Positions 1 to 64,000 of a stretch of 64,000 nt of DNA are shown here, piece after piece. A program made the translations under genes and the position numbers. The DNA comes from a virus, in the IMG/VR virus record IMGVR_UViG_3300030419_005456, positions 1-64,000 of that record. One strand, written 5' to 3'. The first letter of the stretch is position 1. The number at the start of each line of letters is the position of its first letter. The notes beneath the pieces were generated by a model, which was not told the origin of the DNA, searched no databases, and saw only the letters and a list, made by a program, of their open reading frames with translations.

Positions 1-338
1 CTACCGATGGTGGAGCTATTGATATAGATTGCAGTACGTCTAACTATCATGAAATTTTACTCAATGCTAATGCTTCATCTATAGTATTTACAAATGCAAC
101 TGCTGGACAAAGAATTGTAGTCAGAGTTAAACAGCACAGTAGTCATGTTGATTTGGACGCAACTAATGGCTGGAATAGTGTTACTGTTAATGGAAGTAGT
201 GGAACACTACACTGGCCCGGAGGAACAGAACCAACGCTAACGGAAGCAAACAACGCAATAGACATGTTTGGTTTTATTTTTACAAACACTGTAACTACCG
301 TACACGGATTCGTTTTAGGACAAGACATTAAGGCATAA
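1..338 (+). CDS. C-terminus of a phage fibre/adhesin-like structural protein (5' end outside window)
   Basis: The reading frame is open from base 3 to a TAA at 336-338, so this is the last ~111 codons of a longer gene. The visible part is beta-rich and Ser/Thr/Asn-rich. It ends with a segment of the type HWPGGTEPTLTEANNAIDMF followed by a short strand and a Gly near the end; this W-x-G-G-x-x-P-T-L-T-x(n)-D pattern closes many phage tail-fibre and receptor-binding proteins (family knowledge). The next gene starts 2 bases after the stop, so the genes are probably co-translated. A short internal TTG start at 153 is possible but unnecessary because the frame continues upstream. Exact role is unknown; a fibre role is inferred from the C-terminal pattern and the neighbours. 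Confidence 0.6.
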   Translation, partial: TDGGAIDIDCSTSNYHEILLNANASSIVFTNATAGQRIVVRVKQHSSHVDLDATNGWNSVTVNGSSGTLHWPGGTEPTLTEANNAIDMFGFIFTNTVTTVHGFVLGQDIKA

Positions 339-340
339 CA

Positions 341-1084
341 ATGGCAACTGTAACAGTACGACCTCAAGCAAATGACGAAGATGGCTTTATCCGTGATGGT
401 CAGGACGCCGGTTCAGGAATGGGAAATGAACAAACCATTACCACCAACGCCAGAATTAAGATGGGACACCATGGCGGAGTGTCTCTTGGTGATTCAGGTT
501 ATGATCCTGATACTTATTTTGGGTGGATACATCTTAAAGGTACTTCTGGTGGTGTTTCGGGTGGAACTGTCGGAATTACCCAAGGCTCTACCATTAACAG
601 TGCCAAGCTTTATCTTTATTACCATGCGAGTAACATGGACCCCAATATGGAGATGACAGATCCCGGCGAAGGATTTACAGTTGCGGCAGAAGATACAGAT
701 AGCGGATCTAAACCTACTTCTTATGCACATGTGGCGGGATGGACACTCACAAGCGCTACTGTTGCAACTGGAAGCCTTGCTGACTACGACAGTGACGACA
801 TGGCAGAATATAATGAAGAGTTTTCTGCTGGATGGTATCCTTCATCGGGTCTTGAAATAAAAACAGTAATACAGGAATTGGTAAACAGAAGTGGTTGGAG
901 TGCGCAGAATAATATAAATCTAAAATTAACCCCCGCCACAAAAGGGGATTATGAGTGGGATATAGAGTGGAAAGATTATGACAACCGGACTGGAAGTAAC
1001 TACCATCCAAAATTAGTAATAGACTATACCGCTGCTGGTGCTGGTCCAACAGATAATCCAGCCGCTTTTTTATTGTTTGTTTAG
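341..1084 (+). CDS. Beta-sandwich virion protein, DNRLRE-like
   Basis: 247 aa, ATG start two bases after the previous stop. The order is an N-terminal strand-rich segment (MATVTVRPQANDEDG), a Gly-rich middle, an 'AKLYLYYHAS' strand around residue 87, then 'VIQELVNRSGW' near 180 and a closing 'HPKLVIDY' strand. This layout (first strand, 'A.L.LY', 'W.....V..lvn...W', final 'P.L.I.Y') is that of DNRLRE/CBM-type beta-sandwiches found in secreted and phage structural proteins. No enzyme motif is seen. It lies among fibre-type genes, so an appendage or decoration role is inferred. The last ~15 residues are Pro/Ala/Leu-rich. Confidence 0.55.
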   Translation: MATVTVRPQANDEDGFIRDGQDAGSGMGNEQTITTNARIKMGHHGGVSLGDSGYDPDTYFGWIHLKGTSGGVSGGTVGITQGSTINSAKLYLYYHASNMDPNMEMTDPGEGFTVAAEDTDSGSKPTSYAHVAGWTLTSATVATGSLADYDSDDMAEYNEEFSAGWYPSSGLEIKTVIQELVNRSGWSAQNNINLKLTPATKGDYEWDIEWKDYDNRTGSNYHPKLVIDYTAAGAGPTDNPAAFLLFV

Positions 1085-1093
1085 AGGTAAGCC

Positions 1094-1738
1094 ATGTTTG
1101 GTCTCCAACCCGTAAGCGCTGGTCCACTTTCGGCATCAGCAGCAAAGATTGTCCATACTGGATCTGCCACTATATCAGCAGTTGCTACGCAGTCTGTTGC
1201 CTTCACGGTTTTGGGTACAGCCTCTCTTGGTACAGGCTCACCGTTCTCTCTAGGATTTAATACAGGATTCCAGCAGGGTATTTCTGTCATTGGTCAAGGG
1301 ACTATAATACAGGAATTTTTGGGTATTGTAACGGCTATTAGTGCCGATGGAATAGTGGAAAAACCGGGAATAACCAGTCTTGGCCCAACGTTCTCTATCA
1401 CTCCAAAACCACAAATACAATTAAGCCCACCTACTTCCATACAAACTGTAGGAAGTTTAAGCGGAAATAGTGTATTATTATTAGGAGGGAGTACTAACTT
1501 ATTACCCTTGGCGTCCATCCAAGCGGTATTAGTATCAAATCTGGATAATTTTGACGAAGTCGAATTTACCCTATATCTCGATAAATTAAGAGAGATTACG
1601 GGCTACATAGACAAAAGCCAAAGCCTTAACCTCTACATAGATAAGCAAAAAGCTATTGAACTGTATTTGGATAAGGTATTGTCGCACACTAAGTATATAG
1701 ACAAACAAAGAAGTTTTGAATTGGTGAGAGAAAAATAA
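1094..1738 (+). CDS. Virion-associated protein with five C-terminal Y-[LI]-D-K decapeptide repeats
   Basis: 214 aa, ATG preceded by GAGG. The first ~150 residues are Ser/Gly/Thr/Ile-rich with a proline-rich centre and no recognisable catalytic motif. The C-terminal ~55 residues are five copies of a ten-residue unit built on Y-[LI]-D-K; the Tyr codons lie at 1574, 1604, 1634, 1664 and 1694, exactly 30 bases apart. The function is not recognised. Its place between fibre-like genes suggests an appendage or linker protein. The next gene starts one base after its stop. Confidence 0.55.
   Translation: MFGLQPVSAGPLSASAAKIVHTGSATISAVATQSVAFTVLGTASLGTGSPFSLGFNTGFQQGISVIGQGTIIQEFLGIVTAISADGIVEKPGITSLGPTFSITPKPQIQLSPPTSIQTVGSLSGNSVLLLGGSTNLLPLASIQAVLVSNLDNFDEVEFTLYLDKLREITGYIDKSQSLNLYIDKQKAIELYLDKVLSHTKYIDKQRSFELVREK
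1571..1735 (+). repeat. Five decapeptide-coding repeats of exactly 30 nt (Y-[LI]-D-K-x6)
   Basis: Within the 1094-1738 gene the cores YLDK, YIDK, YIDK, YLDK, YIDK recur with a strict 30-base period. Nucleotides differ between copies (TATCTCGATAAA, TACATAGACAAA, TACATAGATAAG, TATTTGGATAAG, TATATAGACAAA) while the core residues are kept, so the repeat looks maintained at protein level rather than freshly duplicated. Confidence 0.85.
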
Positions 1739-1739
1739 T

Positions 1740-2048
1740 ATGCCAGCTAACGAAATACATCAAAACGACATAGGTACTAAATTTGTGGTCACCATAAAAG
1801 ACGGAAGCAGTGCCGTTGATGTTTCTGGAGCCACTACGAAACAGATCATTTTTAAAAAACCTTCTGGTACGACGCTGACAAAAGCGGCAGCATTTAACAG
1901 CGATGGGTCGGACGGCATAATTTACTATAGCGCTGCTTCTGAAGATTTAGACGAAACCGGAACATACAAAATACAGGGTAAGGTAGTAATTAGCGATGGA
2001 ACTTTTTACACGGACATTCAATCATTTAAAGTGCATAGAAATTTATAG
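1740..2048 (+). CDS. Small Ig-like virion protein, BppU N-terminal-like
   Basis: 102 aa. The pattern 'DIGTKFVVTIKD' ... 'VDVSGATTKQIIFKKPSG' ... 'DLDETGTYKIQGKV' ... 'SFKV' matches the beta-sandwich seen at the N-terminus of baseplate upper proteins (BppU_N-type) and in stand-alone phage appendage proteins. Strands are connected by DGSSA/DGSDG turns. There is no catalytic motif. It probably adapts or docks a receptor-binding appendage to the virion; this role is inferred from the fold. The following gene starts after an AGGAG site at 2048-2052. Confidence 0.55.
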   Translation: MPANEIHQNDIGTKFVVTIKDGSSAVDVSGATTKQIIFKKPSGTTLTKAAAFNSDGSDGIIYYSAASEDLDETGTYKIQGKVVISDGTFYTDIQSFKVHRNL

Positions 2049-2057
2049 GAGTCCAAT

Positions 2058-2570
2058 ATGGCTTGGCAAAATGAAATGTCCATTATAGTTCGTCATTTAG
2101 TTAATGATTTGGACTCCAGCGATTATACTTTTACTCAAGATAGAATCGAAGAAACTATACTAGTAAGCGCTCAATTGCTACTACACGAAGTAGACTTTGA
2201 GAATACTTACACTGTAGATGTAGATGCTTCAAGCTTGAGTCCAGATCCGACAAGTTCTTCTGACAAAGATGATGCATTTATTTCTTTGTTATGTTTAAAA
2301 TCAGCTTACATCCTCATAGGCAGCGAACTTAAAACACACGCTCTTAATGCTATTTCATTGAGAGACGGCCCATCAGCTTTAGATCTTAGGGGTATTGTTA
2401 GTGGATTAAAGATATTGTTAGATGACGTTACCAAGAGATACGAAGAAGCTAAGATGCAATACAAGGTGGGTGGAAGCGTAGCAGGACAAGCTATACTTGG
2501 ACCGTACTCTCCGGGTGCAGACAGTATAGCTAGAACAAATTTATCTAGCAGGTCAGGATGGTTTGAATAA
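2058..2570 (+). CDS. Putative head-tail connector / neck protein
   Basis: 170 aa, ATG at 2058 after a good SD (AGGAG). It looks mainly alpha-helical: 'IVRHLVNDLDSSDYTFTQDRIEETILVSAQLLL', a Ser/Asp-rich loop near residue 70, then helices 'AFISLLCLKSAYILIG' and 'SGLKILLDDVTKRYEEAKMQY'. Small all-helical proteins of this length with an early 'RIEE' helix are typical of gp6-type head-tail adaptors, but no diagnostic residue is seen. The stop overlaps the next start (TAATGG), so it is translationally coupled to the fibre gene. The C-terminus is Gly/Ser-rich and aromatic (SGWFE). It could also be another helical neck protein. Confidence 0.45.
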   Translation: MAWQNEMSIIVRHLVNDLDSSDYTFTQDRIEETILVSAQLLLHEVDFENTYTVDVDASSLSPDPTSSSDKDDAFISLLCLKSAYILIGSELKTHALNAISLRDGPSALDLRGIVSGLKILLDDVTKRYEEAKMQYKVGGSVAGQAILGPYSPGADSIARTNLSSRSGWFE

Positions 2571-4843
2571 TGGCAGAATATACACAAGCTAGCATAAAAA
2601 CTAAAATAGACGCCGATTTAGCCGATAATGTCCAAGGCGGTATTACGGCTGAAACTTTGCGTACTTCACTGAAGAACGTAGTAGACTCTGTAATTCCAAT
2701 TATGGCTAGCGGTGAAGATATCTACTTTATTAATGATTTAGATATCAGAGACAATTCTATTGTTAGTGCCAATCAGTCTCTCGGGTTGATTAATGGACAA
2801 TGGAGCAATAAAAACGTTGCCTCTATTGAGTTTCGCAGTGGTAGTGATACCACCAATAGAGATGATGCTCACATTGTTTTCTACACATCTGCTTCTGGGG
2901 TAGCTTCAACCACTGGTGGTCCCGGCCCTAAAAAGAGAATGACTATTGGATCAAATGGGGTTGTGACTGTTTTTGGAAGTGGACAAACGGACCCAGCAAT
3001 GTTTATCAGATCTATACACGGTTCTGGTCTTAATTTGCTACTTGACGATTCTCCGCAAAACGTTGCAGTTTTAAACGATACCAGTTTTAATCTAGGACAT
3101 TGGGCTAGTGGTTCCTCCGTCTTTACAGAGAGATTTACAATCAATCCTCTAGGATATGTAGGTATTGGCGTCAAACCTCTACAACCTTTACATATTAGAC
3201 ATTCTGGTGAAGCAATACGTTTTGACTCTCAAGTAAATGCCAATAACACTGCCGATCTTTATCTCGGAAAATATAGAACAGCAACCACCGCTTATGCAGA
3301 TAGTGATTTCTACATGGGGTTTGGGTTAGGTGTTAGTACATCTGCTAGTGGTGCTGGCTATTTCTTCATCGGTTCAGATTCAGATAGAGGTAAGTCTGTT
3401 GTTTCTACAGAAGCCTTATTTGTTTTAGACAGTGGCGGAAACGTTGCAATAGGAAACAACTACCCCAAAGAAAAACTTGAGATTGGAGATGGGCTGGGCA
3501 GAATAACTGCAAGCGGTGACGGTAATGCTGTTTCTATTGCTTCTAAAATGGGCGACTCCCATCTTTACTTGGGTTCTGGAAATGGCATATCCCACCTGTC
3601 TAATTATGGTCATATTAAATGGGAAGGTAACAAGCATAGACTTGTTATTGATACTAAAAGCGCACAAATCCCCAAAAGAGAACAGTTTGTAATTGATTCC
3701 ACCAATGGAAATGTGGGCATTGGTAATTCTGGTATTAGTGTTGTCCACACTTGGAGACCTAATCATAACCTGCATGTTTCTGGAAGTGGAACGCCTACAA
3801 CTCTAGCTGTAGAGAACGCCCTTAATACAAATACAGCAATACATATTGGTAAAGACACACATGGTAGCGGCATCTTAACATACTCAGGGACAGACGACGA
3901 AAAGGGCCACTGGGCAACTATAGGGTATAAATCTTCCAGTGAAGTTTTGAAAATTAATAATTCAGGCTCTTTTGTTCCTAGCCATCTGACTGTTAATAGG
4001 CTGGGACAAGTCGGTATTAATACGGATTCCCCATATAACAATACCAGCGTAGGTACAAATCATTTACATGTGTATGGAACCAACTCCGCTATGATTGTTG
4101 GAGACCCGTTTGGTGGAAGTAACTCAGCCTTGAGATTGCTTGGTTCCAGAAGTACTAATAACACGGCCTATGTTCAAACAGGAACAAGCGCTGCTGACAC
4201 AGATGCTAAATTAAGAATTACCAGATTCGATACAGATGGAACTAACTTCCACAAGATGGAAGTGTATGCAGATTCATCTCAGTTCCATGGCTCAGGTGTA
4301 TTCAATCAGGTTAGTCTCAATGGTAACTTGCTATTGAATGACAATTGGGTCAGTAATGATGGTGGCAATGAAGGTATAAGAGTTACCAATGCTGGTAAGG
4401 TTGGTATTAATGTGGCAGAGCCTACCTATGAACTCCAGCTTAGTAGCAACTCTGCTGGCAAGCCAATCAGTTCCGTTTGGTCTGTAGTTTCTGACCAGAC
4501 AACAAAAAAGAACGTTCAAACTTTAACAGGAAGCTTGAGCAAGATTATGGAGTTGCGACCTGTCAGTTTTAATTTTACTGAAGAATATTGCGACTATTTT
4601 TGCGCTCATGACCATGAATCTCAATACAACTTTATAGCTCAGGAAGTTGAAGAGGTCTTCCCAGAAGCGGTTAAGCTAAACAATGTAACATTGACAAGCC
4701 ATGCTACGGGGGAAACTAAGAATATACCGCTTAGATCTATTGATGCCCATATTATAAATATTCATATGGTCTCAGCATTGCAGGAACTTAAACAAGAACT
4801 GGAAGACGCTAAACAAAGAATTTCTGAACTTGAATCCTCATAA
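2570..4843 (+). CDS. Large tail fibre/spike with C-terminal S74 intramolecular chaperone
   Basis: 757 aa. The body (residues ~40-630) is beta-rich with recurring turns of the form G-x-V-G-I-G/N-x(4)-P-x(3)-L (for example 'GYVGIGVKPLQPLHI', 'GNVAIGNNYPKEKLEI', 'GKVGINVAEPTYELQL'), as in trimeric phage fibres. Residues ~635-735 are an S74-type endosialidase chaperone domain: 'SDQTTKKNVQTL', 'IMELRPVSFNF', 'YNFIAQEVEEVFPEAV', 'PLRSIDAHIINIHMVSALQEL'. A coiled coil of about 22 residues ends the protein. In this family the domain trimerises the fibre and then cleaves itself off through a Ser in the 'SD' region, so a mature fibre of ~630 residues is expected. It probably binds the host surface. Its start overlaps the upstream stop. 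Confidence 0.85.
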   Translation: MAEYTQASIKTKIDADLADNVQGGITAETLRTSLKNVVDSVIPIMASGEDIYFINDLDIRDNSIVSANQSLGLINGQWSNKNVASIEFRSGSDTTNRDDAHIVFYTSASGVASTTGGPGPKKRMTIGSNGVVTVFGSGQTDPAMFIRSIHGSGLNLLLDDSPQNVAVLNDTSFNLGHWASGSSVFTERFTINPLGYVGIGVKPLQPLHIRHSGEAIRFDSQVNANNTADLYLGKYRTATTAYADSDFYMGFGLGVSTSASGAGYFFIGSDSDRGKSVVSTEALFVLDSGGNVAIGNNYPKEKLEIGDGLGRITASGDGNAVSIASKMGDSHLYLGSGNGISHLSNYGHIKWEGNKHRLVIDTKSAQIPKREQFVIDSTNGNVGIGNSGISVVHTWRPNHNLHVSGSGTPTTLAVENALNTNTAIHIGKDTHGSGILTYSGTDDEKGHWATIGYKSSSEVLKINNSGSFVPSHLTVNRLGQVGINTDSPYNNTSVGTNHLHVYGTNSAMIVGDPFGGSNSALRLLGSRSTNNTAYVQTGTSAADTDAKLRITRFDTDGTNFHKMEVYADSSQFHGSGVFNQVSLNGNLLLNDNWVSNDGGNEGIRVTNAGKVGINVAEPTYELQLSSNSAGKPISSVWSVVSDQTTKKNVQTLTGSLSKIMELRPVSFNFTEEYCDYFCAHDHESQYNFIAQEVEEVFPEAVKLNNVTLTSHATGETKNIPLRSIDAHIINIHMVSALQELKQELEDAKQRISELESS

Positions 4844-4854
4844 GGAGATAAAAA

Positions 4855-5073
4855 ATGGCTAGTGACGTAACTGATCATGCAAAAACTAGTATTACCACCA
4901 CTAGAAACTATACCGTAGTTGTGGGTGCGCCAAAAGGCTCCACCACAGATGCATACGGATCTAACTACACTATTAACTCAACAATAAACGACGCTGCAAA
5001 TCTTGACACACTGTTTGACAAACTTGGCGATAGATTTGATGATCCTAGATACTACAATGGTGACAATAGCTAG
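4855..5073 (+). CDS. Small conserved-context virion protein, function unknown
   Basis: 72 aa after an excellent ribosome site (AAGGAG, 4842-4847) and ATG at 4855. Composition is Thr/Asn/Asp-rich with a central 'YTVVVGAPKGS' strand and an acidic C-terminal helix ('LDTLFDKLGDRFDD'). No family is recognised. The strong SD and the position between the fibre and neck genes argue that it is real. It could be a small adaptor or a fibre-assembly helper; no function can be assigned. Confidence 0.5.
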   Translation: MASDVTDHAKTSITTTRNYTVVVGAPKGSTTDAYGSNYTINSTINDAANLDTLFDKLGDRFDDPRYYNGDNS

Positions 5074-5081
5074 AGGTAGCA

Positions 5082-5573
5082 ATGGGTTTAAATATTCCAA
5101 CCAGCGTATTTAATAAACTAAACGAGGCTATTCTACTTTTTAATAGAACTTGCACGCTCGTCTATCCCGAAAAAAAAGAACGGTGTATTAATTGTTTTAC
5201 CAACACCATAGGGGGACGCTCCGTCAATTCTTATAGAAGTGGAGGACCGGTTTCTTTTAATAGGGGAAGCTTATGTCCTTTATGTGGGGGAGAGGGTTTT
5301 AAAAACGTAGAATTTACAAAAGATGTAGAACTAAGGGTTTATTATAACAGGAAGGAATTTATTGACGTTGGTGTTGAAGCTGATATACCCAGCAATGTTA
5401 TTCAAACTGTTGGGTTAATGTCAGACTATGCCGACATAATGAAAGCCAAGGAATTGTTAGTTTCCGTAGGGTCGCAAAATCAAGGGAGATATAAAAGGAT
5501 TAGTGAGCCTTACCCACAAGGCTTTAAACAGAATCCTACACAGTACGTTGTTATTTTTTGGGAAAGAGTTTAA
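5082..5573 (+). CDS. Neck/head-closure candidate with Cys4 zinc knuckle
   Basis: 163 aa. A zinc site is suggested by C-x2-C at residues ~35-38 (CINC) and C-x2-C-G-G at ~65-69 (CPLCGG). After it comes a beta-rich part: 'VELRVYYNRKEFIDVGVEADIPSNVIQTVG', 'ADIMKAKELLV', 'YKRISEPYPQGFKQNPTQYVVIFWERV'. That second half resembles a small beta-barrel of the head-completion/stopper type. The stop shares a base with the next start (TAATG). The role is inferred from position (between a connector-like gene and the tube gene) and fold impression; a DNA- or protein-binding zinc protein is the alternative. Confidence 0.45.
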   Translation: MGLNIPTSVFNKLNEAILLFNRTCTLVYPEKKERCINCFTNTIGGRSVNSYRSGGPVSFNRGSLCPLCGGEGFKNVEFTKDVELRVYYNRKEFIDVGVEADIPSNVIQTVGLMSDYADIMKAKELLVSVGSQNQGRYKRISEPYPQGFKQNPTQYVVIFWERV

Positions 5574-6250
5574 TGGCTAAAAATAATCTATGGCTTAAGA
5601 TAACAACCCCGGAACATCGAATTGAAAAGATGATTATTGAACAGTTGGCGCAAAGACTTAGGTCATCAATAAATAAAGTGGCTCAAGTTGGACCAAGCCA
5701 GTTAAGGCCGATAGTTGAAAATGCTATTTTAGGCTGCCCGGAAATGCAGTCTCTGGCAGGAGGTAAACTGGCCGGTCAGTTAGGATTATACCCTAGTCAA
5801 CAAAGCAGTGCGCCTCTACAAATAGCTGCTGCTGTAAGTGATAATGTTGAATTACAACCAACGGCTATTAGAACCGCAGGTGGAAAATTAAGTGGAGGTT
5901 TACTGCTACAAATACAGCCAACAGATTTTAAAGATGTTTTAGGTATACCAGACTCAAAAGTAAGATACAAGGGGGGAACAAGAGACCAGACACGAATTAT
6001 AGAGTGGTTGGACTGGCTTCTACTAAGAGGGGATAAGATAATTGTAAGTAAATACCATGTAGTGTATGACGGCAGAGGTAGGAGTGGGATAGCATCAATG
6101 AAAAAAGGGGGGATGTTTAGAATAGACCCCGCTTTTTCTGGAACAACAGAAGATAATTTTATATCAAGAGCATTGGCAGGGCCGGAAGCAAGAAGCATGA
6201 TACTAGTAGCAATAAACAGGGTTTGGCAAACATTCTGGAGTTCACTGTAG
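5573..6250 (+). CDS. Putative tail-completion / neck protein
   Basis: 225 aa from the ATG at 5573, chosen over an in-frame TTG at 5558 because it makes the TAATG coupling with the upstream gene. The N-terminal half is helical ('EKMIIEQLAQRLRSSINKVAQVGPSQLRPIVENAI'), then a small strand segment, then 'TRIIEWLDWLLLRGDKIIVSKYHVVYD' and 'GMFRIDPAFSGTTEDNFISRAL'. Ending with a basic/aromatic strand and an 'F..RAL' helix is compatible with HK97-gp10-like completion proteins, but the similarity is only architectural. A structural role in the neck is inferred from gene order. Confidence 0.4.
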   Translation: MAKNNLWLKITTPEHRIEKMIIEQLAQRLRSSINKVAQVGPSQLRPIVENAILGCPEMQSLAGGKLAGQLGLYPSQQSSAPLQIAAAVSDNVELQPTAIRTAGGKLSGGLLLQIQPTDFKDVLGIPDSKVRYKGGTRDQTRIIEWLDWLLLRGDKIIVSKYHVVYDGRGRSGIASMKKGGMFRIDPAFSGTTEDNFISRALAGPEARSMILVAINRVWQTFWSSL

Positions 6251-6258
6251 GTTAAAAA

Positions 6259-7272
6259 ATGGCTAACGAACACTTAAAACTCAATAAAGTCAATAATATA
6301 GGCGATAGCACGCTTACGTCTATGCTTAGTGATAATATTATTGAATTTTTCAATTGGACACTAATGGACAATGGTGGATTTTTTAACATTAATATTCCTA
6401 CATCTGGACACTACGGCGGAGACAAACATAAATTAAGGCTAGTAAATGATCCGAGATATGACTCTGGTCAAGTCTGGGAGGGGTTCAGGTCTAACTGGGT
6501 TTGGGAAAGTGGTCTTTCATGTGACACACAACCTTTGGTGACACAAAAGTGGCAAAGCCCCGGTGTTTCCGGCGTTTTTGTTAACGGAGGGTTTTACCCT
6601 TCTGGTCATAGCACTTACGGACACCATATAGATTATCCTCGTGGTAGAGTTATTTTTGACAGTGCTATAAGTACAAGCTCTGCTGTGACAGCAGAATTTA
6701 GCTATAAGTGGGTAAATGTAGTTCCTGCGGACGAGAGATTTTTTAGAGAAATTCAATATAGATCTCAGAGAGCCGATGGCGACTTTAATTACACAGCTTC
6801 TGGGGACTACTCTCAGTTGGCTGAAAATAGATTGCAACTACCTGTATTAGCTGTAGAAACAACTACTAGACGTACACTTAAACCCTATGCGTTGGGGTCT
6901 AAGACACATTTTGTTAATTCAGACGTTGTTTTTCATGTATTAGCAGAAGATGATTATACAAGAGACAAATTAATGGATATAGTTTCTTTTCAAGATGAGA
7001 AAACTATATACATGTTTGATAGCGATAGAATAGGAAGAAAGAACGCTTTCCCCTTAGATTATAGGGGTTCCGTGAAGCCAAGTGGTCTCAGATATCCAGA
7101 TTTGGTAAAGCCTAGTGGACACGAAACAGGATCAATAGAGAAGAAAGGCTACAGATGGAGTGTAGCGGACGGAAAGATGACATTTACAAATGCCAGAATA
7201 CAGGAGGGTAGCGCGATAAGCCCTAATTTATACCATGGTGTGGTTAGGCTAAACGCGGAGGTAATTACGTAA
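6259..7272 (+). CDS. Virion protein in the tail-terminator position, family not recognised
   Basis: 337 aa, ATG at 6259. It is mixed alpha/beta and rich in Tyr, Gly and Ser; visible blocks include 'MLSDNIIEFFNWTLMDNGGFFNIN', 'HHIDYPRGRVIFD', 'AEFSYKWVNV', 'VVFHVLAEDDYTRDKLMDIVSFQDEKTIYMFD' and 'MTFTNARIQEGSAI'. No catalytic motif is seen. It sits directly before the tube gene, the usual place for the terminator or joining protein, though it is longer than most terminators. A promoter-like element follows it. Confidence 0.4.
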   Translation: MANEHLKLNKVNNIGDSTLTSMLSDNIIEFFNWTLMDNGGFFNINIPTSGHYGGDKHKLRLVNDPRYDSGQVWEGFRSNWVWESGLSCDTQPLVTQKWQSPGVSGVFVNGGFYPSGHSTYGHHIDYPRGRVIFDSAISTSSAVTAEFSYKWVNVVPADERFFREIQYRSQRADGDFNYTASGDYSQLAENRLQLPVLAVETTTRRTLKPYALGSKTHFVNSDVVFHVLAEDDYTRDKLMDIVSFQDEKTIYMFDSDRIGRKNAFPLDYRGSVKPSGLRYPDLVKPSGHETGSIEKKGYRWSVADGKMTFTNARIQEGSAISPNLYHGVVRLNAEVIT

Positions 7273-7287
7273 AAAAACTATACAGTT

Positions 7288-7322
7288 TGGTGTATAATAC
7301 AATGGTAAAACAATTTAACCCG
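7288..7322 (+). promoter_or_regulatory. Promoter-like motif TGGTGTATAATA plus TTAACCCG leader element (copy 1)
   Basis: In the 67-base gap before the tube gene lies TGGTGTATAATA (7288-7299), which contains a perfect TATAAT at 7293-7298 and lacks a good -35 box. TTAACCCG follows at 7315-7322, then the SD AGGAG (7327-7331) and ATG at 7340. The same 12-mer and the same TTAACCCG occur once more in an intergenic gap, before 40241. TATACA/TGTATA (7280s-7296) also forms a 6-bp inverted repeat over the -10 region. A late virion promoter is inferred. Confidence 0.6.
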
Positions 7323-7339
7323 TTTTAGGAGAGAAAATA

Positions 7340-8281
7340 ATGGCAGCTAAAAGAGTATATTGGGCTATTGAAGCCCTAGCCGTCAGTTCCGGCGCAGCAG
7401 ACGGCGCGCCAAAAGGTGGTGGCGCACTAGCAGCGGCAGACTTTGTCTCTGGCGTACAAAGTGTAGGTATTACCACTACGTTTAATCTAGAGCAAGTTTT
7501 CCAATTAGGTCAGCTTTCTTTGTATCAAGACGTAGAAGAAGTACCTGATGTTGAAGTCACAGTAGAAAGAGTTATGGATGGTCAAGCCCTTCTCTATACA
7601 AGAGCTATGGGTGGTACTGGAACTATTTCCGCACTTCAAAACAATAGAGCAGATGTTTACTTTTCTGTCTACAGTGATGATAAAGATCGCGCTGGAGATG
7701 GCAACCCTGATACTACAGTTTTCTGTTCTGGCATGTATGTATCTTCAGCTTCGTTTACTTTCCCAACGGATGGTAACCTGACTGAATCTATTACTATGGT
7801 AGGAAACCATGCTGAATGGGGAACGGCTAGCGGCAACTCTTCTGGCGCTCCAGATTCTGACATGAGTGGTTCTGTTAAGCGTAGACAAGATGTTACTAAC
7901 ATGTCTACTATTATCAGTAATCTTGCTAGTGATATTGGTTCTACTGCTAAAGTCACCAACATGACTGTTAGTGTTGACTTTGGTCGTGAACAGATCAATA
8001 TTCTTGGTCAGAAACTTCCTTACCATAGATATGTTACTTATCCTGTTGAAGTTACTTGTGAAATTGAAACGCTTGCGATTGGCGGGGCTAACGTAAGCGC
8101 TTATCCAGAACAGGATAATGTGGGGGCAAGGACTATTAGCATTGCTGCTGGTGGTCATACGATTAACCTTGGAGCCGCTAATAAACTTCAAACGGTAACG
8201 TGGGGAGGTGGCTCGACCGGTGGTGAAAATGCCACAATTTCATATTCATATCGTAACTTTAACGATTTGACTGTGAGCTAG
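7340..8281 (+). CDS. Major tail tube protein
   Basis: 313 aa with a strong SD (AGGAGAG). The N-terminal half ('FVSGVQSVGITTTFNLEQVFQLGQ', 'EEVPDVEVTVERVMDG') has the strand pattern of phage tail-tube proteins that stack as hexamer rings; later strands include 'FCSGMYVSSASFTFPTDGNLTESITMVG' and 'NMTVSVDFGREQINILGQKLPYHRY'. The C-terminal ~70 residues (after 'VTCEIETLAIGG') look like an add-on, possibly surface-exposed. It has its own promoter-like motif upstream and a strong terminator downstream, which fits a high-copy product, and it precedes the chaperone and tape-measure genes as tube genes do. Tube identity is inferred from fold pattern and order. Confidence 0.7.
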   Translation: MAAKRVYWAIEALAVSSGAADGAPKGGGALAAADFVSGVQSVGITTTFNLEQVFQLGQLSLYQDVEEVPDVEVTVERVMDGQALLYTRAMGGTGTISALQNNRADVYFSVYSDDKDRAGDGNPDTTVFCSGMYVSSASFTFPTDGNLTESITMVGNHAEWGTASGNSSGAPDSDMSGSVKRRQDVTNMSTIISNLASDIGSTAKVTNMTVSVDFGREQINILGQKLPYHRYVTYPVEVTCEIETLAIGGANVSAYPEQDNVGARTISIAAGGHTINLGAANKLQTVTWGGGSTGGENATISYSYRNFNDLTVS

Positions 8282-8294
8282 AATTTTTAGCAAT

Positions 8295-8330
8295 GTGGGT
8301 TGGGGGGGATACTCCCCCCAGCCCATTTTG
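8295..8330 (+). terminator. Strong intrinsic terminator after the tail tube gene
   Basis: An 11-bp stem, arms 8297-8307 and 8314-8324 (GGGTTGGGGGG with CCCCCCAGCCC, one G-U pair), has a 6-base loop and is followed by ATTTTG. It lies 15 bases after the tube stop codon and should end most transcripts from the promoter-like site at 7288. Confidence 0.85.
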
Positions 8331-8401
8331 TCAGTACGAAATAGTGCTGCGATAGCCAAAGCTGGGGATAGTAATTGGCAAGTAGACGTACTGACATTTT
8401 T
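8329..8401 (+). terminator. Second, long-loop hairpin with T5 tract (attenuator-like)
   Basis: A perfect 10-bp inverted repeat TGTCAGTACG (8329-8338) / CGTACTGACA (8387-8396) is followed by TTTTT (8397-8401). The 48-base loop holds its own GCCAA (8355-8359) / TTGGC (8375-8379) pairing. The 5' arm starts inside the T tract of the first terminator, so the two structures overlap by two bases. It ends just before the SD of the 8419 start. It may be a read-through gate lowering expression of the following genes; this is inferred. Confidence 0.6.
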
Positions 8402-8418
8402 AGGAAAAGGAGTGCATT

Positions 8419-8466
8419 ATGGCTATTTCAAATTTCCCGTTGGTAGAGTTCTATGGAATTTTATGA
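8419..8466 (+). CDS. 15-codon leader frame (MAISNFPLVEFYGIL) that runs into the chaperone gene in another frame
   Basis: AAGGAG (8407-8412) lies six bases from the ATG at 8419, the best start signal in this interval. The frame stops at TGA 8464-8466, inside the start of the 8453-9478 frame. The boundary is a 10-base imperfect tandem repeat, GAGTTCTATG (8446-8455) then GAATTTTATG (8456-8465). Skipping 10 bases between the two TAT codons (8452 and 8462) would join MAISNFPLVEFY to EREFLISR in one protein. It may thus be the true N-terminus, reached by bypassing or +1 shifting, or a regulatory leader coupled to a start at 8453, or the mark of a recent duplication. Confidence 0.55.
   Translation: MAISNFPLVEFYGIL
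8446..8465 (+). repeat. 10-nt imperfect tandem duplication at the frame break
   Basis: GAGTTCTATG followed directly by GAATTTTATG; two of ten positions differ. Ten is not a multiple of three, so the repeat shifts the frame by +1. Removing one unit gives a continuous frame from the strong start at 8419 into the 8453-9478 gene. Confidence 0.9.
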
Positions 8467-9478
8467 GCGGGAATTTTTAATATCTAGGATTGCTTGTGGG
8501 TATCATCTGATAAAAATTGATGATGATTTAACAATCAAGATTCATCCTCCTACAGTAGATCAGAATTATAGAGCGAACTTAATTTTTAAGAGTGCTTATG
8601 ATGAAGCTCTAATAGGTGGAATAATGTGTCCTATTGAATCGGCAGAAATGCTAGAACAACAAGACATATGGGATGAAGTCAAAAAAAAAGAGCTTAAAGA
8701 TTTAGATAAAGAAGTTGACGATTTAAAAGTCCAAATTTATCAAGAATACTTTAGAACCTCTGGAAAAACAGTTACTAGAATCATACTAAGAGAAAAAGAA
8801 AAACAAAGACAAAAACTTATAGAACAAAAACATTCATATGATTTTGCTAATGCTGCCGGTATTGCAACATTTGCTAGATGGAATTGGTTGATAGAAAACA
8901 CCACAACGTTTGAAGATAACACACCATACGATTGGAAAAAGGCGTCAGTACAAGAAGTTTTAATGGCTTTTAGAAAAAGTCAATGTCTTGATGAGGAAGT
9001 TCTTAGAGAGCTTGCAAGGACAGAACCTTGGAAAAGTATCTGGGCTGCAAGCAAACATGAAGGGAAACTTTTTGGGGTAAAACCAACAGAATTGACCGCA
9101 GAACAAAAAGGTTTGATGGCATGGTCAACACTTTACGATTCAGTTAGCGAATCTGGCGAGGCTCCACCAGACAAGGTTGTTGAAGATAACGATGCGTTGG
9201 ATGGCTGGATGATAGTTCAAAGTAGAAAGAGAAAACAAAGCAGGGAAAAGAAATTGACCGAAGAACTTTTGGGCAAACACCCGGACGCTAAAGACATTTT
9301 TATAAAAACAGAAACTCCAGAAGAGGCTGAAAGAGTAGTTTCTCTAAACGATTTGGACGCCAAACGAATACGACGAAGAAGAACTGATAAATTAAAACAA
9401 GAAGGGACCGTCTCTTATCACAAATTTGCGGATGTTCAGCGAGACTTACAAGACGAGATTGCTGCTGCCGGAGATTAG
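8453..9478 (+). CDS. Tail assembly chaperone-position protein, paralogue of the 9873 gene
   Basis: 341 aa from the ATG at 8453 (weak SD GGTAGAG four bases upstream); the protein probably starts at 8419 through the frame break described at 8446-8465. It is helical and charged: 'NYRANLIFKSAYDEALIGGI', 'LEQQDIWDEVKKKELKDLDKEVDDL', a coiled-coil segment to ~130, and 'EVLRELARTEPWKSIWAASK'. The block 'A-[FY]-x2-AL-x2-G...L..QD[IV]W[DN]..K' recurs in the 9873-10820 product, so the two are likely paralogues. The position between tube and tape measure is that of chaperones which coat the tape measure before tube assembly (established tail knowledge). The C-terminus is Lys/Arg-rich ('KRIRRRRTDKLK'). 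Confidence 0.5.
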   Translation: MEFYEREFLISRIACGYHLIKIDDDLTIKIHPPTVDQNYRANLIFKSAYDEALIGGIMCPIESAEMLEQQDIWDEVKKKELKDLDKEVDDLKVQIYQEYFRTSGKTVTRIILREKEKQRQKLIEQKHSYDFANAAGIATFARWNWLIENTTTFEDNTPYDWKKASVQEVLMAFRKSQCLDEEVLRELARTEPWKSIWAASKHEGKLFGVKPTELTAEQKGLMAWSTLYDSVSESGEAPPDKVVEDNDALDGWMIVQSRKRKQSREKKLTEELLGKHPDAKDIFIKTETPEEAERVVSLNDLDAKRIRRRRTDKLKQEGTVSYHKFADVQRDLQDEIAAAGD

Positions 9479-9490
9479 AAAGGAAAGAAA

Positions 9491-9880
9491 ATGGGAGAAT
9501 ATGATGATTTGATTAGAGAATCAAACAAATTTAAAAACGACAGGGATGAAAGATATAAAAGTGTGTCAAAAGATAGACTGCTAAAAATATCTCAGAAAAA
9601 AATACAGACTACAATGATTGGAGCTTTAAGTTCTGTTGAAAAGCATTTCGGCTTCTTGTGGGGGTATCAGCAAGAAGGTGATTTAACGGCAGAACAGCAG
9701 CACATGAAAGACTTATTTGAAGAAGTTAGGGCAGAAATATTGGACAGAGGAAATAATCAGATGAGAAATTTAGAGGCTGAAATGGCCCATTATGATGTTA
9801 ACTGGTTAAGATATCATATGGCTATACCTTTTAAGCCTCAGAGTACTAAACAAGGAGAAGGAGAAGAAGACAATGGCTAA
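9491..9880 (+). CDS. Small helical protein in the tail chaperone region
   Basis: 129 aa, ATG after AGGAAAG. It is almost entirely helical and charged ('MGEYDDLIRESNKFKNDRDERYKSVSKDRLLKIS' at the start is written by residue blocks: acidic-basic alternation over residues 1-35), then 'TTMIGALSSVEKHFGFLW', 'QQHMKDLFEEVRAEILDRG' and a Gly/Glu-rich tail. No family is recognised. It overlaps the next gene by eight bases (ATGGCTAA), so coupled translation is likely. A role with the flanking chaperone-like proteins is inferred from position only. Confidence 0.5.
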   Translation: MGEYDDLIRESNKFKNDRDERYKSVSKDRLLKISQKKIQTTMIGALSSVEKHFGFLWGYQQEGDLTAEQQHMKDLFEEVRAEILDRGNNQMRNLEAEMAHYDVNWLRYHMAIPFKPQSTKQGEGEEDNG

Positions 9881-10820
9881 ATCCCCAGATAGAACAAAGA
9901 TAGAATCTACAGATGCAGAAGGTAATAAAAAAACCGTCTACATTAAAACACCAGACTCGGCCATCAATAAGCAGGCACAGTTGGTTTACAACAGGGCTTT
10001 TAGAGATGCGCTTCAATCAGGAGCAATTTTAAGGCAAAAATTAGACGACATCTTAAGAGAGCAGGATGTTTGGAATGACGAAAAGCAAGCTCAATATGAT
10101 GAGATTGTCGATAGGCTAAACGAAAATGAAAAGGCGTTGAATACTGGTGGTATAAAACTATCAGAAGCTGCTGACTTAGCAAAACAAATGCGCCAAAAAA
10201 GATTAGAATTTCGTGAGTTGGTTGCAGAGAGAACTGTAATGGATGCTAACACGGCAGAAGGACAGGCTGATAACGCAAGGTTTAATTCTTTGGTTCAGTC
10301 TTGTTTGGTTGATGATACTGGCAAGAAAATTTATTCATCGCTCGAAGATTATGAAAACAGTGATCCTCATCCTTATGCTATAGAGGCTGCTAGATTGCTA
10401 GCGGAAAGTCTGTATGGACTGGATAAGGACTATGATAAAACGTTGCCTGAAAATGAATTTTTGTCGCAATACAAATTTGTTAATGAGGATTTGGAATACA
10501 TTGATTCTCAAGGAAGACTCATAGACGAAGAAGGAAGATACGTTAATAAAGATGGTCGATATGTTGATTACGAAGAAGACGGGACTACATTTTACGTAGA
10601 TATTGACGGAAATCGCGTAGACGCAGATGGTAAGCCCAAAGTTGATTTTGAACCATTTTTAGACGACGACGGAAAACCCGTTCCGGTTCCTGAAGAAGCA
10701 GAAGCAGAAGCAGAAGCAGAAGCAGAAACGGAAGAAGAAGCTAAAAAGCCAGCTACTAAAAGCTCCACGGCAAAAAAACCGGGGAGACCTAAAAAGCAGA
10801 CGGTAGATAAAACCGAATAG
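9873..10820 (+). CDS. Second chaperone-position protein with acidic DG repeats and an AT-hook-like tail
   Basis: 315 aa. Residues ~25-130 resemble the 8453 product ('LVYNRAFRDALQSGAIL', 'LREQDVWNDEKQAQYDEIVDRL'). Residues ~205-270 are short acidic repeats of the type D-x-x-G-R-x-[IV]-[DN]-x-[ED]-G ('DSQGRLIDEEGRYVNKDGRY'), a Ca-binding-like spacing. An EA repeat encoded by five GAAGCA units follows, then a basic end with 'KKPGRPKKQ', an AT-hook-like core. The acidic/basic tail looks disordered. A chaperone role is inferred from its place right before the tape measure and from the paralogy. Confidence 0.5.
   Translation: MAKSPDRTKIESTDAEGNKKTVYIKTPDSAINKQAQLVYNRAFRDALQSGAILRQKLDDILREQDVWNDEKQAQYDEIVDRLNENEKALNTGGIKLSEAADLAKQMRQKRLEFRELVAERTVMDANTAEGQADNARFNSLVQSCLVDDTGKKIYSSLEDYENSDPHPYAIEAARLLAESLYGLDKDYDKTLPENEFLSQYKFVNEDLEYIDSQGRLIDEEGRYVNKDGRYVDYEEDGTTFYVDIDGNRVDADGKPKVDFEPFLDDDGKPVPVPEEAEAEAEAEAETEEEAKKPATKSSTAKKPGRPKKQTVDKTE
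10695..10724 (+). repeat. Five perfect GAAGCA hexanucleotide repeats
   Basis: Encodes (EA)5 in the 9873-10820 gene. Changes in unit number would keep the frame and only alter the length of the acidic linker. Confidence 0.9.
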
Positions 10821-10836
10821 TATACACATTGGAAAG

Positions 10837-10881
10837 TAGGCGTGTCGATTTGCTAACTGCGATATCGGTACGCCTATTTTT
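10837..10881 (+). terminator. Hairpin terminator just before the tape measure gene
   Basis: A 13-bp stem including two G-U pairs joins arms 10837-10849 (TAGGCGTGTCGAT) and 10864-10876 (ATCGGTACGCCTA), with a 14-base loop and TTTTT at 10877-10881. It lies 15 bases before the tape-measure ATG. No promoter is clear in the 75-base gap, so the tape measure must depend on read-through; the hairpin may set its low dose. Confidence 0.75.
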
Positions 10882-10895
10882 ATGAAAGGTTAATT

Positions 10896-13800
10896 ATGGC
10901 AGCCCCTTTTGTTCTCACAGCACAAATACAATTGCGCCCACCCAACGTTAGGCCGGTTGTACGCCAGATGCAAAGACAGTTGCAAGGTGTTAATGCTAAT
11001 GTAAAAGTTAACATCCCAAAGACCGCTACTACTCAAGCGAACAAATTAAACAAGAACCTTCAAAATATTGGTAGAAGTGCTGCTGGTGCTGGAAAATCAA
11101 CCAGAAGCTTTGGAATGGCTTTGCGTCAGACTTTAGGGTATCTGATGCGATACGACATGGCTCGTATGATTATTAATGCTGTTACACAAAGTATTCGAGA
11201 AGGCGCAAGGGCTGCTGTAGAATTTGAAAGGGAAATGGTTAAGGTTTCTCAGGTTACTGGGAAGTCTTTAAGAAGTTTGCAGGATATGCAAAAACAAATA
11301 ACCCAGCTTTCTACAGGTTTGGGTGTGTCTTCTTCTGCCTTAGTAAAAACTGCAAAAACCCTAGCTCAAACTGGTATGGTAGCCGCAGATGTTAGGGTAT
11401 CTCTTGAGGCTTTAGCCAAAACGACCCTTGCGCCAACTTTTGATGATATTAAGAACACTACAGAAACTGCTATTGCCGCTCTTAGACAATTTGGCTTGGA
11501 GGCAAAACAGCTAGAGACTGAACTGAGTAGAATTAATGCTTTAGCCGCAAACTTCGCCGTTGAAGCTTCTGATATTGGTGTTGCTATTAGACGTGCTGGT
11601 GGTGCGTTTAAAGCTGCCGGTGGTAATTTACAAGAGTTAAATGCTCTTTTTACTGCCGTGCGTTCTACAACCCGTGAAACAGCAGAAACCATCGCTACCG
11701 GTTTTAGAACTATCTTTACCAGAATGCAACGTCCTAAAACAATACAGTTCTTAAAACAGCTTGGTATTGAATTACAAGATATGGAGGGGCATTTTGTTGG
11801 CCCGTATGAAGCTGTTCGTAGACTAAACATTGCTCTTGCTAGTTTAGACCCTAGAGATGTTCGTTATTCTCAAATAATCGAACAGCTTGGTGGTTTTAGA
11901 CAAGTCTCAAAGGTGATTCCATTAATTCAACAGTTTGGTGAAGCTCAAAAAGCCTTGGCTGTTTCACAAGCGGGTGGCAACACTTTATCGAAGGATGCAG
12001 CCACGGCGCAGAAGGCATTAGCTGTGCAATTGGAAAAAGTCAGGGAAGAATTTAAGGCTCTTTTCCGTGAGTTAATGGCAAGCAAGGGTTTTCAGACAAT
12101 GATCAAGATGGCTCTTGATCTTGCTAGAGCAATTATAAAAATAACCGACGCTATAGCTCCCTTGCTTCCTATGCTGGGTATGTTAGCAATTGGTAAAGGC
12201 GTGGGCATGCTTGGAAAGGGTATGTTTAGGGGGAGGGCTTCTGGTGGCAGGATACACGCTTTTTCTGGGGGTGGTTTAGTTCCGGGTACAGGAAACAAAG
12301 ATACTGTTCCTGCCATGCTAGCACCCGGAGAATTTGTAATTAAAAAATCGTCTGTTAAATCTCTGGGCGTTGGTACTCTAGCACGGGTAAATCGGTACGC
12401 TGGTGGCGGTCAAGTAGCAAGAAACCAAAGGGATGTAGGAATGCTTGTCAGAAGAGATTCCGATAAAGATCCAACAGATTTTGAAAATGCGCAAGTTAGC
12501 ATCAAAAAGGTTACCCAAAAAGGTGAAGTGGGAACGCTGGCTAAGTTAGACCCCACGATAATGTTTAAGCAACCGGTAGATGTATCTACATTTACATCAT
12601 CAGAAAAGTTTAAAAAGATAGCTGAAGAACCAATTAACAAAGCCGTTAGGAAAGCTGCTGGTGATTTATCAAGATCTTCGACAAAGATATCAGGAAAGAA
12701 AGTTACAGGAGATAAAGTTGAAAAACGATTTACTCAAGGGGTAGGGGTATTATTTGAAAACTATGTTACCGCATTATCTGGCCTAGATAAACCCGGAAAT
12801 AAAGACTTTGATTTGATCGGCAAACAGAAGAATATAGGCCGCTACGCAAAAGAGCAAATCAAACAGAATACAGATTTAAAACTCACATCCAACAATACTG
12901 CGGCTACAGATGTGGTTAAAAAGGCGGTTAATCACGGCTTATTTAACACCCTAATTAAAGCAAGGGTTAAACAAGAACAGCAAAAGCAAAAAAGAGCGAC
13001 AGGGGGGAGTATTACTGGTTCTGGAACTGATACAGTGCCAGCGCTACTAACTCCGGGTGAGTTTGTAATCAATAGAAGTTCCGCTTCGCGCATTGGTTAC
13101 GGTAATTTAAATAGGATGAATACGTTTGGCAAATTTGCTGCTGGTGGTAAAGTACCTTCTTCTGGTAAGAAGCGTTTTGGGCTTGGCCCTCCGGGGAAGA
13201 CGCCCAAGGCACCCACCGCACCTACCGACAGCGGTGGGGGTGAAGGCAAAGGCATGATGGCAATGATGGCCTTAATGATGGTTGTCCCAATGCTGACTGA
13301 TTCGCTTAAGGACGCAGAAGGCAACGCTACCAAGGCGTCAGACTCGATGGAGAGCCTCACGAAAATACTGATGATCGGCGGTATGGCGCACATGTTGTTT
13401 GGTGAATCTTTAACCAAACTTGCTTTGAAAATGGTTGCTACACCAATTGGTACGGCCATGGGAGCTTTGGCTATTGGTGCCGCCGCCGCTGCTGTAGCGA
13501 TTAATGTATGGGCAAGTGCAGTTAAGAAAGAACAAGAAAGGATACAGAAAAAGAATTTAGGCAAACTACAATCTACGGGTGGATTTCAGGACGAAGGTCA
13601 GGTAATGGCCGCTAGGCAAACACATCTAAATGCCGCAATAAAAAAGGAAGCGGCGGCTAGAGCGAAGAGTACAGCAACGTACGTGGCGATTGGTGCTGGT
13701 CTTGTTGCGGTAGGTGCTGGTATTGCCGCTTTTGTTACAGCGGGAGCCACCGCTCCAGTAGCAGCCGCCGCATTTGCGACGGCTGCTAAGGCCGCCGGAG

Positions 13801-16800
13801 TAGCCGGGGTAGCTTACCTCGCTGCGGGCGCTGCTGCCACTGTTGCTGCTGGCACTATAGCATATATGTCTGCGACAGCAGAGTCGGTTCGAGAAGAGAT
13901 GGTCGAGTTTGAATCAGCACTGGCGAAAATGAAACTAGGGGCTTCACTAGGTAGGTTTATGAAGTCTCTTGAATTAGTCACTAAGGGACAGGCTTCACCC
14001 GCATCTCAAGCTGCTGTTATTAGCGAGGGTATGGCGGGCTTGCAAAGTGCTTGGGCGAGAGTTGCAAATACAGACGACATCGAAGATCTTCAGGGGAACA
14101 TTCAAAAAGTAATTCCCGGTATGGTGGATTATCTTGGAAAGCTTGAAAAAACAACTTCAAGCTTTGCCGAACTTCAAGCAATTGTTGGTAAAGATACATT
14201 AAATCAGTTTGCAAGAATGAGCGGTTTTAATTTAGCGGAATTAGAAGAGCGAATTAATGCCAATGTTGTAATAAGAAAAAAAGCGATTGCGGCTCAAAAA
14301 GAACAATTGGCTGTCATGAGATTGCAAACTGTGCGAATGCGTCAAGCGAATCAAGCAATAGCAGCATTTGGTGCGTTAGAAAAACATCTTAAAACTTGGG
14401 ATCATTCATTAAGCGCTATTCAGTCGTCTATTAATAATACTTTTGGCGCAGCAGAAATGGGTTCAATAGCAGAGCATTTCAAAAATCTTTCACAAGCAAT
14501 AGACCCCGCTGTTCTTTCCGACAAAATAGACGCTGTTGCTACTATTTTTGGCACACACGGTACAAGTCTTGGGCAAGAGCTAAAAGAAATGTCATCTATT
14601 CAAGGAGTATTGCCCGGAATTTTATTGGAAGCAAGTAATGAAATAGGGGTCGGAGGCAAGAGAGCTTCAGACATTATTGTTGATAAACTCACAGCTTCTG
14701 GCATAGCAATTAGTGATGCCACTAAGCGTCAAATTGCAGCAAGAGTTGGCGCTCTAGCCGATACCGGAGAGGGAGGCGAAGGTAAATTTGCAGCAAAGAT
14801 TAGAACAGATATTGATGGTGTAATTAAAAACCTAATGAAAGGGATGCTTGGAACCGAAAAGGTTTTCCAAGAAGCTGCTAAATTTATAGATGATGCCAAC
14901 AAAAGAATGGCAAAAGCTTTTGATATGAGAACTAAGCTTGAAATGAAAATAGTTCAGGCACAATCTAACATATTATCTCAATCGTTTGAAAACCAAAAAG
15001 CTTTAGCTACTGCTAGGGGTAAAGAAGTGCCGGGAGGAATGGAGGCAGCAGCTTTCCGTGGACAACAAGAGCAGATCTTAGCAGGTACTCGTGTTGCTGG
15101 CCCTGATGTCGGTTTGGTAGCAGCAGAATTTGATATTCTCAAAGAGAAGATAGCGGCTAGTAATGCAGCATTAGCAGAGTTTGGACTGCAACCCGGAATG
15201 GGGGGCAATTTAATTGATTCTCAAAGAGCAATGCTAGATGAAAATCAAAAACTTAAAGAGCAGTTTGCTAAAACAAAACAGGTTCTAGAGAATTACGGTA
15301 ACATACAAAAGAGGGTTGGAGATCTACAGAAAAAAATAGCAGAGGAAGCAGCTAAACGACAAACAATGCTCAATGCTATGAGTGATTTTGCCTTTGCTAA
15401 TGACAAAGGTAGACAAAGTATCATGGATAATTTTTCAGCCACTGTCCACGCTGTTAATAATGGGTTAGGCTCAATTCCAGACGCCATGAGACCGGCTGTT
15501 ATGGGGGTTCTTGACCAGTTTTCTAACATACCAATGTTTGCTGGTAAAACCGGTAAGGAAATGAAGACAGATTTGACCATCAAGGAAATGGAAAGATTAT
15601 TTGGCCCACTACCTGCTGACATTAAGAAACAAATGTTAGAAGCCACTGGTCCAGAAGAGGCCATGATAAAAGAGATGAGGCAGATTCAAAAGGATGGGCA
15701 AACTGCACAAATGGCTATGCTTGATGGTATGAAAAGCGACAGAGAGAGATTGACTGATAAAATTGCCGAATTGCATAAACAGTTGATAGACGGACTAAGC
15801 GCCATCTTCTTAAGGCAAGAAGAAAAGGAATTAAACCAGCAATTAAAAGAAGCTCAGACACAAACGAATTTGCAACAAAAAAGCCTTAAGGTCTTTAATG
15901 ATTTGCAAGCTATGGGACTACCCGTAAAAGACGACGATATGCTAAATGCCATGCGAAATAACATGGAAGCTATCAAGGGTATGAAAGCCGCTCAAGACAG
16001 AATGGCCCAGCTTAGAAAAGCGCAGGGCGCAGTAGGGTTTGTGACAGGCTTCCAAGGGTTTGGCGAAGACGATGATCCGGGTGTCGCGCAACAAAAAATG
16101 GTAGATAATATTGAAAATCTGGCAAAAATCCAAGAGAAATTGATACCATTCATTGGTGCGGATATGGCCGCAGAAGTTGCCAGAAACTTACAAAACACAC
16201 TAACACAAATTCAAATGAAGGAGGAAAGAGGTGAAATAACAACGGCAGAGATGAATCAACAAATGCAAGACGCTATGAAGACCAGTCTTAGCGCTTCTAT
16301 AGTTGAACAACAAGGAATCATTTCTTCGGGTAAAGAGCTACTGCACCAATTGGGATTAAGTGATTTTTCTGCTGTATTAATTAGTAATGTTGACCAGATA
16401 AGCGCAAAGTTTGCTGAACTACCCCCCGGCTCTACGTTCACTGACTTTTCTCAAGGGCTGATTGAAACAACTAACACTATTCAAAATATTAATCAGAAAT
16501 TGGCAGCTAACCAAGCCAGCCAAAATGTTACTCAAGCTCCTCCTTTGGCTGCAAGTAGTCCCGGTGCGGTTAGATCGGCTAGAGGGTTTGCCGCTGGTGG
16601 ATTTGCGCCCAAAGGAACAGATACGGTTCCAGCCATGTTGACACCCGGAGAATTTGTTGTCAATAGAAATGCCGCTGCTAACAACATGGGTATCTTGAAA
16701 TCTATTAATAGTGGCAATGCGCAATACTTTGCGGCTGGTGGTCCAGTTATGGCTCACGGTGTTTTTGGGGGTATCCCCGGAGCGCAGGCGGGTGGAGATG

Positions 16801-19442
16801 TTTCAATGGCTGACGTTATGGATGCCAGTTCTAAAATACCACCTGTCATACTGCAAATGATTCAAGACGGTTTGAACGTACATAGAGGCTTTCAAATGTC
16901 TAAGCTGAAGTACGCCAAAAATTTGGGTGGTATGTTTGCGGGTGGATATCCCTCAAGTTGGCCTGCAACGGTAGGTGGTTCTGGCAAATTGATGACATAT
17001 GCAATCAAAAACGGTCGAATAGAGGACAGAACACCAAGTCGTCAAGCGGCTGCAAACTTTAGAGGATTACATTTTGGCATGGCGGCTAATCCAAACGACT
17101 ATAGTACAGCGTCGGGTATAGGAACAGGGGGTAGTGGTGATGTTAAAGGGATTCTACCTCAAATATGGGGTGGTTATAGACATTTTTATTCCGCAGATCT
17201 TAAAAACGACACTCAAGATGCTATTTGGTGGAAAAAATATGACTTTACAGCATTGAGAAACGATCCTAATGATTTAATGGATTATATCAATAACTACGGT
17301 GGCGCGGCCCATGATGGTTGGAAAGACTGGATAGATGTAGTTGCGAGCGACGATCTTAAACCTCAGTTAAAAGGTCTTGGTGGACCAAGAGGAACATTGG
17401 ATAAAGTTGTTACTACGATGATAGCTGGAAAAGCTAGGTGGCCAAGGGCGGGTGGCGAACAGACTCGCGGTCTTCCCGTTTATGTAGTAACACCCGAAGA
17501 TATAGGAGACTGGTATAAAAAAACAGGCTACCACGTCCTATTCGGTAAAGGCATGAACTGGTTTTCGCAGGTTGAGACGCCCGGAATTCCACATGCTATG
17601 TCTACATGGGATAAAGCCACCGCAGATGAGATTGGTTTTGGTGCGTGGGCTGAAGCTTATAAGAATATGATCAGAATGATTGCCGCCCAATACCCCGTCT
17701 TTCTTTCTGAAAAGTTGAGAACTTTACAGGGGGTAGGAAAAGATGGAATCTTAAGCCAGTTTTATCGAGGCAATAAAAGCTTTGGTGACATTAAATCCGA
17801 CTTGCAATCAATGTCCTTTGGCAGTTGGCAAAGCTTTCAAAAACCATTCATTGATCAAGCTGCTACTGCTGCGATTCAGGCACAGGTAGAGACTATGCAG
17901 AAAACGGTCGCGGCGGGGTCTGGATTGGATGCGGCAATAATGAATCCGATCTTTGCTGGTTTAACCGCTGGTGACTGGAAGGCTAAAGGAAGCCCACTGG
18001 GTGATTGGCCAATTGAAATGGGGGCTGGAAATAAATTTGAAACCGACATAAATGCAATTAAAACTGCTTATGTTACTGAAGCTGGTGATGTTCAAAACGC
18101 ATGGCGAAAAATAATGGGGGGTAATGTAGCAGAAGGATTTGACGATCTGTTTAGCGCTTTAGGTATGGAGAACTCCGTAGGCAACGAATTGAGAGATGAA
18201 CAAAGACAGGCTCAAGCGGATGAAGTAGCGAAAGAGAAAGCAGAAAAAGCCGCCGCCGTAAAAGCTCACGATGTAGAAAAACAAAGATTAGGCGGAGCAG
18301 TAAAATTGTGGAAGTGGAGAGACGTTGTTGACAGGCTTGGGTCTGCTAGAGAATGGATGACAGGTGGAGGAACAGGACTTCGATTCAAACGAAAGACTCC
18401 AAACTATGCAAAATCCGCAGGAAATATGTTTCATAGAATAGATCCAACTGGTGAAAATGCAAAAGTGTTATTCCCATGGTTGATGCAGTTTATGCAAGAC
18501 CTTTATGTATTTAGGCAAGGTAATGCTATAGCGGAGGCTGGCGGCATGGGGGGCTTCAAGTGGAATTATCAAGCACTTCAAGCCGCAGCCTTTAAAAATA
18601 ACCCAGACACCGGAAAAAGAGAAGTCGTGGGAGGGAAATTACAAACAGCCGTAGGCGTGGGGGCTGCTAGAAGATTGGTGGATCTTAATTTTGCTAGTGG
18701 ACGAACATGGTGGAAGACAATAGAAACTTATGCAAATAAGGAGGTAAAAGATTGGTATCCAAGTGCAAAATTAGATGAAGATCAAAAAATGGTGATGGAT
18801 ATGTATTTTGGAGATCTGTGGAAAAATAATGCAGCAATGATAAAGGATCAATCGAAAGCAACAGTAGAACAGTTGCTGGCAGAGGGCAAAACTATTAAAG
18901 CAACCAACAAGGCGTCAGGTGGCCTTATAGGATATTCTGGTGGGGGTGGAGTTTCGGTATTTACTCCTCACGGAACAGATACAGTTCCAGCAATGTTAAC
19001 TCCGGGTGAATACGTAGTAAGTAAGTCTGCTGTAGATGCGGTGGGTATTGGATATTTAAACGCTATTAACAACAGCAAATCGTCAGGAGGCAAAGCTTCA
19101 GGAACTCAATACCTTCACCGAGGAGGACATGTCCAAGAAGCTTCCTCCATGGATAATGGCATGATGGGTCAACAAATTCACGACAGATTTGCTAAATCTA
19201 TATCAAGATTTAGCAGACAAGTTGAAAAATTATCCAAAGCTCTACAGGGCGGGTTTGAATTTAAACACAGTGGAAATATCACTATTACTGTTAGGTTGGA
19301 TGAAACCGCTTCAATCTTCGAGGCTGCACAAGGTAGTTTTGAAGCCATTGCTGGTCAGAAAGTTGCTCAAGGAATTAATGACACGCTTAAACAACATTTC
19401 CCAGACTTACCAAGAGCGGGTTCGGAACTCTTTAACGTTTAA
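10896..19442 (+). CDS. Tail tape measure protein (2848 aa)
   Basis: Residues ~100-400 match the TP901/PhageMin_Tail minor-tail core ('FEREMVKVSQVTGKSLRSLQDMQ', 'GLGVSSSALVKTAKTLAQTG', 'AIAALRQFG', 'ETIATGFRTIFTRMQ'). Hydrophobic Ala/Gly segments at ~852-875 and ~929-991 could cross a membrane during DNA entry. Long helical stretches fill ~1000-1850. A Gly-rich motif G-T-D-T-V-P-A-M-L-T-P-G-E-[FY]-V recurs at about residues 461, 709, 1906 and 2694. The C-terminal third is aromatic and Gly/Trp-rich. In this family the protein spans the tail lumen and sets its length; at the usual ~1.5 A per residue this gives about 0.43 micrometre. It is not preceded by a good SD (GAAAGG) and follows a terminator hairpin. 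Confidence 0.92.
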   Translation: MAAPFVLTAQIQLRPPNVRPVVRQMQRQLQGVNANVKVNIPKTATTQANKLNKNLQNIGRSAAGAGKSTRSFGMALRQTLGYLMRYDMARMIINAVTQSIREGARAAVEFEREMVKVSQVTGKSLRSLQDMQKQITQLSTGLGVSSSALVKTAKTLAQTGMVAADVRVSLEALAKTTLAPTFDDIKNTTETAIAALRQFGLEAKQLETELSRINALAANFAVEASDIGVAIRRAGGAFKAAGGNLQELNALFTAVRSTTRETAETIATGFRTIFTRMQRPKTIQFLKQLGIELQDMEGHFVGPYEAVRRLNIALASLDPRDVRYSQIIEQLGGFRQVSKVIPLIQQFGEAQKALAVSQAGGNTLSKDAATAQKALAVQLEKVREEFKALFRELMASKGFQTMIKMALDLARAIIKITDAIAPLLPMLGMLAIGKGVGMLGKGMFRGRASGGRIHAFSGGGLVPGTGNKDTVPAMLAPGEFVIKKSSVKSLGVGTLARVNRYAGGGQVARNQRDVGMLVRRDSDKDPTDFENAQVSIKKVTQKGEVGTLAKLDPTIMFKQPVDVSTFTSSEKFKKIAEEPINKAVRKAAGDLSRSSTKISGKKVTGDKVEKRFTQGVGVLFENYVTALSGLDKPGNKDFDLIGKQKNIGRYAKEQIKQNTDLKLTSNNTAATDVVKKAVNHGLFNTLIKARVKQEQQKQKRATGGSITGSGTDTVPALLTPGEFVINRSSASRIGYGNLNRMNTFGKFAAGGKVPSSGKKRFGLGPPGKTPKAPTAPTDSGGGEGKGMMAMMALMMVVPMLTDSLKDAEGNATKASDSMESLTKILMIGGMAHMLFGESLTKLALKMVATPIGTAMGALAIGAAAAAVAINVWASAVKKEQERIQKKNLGKLQSTGGFQDEGQVMAARQTHLNAAIKKEAAARAKSTATYVAIGAGLVAVGAGIAAFVTAGATAPVAAAAFATAAKAAGVAGVAYLAAGAAATVAAGTIAYMSATAESVREEMVEFESALAKMKLGASLGRFMKSLELVTKGQASPASQAAVISEGMAGLQSAWARVANTDDIEDLQGNIQKVIPGMVDYLGKLEKTTSSFAELQAIVGKDTLNQFARMSGFNLAELEERINANVVIRKKAIAAQKEQLAVMRLQTVRMRQANQAIAAFGALEKHLKTWDHSLSAIQSSINNTFGAAEMGSIAEHFKNLSQAIDPAVLSDKIDAVATIFGTHGTSLGQELKEMSSIQGVLPGILLEASNEIGVGGKRASDIIVDKLTASGIAISDATKRQIAARVGALADTGEGGEGKFAAKIRTDIDGVIKNLMKGMLGTEKVFQEAAKFIDDANKRMAKAFDMRTKLEMKIVQAQSNILSQSFENQKALATARGKEVPGGMEAAAFRGQQEQILAGTRVAGPDVGLVAAEFDILKEKIAASNAALAEFGLQPGMGGNLIDSQRAMLDENQKLKEQFAKTKQVLENYGNIQKRVGDLQKKIAEEAAKRQTMLNAMSDFAFANDKGRQSIMDNFSATVHAVNNGLGSIPDAMRPAVMGVLDQFSNIPMFAGKTGKEMKTDLTIKEMERLFGPLPADIKKQMLEATGPEEAMIKEMRQIQKDGQTAQMAMLDGMKSDRERLTDKIAELHKQLIDGLSAIFLRQEEKELNQQLKEAQTQTNLQQKSLKVFNDLQAMGLPVKDDDMLNAMRNNMEAIKGMKAAQDRMAQLRKAQGAVGFVTGFQGFGEDDDPGVAQQKMVDNIENLAKIQEKLIPFIGADMAAEVARNLQNTLTQIQMKEERGEITTAEMNQQMQDAMKTSLSASIVEQQGIISSGKELLHQLGLSDFSAVLISNVDQISAKFAELPPGSTFTDFSQGLIETTNTIQNINQKLAANQASQNVTQAPPLAASSPGAVRSARGFAAGGFAPKGTDTVPAMLTPGEFVVNRNAAANNMGILKSINSGNAQYFAAGGPVMAHGVFGGIPGAQAGGDVSMADVMDASSKIPPVILQMIQDGLNVHRGFQMSKLKYAKNLGGMFAGGYPSSWPATVGGSGKLMTYAIKNGRIEDRTPSRQAAANFRGLHFGMAANPNDYSTASGIGTGGSGDVKGILPQIWGGYRHFYSADLKNDTQDAIWWKKYDFTALRNDPNDLMDYINNYGGAAHDGWKDWIDVVASDDLKPQLKGLGGPRGTLDKVVTTMIAGKARWPRAGGEQTRGLPVYVVTPEDIGDWYKKTGYHVLFGKGMNWFSQVETPGIPHAMSTWDKATADEIGFGAWAEAYKNMIRMIAAQYPVFLSEKLRTLQGVGKDGILSQFYRGNKSFGDIKSDLQSMSFGSWQSFQKPFIDQAATAAIQAQVETMQKTVAAGSGLDAAIMNPIFAGLTAGDWKAKGSPLGDWPIEMGAGNKFETDINAIKTAYVTEAGDVQNAWRKIMGGNVAEGFDDLFSALGMENSVGNELRDEQRQAQADEVAKEKAEKAAAVKAHDVEKQRLGGAVKLWKWRDVVDRLGSAREWMTGGGTGLRFKRKTPNYAKSAGNMFHRIDPTGENAKVLFPWLMQFMQDLYVFRQGNAIAEAGGMGGFKWNYQALQAAAFKNNPDTGKREVVGGKLQTAVGVGAARRLVDLNFASGRTWWKTIETYANKEVKDWYPSAKLDEDQKMVMDMYFGDLWKNNAAMIKDQSKATVEQLLAEGKTIKATNKASGGLIGYSGGGGVSVFTPHGTDTVPAMLTPGEYVVSKSAVDAVGIGYLNAINNSKSSGGKASGTQYLHRGGHVQEASSMDNGMMGQQIHDRFAKSISRFSRQVEKLSKALQGGFEFKHSGNITITVRLDETASIFEAAQGSFEAIAGQKVAQGINDTLKQHFPDLPRAGSELFNV
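12270..19040 (+). repeat. Four dispersed GTDTVPAMLTPGEF[VI] motifs inside the tape measure
   Basis: Copies start near 12280, 13024, 16615 and 18979. Each is embedded in a Gly-rich stretch ('AAGG', 'SGGG') and is followed by a segment of the type [NK]-[RK]-[SN]-[SA]-[AV]...[GN]-x-L-x-x-[IV/M]-N. Spacings of ~250, ~1200 and ~790 residues divide the protein into modules. The motif is common in phage tape measures; its function is not known to me. Confidence 0.85.
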
Positions 19443-19454
19443 AGGAAAACGTGA

Positions 19455-21953
19455 ATGGCTACTAGCAATGGAAACATAGGATTAAATATAACTGGTGCCG
19501 CCAGCTATGTTACTAATAAAACCCTATTACCTAGCGGTGACAATAGAGAGTTTGGGTACTGGCGTGGAAGCTATAACAAAACAAGCACAAACAGATTTAA
19601 CAAGCTGTACATGGCTCTTGAAGGAACAGGGCTTTATTCTGGAGCGCCAAGGGTTGTAGCCGTAAAAGCTACCGAAGAAGCCGCTGGAATTGACTGTACA
19701 GAAGGTGTTACCGACGCAGGTCTTGGTTCAACGGGGTGTGTTTGGGTATGGTACGACGATGATCCCGAAGAAGATCCCGGTTGGTCACTATATGATGATT
19801 CGGAATGTATAAGCGGCTGTGGATGTACAGGACAAGAGCCAACTTACGAAGGTTCGTCGATGGATGTTGACAGTACCGCCTGTGTTAACATAGGAAGCGT
19901 TGCTGCCGACACACCAGATCAAGCCGGTGATGGTTTTGCCGTATGGCAAAGAGCCGGAACACTTAAAGGTCAAATCGGTAAAGAAGCCATACAAGAAAGG
20001 TCTTTATTCTTAGCAGAAAGATCCAATGTTAACTTGGGAAGCGGAGTGACCCTTTCAGCAACAAAAGGGTTTACTATCTATTCAAAAATACTTCCCAGTG
20101 GTGACATCAGTGATACTGTTATCTTAGCCCAACATAGAGAAAACCCCGCACAGTTTGTTCTAGGATGTGACTTTGATGGTAAATATTACATAAGATCTGA
20201 TGGAAGCGTTTCTGGTAAGAACGCCGCCTACTACGCTAAGTCAGAAAGAAGTTATCAGGAATATAGATATCCTGCTCATGTGGTAGGAGTTTATGCTTCT
20301 GGAGATAAGACACTTAAAATTTATGTTAATGGAAAGGAAGAAGGAAGGTCTGGCGCATTTTCCAGAGATATTACCGGAGGTGACAATTCTAACATCGTTC
20401 TTGGTAAAAGAGGTTTCGCTATATCCGAACGTGGTTTTACTGGATGGGTTGACGAAGCGGGTATTAGCTCAGAAAGCTTTTCACCAGAAGATGTTAAAAA
20501 GTTTTACGATCATACTTTTAACATTACAAGTATATTGGAAACTACTTCTCCACCTACCGGAGCAGCATTAGATGCTAGATATTTTAGTAGCGCATTTGAT
20601 GCAAAAGATAAAGACTATATCCAATTTATAGTTGAGTCTGGAAATTCTGAAAGTGTGCTAGGGGGAGCCTTTGATAGGAATCTGTGGGGGCAAGCAGGGT
20701 ATGCTGTGTCTTCGGTGCTTGATGTTAGGTTACAAGAGACACCCCCAAGATTCCATCAACTCAAAGGTGTTAGCGTAGATGTCTGGGTAGAAAATAGTAC
20801 TAACCATCCTAGTGGTGCTAAACTATCAGCAGCCATCAAGCATAAAAGCAGGGGGTTACCAGCAGCCGATAATAAGGATCTAAACTGGTCTGCTTCAGGA
20901 ATTATGATTCCTTCCGGCTCTAAGAGGCTTATTACGTTTACTAGCCCTCTAGAAAAATCCGATTCATTCTTCCCCGGCGGTCAAGGTTCCGCAAAGAGTG
21001 CTTTCCAAGATCACGAATTAAAATTCACTGTTTACTACCCTTCTTATGACCACCCTTATGATGCCGAATTTAAGGTGTATTCGACCAAGGTTAGGTTCGA
21101 CAGCTTTGAACAAGTGGGAAAGATAAACACATATGATGGCGAACTTCTAGACGGACAAAGGGTTAATCCTTCGTATAAAGATAGAAGTCCCGCACTTTTT
21201 ACGAAGGGCGGATTTTTTACAAGAGCTAGTGGAACAGCAAACCTGTTCGTTAATGCCGCCACCGCTGCTCAAAGTTTGGACTTATTCCTAGATGCTCATA
21301 TACCTCTACTGAGAGTTTCTGGGTCTATGATGAACAGCCCCGGAGCAATAGGAACTGTTGTTAGAAATTCTAGCATGAATTTAAATTTGCTAGGCGCTCT
21401 TGAACGAAGTGACATGAATCTGTATACGGCAGGTCTTGTCTATAATGCAACCAACGAGATGAAATTGGAAACTAAGGGTGGAATAGGATCATATCCATTT
21501 TCATCTAAAACAATGCCTCTGTTCTTAAAACCAGAAGCAGCCAGTGGAATATACACAGCTAGTATGAACTTGGCATTTCCTAATGTTTCCCCAGCCAAGT
21601 TTAATATTAGCTTTCCACAGTTTATTGAAGGTAAGAAGCCATTTGCTACTATGCCTTTGAGTGTAAAAGTTACGGAAACAGGAGTAAACACTACACCACT
21701 ATATGCATTAGGACCAACAGCATACAAGTCTAGTGGAACAATGAACTTGATAATGAAACCTTTAGACCCTCAGTTTATTGTAAGAGGTTCAACGTTTAAA
21801 GGTTTACCAAATGTATTAACAAATAATAGCATGGATTTTGTCACTAAAGGGTATCATAACCCCAGCGGTTCTCTTCCATTAATAATGGCAGGAGCAAAAG
21901 TTGTTACTAGTGGAGAAACAACCATGTTTGTCCGAGGCTATTCTACAGATTAG
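19455..21953 (+). CDS. Tail-tip protein with LamG/ConA-like domain and C-terminal beta repeats
   Basis: 832 aa, SD AAAGGAAAA, ATG at 19455. Residues ~85-150 are Cys/Asp-rich ('SECISGCGCTGQ'). Residues ~190-355 form a laminin-G/concanavalin-type sandwich: 'FTIYSKILPSGD', 'AHVVGVYASGDKTLKIYVNGKEEGR', 'FTGWVDEAGISSESFSPEDVKKFYDHTF', typical of Laminin_G_3 sugar-binding domains. Residues ~600-830 repeat short beta units around 'M-[NP]-L-x-[LV/I/F]' ('SMNLNLLG', 'DMNLYTAG', 'TMPLFLKP', 'SMNLAFPN', 'TMNLIMKP'). A glycan-binding tail-tip or fibre role is inferred. It is the first gene after the tape measure. Confidence 0.6.
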   Translation: MATSNGNIGLNITGAASYVTNKTLLPSGDNREFGYWRGSYNKTSTNRFNKLYMALEGTGLYSGAPRVVAVKATEEAAGIDCTEGVTDAGLGSTGCVWVWYDDDPEEDPGWSLYDDSECISGCGCTGQEPTYEGSSMDVDSTACVNIGSVAADTPDQAGDGFAVWQRAGTLKGQIGKEAIQERSLFLAERSNVNLGSGVTLSATKGFTIYSKILPSGDISDTVILAQHRENPAQFVLGCDFDGKYYIRSDGSVSGKNAAYYAKSERSYQEYRYPAHVVGVYASGDKTLKIYVNGKEEGRSGAFSRDITGGDNSNIVLGKRGFAISERGFTGWVDEAGISSESFSPEDVKKFYDHTFNITSILETTSPPTGAALDARYFSSAFDAKDKDYIQFIVESGNSESVLGGAFDRNLWGQAGYAVSSVLDVRLQETPPRFHQLKGVSVDVWVENSTNHPSGAKLSAAIKHKSRGLPAADNKDLNWSASGIMIPSGSKRLITFTSPLEKSDSFFPGGQGSAKSAFQDHELKFTVYYPSYDHPYDAEFKVYSTKVRFDSFEQVGKINTYDGELLDGQRVNPSYKDRSPALFTKGGFFTRASGTANLFVNAATAAQSLDLFLDAHIPLLRVSGSMMNSPGAIGTVVRNSSMNLNLLGALERSDMNLYTAGLVYNATNEMKLETKGGIGSYPFSSKTMPLFLKPEAASGIYTASMNLAFPNVSPAKFNISFPQFIEGKKPFATMPLSVKVTETGVNTTPLYALGPTAYKSSGTMNLIMKPLDPQFIVRGSTFKGLPNVLTNNSMDFVTKGYHNPSGSLPLIMAGAKVVTSGETTMFVRGYSTD

Positions 21954-21962
21954 GGTAAAAAA

Positions 21963-23972
21963 ATGCCAGTTTCATATCATGCAAATTCACCAGACCAACA
22001 GTGTTATTTAACACCGGCTCCTTTTGTAAACATAGACAAGAATTTTGACAAGGCGGGTAATGGTGAAATATTAGGTGTTAGGTATACAATAACTTTAAAT
22101 GGTACGTTGGTTGCTGATAGAGGTTCTCCGTCTACTCATGAGGATGCAACAAACGGCTTTTTAACTACAGATGGTGAGATGATCATAGATGATCATGTTC
22201 ACGCTAACGGTTACACCGACATCATGAAAAAAATGCAGTTACTAAGGAATCTGTTTAGTAAAATAAATGAAGGTGGAAAATTAGAGATCCAAGCCCCGAA
22301 ACCTGCTGGTGGAGGAGAATTATATACATGTTTTCCTAGAATAGAATCTGTAAGCTTTCCAGAACATGCTCCCGGTAATCCGTTTATACAGCCTTATACT
22401 ATCGTTTTAGAAGCTGACAAAATTACTGGAACTAATCCAGACAATGATGATTTCGCAAGCGATAGGCTTTACGATGCCAACCTTATTAGTGCGGCTAGTG
22501 AAACTTGGGATATAACAGAAGCTTCTGAGATAGTTATTGGCAGAGAAGAAAAAGAAGAGGACCAATTAGCTCAAATAAAAGAAACAGCTAAAACCTTTAC
22601 GGTTACGCACACCCTTTCTGCTACTGGAAAACGAATGTTTAACGAAGAGTCGGGTGGAGCGGATGGGCTTGATAACACTGACCGAACTGATAGGGGTACA
22701 AAATTTTGGAACAAGCTTAAAGAGACTGGAACGGCAACGCCAACGGGTGAAGCGTGGTATCAAGCTAGAGAGTTTGTAAGAAAACAACTTAAGCCGGGAT
22801 TTAATGCTGGCTTAGGTGAAGATGGCGCTAGAGACGGGGTGAAAAATAATACAGACGATAGGGATAAGTATGGCATTAATATGCCAAAGAAGTTTACATG
22901 GAATGAAGAGGCAGAAATATATTACTCGGCTTTTGATTATGTAAAAACTGAGAATGTTGACGAGTTAGCTGGTACATTTTCTGTAACTGAAACTTGGGTG
23001 CTGGCTCCAAGCAATACAACCGCTACTGAAACAAGCGAGATTAGTATACAGGAAAACACAGAAGGTAGTAAGACTATTGCAATTAATGGCAATATACAAG
23101 GCTTTGGCGTTGAAGTTAAGGATACAGACACTTCGGATAAAGGGGCTGTAACAACCTACAAGGAAGGCTACGCCACAAAGTACACAAACGCCCTCGCTAA
23201 ATTCGCACAGATTGAGCCTAACTTATATATACTAGCTAGACAATTTTTAGCAAAAAACAACATGGATGGGTTTACCGTAAAACCAGTGCCTACCCAGAAG
23301 AGTCATGGGCATAATCCTGTAGTTGGAACTATTAATTACAATTATTCTTATGAGGTTGTTCCTTCTGACTCAGATGATTGTATACCATTGGCGATAACTG
23401 ACAGCCTTAGCATAAATGACACCTATCCGGGTCATACCTTTGCTCAACAAGTCGTTATAGGAAGAAAGCTGGGTCCAGTATTGCAGGATATTGGAACTCA
23501 GACTGTGTGGAAGAGAACTGTATCTTTGGGTTGTACTGTTGATACTACAAGCCCAAATCTTTGTATAAACTCTAGCAAGCAAAGAACGACACATAGAACT
23601 GAGGAAGATTGCACAGAGGATGGAAACACATGGGTTGACAATCCGAATCACCCTGATAATTGTTCGAGTCAAATTGGTATAAAACCAAGTATGAATAAAA
23701 AGGTTATTGTGGAGGGTGCAAAAAGTCAAAGAAAAGGTATACGAGAGTTAATAGACTCACTTAAACCTGACGTTGGGGTAACAGCAATTTACTATGACCC
23801 CCCTCAAGAAACTTGGAATCCTAAAACGGGAGCTTGGACTTATAATATAACATGGACTTATGAATTAGAAAATAGTTACCTGTGCAATGAAGATGTTGAC
23901 GGTATAGTTCCGGGTGAAGGAACAGATGAGACACAAAAGGGTGACAGAGAATATCCGGGTACAGCTTCTTAG
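21963..23972 (+). CDS. Distal-tail-like virion protein
   Basis: 669 aa. The N-terminus is strand-rich ('VRYTITLNGTLVADRG', 'YTIVLEADKITG'). Residues ~190-480 contain 'KTFTVTHTLSATGKRMF' and 'TETSEISIQENTEGSKTIAINGNIQGFGVEV'. A Cys segment near 520-560 ends with 'EEDCTEDGNTWVDNP', the first clear copy of the C-x(n)-W motif that recurs in the next genes. The C-terminus returns to strands ('WTYNITWTYELEN'). Its place soon after the tape measure suggests a distal-tail or hub component; no defining motif is seen. Confidence 0.45.
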   Translation: MPVSYHANSPDQQCYLTPAPFVNIDKNFDKAGNGEILGVRYTITLNGTLVADRGSPSTHEDATNGFLTTDGEMIIDDHVHANGYTDIMKKMQLLRNLFSKINEGGKLEIQAPKPAGGGELYTCFPRIESVSFPEHAPGNPFIQPYTIVLEADKITGTNPDNDDFASDRLYDANLISAASETWDITEASEIVIGREEKEEDQLAQIKETAKTFTVTHTLSATGKRMFNEESGGADGLDNTDRTDRGTKFWNKLKETGTATPTGEAWYQAREFVRKQLKPGFNAGLGEDGARDGVKNNTDDRDKYGINMPKKFTWNEEAEIYYSAFDYVKTENVDELAGTFSVTETWVLAPSNTTATETSEISIQENTEGSKTIAINGNIQGFGVEVKDTDTSDKGAVTTYKEGYATKYTNALAKFAQIEPNLYILARQFLAKNNMDGFTVKPVPTQKSHGHNPVVGTINYNYSYEVVPSDSDDCIPLAITDSLSINDTYPGHTFAQQVVIGRKLGPVLQDIGTQTVWKRTVSLGCTVDTTSPNLCINSSKQRTTHRTEEDCTEDGNTWVDNPNHPDNCSSQIGIKPSMNKKVIVEGAKSQRKGIRELIDSLKPDVGVTAIYYDPPQETWNPKTGAWTYNITWTYELENSYLCNEDVDGIVPGEGTDETQKGDREYPGTAS

Positions 23973-23981
23973 GAATAAAAA

Positions 23982-26900
23982 ATGCCAATTAATTCATCAA
24001 CTGATAGCGAATATATTTTTCAGCAAACATTTATGGGCGCTTCCATAACTAGCTTTAATGCTAGTATGGGTTTTAATAGTAATTCTAACAGCATAAATAT
24101 TAACCTAGTTGAAGACAATAAAAACAAAAGAGAACCTAACGCTGTAGATGAAGGATATCATATATGGGACAAGAAAAAGGGTTTTCCTGAAGGCGCGGCT
24201 AAAAATTATAAGGCTGCGGGTGATGTTTTCTATGCGCCGACCGTTGGGTCTCCCGCTTATTTTGAATACTACAAATCTACGATTAGAAGCTGTGGAGCTT
24301 GCGGCACAACAAGAGAGGGAAGAGATGAGGAAGGTGATAGGATACAAATATTTACAGAAGAGAGTCCTAGAGTAAATAAAGATCAAGAATCTTGCGAAGC
24401 TGCCGGTAAAGTTTGGAAAAAGCCCGCCGTTGTTGACAAAAGAAAAGCTGCTAAAAAGGGTGATCTTTCCAAGGTGTATGAATTTAATGGTATAGTAAAA
24501 AATTATAAAAGAGGCACAAGCAGTCGTGGAGTTACATATACGGTAACCCTAGAAGATCCTAGATTTATGCTTGAGGGTACTCAGGTTGTTTTAGGGGGGC
24601 ATTCAGACCCTATAGCAACAGCAGACGCTTCTTACAATATAATTAGAAAGTTTAGAAACGGTAAGTATAGCAACAGAAGATATTATAAATTTGGAGCAAT
24701 AGGCTATTATAACATACTAAATCCGTTTGGGTATTATGAGTATTTTCAGTATGGCTCTGCCGACGTAAGCGCTAATGGTATGCCGTGGGTAAAAGTGTTA
24801 GACGCTCTAGCTACCATACTTAAAGGTAGGTATGACATTTGGGAGGATGAGGATGGTGAGGTATACAATTTAGAAAGATTTGGCGGACCTCTGTACTATG
24901 TCCAAGACCTCCGTAAAGAACAGGAGATGAAAGCCTCTGAACCGGTAAATGTACATAGATATCAGGTAGATTTGAGAGACATGTACCTCCTGCATAAAGA
25001 TAAGGGTGGTCCTCTAGGGGATGATATTAGGATAAACGGCGAAAGCATGTCCCTTCTTTCCCTCCTTCAAAAAATATGCGAAATTGCTGGTGCAGACTTT
25101 TTTGTTGAATTGGTTACGAAGAAAGACAATGGAAAAACACCAATAGCAGAAAAGAAGCAACATGAACAATCAGATTACGCTGGTGTTATTAAAGTAACAC
25201 CAATCTTAAGAAATGCACCTATAGTTCCGGGTCTCATACAAAAAGAAATAGATACCGCCACCGAACAAAGCCAATTAACAGAACAAGAAGATTCTGATTG
25301 CACTAAAGGAGAAGCCAAACATAGATGGGCTAAACGTATTGTTTCTCATAATATTGGTTATGAATTTAAAGATCCTGTATCTGGAATTGTTTTAACAGGC
25401 GCTCAAAGAACAAGAGTGGTTGGGGTTACTGCCATGGGTTGGTTTCCTGATATTAATGTTCAAGGAGAAGAGGGCGGGGGAATGATTCGCAAGAGATTTG
25501 CTGTGGGTAGTGACAAGCTAAGAGAGTTCATGCCATCTATAGAGCAGGATGGTGTAGCCTTTTGTAATCCGGGTTGGTTACACCCAAAAGGTTTTCCAGA
25601 TAATACCAGAGGAATAAGTGTAGATCCAGCTAATCCGATTACTAAAGCGATGTGGAATGTTAAGAATCCCTTGAGTCCGGTATCTAATGATGACTTCGTT
25701 TCTTGGGGTCATGATAAAACTCCATTCATGGAGGCTAAACTTCATAAGTTGGCAGATGCTGTTGGAACCCCACCTGAATTCCAATTAGCTGGAATAAAAG
25801 CGGGCGATGGATTAATTGATTTGTACCCATGTTGGGGATTCCTGAGAGGCAGCGATCAGTTTAAAGGGGTATTTACTGCTTCTTCCTATCTTGCACCAAA
25901 AGCAAAAGGTGTTCCCATTAAAGGTAGGTTTGGGAATGATAATGCTTACAGAGACTTTGATACACTTAGAGGTATCTTTAGCATATTTGAATATTATGAC
26001 TATGACTATAAAACCAAAAGCTTAGAGAAACCGGGGCCGTGTTTTTTCACACCATATTCAAACCAGTGTCCAGCGTATCCTGAGCCAAAAGGTGGCATAC
26101 AAGCGCCAGCATGTTATGAAAATGACGGAGCAAATGCCAAAGAAAAAGAAGTAAAAGACGACAAGGGCGTTGTCCAAAAGGGTAAAAAATATAATAACAA
26201 AGAAGATTGTGAAAAGAATGATGGTTTTTGGTATAGCAGAGGCGGAGACTTTGTTACTTATAGATATAAACTTACAAGCAAAACTTTTGATACTAGACAA
26301 CGAATACGAGTAAAAGATACTGAAACCGGTGGGACAAAATTAGTAGATAATCCTAACTATGGAAATTTGGCATCCTTTACGTTTGCTCAACCTGCAACAG
26401 CAGATATTCCAGTTGATTTAAGCAATCTTATTGGAGGTATTAGTTACACTGGCGGCCCTGTTACTAAATATGGTGATTTTTCTCATTACTATTATGCTAC
26501 GGTTACTGAACTAAGAGCGGCTTTGTCCGGTTTTCAGTCTTGGAGTGAATACACCCAAATTTTTGCGCCTTGGCTTCATTGTACTCTTGGACTACCGACA
26601 TGTCCCATGGCAACAGGAAAACAAGCAAATATGGCCGGTGGACAAAAAGAAGCGCCGTTTATAGTGGTAAAAGACGCGGATGGTAACGAGAAGAAAGTAC
26701 CTAAGTGGAAGGGGGCTGGGCCATTTGTATACCCTGTTGTTCATGCGTTTAATAGATGGCTTGGTATAGTTCCTCCTCTTAGTGGCGACGAAGACCATGA
26801 TGGACGAGTAGATAATTACACTTTGGAATCTATGAAAGAGGTTCCCGGCGCTCAAGAAAATTCTAGCAAACTTCTTGAAGCTGTTTTTGACCGAATACAA

Positions 26901-28100
26901 CAAACGGCTAGCCATTACGGAAAATCTTATTTAATGGCACTTCCGTTTACACCTCCAGAGTCAGATGAGCATATAAGACAAATATCAGAAGTTGCTTTTG
27001 AGTATGAGCAGAGGTGGGATATATCTAGTGAGGGCTGGGTGGATATAGACACGCAAACAAAAGAATTTGGAAAAAGGTATCCTCACAATATTAATTTCTA
27101 CAGTAGTGAGGGTAATTTAGAACCTTTTGTTGTATTCCCTCAATACCGTCAACAAACCATAAGCAAAAGGCAAGCACCAATTGATCCGGGTAGTCAAGAT
27201 CCGAAAAGTGTTCATTATACTTTTATAGAAGACTCTTTGGGGGGAGGTTCTCAAGGTAAGATTTTCAAGAAAACCAATGTAGACCAAACAACATATTGGC
27301 TATGGAGTACCTCAACATACGATATACAAACTGGCAAGGCTAAAGAAGGAACCATTAAGCCTTACGCTTTAATAAAACAAAGCGAACGCGCTTCCTTGAG
27401 ACATGATGACATGACATCGGTTAGCCCAAACTCTAGCACAAGAAGGCGTCAAGATAAGACTTGGGCGATAAAGCCGTTTGGTGTTCCTTTGGGGAAAATA
27501 AATGGTAGGTATTTATTTAATGCTAACTTTATCTATGGATTTAAGACAGGTCTTTACCACCAAGGTAGTACGCATGCTGGCGCTTGGCAAGACTCTGGAA
27601 AATTTACCCTAGCACCAGCAGCTTATGCTCCTTGGACAGCGGCTGTTCCACAGAAAAGTAATAGATACAGATGGGGACCATGGGCTTTAGGAACTGGTTT
27701 TGGTAAAGCTAAATACGAAGTTGATACTAATTTTCACCCAGCAGCCTTTGGTGGTTTTGATAACATGGAAATTGCCGGGATAGAAAAATGTAAAGCGGCA
27801 GTAGAGCCAGACCAAGTAACATCTGGATGGGCAAAAGAGAGCGGTTCAATTACTTTGGCTGGTTTGCCTTCGGCAGATGATGGTGATGGTCGATCAATTA
27901 TGGGTCGCCAGTTGATGGGTCAAGGACCATATATAACTGATGTATCCTTAGATATTGGGTCTGGTGGCGTAACAACGACTTATAATATGCAAACACAACG
28001 AAAGTTTGGAAAACTACAAGAAATTTATGAGAACAGAATGAGACAACAAGCTTCAGACATTATAAAAACAGCAAAAGAACTGAATGACTTGAGAGGATAA
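23982..28100 (+). CDS. Large tail hub / tail-associated protein candidate
   Basis: 1372 aa. 'VYEFNGIVKNYKRGTSSRGVTYTVTLEDPRFMLEGTQV' (~165-205) and 'SMSLLSLLQKICEIAGADFFVEL' (~355-377) are the strand and helix blocks found in hub proteins of the gp27/gp44 type, where 'LL..I...G.dF' is common. Two Cys/Trp insert motifs, 'ESCEAAGKVWKKP' and 'KEDCEKNDGFWYSRGG', look like extra loops. The C-terminal ~60 residues contain 'TDVSLDIGSGGVTTTYNMQT', which is typical of hub ends, and a basic helix. Hub identity is inferred; the size is well above the usual ~400-800 aa. Four bases separate it from the next gene. Confidence 0.45.
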   Translation: MPINSSTDSEYIFQQTFMGASITSFNASMGFNSNSNSININLVEDNKNKREPNAVDEGYHIWDKKKGFPEGAAKNYKAAGDVFYAPTVGSPAYFEYYKSTIRSCGACGTTREGRDEEGDRIQIFTEESPRVNKDQESCEAAGKVWKKPAVVDKRKAAKKGDLSKVYEFNGIVKNYKRGTSSRGVTYTVTLEDPRFMLEGTQVVLGGHSDPIATADASYNIIRKFRNGKYSNRRYYKFGAIGYYNILNPFGYYEYFQYGSADVSANGMPWVKVLDALATILKGRYDIWEDEDGEVYNLERFGGPLYYVQDLRKEQEMKASEPVNVHRYQVDLRDMYLLHKDKGGPLGDDIRINGESMSLLSLLQKICEIAGADFFVELVTKKDNGKTPIAEKKQHEQSDYAGVIKVTPILRNAPIVPGLIQKEIDTATEQSQLTEQEDSDCTKGEAKHRWAKRIVSHNIGYEFKDPVSGIVLTGAQRTRVVGVTAMGWFPDINVQGEEGGGMIRKRFAVGSDKLREFMPSIEQDGVAFCNPGWLHPKGFPDNTRGISVDPANPITKAMWNVKNPLSPVSNDDFVSWGHDKTPFMEAKLHKLADAVGTPPEFQLAGIKAGDGLIDLYPCWGFLRGSDQFKGVFTASSYLAPKAKGVPIKGRFGNDNAYRDFDTLRGIFSIFEYYDYDYKTKSLEKPGPCFFTPYSNQCPAYPEPKGGIQAPACYENDGANAKEKEVKDDKGVVQKGKKYNNKEDCEKNDGFWYSRGGDFVTYRYKLTSKTFDTRQRIRVKDTETGGTKLVDNPNYGNLASFTFAQPATADIPVDLSNLIGGISYTGGPVTKYGDFSHYYYATVTELRAALSGFQSWSEYTQIFAPWLHCTLGLPTCPMATGKQANMAGGQKEAPFIVVKDADGNEKKVPKWKGAGPFVYPVVHAFNRWLGIVPPLSGDEDHDGRVDNYTLESMKEVPGAQENSSKLLEAVFDRIQQTASHYGKSYLMALPFTPPESDEHIRQISEVAFEYEQRWDISSEGWVDIDTQTKEFGKRYPHNINFYSSEGNLEPFVVFPQYRQQTISKRQAPIDPGSQDPKSVHYTFIEDSLGGGSQGKIFKKTNVDQTTYWLWSTSTYDIQTGKAKEGTIKPYALIKQSERASLRHDDMTSVSPNSSTRRRQDKTWAIKPFGVPLGKINGRYLFNANFIYGFKTGLYHQGSTHAGAWQDSGKFTLAPAAYAPWTAAVPQKSNRYRWGPWALGTGFGKAKYEVDTNFHPAAFGGFDNMEIAGIEKCKAAVEPDQVTSGWAKESGSITLAGLPSADDGDGRSIMGRQLMGQGPYITDVSLDIGSGGVTTTYNMQTQRKFGKLQEIYENRMRQQASDIIKTAKELNDLRG

Positions 28101-28103
28101 AAC

Positions 28104-29969
28104 ATGGCTATTGAATTCCCACAAGATAAATTACCTGAAATTCCTTTAGATGCAATTAAAAAATTGGATCAAATGGACGATCCGCAAGAAGCGGCGGGTG
28201 AAGATACATCTACACCTCAGACTAAAAATGTATCTAGTGGTTTATTTGCTGGAAGCATGAATATTGATGTTCACAGTAAGGTGTTTACTCAAAGCACAAA
28301 CGAAGAAGGCAAAACCTCATTTACATTAGCAACAGATGACGATTGGCCGGATGGATATTTTATAGATATAAGAACAGGTAAATCTGTTTCTCAACCAGCA
28401 ACAGCCTTAAAGTCCCATTTGGAAACTGACGGAGCGTGGAAAGCACAAGCCGGAATGAGTACGGAAGGTTTACTGCTTCCGTGCGCCGTTGAATTTGTTG
28501 AACGTAGCCCAAAAGGGGTAAGCGACGAATATTATAATGCCGGAGGAAAAAGGCCGGATATAGATGGAGGTGCCTTGTCTCCTTTTGAACAACCAAATAC
28601 TAAGTTGATGGATTGGCAAACTCCACCAACAGGTCAAGAAGGAAATATATGGGGTCTACAAAATATAACATCTGTTACTTTGAACCCCTTTGTTTACGCG
28701 CATCATATAGGAACGATGCTTAGAGGTTCTACTAAACAAACCCTTCAGATAAACAAAGACGGCTCTGATTATGTTGCCCCCATGCTTGGTGACGTTAATG
28801 AGACCGCTGGAGAAAATCAAAGACCATTAGGCTTAAGAGGGCCAATGATAGTAACGGGCTGGGGCTATGATACCGAAGACTTTCCCGTTCCTAACGCTAA
28901 AATGGAAGCCAAATATAAAGACTCCAACCCAAAGTCAGAAAACTTCGGCATGCCAACCTTAGAACTTGACGCCATCAAAGAGAGAAACCCTAAGCTATCT
29001 TTTTTAAATCACCATTTACAAAGAATAGACCAGTGGAAGAGCGGTCCTGTAGATTTAAGGTGGGATAGAGAAAGAAAAGTCTGGGTTAGCCCCGGAGCTA
29101 ACAGGGTTTACTTATGCAAAGCTGCTAAATGTATATTACCCACAGCCGGTCCCGATGGAAAAAACTCTTGGAATTGGGGCGTTGCCGGAACTACATCTTC
29201 TCCGGGTAGGCAGTACAAAAATCCATGCCCAGATACTAGTTGTGGGTTTAGTACATACTTTCCCACAAGTCCATATTTTCCCGATATAGAAATATATGAT
29301 CCCGAAGACAAAGAGTGGTGCGGTAAGTGTAGTGTAAGGCTTGTTGGTAAACACAAAACGCCTATGGTTAATTGCGAAGAGTTTAATGATGCCTGTGTTC
29401 CTTTTTATGATGCTATAGTTGTTAAATCTATGGGGCATATAACATCTGGAAAGGTTAAATCAGATTGTGGAGATAAATATCAGCGTACTGGTGCTGGGCC
29501 TTCAGATAGAAGAGTAGGTAACCCATGTCATGGCTGGGGCGTGCAATATATGCAAAAAGAAGAGTATCTTGGCGATATTATGGATGGTGGAACTAAAGCT
29601 ACTAAATATTCAGATGTTGCCGCATCTGTTTTACACAGAAAAATATTCATAGAAAACCCATTAAGTCAAGGGTTAATGCTAGGAGATGCATTTCTTAGTT
29701 ATGATACAGGAAGAAGGTTATCTTATACATATGAAAGAAGAAAAGACAAAGGGGCTTGTGGCGTTGCTGGTGAAAAAATAACAGTTACCGAAACTATACC
29801 AGTACATGTTATTCTGCAAGCTGAATTTTTTGGCGTAGAATTAGTACAGTCAGTAGCATGTCAGCAAGGAGAATTAGGTTCTTGCACTAGAAAGATATTT
29901 GCTCAAGGTATGGCCACCCCAATAGACTGTGGTCCAGACGACGACTATCCAAGCACAGCAATATACTAA
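28104..29969 (+). CDS. Tail-tip protein of unknown function
   Basis: 621 aa, ATG at 28104. The N-terminal ~120 residues are acidic, with 'SSGLFAGSMNIDVHSKVFTQS'. The middle holds 'WGLQNITSVTLNPFVYAHHIGTMLRGS' and 'PMIVTGWGYDTEDFPVPN', and the C-terminal third is Cys-rich ('YLCKAAKCILPTAG', 'CPDTSCGF', 'EWCGKCSVRLVGKH', 'CEEFNDACVPFYDAIV') before closing strands ('TVTETIPVHVILQAEFFGVELVQS'). No family is recognised. Together with the next gene it forms the Cys-rich part of the tail-tip set. Confidence 0.45.
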   Translation: MAIEFPQDKLPEIPLDAIKKLDQMDDPQEAAGEDTSTPQTKNVSSGLFAGSMNIDVHSKVFTQSTNEEGKTSFTLATDDDWPDGYFIDIRTGKSVSQPATALKSHLETDGAWKAQAGMSTEGLLLPCAVEFVERSPKGVSDEYYNAGGKRPDIDGGALSPFEQPNTKLMDWQTPPTGQEGNIWGLQNITSVTLNPFVYAHHIGTMLRGSTKQTLQINKDGSDYVAPMLGDVNETAGENQRPLGLRGPMIVTGWGYDTEDFPVPNAKMEAKYKDSNPKSENFGMPTLELDAIKERNPKLSFLNHHLQRIDQWKSGPVDLRWDRERKVWVSPGANRVYLCKAAKCILPTAGPDGKNSWNWGVAGTTSSPGRQYKNPCPDTSCGFSTYFPTSPYFPDIEIYDPEDKEWCGKCSVRLVGKHKTPMVNCEEFNDACVPFYDAIVVKSMGHITSGKVKSDCGDKYQRTGAGPSDRRVGNPCHGWGVQYMQKEEYLGDIMDGGTKATKYSDVAASVLHRKIFIENPLSQGLMLGDAFLSYDTGRRLSYTYERRKDKGACGVAGEKITVTETIPVHVILQAEFFGVELVQSVACQQGELGSCTRKIFAQGMATPIDCGPDDDYPSTAIY

Positions 29970-29984
29970 CGGACGGAAACAGGA

Positions 29985-32900
29985 ATGACAGTTGGAGACA
30001 ACTTTGATACATCTTCTCTTGGAACGAGAAACAGGAGAACTAAGCGCTATGCTGGTAGCTTAGAAACTGCTGGTCTTTATGGCCAATGGTATCAAGAAAA
30101 TAATTTCGGCCACCCTTGTAATATAGGTTGTGGCTGCAAAAAGGTCTGTGACGGACTGTTAGGACCATGTCTATTGCCACCCGAATTGCAGGTAACTCTT
30201 GTAAAATCTTCCAGTGGTAGAGTTAGCGCAAGAATTCAAACTGACACAAAAGGTTCTCAAGGTAGTGGAAACGCTGAAACGTTTCATCTTATATACCAAA
30301 ACGGCGCATGGAGAGGAAGAAAGTGCTGTACAGATTCTGACTCTAGGATATTAATAGACGAAAGCGAAGGCGAAACGGTCAGTTATTATCCTACGCAAGA
30401 TTCTGGTGATAAGTCTAGATCTGGAGAGTATCTATACTTTGTTAAAGATGAAGATTTTGATGATGGCGAGGGAAATAGCGCCTTTAAGTTTGCTGGACAA
30501 ACAGGTGTGCTTGTAGACAAGAAGGGTAGACCTGTCCATTTTAATAGCAATAGGACTGCAACTTCTTCCGCTATTGATCTCGACGAATCTATGGGTGCGG
30601 AGGAGGATTGTGGGGGTCGAAAATGTGCAAAGGTGGGCGCTTTTAAACACTCAGAGTGGATGGGTTGTGACCCTTGTAGTGTAACCACAATTGATGCTTC
30701 TTATCAGCTTTACAAACAGGATGTAGACGAAGAAGGTAATAAAATATCTGTTCCAGATGGATATAAAGTTACGGCTATTAATGCTGAAAAAGTTTGCTCT
30801 TACTATGGAAAAGAAGGTGTTCATAGACCTTGGAAGGGGAAAACAACCCGTCCTCACGATTTGAAATTTGAAGACATTAATCAAGAAACTGCGGGAATAC
30901 CAGTTTTTCCGGGCGTTCAATCTGGGTGTTTACCTGATGGAGAAAAGGCTAGATTATCAAACGATTATTGCTGGGATGTAGTTAATAATAAGATTGCCGA
31001 AAAAAATATTGTTCAATGTTTTGATGGCGGCACTGAGATTCGTGCCGATTTGGACTATCCCAACAAAGCACAAGACTGTATAGACGCTGGTTATAAGGCT
31101 GTTAATGCAACCCGCACGCTAACAGAAAAAGAGTGTTTAGAGCAAGCAAAGTGTGTCACGGGTGAAGACAACACAATCGTTTCAAAGTGGAACTGTTTAT
31201 CTCGCTTTGACCCTAAATCTACATACAATACAACAGGCGAAGAAGCTTCTATAAAAAGAACTTGGACATTAGAGTGGAAAAGTGGAACAGAAGTAGTATT
31301 TGATGCCAACAAAAAAATTATTGCCGGAGGTTACGACAGAACTTCTTGCTGTGGTGGTCACGTTATTGATCAGTGGCATACCCCACATACCCCTAATCTA
31401 AGATCTGGGTCTCAGGGAGTAAAGCACGGTTGGCAAGGAACCTGTGTTACCCCCTACAAAGAACTGGTATTAACCCCCGGCGTGCCTGATAACATGACCC
31501 CCGGCATGACAGCGCTTACCTGTGGTACTGGGACAGCAAATAGTCATGAAAGATTTGAAATGCATGACGATTTGGTTGAGTCTGGTTTTACCCTAGTTTA
31601 TAGAGATTGTGATTTCTATAACGATTACAATCCTGATGATGACCCTTACAATAATCCTGATAGCACAGACGCTGATGTTCCTTCTGGAGGAAAAGAAACG
31701 GTTCTAATTATCCCTATGGATCAGGTAATGAACTGTTCTGACTTTACTTTAACAGAACTAGACGGCAATCATAATTCTAGCAGGGATGGTTGGCAGGTTG
31801 AATATGGTGATTTAGCTGGAAATGCTGCTGGAGGTGATTACCCCGGCGATCCACATTCTACCGATGGCAATGATCCGGCTATAAATTATTGCATACGAGA
31901 CAGTGAAGGTCCGTGGCATGATAGCACAAAAGATGAATGGGCGCATGGTGGTGGTTTCAAAGGTGCCGGTGCAGATGGATCTAAGTCGTGGAAACGAACC
32001 AATGTTCCTAAAGGTTTTGGGGCTACGGGTAAAGGGGAATACGTTGACACCAACCATGGAAGTTGTTCGGTAGCTTATTACTGGGAAAATAGCTTAGGTT
32101 TAGACCCTCATAACGCAAGGTCTTATCATAACCCCGGAGATTGGGCTTTAAGAAAATTAAACCTTCAACCGCAACCATTCAAAGCTACAGAGTGGAGGCA
32201 AAACAAAAAGAAGACTCTCAAACAAGCTGAAGCAGATAGAGCAGCATTTGAGCAATGCATATCTGTAAGATGGCCAACTTGGTGTCAAAAGACCGGCCTA
32301 CCATTCTGGTTTGAAAATGATTTTCTGTGGGACAAATTCACATACAAATACGGTCGTTACGGAAGTAAAACGGCTATTAGTGATCAAGCATGCGCCCCAA
32401 TAAGCCAGTCTATATATGATATTTTGCAAGTTTCATATGACGACAAGAATTATGGCACCGAAGATAACCCTGAATATAAAGGGAAGTGTGTTTATTCTTT
32501 TGAAAATGTACAAAAAAGGGTGATAACTTTAGACTCATTTTCTGTGTATGAAATTTTTGACGACAAAGGGGGTTTAGCTTCACAAGGAGCCAAATTTGAA
32601 TCGGATGGTAGCGGTGGAGTGAAGGATCACGGGCATAGTGGAAAAGAGGCCACCGGTCGTATAATAGACGGTTCAAAAGTGGGTTTTCAGGAATGCATGG
32701 TTGATGAGTACGAATATTGTACAGACGATAATTATATAAGTTTTGAAGGCTGCATGAATGGTGGTGGATACTGGCAATCAACAATGGGAACATGGGAATA
32801 CCCAGAGTTAGAAGGGCCGGGAGATTCTGGGCATACACAATGCGGCGGTTGCGGTTCTGGGCCAAGAATTGCTTTTTTTGTTGATGATCCACCTGCGGGA

Positions 32901-35900
32901 TTAAGCGCACAAGAAAAATTAGACTGGGAAAGAAAATATAGAGACGGGCAAAACATGAAACAGCCCGGAACAAATCCAGATGACTACTACTTTATTAACC
33001 TACCATCGCAAATTACTAGCAAGATGGCTGAGTTATATACAGACAGAAAAGATATAGATGGATATGATAAAGATGAAACTGATAGCTTAGACTATTGGGG
33101 AAAAACAGGTTTATGGCCAGATCACGCTACGGCTAGTTATGTTGCCCATACAATGCTTGGTCTTAATACTACTAGAAAAATTGAGTATGCTAGTAATACA
33201 ACCCCTATTGTTGTAAAAAGTATTAACCATGGCTTAAAGCTTGGTGACCATGTGGGAATTGATGGAATTCTTGGTAATTTCAGAGCAAACACATGGACTC
33301 TTGGCCAATGGATGGAACAAGCTTGGCACAATAAAAGATCAAGTCCATGTGGAGGAGAGACTGATTGTGACGCACCTATTTGGCCAGATGCCGTATGTCC
33401 GTGTAATGATGGAAGTTGTAGCCACCCAAAAGGGGCTGATAGTAAAGAGGCATGTGAAAGCATACGAAATACGTGGGATGATTTTTGTAAACTTGACGGG
33501 GTCGATATATCGGGCAGCGCTTTTGGTGATCTAGTAGAGAGCAACGACTGGTCTGAAGAAGACGCAAAAGAATATTGCTATTCATCTGGTAAATGTTATA
33601 AGACACATCCAGACGGTACAAGAATAGAGGAAATTTCAGGTGCCGTCGTAGAAAGCGAAGGTTATTTAAGTCAGCATACGTGCTTTGCTTATGGAAACAG
33701 GCAAGGGGGAGATGGTTTTAAATATGAATTTGATCACCATAATAAATTATGCCTTGTGGAAGGTGAGTTAAAATATGCTGAAGACAAGAACTATTGCGAG
33801 AACGCCTACGACCACAGTTTGGGCGGGGTTTGGCAAGGCAGCACTGATAAGTATCCCCCGGAGGCTAAGGCTAAATCGTCATCCGAATGTAGTGATACAA
33901 ACCATAAGAATAAAGATGACTGCCTTAAAGCAAGACCTAAATGGACACAAGGAAAAAGTTTTGGAAAAGATAATGAGCATTGCTCTGGCGTAACAATAAA
34001 AGGTAAAGCTCCACCTCCAGCAGATTTCTTTGTCGTAAAGCCAGTTGATGATGACCACTTCCAACTTTGGAATTGTGCTGGCGAACCAATAGAGGGAACC
34101 ATAGATGAAGGGGTTGTTTGTGAGGGTGATGAGGCTTTAGATGTTACAGAAAAAGCCTGTGGTAATACCATAGCTCCATGGAATCAGGGTGTGATTGGCC
34201 AAACCGGGGGTCAAGAAATTGAAATGGTTAAGCAAACCATATGGGGAATAGAAAAAGAATGGCCGATGTTGAAACTAAGTAACAGCATCCCCCTTAACGA
34301 AGACAATTGTACCGAATATGGATATTGTTGGATTGTTGGTATAGGGTATGAGGCTGAGTCAATAATGACTCAAACTGACTGTTTCAATCTTGCTCGGGTC
34401 TATGAAAAGATAGAAATGACCGAAGCCTCAAAGAAGGCTGGAAAATTCCAACACACTCTATTATTAGCCCCGCTAGACAAAAATCCTGACAATGTAAATC
34501 CTTGTGTCAATGGCACCGATCCATCAGAGTGTTGGCAACCTTTGGAGTGGACAAGAAAAAAATCAATAGAAGAAGCTGCTGGTGAAAGAACAAGCGCAGC
34601 CATTACCAACTGGCAAGTTTGTCCACATACGGGTGTTTGGACCATATGGGATATGAATACAACAAACCCCTTGGTTAGCGATCCCGCAGACCCCAGCATA
34701 AGTTGGAGACCTTTCTGGACAGAGTCTGCCTACAAATCAGAAAAGGGCGCAGAAGACAATTACGTATATATACACCAAGAAGAAGTTTGCCCAGTATGCT
34801 GTGATCACTTTATGCCAGAAAAATTACTGGCTACTGTTGATGGTCTTGCCGTAACCGGAAGTACTGGATTGGTAGAGGGAACAGATCACTTCAACTACAT
34901 GACATCGGGTACTCATAATGTAAAGGTTCCAGACACAGATAATGACTATTGTGCTGAAATAAAAGACGGGAAAAGAACCAAAACCGACAAAGAATATGTT
35001 GATTGTAAAGTCGATGAAAACACACCAGAAGGTGTTACTTATGAATGGATTGTCCCCCTTAAAGCCACAACAGTAAATTGTGGGATTAATGCCTGCACAG
35101 GTAAGTTCTATGATTTTGTTGAAACTCAAACTATAGACTTAAGAACAAATGCTAAGGGTAGAGTAGGTGGAAAGTATTGCTGTGATTGTGGTGGATATTA
35201 TGAAAATGGTGTTTGGTATACTACAGAATGTGTAAAATGTTCTGACGCTCTTAGATTTGATGATCCGGTTGTAGATCATGAATTTGGAGATTCCCAATTA
35301 GGTATTGCTCCAGACCCCTGCTGTAGTTGTGAGTGTAATCCCGGCGAAGGAAATACACATAAAACTTCTTTAATGGATTATAAATATCCTACGTACAAAC
35401 AAGTTTGTGATTCACCATTGATGCCACAAGAAGCCGGAAAAACTCTTACTGTCGGGGAGCTTACTTGTAAAACAGTTACGGTAGAAGAAGAATGCGTAGC
35501 AACTGTTGCCTCTTGTTTAGATCTAGACAGCGAAGAAAAGTGTAACGCTGCTGACGTTGGGGATGGTGGTTGTTATTGGGCTAGCGATACAACACCGTCA
35601 GGAGATGAGTTCTTTTACTGTAAAGATCGTGCAGACAGCGTACCGTTTAGTTCAGATTCAGTTTGTGCAGAAAGATATGAAGAAAAAGACGCATGTAATG
35701 CCAGCCCCGTATGCGTTTGGCAGGATGAAAAAACAGCTTGTAGCTGTGGAACAGACGGTACTGGTAGAAAGGGTTGTACGGGTTTTCCAAATAATAGACC
35801 ACTTACATGCGAACCTTCTCAATTGGGTACTAATAGAGGCGCTTGTGAATATGATTTCAACGGTGCAAAAATCATTGCCGGAGGAAGCACCGTTGATAAA

Positions 35901-38900
35901 GATGGCTATTATGTTAATGACGAAGCTAACAGTGCGGAGGGTTGTGGTGAACCTAATGTATATGCAATGCCAACAGCAGAATGTTGGTCATACAAATATA
36001 AAACGGGAGACGGATGTCGTGGTCTGGGAACCAAAACGGTAGAAATGGAATACAACGGTTCTCATTGGACAACGCCTTGGTTCCCAATGATGGCCGACAC
36101 TCCAAAAACCAGAACGCTTAATGATGGACAATCATACCCAGAATTTGTAGGCGGTATGTCTTGTCAGAATTTTGCCATTCATGCAAATTGTGAAGCGGGA
36201 TACGGCGGTAGAAACGCTGACAAGACCTACAAACAAATTTTGGTTAGTTCTATGGGAGATTCTCAAGCTGACATGAATTGCGGGGGATGTTCAACGCACG
36301 AATGGAACGGCGTAGGAACACCACCAATACCAAGCCCAAAGATGGACGCCTACTTAATGCGTGTTCGTATGGGTTGTGGTGGAGCGTATCAACAGTATCA
36401 CGGAATGGATACATTGAAGAGTGGAGATTATTATCAAAATAATCAATTGAGTCTTTGGTCTGAAATCACTAAATGTACCTATCACATGTGTAATAAATTC
36501 AATGTGATGGATTCATATAGACCACCATGTCCGGGGCAAGGAGATGGGTGTGTTAATACAAGCAATTGGGCAGAACAGGGTTGGTGTAAATTTGGAGATA
36601 CCGATGGATTTTGTGATTGTCCTGTATTAGATGCGACAGGCTTGGCACCAGACTTTAAAGCTGTAAAGACCATTACCGACGACAAAGTATGTCTTTCTAG
36701 CTATCATCCAGATTTGGAAGATACGACAGACTGTGGCGGTCTTGAAGACTGTCATTGCGTTTGGGCGCACCCCGACTCAAAGTTCGGGTGTGAAAAAGAG
36801 GGGGGCGAATGGATTCGATCAGAAGAACCCATTCCTTATTATGACGATTGCGTTAACTGGAACGGATGGGTTGCTGTTCCGGGCGTAGATTGTGACTCTC
36901 AGTTACCATGTACCGAATGTTGTTCATTCTACCCGCCAACTCCGCAAATGGTGTTCAATACAACTAAACCATATGATGAACATGGAGCGCCCAAGCAGTA
37001 TATTAGTTGCGCCAGTGCTAGTATGATTAGTTCCTTGGAAGCCACTCCGTATGGAATTGAGGGGATGCCATTTCCCAGATGGAAACATCACAAACATGCA
37101 GACAGAGTAACAAAAATGGAAACCACAGGATGGAATCCTAAAACTCCAGAAAACTTTACTGTATACTTTGTAGAAGATTATGCTAGTGATTATGTTGCAA
37201 ACGCAGGTCATTCATTAGTTGTTAACAAAGGTAGTCGTGAGGCTTGTAATTGGCATGCTGGAGATCCTGTTAGCATAGGAATGGCTGATAGGGTTGAGGC
37301 AGAAACCGGACAGGGTTTCGGATTTACTAGAGATAGATTAAGCGCACAACCAGATTGGCCAAATCATACCACCGAACTTGCTAGTGATATAGCAGATGGT
37401 AAAGCGCGGTGGGAAAATAGCATGTTCAGGGATTCCGCAGAAGAAGCATACATGGAAATTCATGTAAAAAATGCGGGAGCATTAATAAGCAGGGCGAGCA
37501 TAGAGCAATCGCGTTACTGGAGAGCGCAAGAAAGATACCTCGCCTCTGAACCTTGGCCGTATGGTGACAGAATCTGGCCGGTTGGACATCAAAATAATAG
37601 CAAGTCTCCTTCTGCAACGGTAAATGTGGGAGAACTTGAATCTGTAGGTGGAAACGCTTTATCGGCAGCAAATGCGGCAAGAAATGGAAGAATAGGTCAT
37701 TTACCCACACTTGATAATATTACCGATCCTAAAAAAGCGGTATTTATTGGTGAATGGCCAAAACATGAAGTTGAGTACAAAGGAAACGACGAGGGAGAAG
37801 ACGATACAACAAATCCAATTCCTGTTAATAATAATGATTTTAATAACTCTATTGCTATAGCAGAAGTAGAGAATGTATACGATTGGGATACAGCCTATTG
37901 TACAAATCCTGTTGCTAAAAATAAAGACGATTGTGAGGCGTTAGGCAAGTGTCTAGGCGTAGCAGACGAAGAAACAGGTATAAGACCTGTTATAGAAGAT
38001 ATTACCAATGAGATAGTTTGTAATGCAGAAAAAGACGTTGACTCAGAAGGAAAACTTGTAGATGCTGGATATAAATGGAAAAAGACAGGTTGGTGGATGC
38101 CTACCTTTAAATATACGTTGTTTACTATGGGTGCAAGACACACCGATGGTCACATAGTAAAAAGTGAACACGATCTTAGAGCCGGAGAAAAGATTATCAT
38201 AAATGGGTCTGAGTGTCACAAATCCTACTGTGCTGCACACCCACAAGCAAACGAAAAATGGGAATTGCCAGATCATATATCTGGCGGAGATAGTGAAATG
38301 ATCGAGGGGATGGAGGATGAGCAAGTTAAACATCATCCAACATTAGACAAAACACTTTGTGAAAAAGTATATGGAGGTGTTTGGACTAGCCCCAAAAGCA
38401 GTGAGAGCGTACAACAAGGATGCTCTCCCTTATGTAGACTAGACTTATGGTGGGATAAAAATGCTTGTGGTGACAACTGCATGGATTCTATAGTTACTGA
38501 GCCATATTGTAGTTGGAAAGAAAACGGTGACAAAGCACGACTAAAAGTTAAAAACAATACTAGCTACTGTATGCTGTTAGGCAAGAGGGTAGATTTAAAT
38601 GAGGCTGATTGTAAGGCTGTAAAAGCTTATGAATGTAAGGTTACTTCTGGCCCCAACGCGGGAAAATATTTAGATACTGGTAATTGTGAAGAGCCTTTAG
38701 GTACGAATAACGAGAATACAACAGACGATCAATGTCCGTGTTGTCCAGACCCCACACAGACGCTAGCTGGGGATATGAAGGCATATCCAGAATGTAAAGA
38801 AAAATGGACTATAAGCACAGGCGAGTGGGTAACCTCACATAGTTATGATCCTGACTTTTCATCGGAAACAGACTGCAAAGACAAAAATAAGTGTGCTTGT

Positions 38901-39653
38901 ATTTATACTGGAGCGTCTGGACGAGCAGGTGAAGAGTTTGGTGTGGCAGTAGACGGCGTAACAACAAAGGATGCCTGCGAAGCGTTACGACCTAACACTA
39001 AATGGGTGTGCGGAGGGACAGATACCAAATGGAATCCCGCAACACAAATATTACCAGAGTGTGTCATAGACGGTTCTCATGTGGTAGGATTAATTGATGA
39101 AGATGGAAACGTGATTAGAGACCCTCACAAATTAGGGGGCTTTGGAAATACTCAGATCCGCAAAGACGTATTTACCATCCTTAATGAGAATCCTGTAGTT
39201 CCACACTCACTTCGTCCAGAAAGTCCTAACAATTACAATGATATAATTAATAAAAACGTAGTGACTTCCTTGGGTCATGAAATAATGGGGGGCGCTCCGA
39301 AGAACTTATACAAAGGTAGTACGTACGTAGCCGGAGAGGTAAATGATGAAGGAGAAACAGGACCATATGCTGGTGGTTCATGGAGTCGTCACGGAGGGTC
39401 GTTTAACATTAGGGTAGGATCAAAACCACAGCTAGATGACTGCGCTCAAGGCAATTCAAACACACCAGTCCACTTAACTTACTTTTTAAACATGTCAAAT
39501 TCAATGTGTAATCACTACTTGCCACCAATTGATGACAAATGTAACGAACAATGTTGGCGAGGATATGGACCATATACAGAGCCTAATATGACTTTTGAAG
39601 AAAGAGGAAGAGCTTTAATTAGGGTGGATATAACAGAAAAAGGATCTTACTAG
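29985..39653 (+). CDS. Giant Cys-rich tail-tip protein (3222 aa, ~150 Cys)
   Basis: One uninterrupted frame of 9.7 kb. The early part is Cys-dense ('GHPCNIGCGCKKVC', 'RKCC'), with CC and CxC clusters throughout ('CCDCGG', 'CCSCEC', 'CPCC'). I counted about 148 Cys. A short motif C-[EK]-x(3-8)-[GN]-x-W recurs ('KEACESIRNTWDDFC', 'CEKEGGEW', 'LCEKVYGGVW', 'KDDCLKARPKW', 'DACNASPVCVW'). No transmembrane segment, enzyme motif or S74 domain is visible. The C-terminus ends with a strand segment ('RALIRVDITEKGSY'). A disulfide- or metal-stabilised elongated appendage is inferred. It is not clear how so many Cys would be handled in a reducing cytoplasm. Confidence 0.6.
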   Translation: MTVGDNFDTSSLGTRNRRTKRYAGSLETAGLYGQWYQENNFGHPCNIGCGCKKVCDGLLGPCLLPPELQVTLVKSSSGRVSARIQTDTKGSQGSGNAETFHLIYQNGAWRGRKCCTDSDSRILIDESEGETVSYYPTQDSGDKSRSGEYLYFVKDEDFDDGEGNSAFKFAGQTGVLVDKKGRPVHFNSNRTATSSAIDLDESMGAEEDCGGRKCAKVGAFKHSEWMGCDPCSVTTIDASYQLYKQDVDEEGNKISVPDGYKVTAINAEKVCSYYGKEGVHRPWKGKTTRPHDLKFEDINQETAGIPVFPGVQSGCLPDGEKARLSNDYCWDVVNNKIAEKNIVQCFDGGTEIRADLDYPNKAQDCIDAGYKAVNATRTLTEKECLEQAKCVTGEDNTIVSKWNCLSRFDPKSTYNTTGEEASIKRTWTLEWKSGTEVVFDANKKIIAGGYDRTSCCGGHVIDQWHTPHTPNLRSGSQGVKHGWQGTCVTPYKELVLTPGVPDNMTPGMTALTCGTGTANSHERFEMHDDLVESGFTLVYRDCDFYNDYNPDDDPYNNPDSTDADVPSGGKETVLIIPMDQVMNCSDFTLTELDGNHNSSRDGWQVEYGDLAGNAAGGDYPGDPHSTDGNDPAINYCIRDSEGPWHDSTKDEWAHGGGFKGAGADGSKSWKRTNVPKGFGATGKGEYVDTNHGSCSVAYYWENSLGLDPHNARSYHNPGDWALRKLNLQPQPFKATEWRQNKKKTLKQAEADRAAFEQCISVRWPTWCQKTGLPFWFENDFLWDKFTYKYGRYGSKTAISDQACAPISQSIYDILQVSYDDKNYGTEDNPEYKGKCVYSFENVQKRVITLDSFSVYEIFDDKGGLASQGAKFESDGSGGVKDHGHSGKEATGRIIDGSKVGFQECMVDEYEYCTDDNYISFEGCMNGGGYWQSTMGTWEYPELEGPGDSGHTQCGGCGSGPRIAFFVDDPPAGLSAQEKLDWERKYRDGQNMKQPGTNPDDYYFINLPSQITSKMAELYTDRKDIDGYDKDETDSLDYWGKTGLWPDHATASYVAHTMLGLNTTRKIEYASNTTPIVVKSINHGLKLGDHVGIDGILGNFRANTWTLGQWMEQAWHNKRSSPCGGETDCDAPIWPDAVCPCNDGSCSHPKGADSKEACESIRNTWDDFCKLDGVDISGSAFGDLVESNDWSEEDAKEYCYSSGKCYKTHPDGTRIEEISGAVVESEGYLSQHTCFAYGNRQGGDGFKYEFDHHNKLCLVEGELKYAEDKNYCENAYDHSLGGVWQGSTDKYPPEAKAKSSSECSDTNHKNKDDCLKARPKWTQGKSFGKDNEHCSGVTIKGKAPPPADFFVVKPVDDDHFQLWNCAGEPIEGTIDEGVVCEGDEALDVTEKACGNTIAPWNQGVIGQTGGQEIEMVKQTIWGIEKEWPMLKLSNSIPLNEDNCTEYGYCWIVGIGYEAESIMTQTDCFNLARVYEKIEMTEASKKAGKFQHTLLLAPLDKNPDNVNPCVNGTDPSECWQPLEWTRKKSIEEAAGERTSAAITNWQVCPHTGVWTIWDMNTTNPLVSDPADPSISWRPFWTESAYKSEKGAEDNYVYIHQEEVCPVCCDHFMPEKLLATVDGLAVTGSTGLVEGTDHFNYMTSGTHNVKVPDTDNDYCAEIKDGKRTKTDKEYVDCKVDENTPEGVTYEWIVPLKATTVNCGINACTGKFYDFVETQTIDLRTNAKGRVGGKYCCDCGGYYENGVWYTTECVKCSDALRFDDPVVDHEFGDSQLGIAPDPCCSCECNPGEGNTHKTSLMDYKYPTYKQVCDSPLMPQEAGKTLTVGELTCKTVTVEEECVATVASCLDLDSEEKCNAADVGDGGCYWASDTTPSGDEFFYCKDRADSVPFSSDSVCAERYEEKDACNASPVCVWQDEKTACSCGTDGTGRKGCTGFPNNRPLTCEPSQLGTNRGACEYDFNGAKIIAGGSTVDKDGYYVNDEANSAEGCGEPNVYAMPTAECWSYKYKTGDGCRGLGTKTVEMEYNGSHWTTPWFPMMADTPKTRTLNDGQSYPEFVGGMSCQNFAIHANCEAGYGGRNADKTYKQILVSSMGDSQADMNCGGCSTHEWNGVGTPPIPSPKMDAYLMRVRMGCGGAYQQYHGMDTLKSGDYYQNNQLSLWSEITKCTYHMCNKFNVMDSYRPPCPGQGDGCVNTSNWAEQGWCKFGDTDGFCDCPVLDATGLAPDFKAVKTITDDKVCLSSYHPDLEDTTDCGGLEDCHCVWAHPDSKFGCEKEGGEWIRSEEPIPYYDDCVNWNGWVAVPGVDCDSQLPCTECCSFYPPTPQMVFNTTKPYDEHGAPKQYISCASASMISSLEATPYGIEGMPFPRWKHHKHADRVTKMETTGWNPKTPENFTVYFVEDYASDYVANAGHSLVVNKGSREACNWHAGDPVSIGMADRVEAETGQGFGFTRDRLSAQPDWPNHTTELASDIADGKARWENSMFRDSAEEAYMEIHVKNAGALISRASIEQSRYWRAQERYLASEPWPYGDRIWPVGHQNNSKSPSATVNVGELESVGGNALSAANAARNGRIGHLPTLDNITDPKKAVFIGEWPKHEVEYKGNDEGEDDTTNPIPVNNNDFNNSIAIAEVENVYDWDTAYCTNPVAKNKDDCEALGKCLGVADEETGIRPVIEDITNEIVCNAEKDVDSEGKLVDAGYKWKKTGWWMPTFKYTLFTMGARHTDGHIVKSEHDLRAGEKIIINGSECHKSYCAAHPQANEKWELPDHISGGDSEMIEGMEDEQVKHHPTLDKTLCEKVYGGVWTSPKSSESVQQGCSPLCRLDLWWDKNACGDNCMDSIVTEPYCSWKENGDKARLKVKNNTSYCMLLGKRVDLNEADCKAVKAYECKVTSGPNAGKYLDTGNCEEPLGTNNENTTDDQCPCCPDPTQTLAGDMKAYPECKEKWTISTGEWVTSHSYDPDFSSETDCKDKNKCACIYTGASGRAGEEFGVAVDGVTTKDACEALRPNTKWVCGGTDTKWNPATQILPECVIDGSHVVGLIDEDGNVIRDPHKLGGFGNTQIRKDVFTILNENPVVPHSLRPESPNNYNDIINKNVVTSLGHEIMGGAPKNLYKGSTYVAGEVNDEGETGPYAGGSWSRHGGSFNIRVGSKPQLDDCAQGNSNTPVHLTYFLNMSNSMCNHYLPPIDDKCNEQCWRGYGPYTEPNMTFEERGRALIRVDITEKGSY

Positions 39654-39661
39654 GAGACAAC

Positions 39662-40195
39662 ATGGGTTGTGGAAAATGCGGCGAAAGTAGATATTATAAC
39701 TATCGCCCCAAAAAGAAGAGAAAAACCAAGGGGTTTTTTAGCGAAACAGGAACTATCGAAAAGAAGGAAAATAAAGGTCCACCCACTACACCCTGTGAAT
39801 GTAAATTTCAGGAGGGTCAAGAGTTATACTGCGATAGACATAAGTGTGTAAAAACAAAACAATTACATGAATTATGTCAGTATTCTCAGGGATACTTTGA
39901 TCTATGGGAGCAAGGAGAAGGCCCGTTGCAAGCTGTATTTCACAAAGAAGAAGAAAAACCAGCAGAAGAAGAGGTTTCTTTAAGCGACTTTTTTATGGGA
40001 GACTTAGATATACCAGCTAAGTCAAGAGGTTTAGGTGATACGGTTGCAAAAATAACAAAAATAACTGGTATAAAAAAACTAGTGTATATAATCAACGATA
40101 TGTTGGGAAGAGAATGCGCATGCACTGAAAGGCAGAGTTTTCTCAACAGATTGTTTCCATACGAAAAGCCCAAGAAAACTAAAGGGTTTTTTTGA
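39662..40195 (+). CDS. Small Zn-binding-like protein with paired KTKGFF ends
   Basis: 177 aa, SD AGGAG (39654-39658). Cys groups: C3-x2-C6; C45-x-C47 with C57, C62 and C72 plus H60, and C152-x-C154. Between them are an acidic linker and 'GLGDTVAKITKITGIKKLVYIINDMLGRECACTERQ' (split here as residues 123-157), a pattern of 'GLGD...GI...C-x-C-x2-R-Q-x-x-L-N..FP' that I associate with small phage and bacterial proteins of unknown role. The peptide TKGFF occurs at residues 22-26 and again as the last five residues. A DNA- or protein-binding role is possible; the virion context suggests a morphogenesis factor. Confidence 0.45.
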   Translation: MGCGKCGESRYYNYRPKKKRKTKGFFSETGTIEKKENKGPPTTPCECKFQEGQELYCDRHKCVKTKQLHELCQYSQGYFDLWEQGEGPLQAVFHKEEEKPAEEEVSLSDFFMGDLDIPAKSRGLGDTVAKITKITGIKKLVYIINDMLGRECACTERQSFLNRLFPYEKPKKTKGFF

Positions 40196-40198
40196 TAA

Positions 40199-40225
40199 TG
40201 GTGTATAATAATGTAGGTTAACCCG
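40199..40225 (+). promoter_or_regulatory. Promoter-like motif TGGTGTATAATA plus TTAACCCG leader element (copy 2)
   Basis: TGGTGTATAATA at 40199-40210 (TATAAT 40204-40209) is identical to the site at 7288-7299. TTAACCCG follows at 40218-40225, 8 bases after the -10-like box versus 16 at copy 1, then AAGGAG and ATG at 40241. The recurrence of both blocks before two virion genes 33 kb apart supports a phage-specific promoter and leader. Confidence 0.6.
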
Positions 40226-40240
40226 CAAGGAGATAGCAAT

Positions 40241-40951
40241 ATGGCTTCTATAAGTTTCTACGCTGGAAATACCGTCGTAAACCATCTATCTGGTTCAGGT
40301 CTTGGTTTTTTTGGCGGTTCATTTGGCCAGTCGGTGGAATTAAATCAATGGCAAAGTACCACTTATATTACTGACGGCAATGGAACCGTACAGGGTGGTG
40401 CAGCTAATAATGTAAAATATTCTACTGATAGTTTGGCATTTGCAGATGGTATTGTGCCAGCCACCGGCTTAAAATTCATACCAAACTCTAAAGCTACCTG
40501 TAATGTTCGTTTTACCAACAGCACCGCAGTAAAAACACAAAATGTCAAATTGAGAATTTTTGACAGAACAAATAAAGATCACCCAGCCAGTGGTGTTGTC
40601 ACGAGAGTAACAGAGCTTCTTCACCCATCCTCTTCGTACAGCGTAGAAGGATCTGGAGACTCGTTATGGTGGGGTAGTTCAACACATACTGGAACTGACG
40701 CTCAAGGCACTCTACAGGGATCTCCTAATCCAAGTAGCAGATTACCTGCTGGTACTAATACGGTTGGCGGTAGTGGTATTTATGTACCTCTCGCTAAATC
40801 TCCCGGCCCTAGTGGTATCTTTGCAGGAAACGGCGCTAACAATACAGGTCAATATACGCAGCATGACTGGTATTTGGGAATTAGCGCTTCTCCAGATAGC
40901 GTAGGAAGCAAAACCCTGTACGGTTTATATGTAGAACTAGAATATCTATAA
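40241..40951 (+). CDS. Separately expressed virion protein, beta-rich
   Basis: 236 aa, SD AAGGAG, own promoter-like motif. N-terminus 'MASISFYAGNTVVNHLSGSGLGFFGGSFGQSVELNQWQSTTYITD' (read in blocks), then 'NVKLRIFDRTNKDHPASGVVTRVTELLHPSS', and the end 'LYGLYVELEYL'. I recognise the general type (abundant beta-sandwich virion proteins of marine phages) but not a named family. Its private promoter and terminator suggest a high-copy product such as a decoration or appendage protein; this is inferred. Confidence 0.5.
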   Translation: MASISFYAGNTVVNHLSGSGLGFFGGSFGQSVELNQWQSTTYITDGNGTVQGGAANNVKYSTDSLAFADGIVPATGLKFIPNSKATCNVRFTNSTAVKTQNVKLRIFDRTNKDHPASGVVTRVTELLHPSSSYSVEGSGDSLWWGSSTHTGTDAQGTLQGSPNPSSRLPAGTNTVGGSGIYVPLAKSPGPSGIFAGNGANNTGQYTQHDWYLGISASPDSVGSKTLYGLYVELEYL

Positions 40952-40977
40952 TCATTACCTTGTTGGTTCTACAAAAA

Positions 40978-41012
40978 AACCCCCGGCCATCCTTGGTCGG
41001 GGGTTCTTTTTT
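40978..41012. terminator. Bidirectional intrinsic terminator between the two modules
   Basis: Arms 40978-40988 and 40995-41005 (AACCCCCGGCC / GGTCGGGGGTT, one G-U pair) have a 6-base loop. T6 follows on the + strand (41007-41012) and A7 precedes (40973-40979), giving T7 on the - strand. It closes the + strand virion module and the - strand glycan module. Confidence 0.9.
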
Positions 41013-41081
41013 GGTAGCAGGCAAGCATGCACGCCTCCGCTTGCTACCGTATAGGGTTTTACCGTGGAAAGCTTAACCCTA
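41013..41081. other. Two additional hairpins in the convergent gap
   Basis: GGTAGCA (41013-41019) pairs with TGCTACC (41042-41048) around a GC-rich interior that includes GCATGC, and TAGGGTT (41052-41058) pairs with AACCCTA (41075-41081). Neither has a T tract in a useful place. The 139-base gap 40952-41090 thus holds three stems and no gene; reverse frames here are shadows. Confidence 0.6.
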
Positions 41082-41090
41082 TTTGATTGA

Positions 41091-41426
41091 CTACTCCTCC
41101 TGCTTCGTTTCAGGATTCCACTTAACCCATCCTCGGTTTGGCAGCCAACCGCCTTCCTTGTCTTTTCGTTTTGGAAACAATCTTCCGCCCTGTTTGGTTT
41201 TACCAAAGGACAAACGAGACCCACAATCTTTACATCTGATTTCGTAATAAAGGTTGTCGTCTACATTTCTAGAAACAAATCGCAGGTCTTCGCTTTCGCA
41301 TTTTCCGCAACAGGTTTCATCAAAGATTTCTTGAAAGGAAGAGATCTGCTCAAAAAGGTCAATTTGAGTTTCACCTTCCATTTCAGCAGTAATCTTTGAA
41401 TTGCTATTTGTATAAGTAATTTTCAC
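41091..41426 (-). CDS. Zn-ribbon protein, recombination-partner candidate
   Basis: 111 aa, GTG start with a strong SD (GGAGG 7 bases upstream). C40-x2-C43 and C65-x2-C68 form a zinc ribbon with 'LYYEIRCKDCGSRLSFG' and 'LFPKRKD' after it and a Trp-rich end. The same 'ssDNA-annealing neighbour' zinc-ribbon type appears next to recombination genes in other phages (my recollection, not tested). It lies three bases after the annealing-like gene, supporting a joint job in replication or recombination. It is the last gene of the - strand unit, ahead of the bidirectional terminator. Confidence 0.55.
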   Translation of the reverse strand: MKITYTNSNSKITAEMEGETQIDLFEQISSFQEIFDETCCGKCESEDLRFVSRNVDDNLYYEIRCKDCGSRLSFGKTKQGGRLFPKRKDKEGGWLPNRGWVKWNPETKQEE

Positions 41427-41429
41427 TGT

Positions 41430-42320
41430 TTACCTCCAGTCTGTTTTGTAGCCTTTTATATTTTCTGATATTTCAACATTGCCGTTCTGATAACTATTTA
41501 ACATTGTTATCATCTTTTTGGCACAATCTTTATCTATGTCATTAATGCTGCTATAAGTATGCTGACCCATATTTATAAACCCAACAACATCAATGTCTAA
41601 CTGATTACATTTGTTGTCAATAAACTGTACTTGTTGAGGGCTTATTCTTTGGTCGGCAGTACCAGCAGAAGCAGCAGAAACAGACTGTTGTACTATCTCT
41701 ACGATATTTTTCTTGGCCAGTTCTTCAGCAGCCAAAACCCGCAATTTCAGTGCTTTTCTTAACGCTCTACCTTCCGCTCTCGTGGACGCTGTGGCCACAG
41801 GATGGGCGCAGAATAAATCGTCTGTATTACCATGCCATACATCAGCCACTTCTGAGAAGGTTTTATATATTCCACTGTTAAACCAGTTAAATACAACCCT
41901 ATAAACAACTGTTGCACGACCCGGACCATCATTATCTGTAGCAGCAAAAACCTTAGATGGGCCTGTTTCTAAAATCTCTCCCAATAAAAGTTCTGCAACT
42001 CGTCTTAGGCCAGCACATATAGGATTACCATCTATTAACTCATTGTCATAAAAATGAGACATAGCATATTCATGCCATTCGGGAGAAGTAATAGATGGTG
42101 CATCAAGAACTTCTTCTGTTTGTATTTCAGAAGACTGTTGTACTTCATTCATATCAAAAAGTTCTTCATATTCAGCAGGCTTTTCCAATGTTTCTTCTGT
42201 CATCATAATATCTTCCGCTAAGGCTATCAAATCTTTTTTCTTTGCTCCGGTTGGAACTGCGCAATTATATTCTTTTAGTAGTTCCTTAATCTCTTTAACG
42301 CTAAGGTCTTTTACTATCAT
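41430..42320 (-). CDS. SAP-domain single-strand annealing / ssDNA-binding-like protein
   Basis: 296 aa. Residues 1-38 ('SVKEIKELLKEYNCAVPTGAKKKDLIALAED' split over the helix-turn-helix) fit a SAP DNA-binding domain. The core includes 'RATVVYRVVFNWF', 'HPVATASTRAEGRALRKAL' (172-191) and 'AAEEL', a TRA-x-GRAL block like that of Rad52/Erf-type annealing proteins. The C-terminal ~60 residues, 'ISPQQVQFIDNKCNQLDID' onward, form a small helical domain found at the end of several such proteins. It probably binds or anneals ssDNA in phage recombination. It shares ATGA with the upstream gene and is followed by the zinc-ribbon gene. Confidence 0.55.
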   Translation of the reverse strand: MIVKDLSVKEIKELLKEYNCAVPTGAKKKDLIALAEDIMMTEETLEKPAEYEELFDMNEVQQSSEIQTEEVLDAPSITSPEWHEYAMSHFYDNELIDGNPICAGLRRVAELLLGEILETGPSKVFAATDNDGPGRATVVYRVVFNWFNSGIYKTFSEVADVWHGNTDDLFCAHPVATASTRAEGRALRKALKLRVLAAEELAKKNIVEIVQQSVSAASAGTADQRISPQQVQFIDNKCNQLDIDVVGFINMGQHTYSSINDIDKDCAKKMITMLNSYQNGNVEISENIKGYKTDWR

Positions 42321-43105
42321 GTTTCAATCTCGATTAGTCTTTTAGATTTTGGTGGAAACTTCTGTTCGATTTTATCAACGGTTTCCAAAACTTTTTCAAG
42401 GGTGTCTCGCATGTTTTTAGCGGAAACGTTCTTGATAAGATTCTTCACCCTTACTACAACATATCCAGCACTGATAAGCATACCGGCTTTCTGAGCGTCT
42501 GCTCGAATATGTTTCTGAAGGCTCTCTTCCCCCCAGATCGGCAAAAAGTGAGCCGGTCCATCAATCTCGATAGCCACTTTAAGGGCTGGGAGGAAAAGAT
42601 CAATTTCCATGTTTTGGTTGGAAATCAATCCCTTCTTATGAAAGATAGCTTCATATCCGGCTTCTGTCAAGCCTTTAAAGATAAATTTTTCGATTTTAGA
42701 GCCTTCTTTACTGGCTTTTCGGACGGCTTCTGCTGCCAATTTCCTCAAATTCGACTTGTCTTCTTCGGACATTTCTTCCCATTGTTTTTTAGAAAGCAAG
42801 GATCGTCTTTCCCTTTCTTCCTCTTCCATGTTGCCCCAGTAAGACGACATGCCATTGCTGATGGCGATTTTTTCAGAGTCTGTCCTCCTCTTGCCACGGG
42901 TTGGATGCTCATGTCGCCCTTGCTTAATCGCAACGGTTTGGGCGGAACTTCGATCACGCAAAGGCACGCCTAGCGTATTTAAAGTTCGTCTGATTTTGTT
43001 TGGGTATGTACCAATCTCCTGAGCTATTTCATACGTACTCTTTTCTTGATTAACATACCTGTCGATAATTGTCTCTTTGTATTTTTGAATAAATTGGCTA
43101 CTCAT
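42317..43105 (-). CDS. Free-standing EDxHD (Vsr-like) homing endonuclease candidate
   Basis: 262 aa. Residues ~22-50 are a helix-turn-helix ('STYEIAQEIGTYPNKIRRTLNTLG'), ~65-130 resemble a NUMOD3-type DNA-binding module ('HPTRGKRRTDSEKIAISNGMS'), and ~135-225 form a Vsr/DUF559 nuclease: 'MEIDLFLPALKVAIEIDGPAHF' with E180, D182, H186 and D203, which fits the E-D-x-H-D signature of I-Bth0305I-type enzymes. Such enzymes cut a neighbouring gene and spread by repair (family knowledge). It overlaps both neighbours by four bases, so it is inserted without breaking the operon. A host-DNA nuclease is the alternative. Confidence 0.6.
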   Translation of the reverse strand: MSSQFIQKYKETIIDRYVNQEKSTYEIAQEIGTYPNKIRRTLNTLGVPLRDRSSAQTVAIKQGRHEHPTRGKRRTDSEKIAISNGMSSYWGNMEEEERERRSLLSKKQWEEMSEEDKSNLRKLAAEAVRKASKEGSKIEKFIFKGLTEAGYEAIFHKKGLISNQNMEIDLFLPALKVAIEIDGPAHFLPIWGEESLQKHIRADAQKAGMLISAGYVVVRVKNLIKNVSAKNMRDTLEKVLETVDKIEQKFPPKSKRLIEIET

Positions 43106-43575
43106 TTGTTAATAACACCTATTAATTGATCTATATTAAAGTTTTCTACTACTCCACATACCTCTCTGTTGCAATAATTTTTAATGGCTTTGGCGTGGCT
43201 ATCGCTACGCGCTATCAATTTTATGCTTGGGTCTTTGTAAGCTTGTACAGTATATTCATATTCTATTCCTCCTTGTCTACTCCATTCTAAATCCCATACA
43301 TAAAAATACTTTTTGATGGGAAGGCATGTTTTTTGTAAGGATAAAGCCGTGGTTACAGAAGTGGCTATAGCAACACCGCCAAATCCCCAAATTTCGCTAA
43401 CACTCATTGTGGAAAATTTTGGTGGTATCATGCTTGGTGTAGAGTTTTCAAAAAAACCTACAAAGTCAAAATCTGAATTATCTAAGTGGTTGTTCATGTT
43501 TTTTATTGCGTAGAAGGTAAGCTGGCTAGCGCTAAAATCTTCTAGCAAAACACCAATTTGTTTATTTTTTTGCAT
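43102..43575 (-). CDS. GT-B-like N-terminal domain / truncated glycosyltransferase
   Basis: 157 aa. An alternating beta/alpha pattern begins with 'IGVLLEDFSASQLTFYAIKNM' and ends with 'KLIARSDSHAKAIKNYC' and 'GVVENFNIDQLIG'. 'YFYVWDLEWSR' in the middle is the acceptor-type strand seen in N-terminal halves of GT-B enzymes. It is about half the length of a complete GT-B enzyme and has no donor-binding C-half, so it is either a partner subunit or a remnant. It overlaps the epimerase gene upstream. Confidence 0.45.
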   Translation of the reverse strand: MQKNKQIGVLLEDFSASQLTFYAIKNMNNHLDNSDFDFVGFFENSTPSMIPPKFSTMSVSEIWGFGGVAIATSVTTALSLQKTCLPIKKYFYVWDLEWSRQGGIEYEYTVQAYKDPSIKLIARSDSHAKAIKNYCNREVCGVVENFNIDQLIGVINK

Positions 43576-44515
43576 TGGCCTCTTCTCTGTTATTTATGTA
43601 CCACTGAACAGTTTTTTCTATACCCTCTTTAACTGAAATCGGATCAATGGTAATATAATCTTTCATTCTTTTTGTATCTAACAACTTCTTTAGTTGTCCA
43701 TCGGGTTTATCCGTATTCCAGAGTACCCCGCCTGTATATTTTACAGAACCTACTATATATTCTACCAGTTCTTTAATGCTAATGTCACTACCGGTTCCTA
43801 TATTTAGTGGTGTAGTATTGTCCTCATATTTTTCTAAAGCCTGAACAATAGCTTCTGCTGCATCGTATACATACATAAACTCTCTTTTGGGACTTCCAGT
43901 TCCCCAGCATTCGACCTCGTCTTCTTCGTCGATTTTTGCCTCAACAAATTTTCTTATTAAAGCTCCTACGACTTTTGTTCTAACTAAATCGAATGTGTCA
44001 TTAGGCCCATAAAGATTTGTTACACAAACCGTACAGGCGTTCATGTCGTATTGATCATTGTAAGCCTCGGCTGCTGCTTGCAATATTCTTTTTGCAATCC
44101 CGTGACCTCTAATTGTTTTGTTTGGAAGACCATTCCAAAAAGTCTCTTCGCTGAGAACTTCCATTCCGGTATCAGGGTATGCACAAGATGTCATAATGGA
44201 AACAGTCTTTTTTACATTTGCATATTCGCACGCATGGTAAAGATTCAGCCCCATAACTGTATTGGCGTACAAAATATCAGCCGGATACATTCTGTTGAAT
44301 TCTATGCCACCATTGTATCCAGCACAGTGTATGCAGTAATCGGGTTTTTCAGTTTGCATCCAGCCAATAAGGTGGTAAAGATTCAAAAGATCCATTTCAG
44401 AATGTTTAAGAATCAAAGGTTCCGCACCTCTATCCTTTAGAACCTTACATACTGCGGTGCCAAGAAAACCTTCACCGCCAGTGACTAATACTTTAGAATT
44501 CTTTAATTTTATCAT
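43562..44515 (-). CDS. GDP-L-fucose synthase-like SDR epimerase/reductase
   Basis: 317 aa. N-terminal Rossmann motif 'VTGGEGFLG' (residues 11-19), 'CAGYNGGIEFNRMYP' and 'SIMTSCAYPD' (S110) follow the fucose-synthase pattern closely, and 'KREFMYVYDAAEAI' fits its substrate domain. The usual catalytic Y-x3-K is H138-G-I-A-K142: the Tyr is replaced by His. In this family the enzyme epimerises and reduces a GDP-4-keto-6-deoxymannose. The first-step partner (GMD) is not in the window. The change may mean altered chemistry or a variant subfamily. It overlaps both neighbours. Confidence 0.65.
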   Translation of the reverse strand: MIKLKNSKVLVTGGEGFLGTAVCKVLKDRGAEPLILKHSEMDLLNLYHLIGWMQTEKPDYCIHCAGYNGGIEFNRMYPADILYANTVMGLNLYHACEYANVKKTVSIMTSCAYPDTGMEVLSEETFWNGLPNKTIRGHGIAKRILQAAAEAYNDQYDMNACTVCVTNLYGPNDTFDLVRTKVVGALIRKFVEAKIDEEDEVECWGTGSPKREFMYVYDAAEAIVQALEKYEDNTTPLNIGTGSDISIKELVEYIVGSVKYTGGVLWNTDKPDGQLKKLLDTKRMKDYITIDPISVKEGIEKTVQWYINNREEANAKK

Positions 44516-45447
44516 GCGTATTGGTGCCTTATTTGTAATATCGGTGCTACCTTAATTAGTTCTTGTATGCCGGTTTTCATATCTACATCGCATACAAACC
44601 CTTCGTTTTCTAGTTTATCATAACTAACTTCATAATCCCTTTGGTCTGCGTCCGAACCTATTTCCTCATAATGAACAAAACATCCTGTTTCTTTTTTAAC
44701 ATATTCTGCAAGTTCTCTTTTAGTCCAGTTAAGATGGTTGGCCCCACAGTTATAGACTTTGTGCTTCCAATATCCCATGTGTTCAAAACCGGCAGTAAAA
44801 GCTTTTGCCATGTCTCTAACATGTATAAAAGTGCGTCTAAAGTCAGCTTGGAAAATAGTAAGTATTCCATTTGTAATAGCTTGGTAAACAAAATCGTTTA
44901 CGAGCAAGTTCACCCGCATGCATGGGCTAACACCAAATCCTGTAGCAAACCTAAATGAGACCGTATTGTCTTGTGCGGCTACCATTTCCTCTGCAACACG
45001 CTTATTTACGCCGTAGAGCGACACAGCGTTTAGTGGAGACTCTTCCGTGCAAATACCCTCTACCTTGCCGTAGACGCTGCCCGTAGAGGCGTAAACGAAC
45101 GGCATTTTGGGATTGTAGGATTTGCGTGCTTCCAGCATGTTTTTTGTGCCGTCTATGTTTACCGCCGTGGCAAGAGAGGGTTGGGATTTGCAAGCCGGAA
45201 AGCCAACAATAGCAGCAAGGTGAATAACAGCGTCACACCCAAGGATAGCCTCCTTCATTTGTTCTAGTCTTGTAACATCTCCATACTCAAACTCAAAATT
45301 GGGGTTTGTAGCTAGGGGTATAATAGCATCGCATTGACCCTTATGAAAATTGTCAACGCATTTGACTCTGTAGCCTTGATCTAATAGGTGTCGGCATAAC
45401 ACGTTTCCTACGTATCCGCCACCTCCTGTAACTAATATTTTGGCCAT
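44512..45447 (-). CDS. NAD-dependent sugar-nucleotide epimerase/dehydratase (extended SDR)
   Basis: 311 aa. 'VTGGGGYVG' (6-14), 'HLAAIVGFPAC', 'STGSVYG' (121-127) and Y145-G-V-N-K149 give a complete SDR set. 'CVDNFHKG' is the Asp-containing strand that selects NAD(H). It resembles UDP-glucose 4-epimerase/UDP-glucuronate decarboxylase relatives; the exact substrate cannot be read from the sequence. It is the second of four SDR enzymes in the cluster and shares ATGA with the previous gene. Confidence 0.7.
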   Translation of the reverse strand: MAKILVTGGGGYVGNVLCRHLLDQGYRVKCVDNFHKGQCDAIIPLATNPNFEFEYGDVTRLEQMKEAILGCDAVIHLAAIVGFPACKSQPSLATAVNIDGTKNMLEARKSYNPKMPFVYASTGSVYGKVEGICTEESPLNAVSLYGVNKRVAEEMVAAQDNTVSFRFATGFGVSPCMRVNLLVNDFVYQAITNGILTIFQADFRRTFIHVRDMAKAFTAGFEHMGYWKHKVYNCGANHLNWTKRELAEYVKKETGCFVHYEEIGSDADQRDYEVSYDKLENEGFVCDVDMKTGIQELIKVAPILQIRHQYA

Positions 45448-45449
45448 TA

Positions 45450-46244
45450 TTATAGATGCTCCATAGATGTGATGCTGGGGGTTTGTGTTAAAACATAGTT
45501 GTAGCTAGCGTATGGGTTGCAACCAAGGTGGCATAAAAACTCACCCATATCTTTTAGCTCAACAAGCTGGCAATGTTTTCTCATTATCTCTTTTGATTTT
45601 TTACAGTCTATTTTTACTTTTTTGTGTTTTAGGAACGACAAGAATAGCAAAGTTTCTGGGGATATCCTATCGTTGTTTAGGTTTCCATTTTTGTAATCTT
45701 TTATCCCAAGCTCATGTCCCATTAGCGGGTCTTGTCTGCCCACATATTGCTTACAGATGCTTAAGGTTTCCTCAAACATTCCTTTTATGTTCTCTGTCAG
45801 CCCTCCCATTACATGGTCTGACGGATGAAGCTGTTGCCATTTGTCTGCAACAAACAGAAAATTACTGGTGGTGAGGCTATCTGGAGAGGATTTCATGACA
45901 TCAATAAATTTTGACATGTCTGTATAATACTCATCACACCTCACCTTGATTGTGTATTTGGTTTCTGATAAAGAAACGCCATTTAGAGAACTTACTGTTT
46001 GATATGCTATATGCGCGTCGTTATATAGATTTTCATATTTGGCAATGTCGTCTTCTGTGTATTTTACATTGAGGCGATTAAGCATTCTTTTTGATGGTTT
46101 AATTTCATGGTAATCCCAAGTTGATATAATTACCTGTGAAACAAACTTTTGATAGTCTTCTATATGCCTAAGACCTGCGGCCACTCTCTTTGCAATATTT
46201 TTGAGCGGCCCTTGCATCACTATAGTTACATCATCGTGTATCAT
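45450..46244 (-). CDS. WavE-type glycosyltransferase-like protein
   Basis: 264 aa. 'TIVMQGPLKNIAKR' (residues 7-20), 'VIISTWDY', 'YTIKVRCDEYY' (97-107, DE pair at 104-105) and 'HPSDHVMGG' match WavE lipopolysaccharide-synthesis proteins. 'FLFVADKWQQLHPSDH' follows the DxD-like pair. It would act on host or phage glycan as a glycosyltransferase; the acceptor is unknown. Confidence 0.65.
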   Translation of the reverse strand: MIHDDVTIVMQGPLKNIAKRVAAGLRHIEDYQKFVSQVIISTWDYHEIKPSKRMLNRLNVKYTEDDIAKYENLYNDAHIAYQTVSSLNGVSLSETKYTIKVRCDEYYTDMSKFIDVMKSSPDSLTTSNFLFVADKWQQLHPSDHVMGGLTENIKGMFEETLSICKQYVGRQDPLMGHELGIKDYKNGNLNNDRISPETLLFLSFLKHKKVKIDCKKSKEIMRKHCQLVELKDMGEFLCHLGCNPYASYNYVLTQTPSITSMEHL

Positions 46245-46731
46245 TAAAGTCTTTTCCTCGACTGTTGTTCTCGCTACGCTTTCCTTGTTTTATATTGATT
46301 ACCTCTCGAAACAAACCAACATAATCAGAACAAATAGCATAAGATTCTGCAACCGTATCTATTGAAGATAATTCTGGTTTCATGCAAATCACATTACTAC
46401 CGGTTGCGTAGCCCGGATATCCAACTATCAAACCTCTGCTAGTCAAAGCATAATGGTCTTCTTGATGCCAAAAGCAATGCAGTTCTAAGTCTAGCATTGT
46501 TTTGAAAGCTTCTAGGTTTTTGGCGTGCAGGAGTAAACGAGGATGTTTGATAAAATTTTCACTTGTTTCGTTTTCGGGGGCGTCATGACCAAGCCACCAA
46601 CTGTCTTTTATTTTCCAAACGTCAATCTCAACAAAGTAATTTTCACTCAAGGCTTCTTCTATGAGTCTCTCGGTGTTTTCTAATTTGGGATTGGGTCCGT
46701 AAACATTCCCTCTGTGAGAGATAAATATCAT
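46231..46731 (-). CDS. GDPD-like (glycerophosphodiester phosphodiesterase-type) protein, short
   Basis: 166 aa. H6-R7-G8, E18-N19, E35-x-D37 and H49-D50 follow the conserved N-terminal half of GDPD enzymes ('SHRGN', 'LENT', 'VEIDVW', 'WLGHD'). The protein is about 80 residues shorter than a normal GDPD barrel and ends basic ('GKRSENNSRGKDF'), so the late barrel strands may be missing. It could hydrolyse a glycerophosphate link in a glycan, or be a modified relative. It overlaps the WavE-like gene. Confidence 0.6.
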   Translation of the reverse strand: MIFISHRGNVYGPNPKLENTERLIEEALSENYFVEIDVWKIKDSWWLGHDAPENETSENFIKHPRLLLHAKNLEAFKTMLDLELHCFWHQEDHYALTSRGLIVGYPGYATGSNVICMKPELSSIDTVAESYAICSDYVGLFREVINIKQGKRSENNSRGKDFNDTR

Positions 46732-47564
46732 GGTACTTCTCCGTTAAAGTCCTCTAACATATAAAAAGTTATTCCATAGAAGTCCAACAACTGCCTTGTA
46801 TAACCCCAGCTACTATGGGTTCTGGTTATACCAAGCATGTGAATTTCTCTAACATTCTTTAGCCATAAAAAGTTAATAAGGAAGTGCAGACTGCTGCAAC
46901 AATTACGAAGTGTTCCGTCCTTTCTTAGGAAGTTGTCTACTGCTGAATAAACTAGGTCTACATCTTCTCTGTAGAATTTAACCACCCCTTCGTATTGAGA
47001 TAAGTCCATAACGTTGTCTACAGCATCATAGGAGATGGATGGGTGTAAAATACTTCTTCCTTCGTACTTCCCCGGAGCAAGTAGGTAGTCATTAAAATCA
47101 ACGGCATGAAAGAGCATCTTTGCATGTTTTGGGCTTCTGGGGTATCTATAAACAATGCTATCAAAATCTTTTACCGTTGTGGGTTCTTTTGCTCCGGTGT
47201 TGACGGTGTATCTTGGGGCTTTTCCAGAAAATGGGGACGTGTTAGATACTTCAAATATTCCAGAGTGCTTTCCGTCCCAATAGCGTTTTGTTAATTGGTG
47301 AGGAACTAAGAAATAATCCCACCTACCATTAAAGTTGGATAAGTTATGAACCAGTCTTATAAGGTCCAGACAGGTAACCACATCGACATGTTCTAAGGCA
47401 TAAAGAGCTTTGCCAGTACAAATCGTAAAGTATTTATCTAAATGCAAATACTCTAGTTTCTCTGGAGTTAGGTACTCATCAATATATGGCGCAGAACCGA
47501 TCAGTAAGACCGGCTTGTCGATTGACAGCTTGTTAAATTTTTTATTCTCGCTTAAGACCGCCAC
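46728..47564 (-). CDS. Putative sialyltransferase/MptE-like glycan enzyme
   Basis: 278 aa. 'VLLIGSAPYIDEYLTPEKLEYLHLDKYFTICTGKALYAL' has the Rossmann-like start 'GSAPY' of MAF/DUF115 or GT42-type proteins, which place a nucleotide-sugar site near the N-terminus. Later blocks are 'GRSILHPSISYDAVDNV' and 'CCSSLHFLINFLWLKNVREIHMLGI'. No decisive motif separates the families. The role in the glycan cluster is inferred from neighbours. It overlaps the cupin gene by 23 bases. Confidence 0.4.
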   Translation of the reverse strand: MAVLSENKKFNKLSIDKPVLLIGSAPYIDEYLTPEKLEYLHLDKYFTICTGKALYALEHVDVVTCLDLIRLVHNLSNFNGRWDYFLVPHQLTKRYWDGKHSGIFEVSNTSPFSGKAPRYTVNTGAKEPTTVKDFDSIVYRYPRSPKHAKMLFHAVDFNDYLLAPGKYEGRSILHPSISYDAVDNVMDLSQYEGVVKFYREDVDLVYSAVDNFLRKDGTLRNCCSSLHFLINFLWLKNVREIHMLGITRTHSSWGYTRQLLDFYGITFYMLEDFNGEVP

Positions 47565-47913
47565 TATCTTTTCTCACTATATCGGTCGGGTCTAAGCCGT
47601 CCGTCCAATAAATTTCCAAAGCCTTGGTGTCTTCCATGCACTCAAATCTATGGTCTATCATTGGCGGAACGTCGGAGAACATACCTGCTGTTAATATTGT
47701 CTCATCCTGACTATCCTGCTTATATATAATAACCTTTAGAGTGCCTTCTAGCACAATAAATCTATTCCACTTTTTTTCATGGTGGTGTCGGGAACAGTAA
47801 CCCCCTTTTACCGCCTCTATATAGTGAACCTCACTAGACTCATTCTCAAAAAAACAACGTGTTGTTCCCCAGAATTTACCTTGAGTCGCTCCAGTTAATG
47901 TTTTATGGCCCAT
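47542..47913 (-). CDS. Cupin-fold protein, sugar isomerase/epimerase-like
   Basis: 123 aa. A cupin core: 'CSRHHHEKKWNRFIVLEGTLKV' (His cluster and the G-x-L-x-[VI] strand) then 'GMFSDVPPMIDHRFEC'. Such small cupins in sugar clusters are metal-dependent phosphomannose-isomerase-like or sugar-binding proteins. The His set lacks the FdtA/QdtA-type 3,4-ketoisomerase spacing, so that reaction was not assigned. The stop/start overlaps on both sides point to an operon member. Confidence 0.5.
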   Translation of the reverse strand: MGHKTLTGATQGKFWGTTRCFFENESSEVHYIEAVKGGYCSRHHHEKKWNRFIVLEGTLKVIIYKQDSQDETILTAGMFSDVPPMIDHRFECMEDTKALEIYWTDGLDPTDIVRKDSGGLKRE

Positions 47914-48901
47914 TTGCTAACTCCTCCTCGAATATATCTTTTAAGTGTGTCCACATATGCCCGTCCTTTATTTCTTCTATTTTCCACTGAAAATACGATA
48001 AAGACCTCCCAAGAGAGTGTTTTTCTTCAATAGTGGGTCTGTATAAGTTATTTATATCTTCAATCTTTGTGCTAGATATCGGTCTAGCTATTCCCTCTCC
48101 AAGAACTATCGTAGGTATCCCATAAAGATTTGCTTCTAAGGCTGCGTTGCTACTATGGGTTACTAAAGCGTAAACGTCCTTTTTTAGAAGGGTGTGAAAT
48201 TTAGTTTTTCTACCGCCCATGTATATTGTCTGCGGGATTGGTTTTCTGTCATCCCAGCTTGGTTTTGGCCTGTAAATTACTGGGCGGTCAGTATATTTTC
48301 TTAGCTCTTGAACTATATTCTCTGCGTAAGTGCTAGGCTCGTCTAAATCCATAAAGGTGTGATACTTATTGGAGCTACCAGCATATAGTATATAGCACCC
48401 TTCGTCCTCTCTTTTTGTTCGCTTGGGTTCTAAGGTTTCTCTGTGTTTTACTTTTCCGTTTTTATCCAATATCTTTCTTACGGGAATTTTCATAACCTTT
48501 TTCCATCGGTTATTTATATTGGCAAATTTATCCAAGTGCTTTAGAGGCTGCCAAGCGTTTGGGCTAATTCTAATGAAAGCATCTGGCTCTCGCAATCGTC
48601 TGTTCCTACAATATCCCTTATCCATGTATATATAACTTCCACCCGCCTCAATAACCATATCCCTTAACCAATGAGTAGTGATAGTAAATAAAAATGTAAA
48701 ATCATATTTACTAATCATCTCTTTATCAACGGTGTCTCTACCTACTATGTCTACGGTATGTCCGAACATTTCTAGTCCGGTTTTTATCGCGTCACATAGA
48801 TGCATTGAATATTCACGTTGTTTGGTTGGGAATAAAAATTTCATATGATTTTTTCGGTACGTTTTATATTCACTATTCGGGATAGGAAATAAAAATTTCA
48901 T
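47903..48901 (-). CDS. Capsule-type glycosyltransferase paralogue A with duplicated start
   Basis: 332 aa from the ATG overlapping the upstream stop (TAATG, 48901). A second in-frame start lies 57 bases later, within a near-copy of the first 36 bases. The C-terminal blocks 'RPVIYRPKPSWDD', 'VTHSSNAALEANLYGIPTIVLGEG' and 'LSYFQWKIEEIKDGHMWTHL' match two other genes in this window (53631 and 55818) and resemble capsular polysaccharide/glycerophosphotransferase-like GT-B ends. Donor and acceptor are unknown. A charged insert ('KRTKREDEG') is specific to this copy. Confidence 0.55.
   Translation of the reverse strand: MKFLFPIPNSEYKTYRKNHMKFLFPTKQREYSMHLCDAIKTGLEMFGHTVDIVGRDTVDKEMISKYDFTFLFTITTHWLRDMVIEAGGSYIYMDKGYCRNRRLREPDAFIRISPNAWQPLKHLDKFANINNRWKKVMKIPVRKILDKNGKVKHRETLEPKRTKREDEGCYILYAGSSNKYHTFMDLDEPSTYAENIVQELRKYTDRPVIYRPKPSWDDRKPIPQTIYMGGRKTKFHTLLKKDVYALVTHSSNAALEANLYGIPTIVLGEGIARPISSTKIEDINNLYRPTIEEKHSLGRSLSYFQWKIEEIKDGHMWTHLKDIFEEELANGP
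48806..48901 (-). repeat. Two 36-nt near-copies of a gene start (MKFLFP...EY) 57 nt apart
   Basis: Read on the - strand, the copies beginning at 48901 and 48844 are identical over the first 14 bases (ATGAAATTTTTATT) and again over GTGAATAT at positions 29-36. They encode MKFLFPIPNSEY and MKFLFPTKQREY. Confidence 0.85.
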
Positions 48902-49890
48902 TAACTAGCCAGCCATTTGGGGTTGTCTATTGTCCACTGTACGGTTTTCTCAAGAGATTTTTCAAAGGGGACGGGATATTCGTATCCCATTTTACATAGC
49001 TTTGTATCTTTCAAAGCATACCTTAAGTCATGTCCCGGCCTTGAGGAGTGAAAGTCTACAAGCTCATAATCGAGTTCTTTTCCTAAAATATCAGCCACCA
49101 TTTGCGCAAGCTCTAGGTTTGATATTTCTTTCTGTCCCACAAGGTTGTACTTATCCCCATCTGTTGCTTCTTGGGTTAAGAATAAAGAAACGTCAGCAAC
49201 ATTCCTTGCGTGTACATAGAATCTGGTTCCCGGCTTTTTATTGGGATCTGAGTGGATGCTTATTTTCTCTCCGGCCAATATCTTCTTTATACATAAGGGT
49301 AGATATTTTTCGGGATGTTGCCTTTCTCCTATTACATTCATACAATTGGTAGTAATAATAGGAAGTCCGTAGGTGTTGTGAAAGGCTATTCCTAATTGCT
49401 CTGCTCCAGATTTAGTAGCAGAGTAAGGGTTCTTTGCCATATGACGATCCCACTCTTCGTAAGCGGTTCCAACGGGGGCATCACCAAAAACCTCGTCGGT
49501 ACTAAAGTTTTGTATATAATCTATAGTGTCACAGTGTCTAGCAAAGTTTAAAAGGTTGCAAGTGCCTACAACATTGTCATAAACAAAGCTAAGAGGATCT
49601 TCAATACTTCTATCAACATGAGAGGATGCAGCTAAATGATAAACCACACTCACATTGCCAATCTGCCTTGCCAACTGAGAGTTGATTTCAGCTTTCAGAT
49701 CGTGGTATAAAAACTTAAACCTCTTATTCCAGCTAGGATTTGCGTCCAAAAACTCGGATATCCTATTTAGATTTCCAGACGTATCTAACCTGTCTAAACA
49801 AACTATAAACCAATCAGTATTTTTTAGGAGGTGTTCTATTATGTGGTGGCCAATGAATCCCGCACCACCTGTAATTAAGACTTTTTGCAT
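48901..49890 (-). CDS. rmlB-like: NDP-glucose 4,6-dehydratase (RmlB-like)
   Basis: 329 aa. 'ITGGAGFIG' (6-14), 'SHVDRSIEDPLSF' (90-102), T131-D132-E133 in 'STDEVFGD', Y156-S-A-T-K160 and 'SRPGHDLRYA' are the full set of dTDP-glucose 4,6-dehydratase hallmarks, with the catalytic triad-like T-D-E and Y-x3-K intact. The enzyme makes the 4-keto-6-deoxy sugar nucleotide that a DegT aminotransferase can use; that gene lies a few genes upstream in the same operon. dTDP is the family default; another nucleotide is possible. Confidence 0.75.
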   Translation of the reverse strand: MQKVLITGGAGFIGHHIIEHLLKNTDWFIVCLDRLDTSGNLNRISEFLDANPSWNKRFKFLYHDLKAEINSQLARQIGNVSVVYHLAASSHVDRSIEDPLSFVYDNVVGTCNLLNFARHCDTIDYIQNFSTDEVFGDAPVGTAYEEWDRHMAKNPYSATKSGAEQLGIAFHNTYGLPIITTNCMNVIGERQHPEKYLPLCIKKILAGEKISIHSDPNKKPGTRFYVHARNVADVSLFLTQEATDGDKYNLVGQKEISNLELAQMVADILGKELDYELVDFHSSRPGHDLRYALKDTKLCKMGYEYPVPFEKSLEKTVQWTIDNPKWLAS

Positions 49891-50465
49891 TTTATAAACT
49901 CCTTAAACTCGTCGTTAAGCTCAAAATCACCCCTGTTATACATTCTTGGTGGGTATTTATAGCAATGTTCAACTTGACTATCTTTTAAGTGTGACAGTAG
50001 CTTTAAACAGTTCTCCACGAAGAGTGGCGCTACTTTAAGCATTCGCTTATACAAATCAAAAGAGGTGTCAGTTTCAAAGACGGGGTAGGTAGTTTTAGAT
50101 ATGATGGGTCCATAATCTACCTCGTTTGTCATCTTGTGAAACGTAAGACCCTGCTCTGTGTCTCCATTTTTGACGGTATGATCTAGTATGTCTCTACCAC
50201 CGTATTCAGGCAAAAGACCCGTATGTACATTGTAAGCGTTACTTGTATCCTCTACATATTGATCGTACTGTAACGATAGTTTTATATCACACTCAGTATT
50301 TATATCAACTTCTGGCAATCGTATCTTACCAAAGACTGGAGTATTCTTACATGGAACATATCCAATTAAATTATAATTATGCGAAAGGTGATTTACGCAA
50401 AGCTCTGTCAAGTAAGAGGAGCCTAAAATAAGTATCCTAGTATAATATCCTCTATATTTCGTCAT
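49875..50465 (-). CDS. Sugar-nucleotide N-formyltransferase
   Basis: 196 aa. 'NVHTGLLPEYGGRD' (79-92), 'GLTFHKMTNEVDYGPII' (106-122). N79, H81 and D117 reproduce the Asn-His-Asp triad of the 10-formyl-THF-dependent formyltransferase domain with the standard His-to-Asp spacing of 36. It is the short single-domain form found in glycan clusters (VioF/FdtF/WbkC-type). Expected reaction: N-formylation of an amino sugar nucleotide made by the neighbouring aminotransferase. It overlaps both neighbours, the oxygenase and the dehydratase. Confidence 0.8.
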   Translation of the reverse strand: MTKYRGYYTRILILGSSYLTELCVNHLSHNYNLIGYVPCKNTPVFGKIRLPEVDINTECDIKLSLQYDQYVEDTSNAYNVHTGLLPEYGGRDILDHTVKNGDTEQGLTFHKMTNEVDYGPIISKTTYPVFETDTSFDLYKRMLKVAPLFVENCLKLLSHLKDSQVEHCYKYPPRMYNRGDFELNDEFKEFIKCKKS

Positions 50466-51072
50466 AATATTTTCCTAACTCAAAAGGAACACCTTGTGTA
50501 ATGCTCTTTTTGCCAGACGCTTTATATTTTGATTTTGGAAGAACCCTAAAATCAAAACTGACCCTAGTTCTTCCAGTACTGTTTTTTTTATTGCCGTGCG
50601 TAAGATTGGCACCATTCCACATATAATATTCACCATAGGAAGCCTCCATCGGAGCAAAGTCTCCTTTATCTTCCTCGCTTTCAACCCAAACAGTGTTAGA
50701 TTCAAAAGCCTCGGTTAGGGGAACAAAAAAGTTTATTTCATGTTCAGAATGGTTGTAATCCCTATCTTTATGGTATCCACCGACCGCAAGATTCCCTTTC
50801 ATGTGAATCCTAAAGGTGGGCTTTTTTTGAAAAAGTATATCTTCATCGAAAAGCGGATAAACTTCATTTTCAACGAACCTTCTAAACATCACAAAAAAGC
50901 TGTGATCGTCTCGTAGTTTGTAAAAAACTCTATGATATTTAGAAGACTGGTCTGTATCCACATTAAAGGTTTTTAGGTTTTCGTGCAGGGTGGACAGATC
51001 TTTTGTGAGAAAGACCTTCTCCAAGGTCTCCGCAAACCTATAAGAGTTTGTATCATACGTTAACTTATTCAC
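50452..51072 (-). CDS. 2OG-Fe(II)-dependent oxygenase-like protein
   Basis: 206 aa. H101-x-D103 in 'GGYHKDRDYNH', distal H159 in 'GANLTHGNKKN' and R168/R170 ('TGRTRVSFDFRV') give the metal and 2-oxoglutarate ligands of the double-stranded beta-helix oxygenases. The StrG-like layout in amino-sugar clusters is my recollection. A hydroxylation of the sugar or of another substrate is possible. It sits between the aminotransferase fusion and the formyltransferase, overlapping each. Confidence 0.6.
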   Translation of the reverse strand: MNKLTYDTNSYRFAETLEKVFLTKDLSTLHENLKTFNVDTDQSSKYHRVFYKLRDDHSFFVMFRRFVENEVYPLFDEDILFQKKPTFRIHMKGNLAVGGYHKDRDYNHSEHEINFFVPLTEAFESNTVWVESEEDKGDFAPMEASYGEYYMWNGANLTHGNKKNSTGRTRVSFDFRVLPKSKYKASGKKSITQGVPFELGKYYDEI

Positions 51073-53068
51073 CGTAAAATCCCCTTATTGTTTTCGCTAT
51101 GTCTCGTATTTGATGTATGCTCAACCACCACCCCACCGGTATACAAAGCATTTTCTCTGTAACTTCATCCATTACTGGAAGATTCTGCTTGTCGTATTTT
51201 ACTAATGCGGCATGCTTGTCATTTCTGGCGTGAACAGGACTTGATTCAATATGATCCTCTTTCAAAAACTCTATTAGCTCGTTTCTTCTGTTTGCCAATA
51301 TTGTAAAAAGCCAGTAGCTTGATTTATTTCGCGGATCATTTTCTAGCAAGCGAACATTCTTCATGCCTGATAGTTCTTGGTAATATACAGCAGCGTTTTG
51401 TCTTTGTGCTTCTATATTCTCTTCAATATAAGGATAATTGCATAGCCCAATTGCTGACGCTATATCATTCATATGAAATTTATAGCCAGCATCTTTTATG
51501 GGAAGACCGCTTCTGAAAGTTACATTATTATCTCTATCTAAACCGAACCATCTTTTTCTTCTGGCTTTTGCGGTAAATTCTGGCGGTGTTATCAAAAGCC
51601 CACCATCACCGGTAGTTAAAGACTTGATCGCTTGAAAACTAAAGCAAGAAAAATCAATAATGTTGCCTCCGACCAAATTTCCATGCCAAGTGGAACCCCA
51701 AGCATGAGCGCAATCCTCTATAACATATAAATTCTTATTATATTTCCCTGCGTATCTTCTTTTTATGGAATTTAGTTTCTTATAATCTATTGGATACCCA
51801 CCCCAGTGAACAAAGCTAACAATCCTTGTTTTTTCTGTAAGCATCCCTTCTAGTTTATCTAGGTCGATATTCAATGTGTCTTTAGATATATCGCACCATT
51901 TAATTGATATGTCATTATGGACAAACGGAAAGATGCCCGCCGCGCAGGTCAAAGGACTGCAAATAGCTATGTCCTTCTTTGTTAATTTTTCTTTTTGCTT
52001 AACAAGGTCTATAGCCAAATGAATAGCAGATGTACATGAATTAACCGTCACTATATTTTTGCTGCTAAAGTGCGATGAAAGAGTTTTTTCAAACACTTTA
52101 TTCTCTGGCCCTTGGGCTAGCTGTCCAGACCACAAAACTTCACTAACTTTTCTTGGGGCTTCGTCAGACATAAAAACCTTGAAGAGCTTTCTGTCTGGGC
52201 TTGGAAGATGAGATCTTCCTATACTTATGAGGTTTTGTATCTCCTTTAGCTTTTCCTTTTCGTGTCGCTGTTGAATCCCTTTAGGAGAATACCCATCCTC
52301 TCCTCTGGATTTTATTTTCATCCTTACATGTATGCCAAAAAGACAATCTTTCCAAAAGTAGATGTTCTTTGCTTGTGATGGAGGCTCTAACTGATATGTA
52401 TTCTGCATTGTTGATTCTGTGAAGTTATATTCTCTTTCGGGGTGTTCTTTGAGAATCCTTCTTACATTTTTATCTGCAACACTTTGGCTAACCGATTCGT
52501 ATGGAAAATCAAGGTGGTCTAAATAAACCTTTGTTCCTGTGTCTCCTTTGTAGAGATCTGTTGGTTGTGGAGTAAAATCAAACTTCGACATGTCCACCAT
52601 CTTCGTATCCACAAACAAACAATAAACACAAGGAAATGTACTAGAAGGTCTAGTACTTCCGTCTATTGCGTATGGTGTACCAAAGAAAGCAAGACCATTA
52701 TCGTTCATGTGATTGATTATGGTCTCTAAAGGTGGGGAGATATAAAAATCAGGATCTAAGAAGAGAGCATATCTTGTGTTAATGTGTTCGAGCGATTTGT
52801 TTAAGCCCGCAGCATGGTGCCAACTTCCAACGTGAATAGCACGGTTCTTCTTCGGAACTTTTACATATTTTTGCGATATGCCATTTATAATGGTGAAATT
52901 TTCTATACCCTCAAGCTCTTCAAGCTTTTTTGCTGGGGTGTTGTTCACAATAAGCCATTTGAGGTCTTTTGTGTTGTAGTGTGACATTGATTTCCAGTTT
53001 GATTTTATAAACTGAGTACAATTCCAAGCCGCACTAACTATCGTTATGTCTTTATTTGTTAGTCTCAT
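51065..53068 (-). CDS. Fusion: GT-A-like glycosyltransferase + DegT/StrS aminotransferase
   Basis: 667 aa. Residues ~1-280 look like a GT-A domain: 'ITIVSAAWNCTQFI', a DPD metal motif at 105-107 ('ALFLDPDFY') and 'YCLFVDTKMV'. Residues ~295-667 are a complete DegT/DnrJ/EryC1/StrS aminotransferase: 'VTVNSCTSAIHLAI', 'IEDCAHAWGS' (450-459), PLP Lys482 in 'FQAIKSLTTGDGG' and a normal C-terminus. The aminotransferase would convert the RmlB-type 4-keto sugar to the 4-amino sugar. No frameshift or stop separates the halves. The GT half has no full donor-binding signature, so its activity is less sure than the PLP half. Confidence 0.75.
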   Translation of the reverse strand: MRLTNKDITIVSAAWNCTQFIKSNWKSMSHYNTKDLKWLIVNNTPAKKLEELEGIENFTIINGISQKYVKVPKKNRAIHVGSWHHAAGLNKSLEHINTRYALFLDPDFYISPPLETIINHMNDNGLAFFGTPYAIDGSTRPSSTFPCVYCLFVDTKMVDMSKFDFTPQPTDLYKGDTGTKVYLDHLDFPYESVSQSVADKNVRRILKEHPEREYNFTESTMQNTYQLEPPSQAKNIYFWKDCLFGIHVRMKIKSRGEDGYSPKGIQQRHEKEKLKEIQNLISIGRSHLPSPDRKLFKVFMSDEAPRKVSEVLWSGQLAQGPENKVFEKTLSSHFSSKNIVTVNSCTSAIHLAIDLVKQKEKLTKKDIAICSPLTCAAGIFPFVHNDISIKWCDISKDTLNIDLDKLEGMLTEKTRIVSFVHWGGYPIDYKKLNSIKRRYAGKYNKNLYVIEDCAHAWGSTWHGNLVGGNIIDFSCFSFQAIKSLTTGDGGLLITPPEFTAKARRKRWFGLDRDNNVTFRSGLPIKDAGYKFHMNDIASAIGLCNYPYIEENIEAQRQNAAVYYQELSGMKNVRLLENDPRNKSSYWLFTILANRRNELIEFLKEDHIESSPVHARNDKHAALVKYDKQNLPVMDEVTEKMLCIPVGWWLSIHQIRDIAKTIRGFYGE

Positions 53069-53655
53069 CTTCTTGTAACCTTTGCTAACCTCAGATGTAT
53101 GTCATTCTTTTCAACAATCTCAAGAGGGTCAAGCCTTTCGACATTGTATCCATCGTCTTTTTCCAAGCTGTCAATCAAATTCTTGCATCCAAAATCATCT
53201 CTGTTTTCGTAGTAATCGTCAAATATAACAACCGTTTCTCTGTCCATTAGATGTTTGACATACCCCCAGTCGCTAGCGATTGTTTCTACTGAATGTCCCC
53301 CGTCAATGAATACAAAATCTATGAATCTATCTGGCGAAAACTTTTTTAGCGTGTTTTTTGTGTTACCGACATGGAGCTTATTGTTTATACCCGCTTTGTC
53401 TAGTCTCAGTTTTGTCTTTCCGAGTTTGGCTGATCTTTTTCCGTTAAATTCTGACTCCATAAATTCCTTGTCGCCCCAATCAAAAATATCAAAGCCGTAA
53501 TAAAAAACATCATCGTTTCGTCCGACGTGTTTTTTTGCTTCATTTACCATGTGAATCGCACTGTTTCCACAATGTGTCCCAATTTCCAATATGGTTTTGG
53601 GCTTTCTTTTGGCCACTTCTTCAATTAGCGTTACATATCGCCCACGTAGTGCCAT
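53065..53655 (-). CDS. Class I SAM-dependent methyltransferase-like (Methyltransf_24/CmcI-type)
   Basis: 196 aa. Motif I 'TILEIGTHCGNSAIHM' (21-36), then 'YYGFDIFDW' and the Asp-Gly-His block 'DFVFIDGGHSVETIASDW' (~112-130), then 'ETVVIFDDYYENRDDFG'. This is the Methyltransf_24 or cephalosporin-hydroxylase-like arrangement, with a D-D metal-like pair. It could O-methylate a glycan sugar. It overlaps the glycosyltransferase paralogue B by 25 bases at its 5' end and the fusion gene by four bases at its 3' end. Confidence 0.6.
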   Translation of the reverse strand: MALRGRYVTLIEEVAKRKPKTILEIGTHCGNSAIHMVNEAKKHVGRNDDVFYYGFDIFDWGDKEFMESEFNGKRSAKLGKTKLRLDKAGINNKLHVGNTKNTLKKFSPDRFIDFVFIDGGHSVETIASDWGYVKHLMDRETVVIFDDYYENRDDFGCKNLIDSLEKDDGYNVERLDPLEIVEKNDIHLRLAKVTRR

Positions 53656-54380
53656 GCTTCACCTGACCTTATTTCTTCTAGAGTCCATTGTTGATAAGCT
53701 AAGTTTTTAAAAAATCTTCTATCCATAGGTGGATTTTCTATATCCTCAATTTTACCTAAAGTTCTAGCGGGATTTGTGAATATCACTGGAACCCCTTTAA
53801 CTAAAGCGTCAATTCCTGCGTTGGAATGGTCTGTGACCAAGGCCCAAGCGTTTTTTATTGCGCTTTCTATAGGATTGTCGTATTTGCTAGATACCACAAT
53901 TTTCCTATCGGTATGTTTTTTTAGTTCTGATATTGTTGACCTGAGCCACCCCTCTAACCCCAAGAATTCCTCCATGTATTCTGAAGGTGGAACAACTACA
54001 ATATGATCTCCGTTTTTTCTCCAATCCTTTAAGCTTATATTGAAGCTTTTAAATCTATCCTCTGGGTAATTTCCTTTTCCGTTATGCCATAAGCTATTAT
54101 GGGTTATCCTGTAATAGCCATCATACATTTCTGGTAAGGTAGATCGCAAAAAGTACCCATGATCTATATGCCAATAATCCCTAGCCCTGTTTATACCTTC
54201 TCCTGCACCACGAAGTATTCCGTAGCTGGCAACACGAGGAATGATAGCGCCAATGGTTGCCATCATTTGCAATTTGCTAATATGTATAATCTCGCCTCCA
54301 CACCCATCAGAAAACGCTTTTCCTACAACCTTGCTTCTTTCGTGGGTTGTAATGATTGTTTTCGGTGGAGACACCTTCAT
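53631..54380 (-). CDS. Capsule-type glycosyltransferase paralogue B
   Basis: 249 aa, shorter than paralogues A and C. The C-terminal block 'ALVTDHSNAGIDALVKGVPVIFTNPARTLG' and 'AYQQWTLEEIRSGEAWHYVG' align with the 47903 and 55818 products, with 'YWHIDHGYF' and 'DRKIVVSSKYDNP' before them. The missing ~80 N-terminal residues correspond to the region before 'YWHIDHG'. It could be a reduced but functional enzyme. One base separates it from the GT8-like gene. Confidence 0.5.
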   Translation of the reverse strand: MKVSPPKTIITTHERSKVVGKAFSDGCGGEIIHISKLQMMATIGAIIPRVASYGILRGAGEGINRARDYWHIDHGYFLRSTLPEMYDGYYRITHNSLWHNGKGNYPEDRFKSFNISLKDWRKNGDHIVVVPPSEYMEEFLGLEGWLRSTISELKKHTDRKIVVSSKYDNPIESAIKNAWALVTDHSNAGIDALVKGVPVIFTNPARTLGKIEDIENPPMDRRFFKNLAYQQWTLEEIRSGEAWHYVGDM

Positions 54381-54381
54381 T

Positions 54382-55158
54382 CTACTCAGGATTAATCGAC
54401 CCTTTCATGCTGGGAAGGCCGTGTTTTTTCCAATGTATGCCTTTGTTGTGGAATATATAATCGGCAAATGGTCCATACTCAACCACGTTGCTTTCGTGAC
54501 AGTTGGCAACATCTCTGGTCGGGATTTGGGGGTTTTCTTCCACAACTTTTCTAAATACGTACCCATCGTCCCATCGTAAATATTCTCTAAACTCACCGCT
54601 TCTAAACTTATTGATCACTAAACCCAGAATAACGGCTCCCATTTCTTTTAGATTAAATCCGATTATGCCAGATTCTATACCGGTGTTGGATTCCCTTCTG
54701 TAGCTTCCCAGATGATAAAACATGGAAGCACCGTCAAAAATCTTATCTATGTTTTCTGCTGGTAGTTTTTTAGTGAAGATTGTGTCCGAGTCTATAAAGA
54801 TGATGGCGTCATACTCGTGTTTATAATCAAGAGCCTTATTCAGGGCTACTATTTTTCTAAACCACTGAGAAGCTCTATTGTTAAACTTTTGAGCTTTACC
54901 ATATTCTCCCTCAAATTTTCCACCAAGAAAGGTAGGTATAATATCTTCGTTTTCTTTGAGCCATTGAGCTAACCACTCGTCTTGCTCTAAATTATAGAAG
55001 ATAAACTTTCTATGCTTCGGTATTTCCTCGTCAATACCATCTTCGTATGTAATCAAAAGATCTCCTTCTGTTTTGTTAAAAACAAAGGACTCTATCATTT
55101 TCTTACCAGTAGCTTCGTAAAGCTTTTTGTTAAACGATGTTACATATAATGTTTTCAT
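54382..55158 (-). CDS. GT8-like glycosyltransferase
   Basis: 258 aa. A GT-A fold is supported by 'LYVTSFNKKLYEATG' at the N-terminus, the metal-binding D123-S-D125 in 'DAIIFIDSDTIF', 'ESGIIGFNLKEMG', and a late 'FHNKGIHW' near residue 245, all in the order of GT8 enzymes. It would transfer a hexose from a nucleotide sugar with retention; the sugar is unknown. It is part of the run of short, near-abutting GT genes. Confidence 0.6.
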   Translation of the reverse strand: MKTLYVTSFNKKLYEATGKKMIESFVFNKTEGDLLITYEDGIDEEIPKHRKFIFYNLEQDEWLAQWLKENEDIIPTFLGGKFEGEYGKAQKFNNRASQWFRKIVALNKALDYKHEYDAIIFIDSDTIFTKKLPAENIDKIFDGASMFYHLGSYRRESNTGIESGIIGFNLKEMGAVILGLVINKFRSGEFREYLRWDDGYVFRKVVEENPQIPTRDVANCHESNVVEYGPFADYIFHNKGIHWKKHGLPSMKGSINPE

Positions 55159-55165
55159 TTTGTCC

Positions 55166-55834
55166 TCAAAAAGAGTAGAGCATAAGGCATTTGTTTTTTA
55201 GGATTATGCGACTAGCTCCGAGAGCTTCCATAAGGTCACAGCATCGGTCTTTGTCTTCGTTAATTTCAAATACCACTACGGGCTTATTTTTCTTCAGGGT
55301 TTCTATAGCCCCTTTGAGAACCCTTAGTTCGTGACCTTGGGTGTCAATTTTAATTAGTCCAACATTATCAAAATCGTGAGAGTCCAACGTTCTTACAGCT
55401 ACCACATCATCCGGGCCAAACACTCGATTCTTTAGTCTGGCATTGTAGGTTATCATGCAGTCTCCACAATTTTTTACGCTTTCAACCATATATCCAGTTG
55501 AATTTCTATCTGATAGCCCGTGCGTAAAAATATCTACATTGTTTATCGTTTCAAGATTTTTATTTAGGCACTCTAGGTTTTTTTGAACAGGTTCAAAGGC
55601 ATGAACTTTTTTAAATAACTGAGAGAGAGGTCTGCTCCATATACCTACGTTCGCTCCGACATCAACAAAAGCCCCAAAGTTGGTGACATGGCCCATTGCA
55701 GCTTCCCTAACTTTTCTTTCGTAGTATAGGTCTGTATGCATTGGGTTGGAATTTGGCTTCTTGTGTTCTAGTATCTTTTTTGTGATGAGTTCATCACCGT
55801 CAGGAACTGACCATACTTCATTTAGTGCTTGCAT
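55166..55834 (-). CDS. FkbM-family methyltransferase
   Basis: 222 aa. SAM site 'FVDVGANVGIWS' (56-67), 'KVHAFEPVQKNLECL' and the family's late signature 'IKIDTQGHELRVLKGA' (161-176) are all present. FkbM enzymes methylate hydroxyls of glycans and polyketides; here a glycan sugar is the likely target. It overlaps the upstream glycosyltransferase gene by 17 bases. Confidence 0.85.
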   Translation of the reverse strand: MQALNEVWSVPDGDELITKKILEHKKPNSNPMHTDLYYERKVREAAMGHVTNFGAFVDVGANVGIWSRPLSQLFKKVHAFEPVQKNLECLNKNLETINNVDIFTHGLSDRNSTGYMVESVKNCGDCMITYNARLKNRVFGPDDVVAVRTLDSHDFDNVGLIKIDTQGHELRVLKGAIETLKKNKPVVVFEINEDKDRCCDLMEALGASRIILKNKCLMLYSF

Positions 55835-56795
55835 TAATTTGTTTCCTTAATCTTTGCCAAGGTAACCCTTCTTTCATTTCCGCAAGGGACCATTCGGCAT
55901 ATGATATATCATATAACCATTGTTTTCTATTTGGCTTGCCTATTTTCTCTATCTTTTTAATACTGTGTTCAGCAACATCGTAAGCCAAGCAAATAGGGTC
56001 TTCAGTTATTACTGGAATACCATTAAATACAGCGTCAACCGCTCCATTTGACGTTCTTGTTATGGCGCACCAAGCATTTTTTAAGTCCTCTTTAATCGGA
56101 ACTTTTGTGGCGTCGGTGATTGTTATATCACTTACGTCTTCGGGTGGTCTGATCCTATTTCTTATTTCCTTGTCGCCTATAGGGTGTGTTCTAAAAACAA
56201 TCGGCCTGTCTGTATATTCTCTAACCCTTTTAACTAGGTTGTGGTAGTAATCCGTTGGGTCTGTCCAGAGATTAGACATTGGGTCGCTTTCAGTACCTAC
56301 ATGAGACAGGCCAGCACCATAATGTGTTTGACCGATAATCAGAATGTGGTCTCCCGAAGTTCGCCACTCCTTGATTCTAATTTTTCTTTTTTGAAACCTG
56401 TCACTGGGGCTATTTTCGTTGTAGAAATTTGCTCCGCGTTTGATTCCATCAACACCAATAGCAAAATACCTTTGATGTGTATCTTTTTTGCGATTGTCTT
56501 CTAAAATTCCACAATCTAATATTATCCTTTGCTTATTCATTTCTATCTGTTTGTTTTTTATAACAACTCTTAGATAGCCTTCTTCAGCCATTCCAGCCGG
56601 ATCGGAATGAAAACAAAGAGATTCGTATCTAGTAACTTCAGCTACTTGAAAAGATGTGTCACAATGTTCTAATTTGTGAATGTCGTCTTTACATTTTATA
56701 TGCTCTACTTCGTCTCCAGAACTAACCACACCTTCAGTGAAGGAATTCATTATGTCTTCCAATCCCCTTTTTGTGTGACATATAGCAACTTTCAT
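55818..56795 (-). CDS. Capsule-type glycosyltransferase paralogue C
   Basis: 325 aa. 'RPIVFRTHPIGDKEIR', 'AITRTSNGAVDAVFNGIPVITEDP' and 'SYAEWSLAEMKEGLPWQRL' are the same blocks as in the genes at 47903 and 53631. 'MKVAICHTKRGLEDIMNSF' begins a Rossmann-like N-terminal half. Residues 'RISGDHILIIGQ'-type strand and 'GTESDPMSNLWTDP' are specific to this copy. Three copies with the same C-terminal half in a single cluster suggest duplication followed by change in acceptor choice (inference). Confidence 0.55.
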   Translation of the reverse strand: MKVAICHTKRGLEDIMNSFTEGVVSSGDEVEHIKCKDDIHKLEHCDTSFQVAEVTRYESLCFHSDPAGMAEEGYLRVVIKNKQIEMNKQRIILDCGILEDNRKKDTHQRYFAIGVDGIKRGANFYNENSPSDRFQKRKIRIKEWRTSGDHILIIGQTHYGAGLSHVGTESDPMSNLWTDPTDYYHNLVKRVREYTDRPIVFRTHPIGDKEIRNRIRPPEDVSDITITDATKVPIKEDLKNAWCAITRTSNGAVDAVFNGIPVITEDPICLAYDVAEHSIKKIEKIGKPNRKQWLYDISYAEWSLAEMKEGLPWQRLRKQINASTK

Positions 56796-57496
56796 GCAAT
56801 CGCTTCCTTCTCTTTAATTTCTTTGAGGGCTTCTAGCCACTCTTCTGCATAATCGCAGTCTTGGTAATTTTCAAACCACGGACCACCATTTGTGTAATGA
56901 ACAACGGCTGGGATTGTTTCTGGTTTGTCATACTCCCCTTCAAGCCAATTCCACTCTAGGGGCAGACTGCCTATTTCTTCGTCCTCTAGCCATGAAAATC
57001 TGTGCAAAAAAGCTCCTGTCGCATTGCTGGCCTGATATGGTCCGATAATTTTATTCTTTGGGTGTCCACAATTCCACAAAACGCAACTCGACCAGTTTTT
57101 CCTTGGGTACGCAACCTGTTTTTGTCCATCCATTTTTACCATTGTTCTTGGGACATAATCGTGCTGAACACACATGACGGCGTACTTATCATCAGCCATA
57201 GCAAACAGTTCTGAAATATCTTTCGAGAACATAAAATCACAGTCTACAAATAAAGCCCATCCTTCATAGTTGCAAAGATATGGAACAAGGAATCTTGTGT
57301 AGGTAAATTCTACAGAAGCCCCTTCTCCCGGTTTATCATCCGTTCGACTGTAAAGCCCCGCTTTTCTTACATCTTCTTGCTTGATTGGGTAGACTTCCAA
57401 ATTTTCCGAAGAACAGTGTTTGGCAAGCGTGTGCTGGGCTACTTTGTAGGCATCTACCTCTCTGGAATCCCATCCTATAAAAACCTTCATTCCCAT
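56792..57496 (-). CDS. GT-A-fold glycosyltransferase-like protein
   Basis: 234 aa. 'VFIGWDSREVDAYKVAQHTL' at the N-terminus, a D85-C-D87 metal motif in 'WALFVDCDFMF', and 'VVHYTNGGPWFENYQDCDYAEEW' near the C-terminus form the pattern of a phage/bacterial GT-A family related to GT8. The 'GWDSRE' start and the 'HYTNGGPWF' end are distinctive. The start overlaps the end of the HAD-nucleotidyltransferase fusion by ten bases. Confidence 0.6.
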   Translation of the reverse strand: MGMKVFIGWDSREVDAYKVAQHTLAKHCSSENLEVYPIKQEDVRKAGLYSRTDDKPGEGASVEFTYTRFLVPYLCNYEGWALFVDCDFMFSKDISELFAMADDKYAVMCVQHDYVPRTMVKMDGQKQVAYPRKNWSSCVLWNCGHPKNKIIGPYQASNATGAFLHRFSWLEDEEIGSLPLEWNWLEGEYDKPETIPAVVHYTNGGPWFENYQDCDYAEEWLEALKEIKEKEAIA

Positions 57497-58866
57497 CGTC
57501 TCCTATCAAGAAAAAGCTGTAAATCTTCTGGAGTACCCAAACCCCACATTTTTTCTATGTCGAATGTTTTTATCTTTTTTCCGTCTTCAATTGCTTCATT
57601 GAAAACTGGACATACATAAAATTCATTATTGACCCGTTTATTCTTTTGTATCATCTGTTCAGCATATTTTACATAATCACTACCTTTAGACCAATAATAA
57701 ATGCCAACAGTTGCCTTGTTACTAATTGGCTTTTTCTCAGCCACCTCGGTAACAAAACCATCTTTATCTAACTTAGCAAAGCTCCATTTTGGGTGTACCG
57801 ATTCAAATGTTAATATGCCGCCATCAACACCATCGGCTTGCATTGAGTAGAGAAACTCCCCGCTTACCCATTCAACAAATTGGTCTGAATTTGCCGTTAG
57901 TAAAGGTTGGTCGTTATCTATAAACTCTTTTGCTAGCAATGTTGTACATGCAGCACCCTCTGTCAATCCGTCAACCTGAACTATTTTGCAGTTTGGCGTG
58001 ATTAGATTAAGAAGGTACTGTAGATTATATTTGTCGTAGTGGTCTTTTTGCACTATGTAAATATATTCTGCCTCTATGCCAAGATTTTCAACAACCGTTT
58101 GAATCATTGGCTTTCCATTTACCTCGATCAAAGGTTTTGGAAATGTATATCCAGCTTGCTCAAATCTAGATCCAGCCCCAGCCATGGGTATTAATACTTT
58201 CATGTTTCCACCTTGCCATTTGCGTTTTGTGATTACGCCCTCTGCTTCATCTATAGCCCTGTTTATGTTTTCGAGGTTTACATCTTTTAATCCTTGAACC
58301 CCTAAAAGATGCCCGCCAGACTCACGCGCGGCTTCCCTGCCTATCTTGGAGTCTTCGATAATAAGGGTTTCTTTTGGTTTAACCCTCGCCTCAACCATGC
58401 ACCTTAGATAGATTTCAGGATGTGGTTTTGGATGTCCCACGTCTTGGTTAGAAAAATACTCATCAATATGATCTAAATAACCCGCCCTCAGTAACATTAA
58501 TTGCATGCTAGAGCGTATGGAGTTAGACGCACAGTAAACTTTATAACCCCTACTCTTTAGTCCACGCAAAACGGAAACGATTCTTTTGTGGTCATGTGAA
58601 TTAACTCGCTCTTTGATAATGTCGTGTGTGTATTCTTGCTTTTTGTTGTAAATCTCAGTAAAAAACTCCTGCGGCAGACCTTTCTCGTCTTTGAGAATAA
58701 GCATTTTCTTTCCGGTGGAAAGACCATCATACTTAGCTAAATGCTCTTCTCTTGAGATTACGTACTTTTCATCTATAGACGCCAACGCCCTATTAAAGGC
58801 GTCGTAATGAAAATCACGAGCCTCTACTAAAACTCCATCTAAATCAAAAACTATCAGCTTAATCAT
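57487..58866 (-). CDS. Fusion: HAD phosphatase + sugar nucleotidyltransferase
   Basis: 459 aa. Residues 1-~215 are a HAD hydrolase: D8-L-D10-G, S114 in 'YCASNS', K147 in 'HPKPHPE' and E171-D172-S173, i.e. all four HAD motifs. Residues ~222-459 are an NTP_transferase domain starting with an internal Met222: 'LIPMAGAGSRFEQAG' (225-239), 'FPKPLIEVNGKPMIQ', 'LLTANSDQFV' and 'KMWGLGTPEDL'. The combination would remove a phosphate and then activate a sugar-1-phosphate, or supply two separate steps of a nucleotide-sugar route. The domain order is continuous with no stop. It may provide the NDP-sugar used by the RmlB-like enzyme. Confidence 0.75.
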   Translation of the reverse strand: MIKLIVFDLDGVLVEARDFHYDAFNRALASIDEKYVISREEHLAKYDGLSTGKKMLILKDEKGLPQEFFTEIYNKKQEYTHDIIKERVNSHDHKRIVSVLRGLKSRGYKVYCASNSIRSSMQLMLLRAGYLDHIDEYFSNQDVGHPKPHPEIYLRCMVEARVKPKETLIIEDSKIGREAARESGGHLLGVQGLKDVNLENINRAIDEAEGVITKRKWQGGNMKVLIPMAGAGSRFEQAGYTFPKPLIEVNGKPMIQTVVENLGIEAEYIYIVQKDHYDKYNLQYLLNLITPNCKIVQVDGLTEGAACTTLLAKEFIDNDQPLLTANSDQFVEWVSGEFLYSMQADGVDGGILTFESVHPKWSFAKLDKDGFVTEVAEKKPISNKATVGIYYWSKGSDYVKYAEQMIQKNKRVNNEFYVCPVFNEAIEDGKKIKTFDIEKMWGLGTPEDLQLFLDRRRWE

Positions 58867-59564
58867 GAATAACGTTTGCCTCTTAACTTCATCGGAAAAT
58901 CTATTCTTTTTACTGGTATATTTTCTTTAGTTAAATGATACTTTAACAAGTGTTCTGGATGCACCATTTGGCCGAAGTGTGCGTTTGCATATACAGGAAC
59001 ATAGTGATACAAAGACATATAAGTGGTCATTAATTCTTTAGACCCAAAAGCAAAAGAATCCTGATAACCATCTCTTCCGTCTGTCCCATAAGGTATTACT
59101 AAATTTTCGCTGTTTAAATCTTCGTCGGTAATTTTTCTGTCATAAGTAATTTCTGTTCTACACCTAAAAACAACATCGTATTCATCTACTGAATTCTTCG
59201 GCAATAAGCCAAGGCATTTTGAGTTTGTGTAAAGCATGCACATCATGCGCTCCACGCTAGTTTCGGGAGCTTTGTTCTCTCTGAGGTAACTTCTTTTAGC
59301 CAGAAGATCTCGAACAACCTCCAAGTACTTGTCACAAGATGTAAAATGATAACCTGCCGGTTTGTATAAATCTAGAAATTCTTCTTCTGTTCCATTTTCA
59401 GAAAATCTCTGGGTTACGTTGTCCTTTTGAAAGTTGCTGGGTGAGAATTTCCACGCATAAACATATACGTCTGCATTTGTAGGACGAATGATATTCTCAA
59501 ACAGGGACTCGTAGCAATCTTTAAAGTTTCTAAGCTGTCCCGATAAACAAACTGCTGCTCTCAT
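58863..59564 (-). CDS. Glycan-cluster protein with a 'CLSGQLR' start, probable glycosyltransferase
   Basis: 233 aa. 'AAVCLSGQLRNFKDCYESL' opens a Rossmann-like fold found in a family of surface-glycan proteins. 'YDVVFRCRTEITYD' near residue 130 supplies an acidic pair after a strand, consistent with a GT-A metal site, and 'FGSKELMTTYMSLYHY' follows. The exact family is not certain. It shares four bases with the fusion gene downstream and with the GT25-like gene upstream. Confidence 0.45.
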   Translation of the reverse strand: MRAAVCLSGQLRNFKDCYESLFENIIRPTNADVYVYAWKFSPSNFQKDNVTQRFSENGTEEEFLDLYKPAGYHFTSCDKYLEVVRDLLAKRSYLRENKAPETSVERMMCMLYTNSKCLGLLPKNSVDEYDVVFRCRTEITYDRKITDEDLNSENLVIPYGTDGRDGYQDSFAFGSKELMTTYMSLYHYVPVYANAHFGQMVHPEHLLKYHLTKENIPVKRIDFPMKLRGKRYS

Positions 59565-60262
59565 AGCTTCTTTCTTGGTGTAATACCTTGTTCACAATTG
59601 CTAAAGATACCTTTGTCGTGAATGATTTTAGGTATCACATAAAAGGAATTGATTTCATGGTGCATGCCGTTTAATTGTGAATCAATTGGATTGATAGGAT
59701 CTAGTTCTAGAATTTTGTTGAACATGCCTCTTCTAATAATCACCCCGTGTAGGCCACCGCATGTAAAGTGAGCTTCCGAAACTTTGCCAACAGAAATGCT
59801 TCCGTGTTCGTTGTATAATCTTTCCGCAGTTAGATTCCACTCGTCATCAGCCTCTCCTATCCACCAGCCGAGAAATAAAATGTCGTATGGCAAGGAATCA
59901 ATATTTGTTTGTTTATCAAGTTTTTCCAGTACGTCGTCAAATCTTTCTGTAAAATAAGCGTCATCCTCTAGTAAAAGAATACTATTAAGCCCGTCTTCTT
60001 TGGCTTTTTGGATTATGGCTTGATGGGACATAAAGGCGTTGTAGTGGTTAATCTTTGTAACTTCGTTTCCGTAGCTCCAATTTTCCACTGGAGGGTTTGG
60101 GTCGTCTACCCTATCGTATTCTGATGCGTCTAGCGTTTTGCCATCTCCAACCACAAACCTTTCAAACTCAAGACCTTTAGCGAGACATTGCTTTTCTAAG
60201 TCGAGCCACTCTTCTTTTCTTTTGTCTAAACATAAACAAACAGCTTTATCTATTCCGAGCAT
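59561..60262 (-). CDS. GT25-family (LPS) glycosyltransferase-like
   Basis: 233 aa. 'AVCLCLDKRKEEWLDLEKQ' (GT25 'NL..R.....' start), 'HYNAFMSHQAIIQKAKEDGLNSILLLEDDAYF' with E99-D100-D101, and 'LPYDILFLGWW' are the standard GT25 blocks (LgtB/LpsA/procollagen galactosyltransferase family). The later 'CGGLHGVIIRRG' fits the family's acceptor side. It probably adds a galactose-type sugar; the acceptor is unknown. Confidence 0.7.
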   Translation of the reverse strand: MLGIDKAVCLCLDKRKEEWLDLEKQCLAKGLEFERFVVGDGKTLDASEYDRVDDPNPPVENWSYGNEVTKINHYNAFMSHQAIIQKAKEDGLNSILLLEDDAYFTERFDDVLEKLDKQTNIDSLPYDILFLGWWIGEADDEWNLTAERLYNEHGSISVGKVSEAHFTCGGLHGVIIRRGMFNKILELDPINPIDSQLNGMHHEINSFYVIPKIIHDKGIFSNCEQGITPRKKL

Positions 60263-61308
60263 TTTTTCATTTCACTTAAAAAATATTTGGCCATAGCTTC
60301 TGTAGTCAGATGCTTTTCTGTATACTCTCTAAATCTTTTTAAGAGAGAGGTGTATTCATAGAAGTCAAAGTTCTTTCTGTCTATATAGCCCCTATCCTCT
60401 CCCGGCAGTATCTGCTTAGACGTTCCTATAAAGGTATCTTTTTGAGGGTTATAAGGTCTAATTGTACCGGGGTGTAAACCACTGAGCTTTTTCGCTTCAA
60501 CACACAGGTCTTTTGGAAAGTTAAAAAGTGTGTTTGTGGGGCATTTTTCTATGTCTGTAAAATATGGTATAGAACCGCAAGCAAGTATCTCATAGTGCCT
60601 CATACAGTCCCAACCGGCCTGCATGTCATCTTCTCTGGCTTTTTTGCAGGTATAGGCAAAGTAGCTTTGCGAATACATGTCATAATATGAATCTTCGGTG
60701 TCATATATATAGGTTTTTTGATGGGGGTCATCAAAGTGCATGTAGGCAGGAACTAGAGGAGCAAAATCAAACTGTCTTGTAAATGCCTCTTCCTCTCTTA
60801 TTTTTTCTTTAGGTAGAGAAAAGGAAATAGGTTTAGCTATTGAAGAGTATTGCTCCGCAAGTTCTCTTTTAAAGTAAACGCCGAGAGAAGCAAGTTTCGC
60901 ATTAATCGGTTGTCTATCCCAACCATCTACGATGGCGACTTGTTTTTTGTCGTAATAGCTCAGTATTGATAGAATTGTTGCTGTAGTGCTATTAGGATTA
61001 TTTATCTCCGTATGATGTATTGGGCATACGATCATATCATAATACTTGTTTCTTATCTTGCCCCCTATATCATCTCTATCCACTTCGAGATCCGGCAATA
61101 GGCCATAAGTAGTAAAACCCTTGCCCCATAGATCCTTTAATTTATTATCGTCAGCATCGTCGTAAAGATGCCACAGTTTGGCACAATCTACTACATCTTC
61201 CCCAAGAAGAGACCTAAGACCATGAAACAACGTATCTGACTGATAGTCTCCAACATTTTTTGAGTTTAAATTACACTCATATATGATTGGGCAATATAGA
61301 ATTTTCAT
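60250..61308 (-). CDS. Exostosin/GT-B-like glycosyltransferase candidate
   Basis: 352 aa. The C-terminal half contains 'MRHYEILACGSIPYFTDIEKCP' (~232-253), a common signature ('MRhyEilAcGsiPyf.d...cP') of glycosyltransferases that act on surface glycans, then 'YTSLLKRFREYTEKHLTT'. The N-terminal half ('LLPDLEVDRDDIGGKI', 'DMIVCPIHHTEI', 'QVAIVDGWDRQPI') has the strand-helix order of a first GT-B domain. The specific family is uncertain. It overlaps neighbours at both ends. Confidence 0.55.
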   Translation of the reverse strand: MKILYCPIIYECNLNSKNVGDYQSDTLFHGLRSLLGEDVVDCAKLWHLYDDADDNKLKDLWGKGFTTYGLLPDLEVDRDDIGGKIRNKYYDMIVCPIHHTEINNPNSTTATILSILSYYDKKQVAIVDGWDRQPINAKLASLGVYFKRELAEQYSSIAKPISFSLPKEKIREEEAFTRQFDFAPLVPAYMHFDDPHQKTYIYDTEDSYYDMYSQSYFAYTCKKAREDDMQAGWDCMRHYEILACGSIPYFTDIEKCPTNTLFNFPKDLCVEAKKLSGLHPGTIRPYNPQKDTFIGTSKQILPGEDRGYIDRKNFDFYEYTSLLKRFREYTEKHLTTEAMAKYFLSEMKKCSE

Positions 61309-62267
61309 TTTTCTTTACTTACTATGTCGGTTATAACGTCTTTAGAGTTAGGAAACTTTGGCTTCCAGCCTATAGATTTTAGCTTGGAATTATCAACCTT
61401 GATGATTTTATTATCACCCTTCCAAGTTGATTCTTCCCCAAGCCATTTTAGAGGTTTTTGTATCTGTAATCCATCCATAACAGCTTCGGCCACCTGTTCT
61501 ATATTTATGGAATCATCAGGTACAACATTGTATTCTTCATATTGTTCCAAATCAGATCCCGCCAGTAAAACTAAAGCTTCTAGTAAATCCTCTATGTGGC
61601 AAAAGGGTTTATTTGAACCGGGGTAGCTTCCCAAAACTTCTAGATATGGATTTTCACTACGTAGCTTTCTAATAAAGTCTTTAACTACGCCGTGAGTTAA
61701 CCCACCACCAACCGTGGCACAAAGTCTGGCAGAAGCCGCCTTAATTCTTCCCATGTTGGCATATGTTTCCAAGATGCTCTCAGAAGCCCTTTTTGTCATC
61801 CCGTAAACAGAAGTCGGACGAGTGTTATGCTTTTCTTTGTAGATGAGATTATCTGGAGAACGATCAGAATTAAATAACCAGTCGCCGTAAACAATTACGG
61901 AAGAGGCCAGTACGACCTTACAGCCTTCAGGAGCGTAATGAGCCACTTTTTGGGTGCTAACCATATTATCTAATATGATTTGATGTGGATTTTCCTCGTC
62001 TATTTTTACTAAAGGGTTGCTAGCTAAATGAAATATTACTTCTGGCTTATGTTCTTTACACAGATTTTCAAAGTTAAAGTATGTGTACCTAGATTGATCC
62101 GTTTCTCCCAAGTCTATGGCGTAATGTCTTTGTTCTACCCTTCTGTCCCTTTTGTTAACTAGTATTGGTCTGCGGGATAGGGTTATGACATCGTGGCCAA
62201 GTAGTCTTAGTTTGACAACTAAATGACTACCTATAAAACCTGTTGCACCTGTAACGAGTATTTTCAT
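61305..62267 (-). CDS. NAD-dependent epimerase/dehydratase (extended SDR)
   Basis: 320 aa. 'VTGATGFIGSH' (5-15), 'HLASNPLV', 'ASSVIVYGDW' (121-130) and Y155-G-M-T-K159 form a complete SDR core; 'KPFCHIEDLLEAL' and 'NVVPDDSINIEQVAEAV' are the substrate-domain blocks of UDP-glucose 4-epimerase relatives. Substrate is unknown. It is the fourth SDR enzyme of the cluster. The stop of the upstream gene touches its start. Confidence 0.7.
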   Translation of the reverse strand: MKILVTGATGFIGSHLVVKLRLLGHDVITLSRRPILVNKRDRRVEQRHYAIDLGETDQSRYTYFNFENLCKEHKPEVIFHLASNPLVKIDEENPHQIILDNMVSTQKVAHYAPEGCKVVLASSVIVYGDWLFNSDRSPDNLIYKEKHNTRPTSVYGMTKRASESILETYANMGRIKAASARLCATVGGGLTHGVVKDFIRKLRSENPYLEVLGSYPGSNKPFCHIEDLLEALVLLAGSDLEQYEEYNVVPDDSINIEQVAEAVMDGLQIQKPLKWLGEESTWKGDNKIIKVDNSKLKSIGWKPKFPNSKDVITDIVSKEK

Positions 62268-63313
62268 TATTCTCTTATCATGCTATTAAGAAAGTTTATA
62301 CATTTTTCTGCTTCTTGTGGCATTTCTAGTTCTTCAAAAATTTTGGCAACCCTGTGAAAGTATGTGTGGTTGTTCAAAACACAATCATGGCCACGTTGTA
62401 TGTAGGGAATTCTCTCTTCGGGGTTATTTATGTAATATTCGATTAGTTTCTCAAATTCTTCCGGCGTTTTTGCAAACACCATTTCGTCATTAGTAAACAC
62501 ATCATTCGCCATAGATTCTACATAGTCTGACACACAGAAACCACCGCTCATTAGTATCTTAAATGGTCTTTCGATGATGTCGTATCCAAAGTCTTGAGAG
62601 TGAGGCTCACTAACATTAGGACAAACAGTAGCCGATCTAAAAACGTGCTTGACATTTTCGTTCTGAATACGACCCATATATTGAATAACAGGCCAGTTGG
62701 AGCCGCCAAATATTTTGACATTAAACTTCCCTACCGGATGACAAAGCCTAAGCAAGTACTTATCCAAACACCGCGCTTTATACGGCCAATAGCCACCAAC
62801 AAAAGCAACATCAGACTTTAAAAAATCAACCTCTCCGGCTTCGGCATAATCAAACACGTCCGCCCCGTGAATGAGAGAGACGGGTTTAATTCCAACCGTT
62901 TTCCATCGGTTGTGTGTTTCTTTTAGCCAGTTGTCGTGATAATGGTTGTGAACAAAGTTTGGCTTATCGTGTTCACGCTTGAGTCTTTCTATCCATACAA
63001 TTTCTGCTTTATTTGCTGTTAATATTGGATATTTTTCACTGTCTATGTGATTTTGCATATCGCCCCAGTCAGAAGCTCTCATAACAACTTTTAGATGAGG
63101 TCTTTCGGCTATGCAGTTAAATACAGCCCTGTCTACGTTATATGTTTGACCCATAAAGATATCAGGTTCAAACTCGTCAAAAGCGTCATAGGCAGATTTG
63201 CTTTGAATATCCCATATAGCAACTTCATGCCCAATGGCTTGAAAAACTTTAGCCCACCCAAGTCTAATATAGTAATGGGCGTGAGGACCGTCGTTGCTGA
63301 TCATTATTTTCAT
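62267..63313 (-). CDS. CgeB-like GT-B glycosyltransferase
   Basis: 348 aa. The C-terminal third, 'YDIIERPFKILMSGGFCVSDYVE', 'DEMVFAKTPEEFEKLIEYYINNPEER' and 'RGHDCVLNNHTYFHRVAKIFEEL', is the Glyco_trans_1_2/CgeB block in full. The N-terminal part ('HAHYYIRLGWAKVFQAIGHEVAIWD') is a first Rossmann domain. It would transfer a sugar from a nucleotide donor; the acceptor is unknown. It shares four bases with the nucleotidyltransferase gene. Confidence 0.75.
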   Translation of the reverse strand: MKIMISNDGPHAHYYIRLGWAKVFQAIGHEVAIWDIQSKSAYDAFDEFEPDIFMGQTYNVDRAVFNCIAERPHLKVVMRASDWGDMQNHIDSEKYPILTANKAEIVWIERLKREHDKPNFVHNHYHDNWLKETHNRWKTVGIKPVSLIHGADVFDYAEAGEVDFLKSDVAFVGGYWPYKARCLDKYLLRLCHPVGKFNVKIFGGSNWPVIQYMGRIQNENVKHVFRSATVCPNVSEPHSQDFGYDIIERPFKILMSGGFCVSDYVESMANDVFTNDEMVFAKTPEEFEKLIEYYINNPEERIPYIQRGHDCVLNNHTYFHRVAKIFEELEMPQEAEKCINFLNSMIRE

Positions 63314-64000
63314 TGTTCTAAATCTCTAAGAGAGTTTATTTCTCGTATGCTCATACCTTCTGGTTCAAGAGCTTTGATTTTCGCACCTCTGTTTAGCATT
63401 GTGTTAAATAGCTCAAAGGGATACATCTTGTTTCGTTTTCTGTCCAAACATAAACTTTTAAACGTTTCTAATTCTTTTCCTTCTAGGTAAATTATCTGCG
63501 CCCATTTTGTCTCTAACCCATAAGAAAAGTTAGTTACTACGCCGTCTATTACAGTTACGCCCACGCTTTCTTCTTTAAATCTACCTTGGGAGTCAACTAG
63601 AATACAAGACCCATCCTTTGTGATGTCTTTTATTGACTTGGGGTTGAAAATTAAGTCTCCGTATATAATTAAAATTCGATCATGTATAGAATTATTAATC
63701 GCCAGTCTAAGGCTCTCTACTATGTTGGTTTGATCGTAAAGTTGATTTTCTATAACCCTAGCTTGCTTTGGTAAAACTTTAATTATTTTATCAGCCTCAA
63801 ACCCAACGACTGTAATTATTTCAGAAAAGGGAAAAAGGTTTTTTGTATCGTTAATAATTTTTGTAATTATAACATCTTCATGATTAAGGGGCAGCAAGCA
63901 TTTAGGGCCATAGGATTTCATTCTATGGCCCATTCCTGCTGCTGGTATAATTACGGTCAATTCTTTATCTCTTACCGTTCCAGCACCAGATTTTTTAGCT
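63310..64000 (-). CDS. MobA/LicC-like nucleotidyltransferase, N-terminus outside the window
   Basis: 'TVIIPAAGMGHRMKSYGPKCLLPL' is the glycine-rich NTP-binding start of sugar/choline nucleotidyltransferases, followed by 'ITVVGFEADKI', 'IENQLYDQTNIVESLRLAI' and 'ILIIYGDLIF', as in LicC-like enzymes. A TTG at 63960 could serve as start, but the frame stays open to the window edge (reads ...KKSGAGTVRDKE before it), so the gene probably extends further upstream and may carry another N-terminal domain. The Asp of 'IIYGDLIF' is a candidate metal ligand. Confidence 0.65.
   Translation of the reverse strand, partial: AKKSGAGTVRDKELTVIIPAAGMGHRMKSYGPKCLLPLNHEDVIITKIINDTKNLFPFSEIITVVGFEADKIIKVLPKQARVIENQLYDQTNIVESLRLAINNSIHDRILIIYGDLIFNPKSIKDITKDGSCILVDSQGRFKEESVGVTVIDGVVTNFSYGLETKWAQIIYLEGKELETFKSLCLDRKRNKMYPFELFNTMLNRGAKIKALEPEGMSIREINSLRDLEQ

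Follow-up and report, generated by a model that had tools for sequence, protein, structure and literature searches.

How does a single phage protein of 3222 residues use 148 cysteines, and is a short motif of cysteine and tryptophan, which recurs in this protein and in tail proteins encoded upstream of it, a new family of repeats? The window in which these questions arise is the first 64 kb (64,000 nucleotides, 39.8% GC) of the 125,570-bp virus record IMGVR_UViG_3300030419_005456 in IMG/VR. The virus is a long-tailed phage, and its genes include those for an S74 tail fibre, DNA polymerase III alpha, DnaB, class II ribonucleotide reductase and rIIA. Two separate ORFs, about 830 bp apart (record positions 70826-72439 and 73272-75197), encode DNA polymerase III alpha, one carrying the PHP and NTPase domain and the other the finger and HHH domain. 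Within the window, a long run of small enzyme genes occupies the minus strand at positions 41430-63960. One of the enzymes is a DegT-type aminotransferase fused to a glycosyltransferase-like region, and the block probably serves sugar modification.

The giant ORF and its place among the tail genes

The giant, a putative tail-tip protein, is encoded by one ORF on the plus strand (29985..39653). A sequence-only reading had described it as a 3222-residue tail-tip protein with about 150 cysteines (about 4.6%), in agreement with our count of 148 Cys, or 4.59%, set against a genome-wide mean of 1.76%; it also contains 85 Trp. The cysteines are unevenly distributed, with 16-17 per 200 residues around residues 1600-2000 and 2800-3000 and a single one in residues 2400-2600.

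The tape-measure gene (10896..19442, plus strand), recognized by PHROG tape-measure matches, encodes 2848 residues with no cysteine at all. A short domain in this protein (residues 456-507) is matched by PHROG 35029 at several places, and is 51-62% identical to stretches of cyanophage proteins, for example in S-SM2 and Bellamy. On the 3′ side of the tape-measure gene, co-directional genes encode proteins of 832, 669, 1372, 621, 3222, 177 and 236 residues, in this order. The giant is thus the last of five large co-directional genes after the tape-measure gene, and the order is identical in its relatives. The 669-aa protein (21963..23972), the 1372-aa protein (23982..28100; hub-like by gene order only, with homologs of 1238-2114 aa) and the 621-aa protein (28104..29969) precede the giant, while the 177-aa protein (39662..40195) and the 236-aa protein (40241..40951) follow it, all on the plus strand. 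The 621-aa protein has 12 cysteines that are invariant in 11 homologs and an invariant WCGxC motif, and it has a profile match in none of the libraries searched. This motif was considered as the mark of a thioredoxin fold, an idea dropped after a PDB profile search that gave no thioredoxin match. The 177-aa protein is also rich in cysteine. Its conserved CxC...CDRHKCxKTxxLHxLC pattern ends in a TKGFF tail, its identity across the family is 45-52%, and it weakly matches PHROG 32048, a family of unknown function. The 236-aa protein is 71-88% identical in 16 IMG/VR contigs.

Relatives of the giant were reached with the 621-aa neighbour as the query, which retrieved 12 marine-type contigs in IMG/VR. 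A homologous giant Cys-rich ORF lies directly downstream of the 621-aa homolog in all 12 of them, and in further ones, and profile searches extended the family to about 17 IMG/VR phage contigs; additional partial members adjoin homologs of the 236-aa gene. Complete members are 2195-4101 aa long with 3.9-6.7% Cys. They share blocks that are 27-40% identical to the window protein; the insertions between these blocks differ widely in length. Four blocks stand out in the window protein. The N-terminal block (residues 1-130, 29985..30374; GHPCNIGCGC... and GAWRGRKCC) includes C45, C49, C51, W109 and C115 as invariant and near-invariant columns. The second block (residues 1038-1140, 33096..33404; YWGKTGLWP ... 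ASNTTPIVVKSINHG) supplied the search pattern YW[GHR]xTGL[YFW]P, and the third (residues 1589-1620, 34749..34844), which contains CPVCCDHF, supplied CPVC[CA]DH. The last is the C-terminal block at residues 3093-3218 (39261..39638; WSRHGGSFNIRVG). All four are on the plus strand.

Neither Pfam, PHROGs and PDB sequences nor isolated phages yielded a match to the family. Used as single-protein queries, P0001 and P0002 gave no relatives, and no match to 50,697 phage records was obtained by tblastn with residues 1-2000 and 1336-3222 of the giant, or with the full-length homolog L006 and three neighbours. No family relatives were found in the bacterial and archaeal genomes searched, and each half of the giant, used as a profile query against the PDB, yielded nothing. 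Against tail-tip models of the gpJ/gpL type in Pfam and PHROGs, the window giant matched no such family up to E=1; the only match to a tail-tip model in Pfam was at chance level and in one homolog. AlphaFold models of the N-terminal half (1064 aa, 14 sequences; pLDDT 39.9) of L006, the most compact homolog, and of the 621-aa protein (11 sequences; pLDDT 32.7) are unusable, because homologs are lacking. The giant resembles gpL and gpJ of phage lambda and g13 to g15 of RcGTA in its presumed tail-tip position after the tape-measure gene. However, it carries no recognisable FNIII or hub domain, and it differs from gpL and gpJ in having no Pfam or PHROG sequence match and far more cysteines.

Conservation and spacing of the cysteines

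In an alignment of 12 family members, at least 11 of the rows agree in 236 columns, and cysteine, with 59 of them, accounts for more than any other residue. The share of residues that stand in such columns is 35% for Cys, 14% for Trp or Pro and 12% for Gly. In the window giant, 59 of the 148 cysteines fall in these columns and 33 are nearly private. The alignment bears out the giant as a real and conserved protein, with its cysteines under strong constraint.

The cysteines also tend to be lost together. For neighbouring Cys columns (distance <=15), the mean Jaccard index of loss is 0.388 compared with 0.176 after permutation, a value reached by 0 of 2000 permutations, although this gap-based co-loss may stem from deletions of whole blocks and the signal from substitutions only is weaker. 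With substitutions only and local alignment checks, 15 near Cys pairs were counted versus 7.8 expected (p=0.009), with no such excess for Gly, Pro, Trp, Asp or Asn; the p value rises with distance from 0.009 (<=20) through 0.016 (<=40) to 0.056 (<=60). Identical loss patterns exceed expectation for Cys only. Two rows, L020 and L028, carry substitutions at Cys 62 and Cys 584 alike. Lineage-specific inserts with an even number of cysteines number 34 and those with an odd number 43 (33.9 and 55.4 expected), with no significant excess of even numbers. Since Cys columns are lost together more than those of other residues, pairing is supported. Such co-loss is the signature to be expected of Cys pairs, and taken alone it would fit disulfides and shared metal sites alike.

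The same data bear on the simplest objection, which is that the ORF encodes a non-virion protein or that the cysteines are free thiols with no structural role. The failure of AlphaFold to give a confident fold could be read in this way. However, in every relative the gene keeps its place directly after the tape-measure and tail genes, and the Cys columns are both the most conserved of all and co-variable in their loss, which speaks against free or incidental thiols, as these would show neither property. We regard this explanation as improbable.

The spacing of the cysteines helps to separate disulfides from metal sites. The CC, CxC and CxxC clusters to which the sequence-only reading drew attention are not clearly enriched: 7, 10 and 6 are observed in the window giant (6.7, 6.5 and 6.2 expected), and 96, 61 and 89 in the 12-member family (114, 106 and 99 expected). 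The enriched spacings in the family are instead C-x5-C (147 vs 83) and C-x10-C (102 vs 62), with z-scores that are inflated by related rows in the alignment. CxxC is the commonest spacing in metal sites. Its lack of enrichment, together with the excess of C-x5-C and C-x10-C, therefore favours disulfide loops, and the Cys losses tend toward pairs rather than fours. Nevertheless, conservation is high at several CxxC sites (CPVC at 1602/1605, and also 1732/1735, 1749/1752, 2099/2102 and 2309/2312), so metal sites are possible for a subset of the cysteines. A zinc ribbon at 1732-1752 was considered and dropped; the spacing differs in relatives. That the cysteines mainly coordinate metal, as zinc sites or iron-sulfur clusters, has a precedent in the tail-tip protein gpL of phage lambda, in which a conserved Cys cluster provides four ligands to a [4Fe-4S] cluster (PMC10721106). 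The conserved CxC...CDRHKC...LC of the 177-aa neighbour looks metal-binding. The giant matches none of the metal-binding domains in Pfam, however, and with CxxC at chance level in the family we consider a mainly metal-binding role rather unlikely.

Disulfides might also link the giant to its neighbours. In the Agrobacterium phage Milano, which has a contractile tail, the structural proteins contain about 2.1% Cys and are locked by disulfides seen by cryo-EM; these bonds are inter-chain, and their reduction is needed for contraction (PMC10811340). A mixture of intrachain and inter-chain disulfides could similarly lock the tail tip to adjoining proteins and would have to be reduced at the host surface. 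The conserved cysteines of the 621-aa and 177-aa partners would suit such an arrangement, as would a thioredoxin-like gene (record positions 92407-92766, WCPFC) that this phage shares with 6 of the 11 related virus records that were searched; 4 of these 6 have a divergent second copy in tandem. However, thioredoxin-like genes are common in phages and need not act on virions, and the co-loss is mostly between cysteines near each other in one chain. This arrangement seems to us somewhat less likely again than the metal-binding one. As with Milano, the Cys content is raised (4.59% for the giant and 3.9-6.7% among its homologs) and covalent stabilisation of the tail is proposed; the difference is that the cysteines here are concentrated in one giant of unrelated sequence. 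Judged by its sequence, the giant belongs to neither the Milano nor the lambda gpL type.

The Cys-Trp unit and T4 gp8

A motif C-[EK]-x(3-8)-[GN]-x-W had been said to recur many times in the giant. It does recur, with 5 occurrences versus 0.4 expected and none of 500 shuffles reaching this number, but "many times" overstates it. In its full form, the unit reads C-x(10-14)-C-x3-GG-x-W. In 71 of 77 unit seeds, the second Cys is found upstream at a distance of 11, 13 or 15 residues; among 78 matches, position -4 is D, N, S or T in 59 (about 21 expected) and position -3 is K, E or Q in 48 (about 12 expected).

Five or six units can be placed in the giant, all read from the plus strand. The unit at residues 1143-1166 (GSCSHPKGADSKEACESIRNTWDD; 33411..33482) occupies a lineage-specific position and has a profile match of 17.9 bits. 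That at residues 1301-1317 (ECSDTNHKNKDDCLKAR, then PKW; 33885..33935) is matched by two profiles, one of which was built only from unrelated viral proteins, and that at residues 2257-2278 (HCVWAHPDSKFGCEKEGGEWIR; 36753..36818) has a match of 13.7 bits. A unit without the Trp, also supported by profile matches, lies at residues 2638-2654 (YCTNPVAKNKDDCEALG; 37896..37946), and its Cys columns 2639 and 2650 are jointly absent, as gaps, in L006 and L015. The unit at residues 2788-2803 (DKTLCEKVYGGVWTSP; 38346..38393) is kept in all 12 homologs, with Cys in 12/12 and Trp in 11/12. Together the units account for about 12 of the 148 cysteines, and therefore they do not explain the Cys richness of the protein.

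The upstream examples that had been pointed out are present: the 669-aa gene encodes EDCTEDGNTW, and the 1372-aa gene encodes both ESCEAAGKVW and KEDCEKNDGFW. The 669-aa protein has one complete unit (23562-23642), with a match of 24.7 bits to a profile that had this very unit among its seeds. The 1372-aa protein has units at 24375-24419 and 26190-26231, and their number varies among its homologs. In the 621-aa gene, directly upstream of the giant, the motif was not found. The unit does recur in the families of the giant, the 1372-aa and the 669-aa protein, in keeping with its earlier description as an insert, and its positions there are lineage-specific. A profile made from unrelated viral proteins gives 44 matches of at least 2 bits in the giant's family, whereas reversed sequences give 0 and shuffled ones 0.4.

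What did not survive is the novelty of the unit. The peptide CEAAGGTW is encoded in at least 120 stretches of IMG/VR, versus 2 for the reversed peptide, and in all 80 of these stretches that were examined it is read in an open frame, in unrelated phage proteins; gpJ-like, gp8-like, Ad2-like and tail-fibre proteins are among them. Unit-bearing proteins of other viruses match PHROG 977 (baseplate wedge), PF09215 (T4 gp8) and PF22670 over the unit. Moreover, a profile of 18 units matches residues 140-164 of T4 gp8 (E=9e-4) and a second baseplate wedge subunit from a phage, 9f4a (E=3e-3). A hand-made consensus of the unit gave E values of 0.008-0.1, mostly for T4-like baseplate wedge genes, which is only suggestive. 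In the alignment with gp8 140-164 (PDB 1n7z, 5iv5), the whole unit (GMCSIASLTDKDECLKLGGKWTPSA) is covered, and both Cys, the GG and the Trp are aligned; the Pfam match to PF22670 (gp10 domain 3) is weaker. Thus, given its occurrence in diverse phage virion proteins and its match to the solved gp8, the unit is not a new repeat family but an element already solved in T4 gp8 that recurs in many phage structural proteins. The resemblance of gp8 and the giant is confined to this mini-element of about 25 residues, whereas the giant and its homologs as whole proteins show no similarity to the T4 gp8 family (PF09215, PHROG 977). Two or three Cys-Trp units are also seen in a viral protein family of about 400-450 aa (L083, L080, L105 and similar IMG/VR loci) with the signature LMSILAxC...NKEDCEAAGGTWIDP.

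An apparently exchangeable cassette and the possible role of the giant

A relative outside the family comes from a phage-like contig of 152,655 bp (C7, in G015) that was binned in a MAG of the SAR202 cluster. It shares homologs of the aldehyde dehydrogenase (69% identity), polymerase III (58%) and the tape-measure protein (49% over 515 aa), and, among the tail genes, of the 669-aa (28%), 1372-aa (22%) and 236-aa (36%) proteins. C7 is a phage genome, or a fragment of one, of the same lineage. Its polymerase III alpha is likewise encoded by two ORFs (66471-68108 and 69136-70695). Because a viral contig may end up in the wrong bin, SAR202 is no more than a lead to the host of this phage group.

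Between the homologs of the 1372-aa and 236-aa proteins, C7 encodes a single protein of 1523 aa with 0.59% Cys, at the place where the window phage has the 621-aa protein, the giant and the 177-aa protein. The 1523-aa protein has no match to the profiles of the giant and the 621-aa protein. Since a low-Cys protein replaces the three in C7, the cassette looks exchangeable, and the 236-aa gene marks its downstream edge. This suggests that the giant, the 621-aa and the 177-aa protein form an exchangeable tail-tip module at the end of the tail operon.

On balance, we lean toward the giant being a tail-tip or adsorption component with a conserved core held by many intrachain disulfides. It would be a very large distal-tail component of a long-tailed marine phage, built of many small conserved blocks with lineage-specific insertions of variable length between them. 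Most of the conserved cysteines would be paired within the chain by short-range disulfides, in loops such as C-x5-C and C-x10-C, and these bonds may give cohesion to a protein for which little regular structure is predicted. We infer the location in the virion, the disulfide chemistry and the contact with the host. Exchange of the whole cassette for a different, low-Cys protein in related phages would fit what is expected of a module in contact with the host surface. The Cys-Trp units, which are of the T4 gp8 type, may be small insertions in their own right, placed in loops of the giant and its neighbours. Phage tails are assembled in a reducing cytoplasm, and therefore about 70 disulfides in one chain would be awkward unless they were formed late. 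The bonds may arise or mature once lysis has released the particles into oxic water, or else during assembly. A bolder version is a single-chain tail tip knitted by tens of disulfides that are formed by oxidation in seawater after lysis and reduced at the host surface to trigger DNA ejection, while gp8-type units spread among virion proteins as small portable disulfide loops; we give it little credence.

The giant and its homologs constitute a phage protein family that is absent from every annotated collection searched, and its members are among the largest tail proteins, with an extreme and conserved Cys content, while in a related phage the same slot holds an unrelated low-Cys protein. The two-Cys, one-Trp element of T4 gp8 recurs in many unrelated phage structural proteins, and its recognition aids their annotation. 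If the cysteines are bonded, the giant would rank among the known single virion chains with the most cross-links, which would pose the question of how a particle that is assembled in a reducing cytoplasm acquires tens of disulfides.
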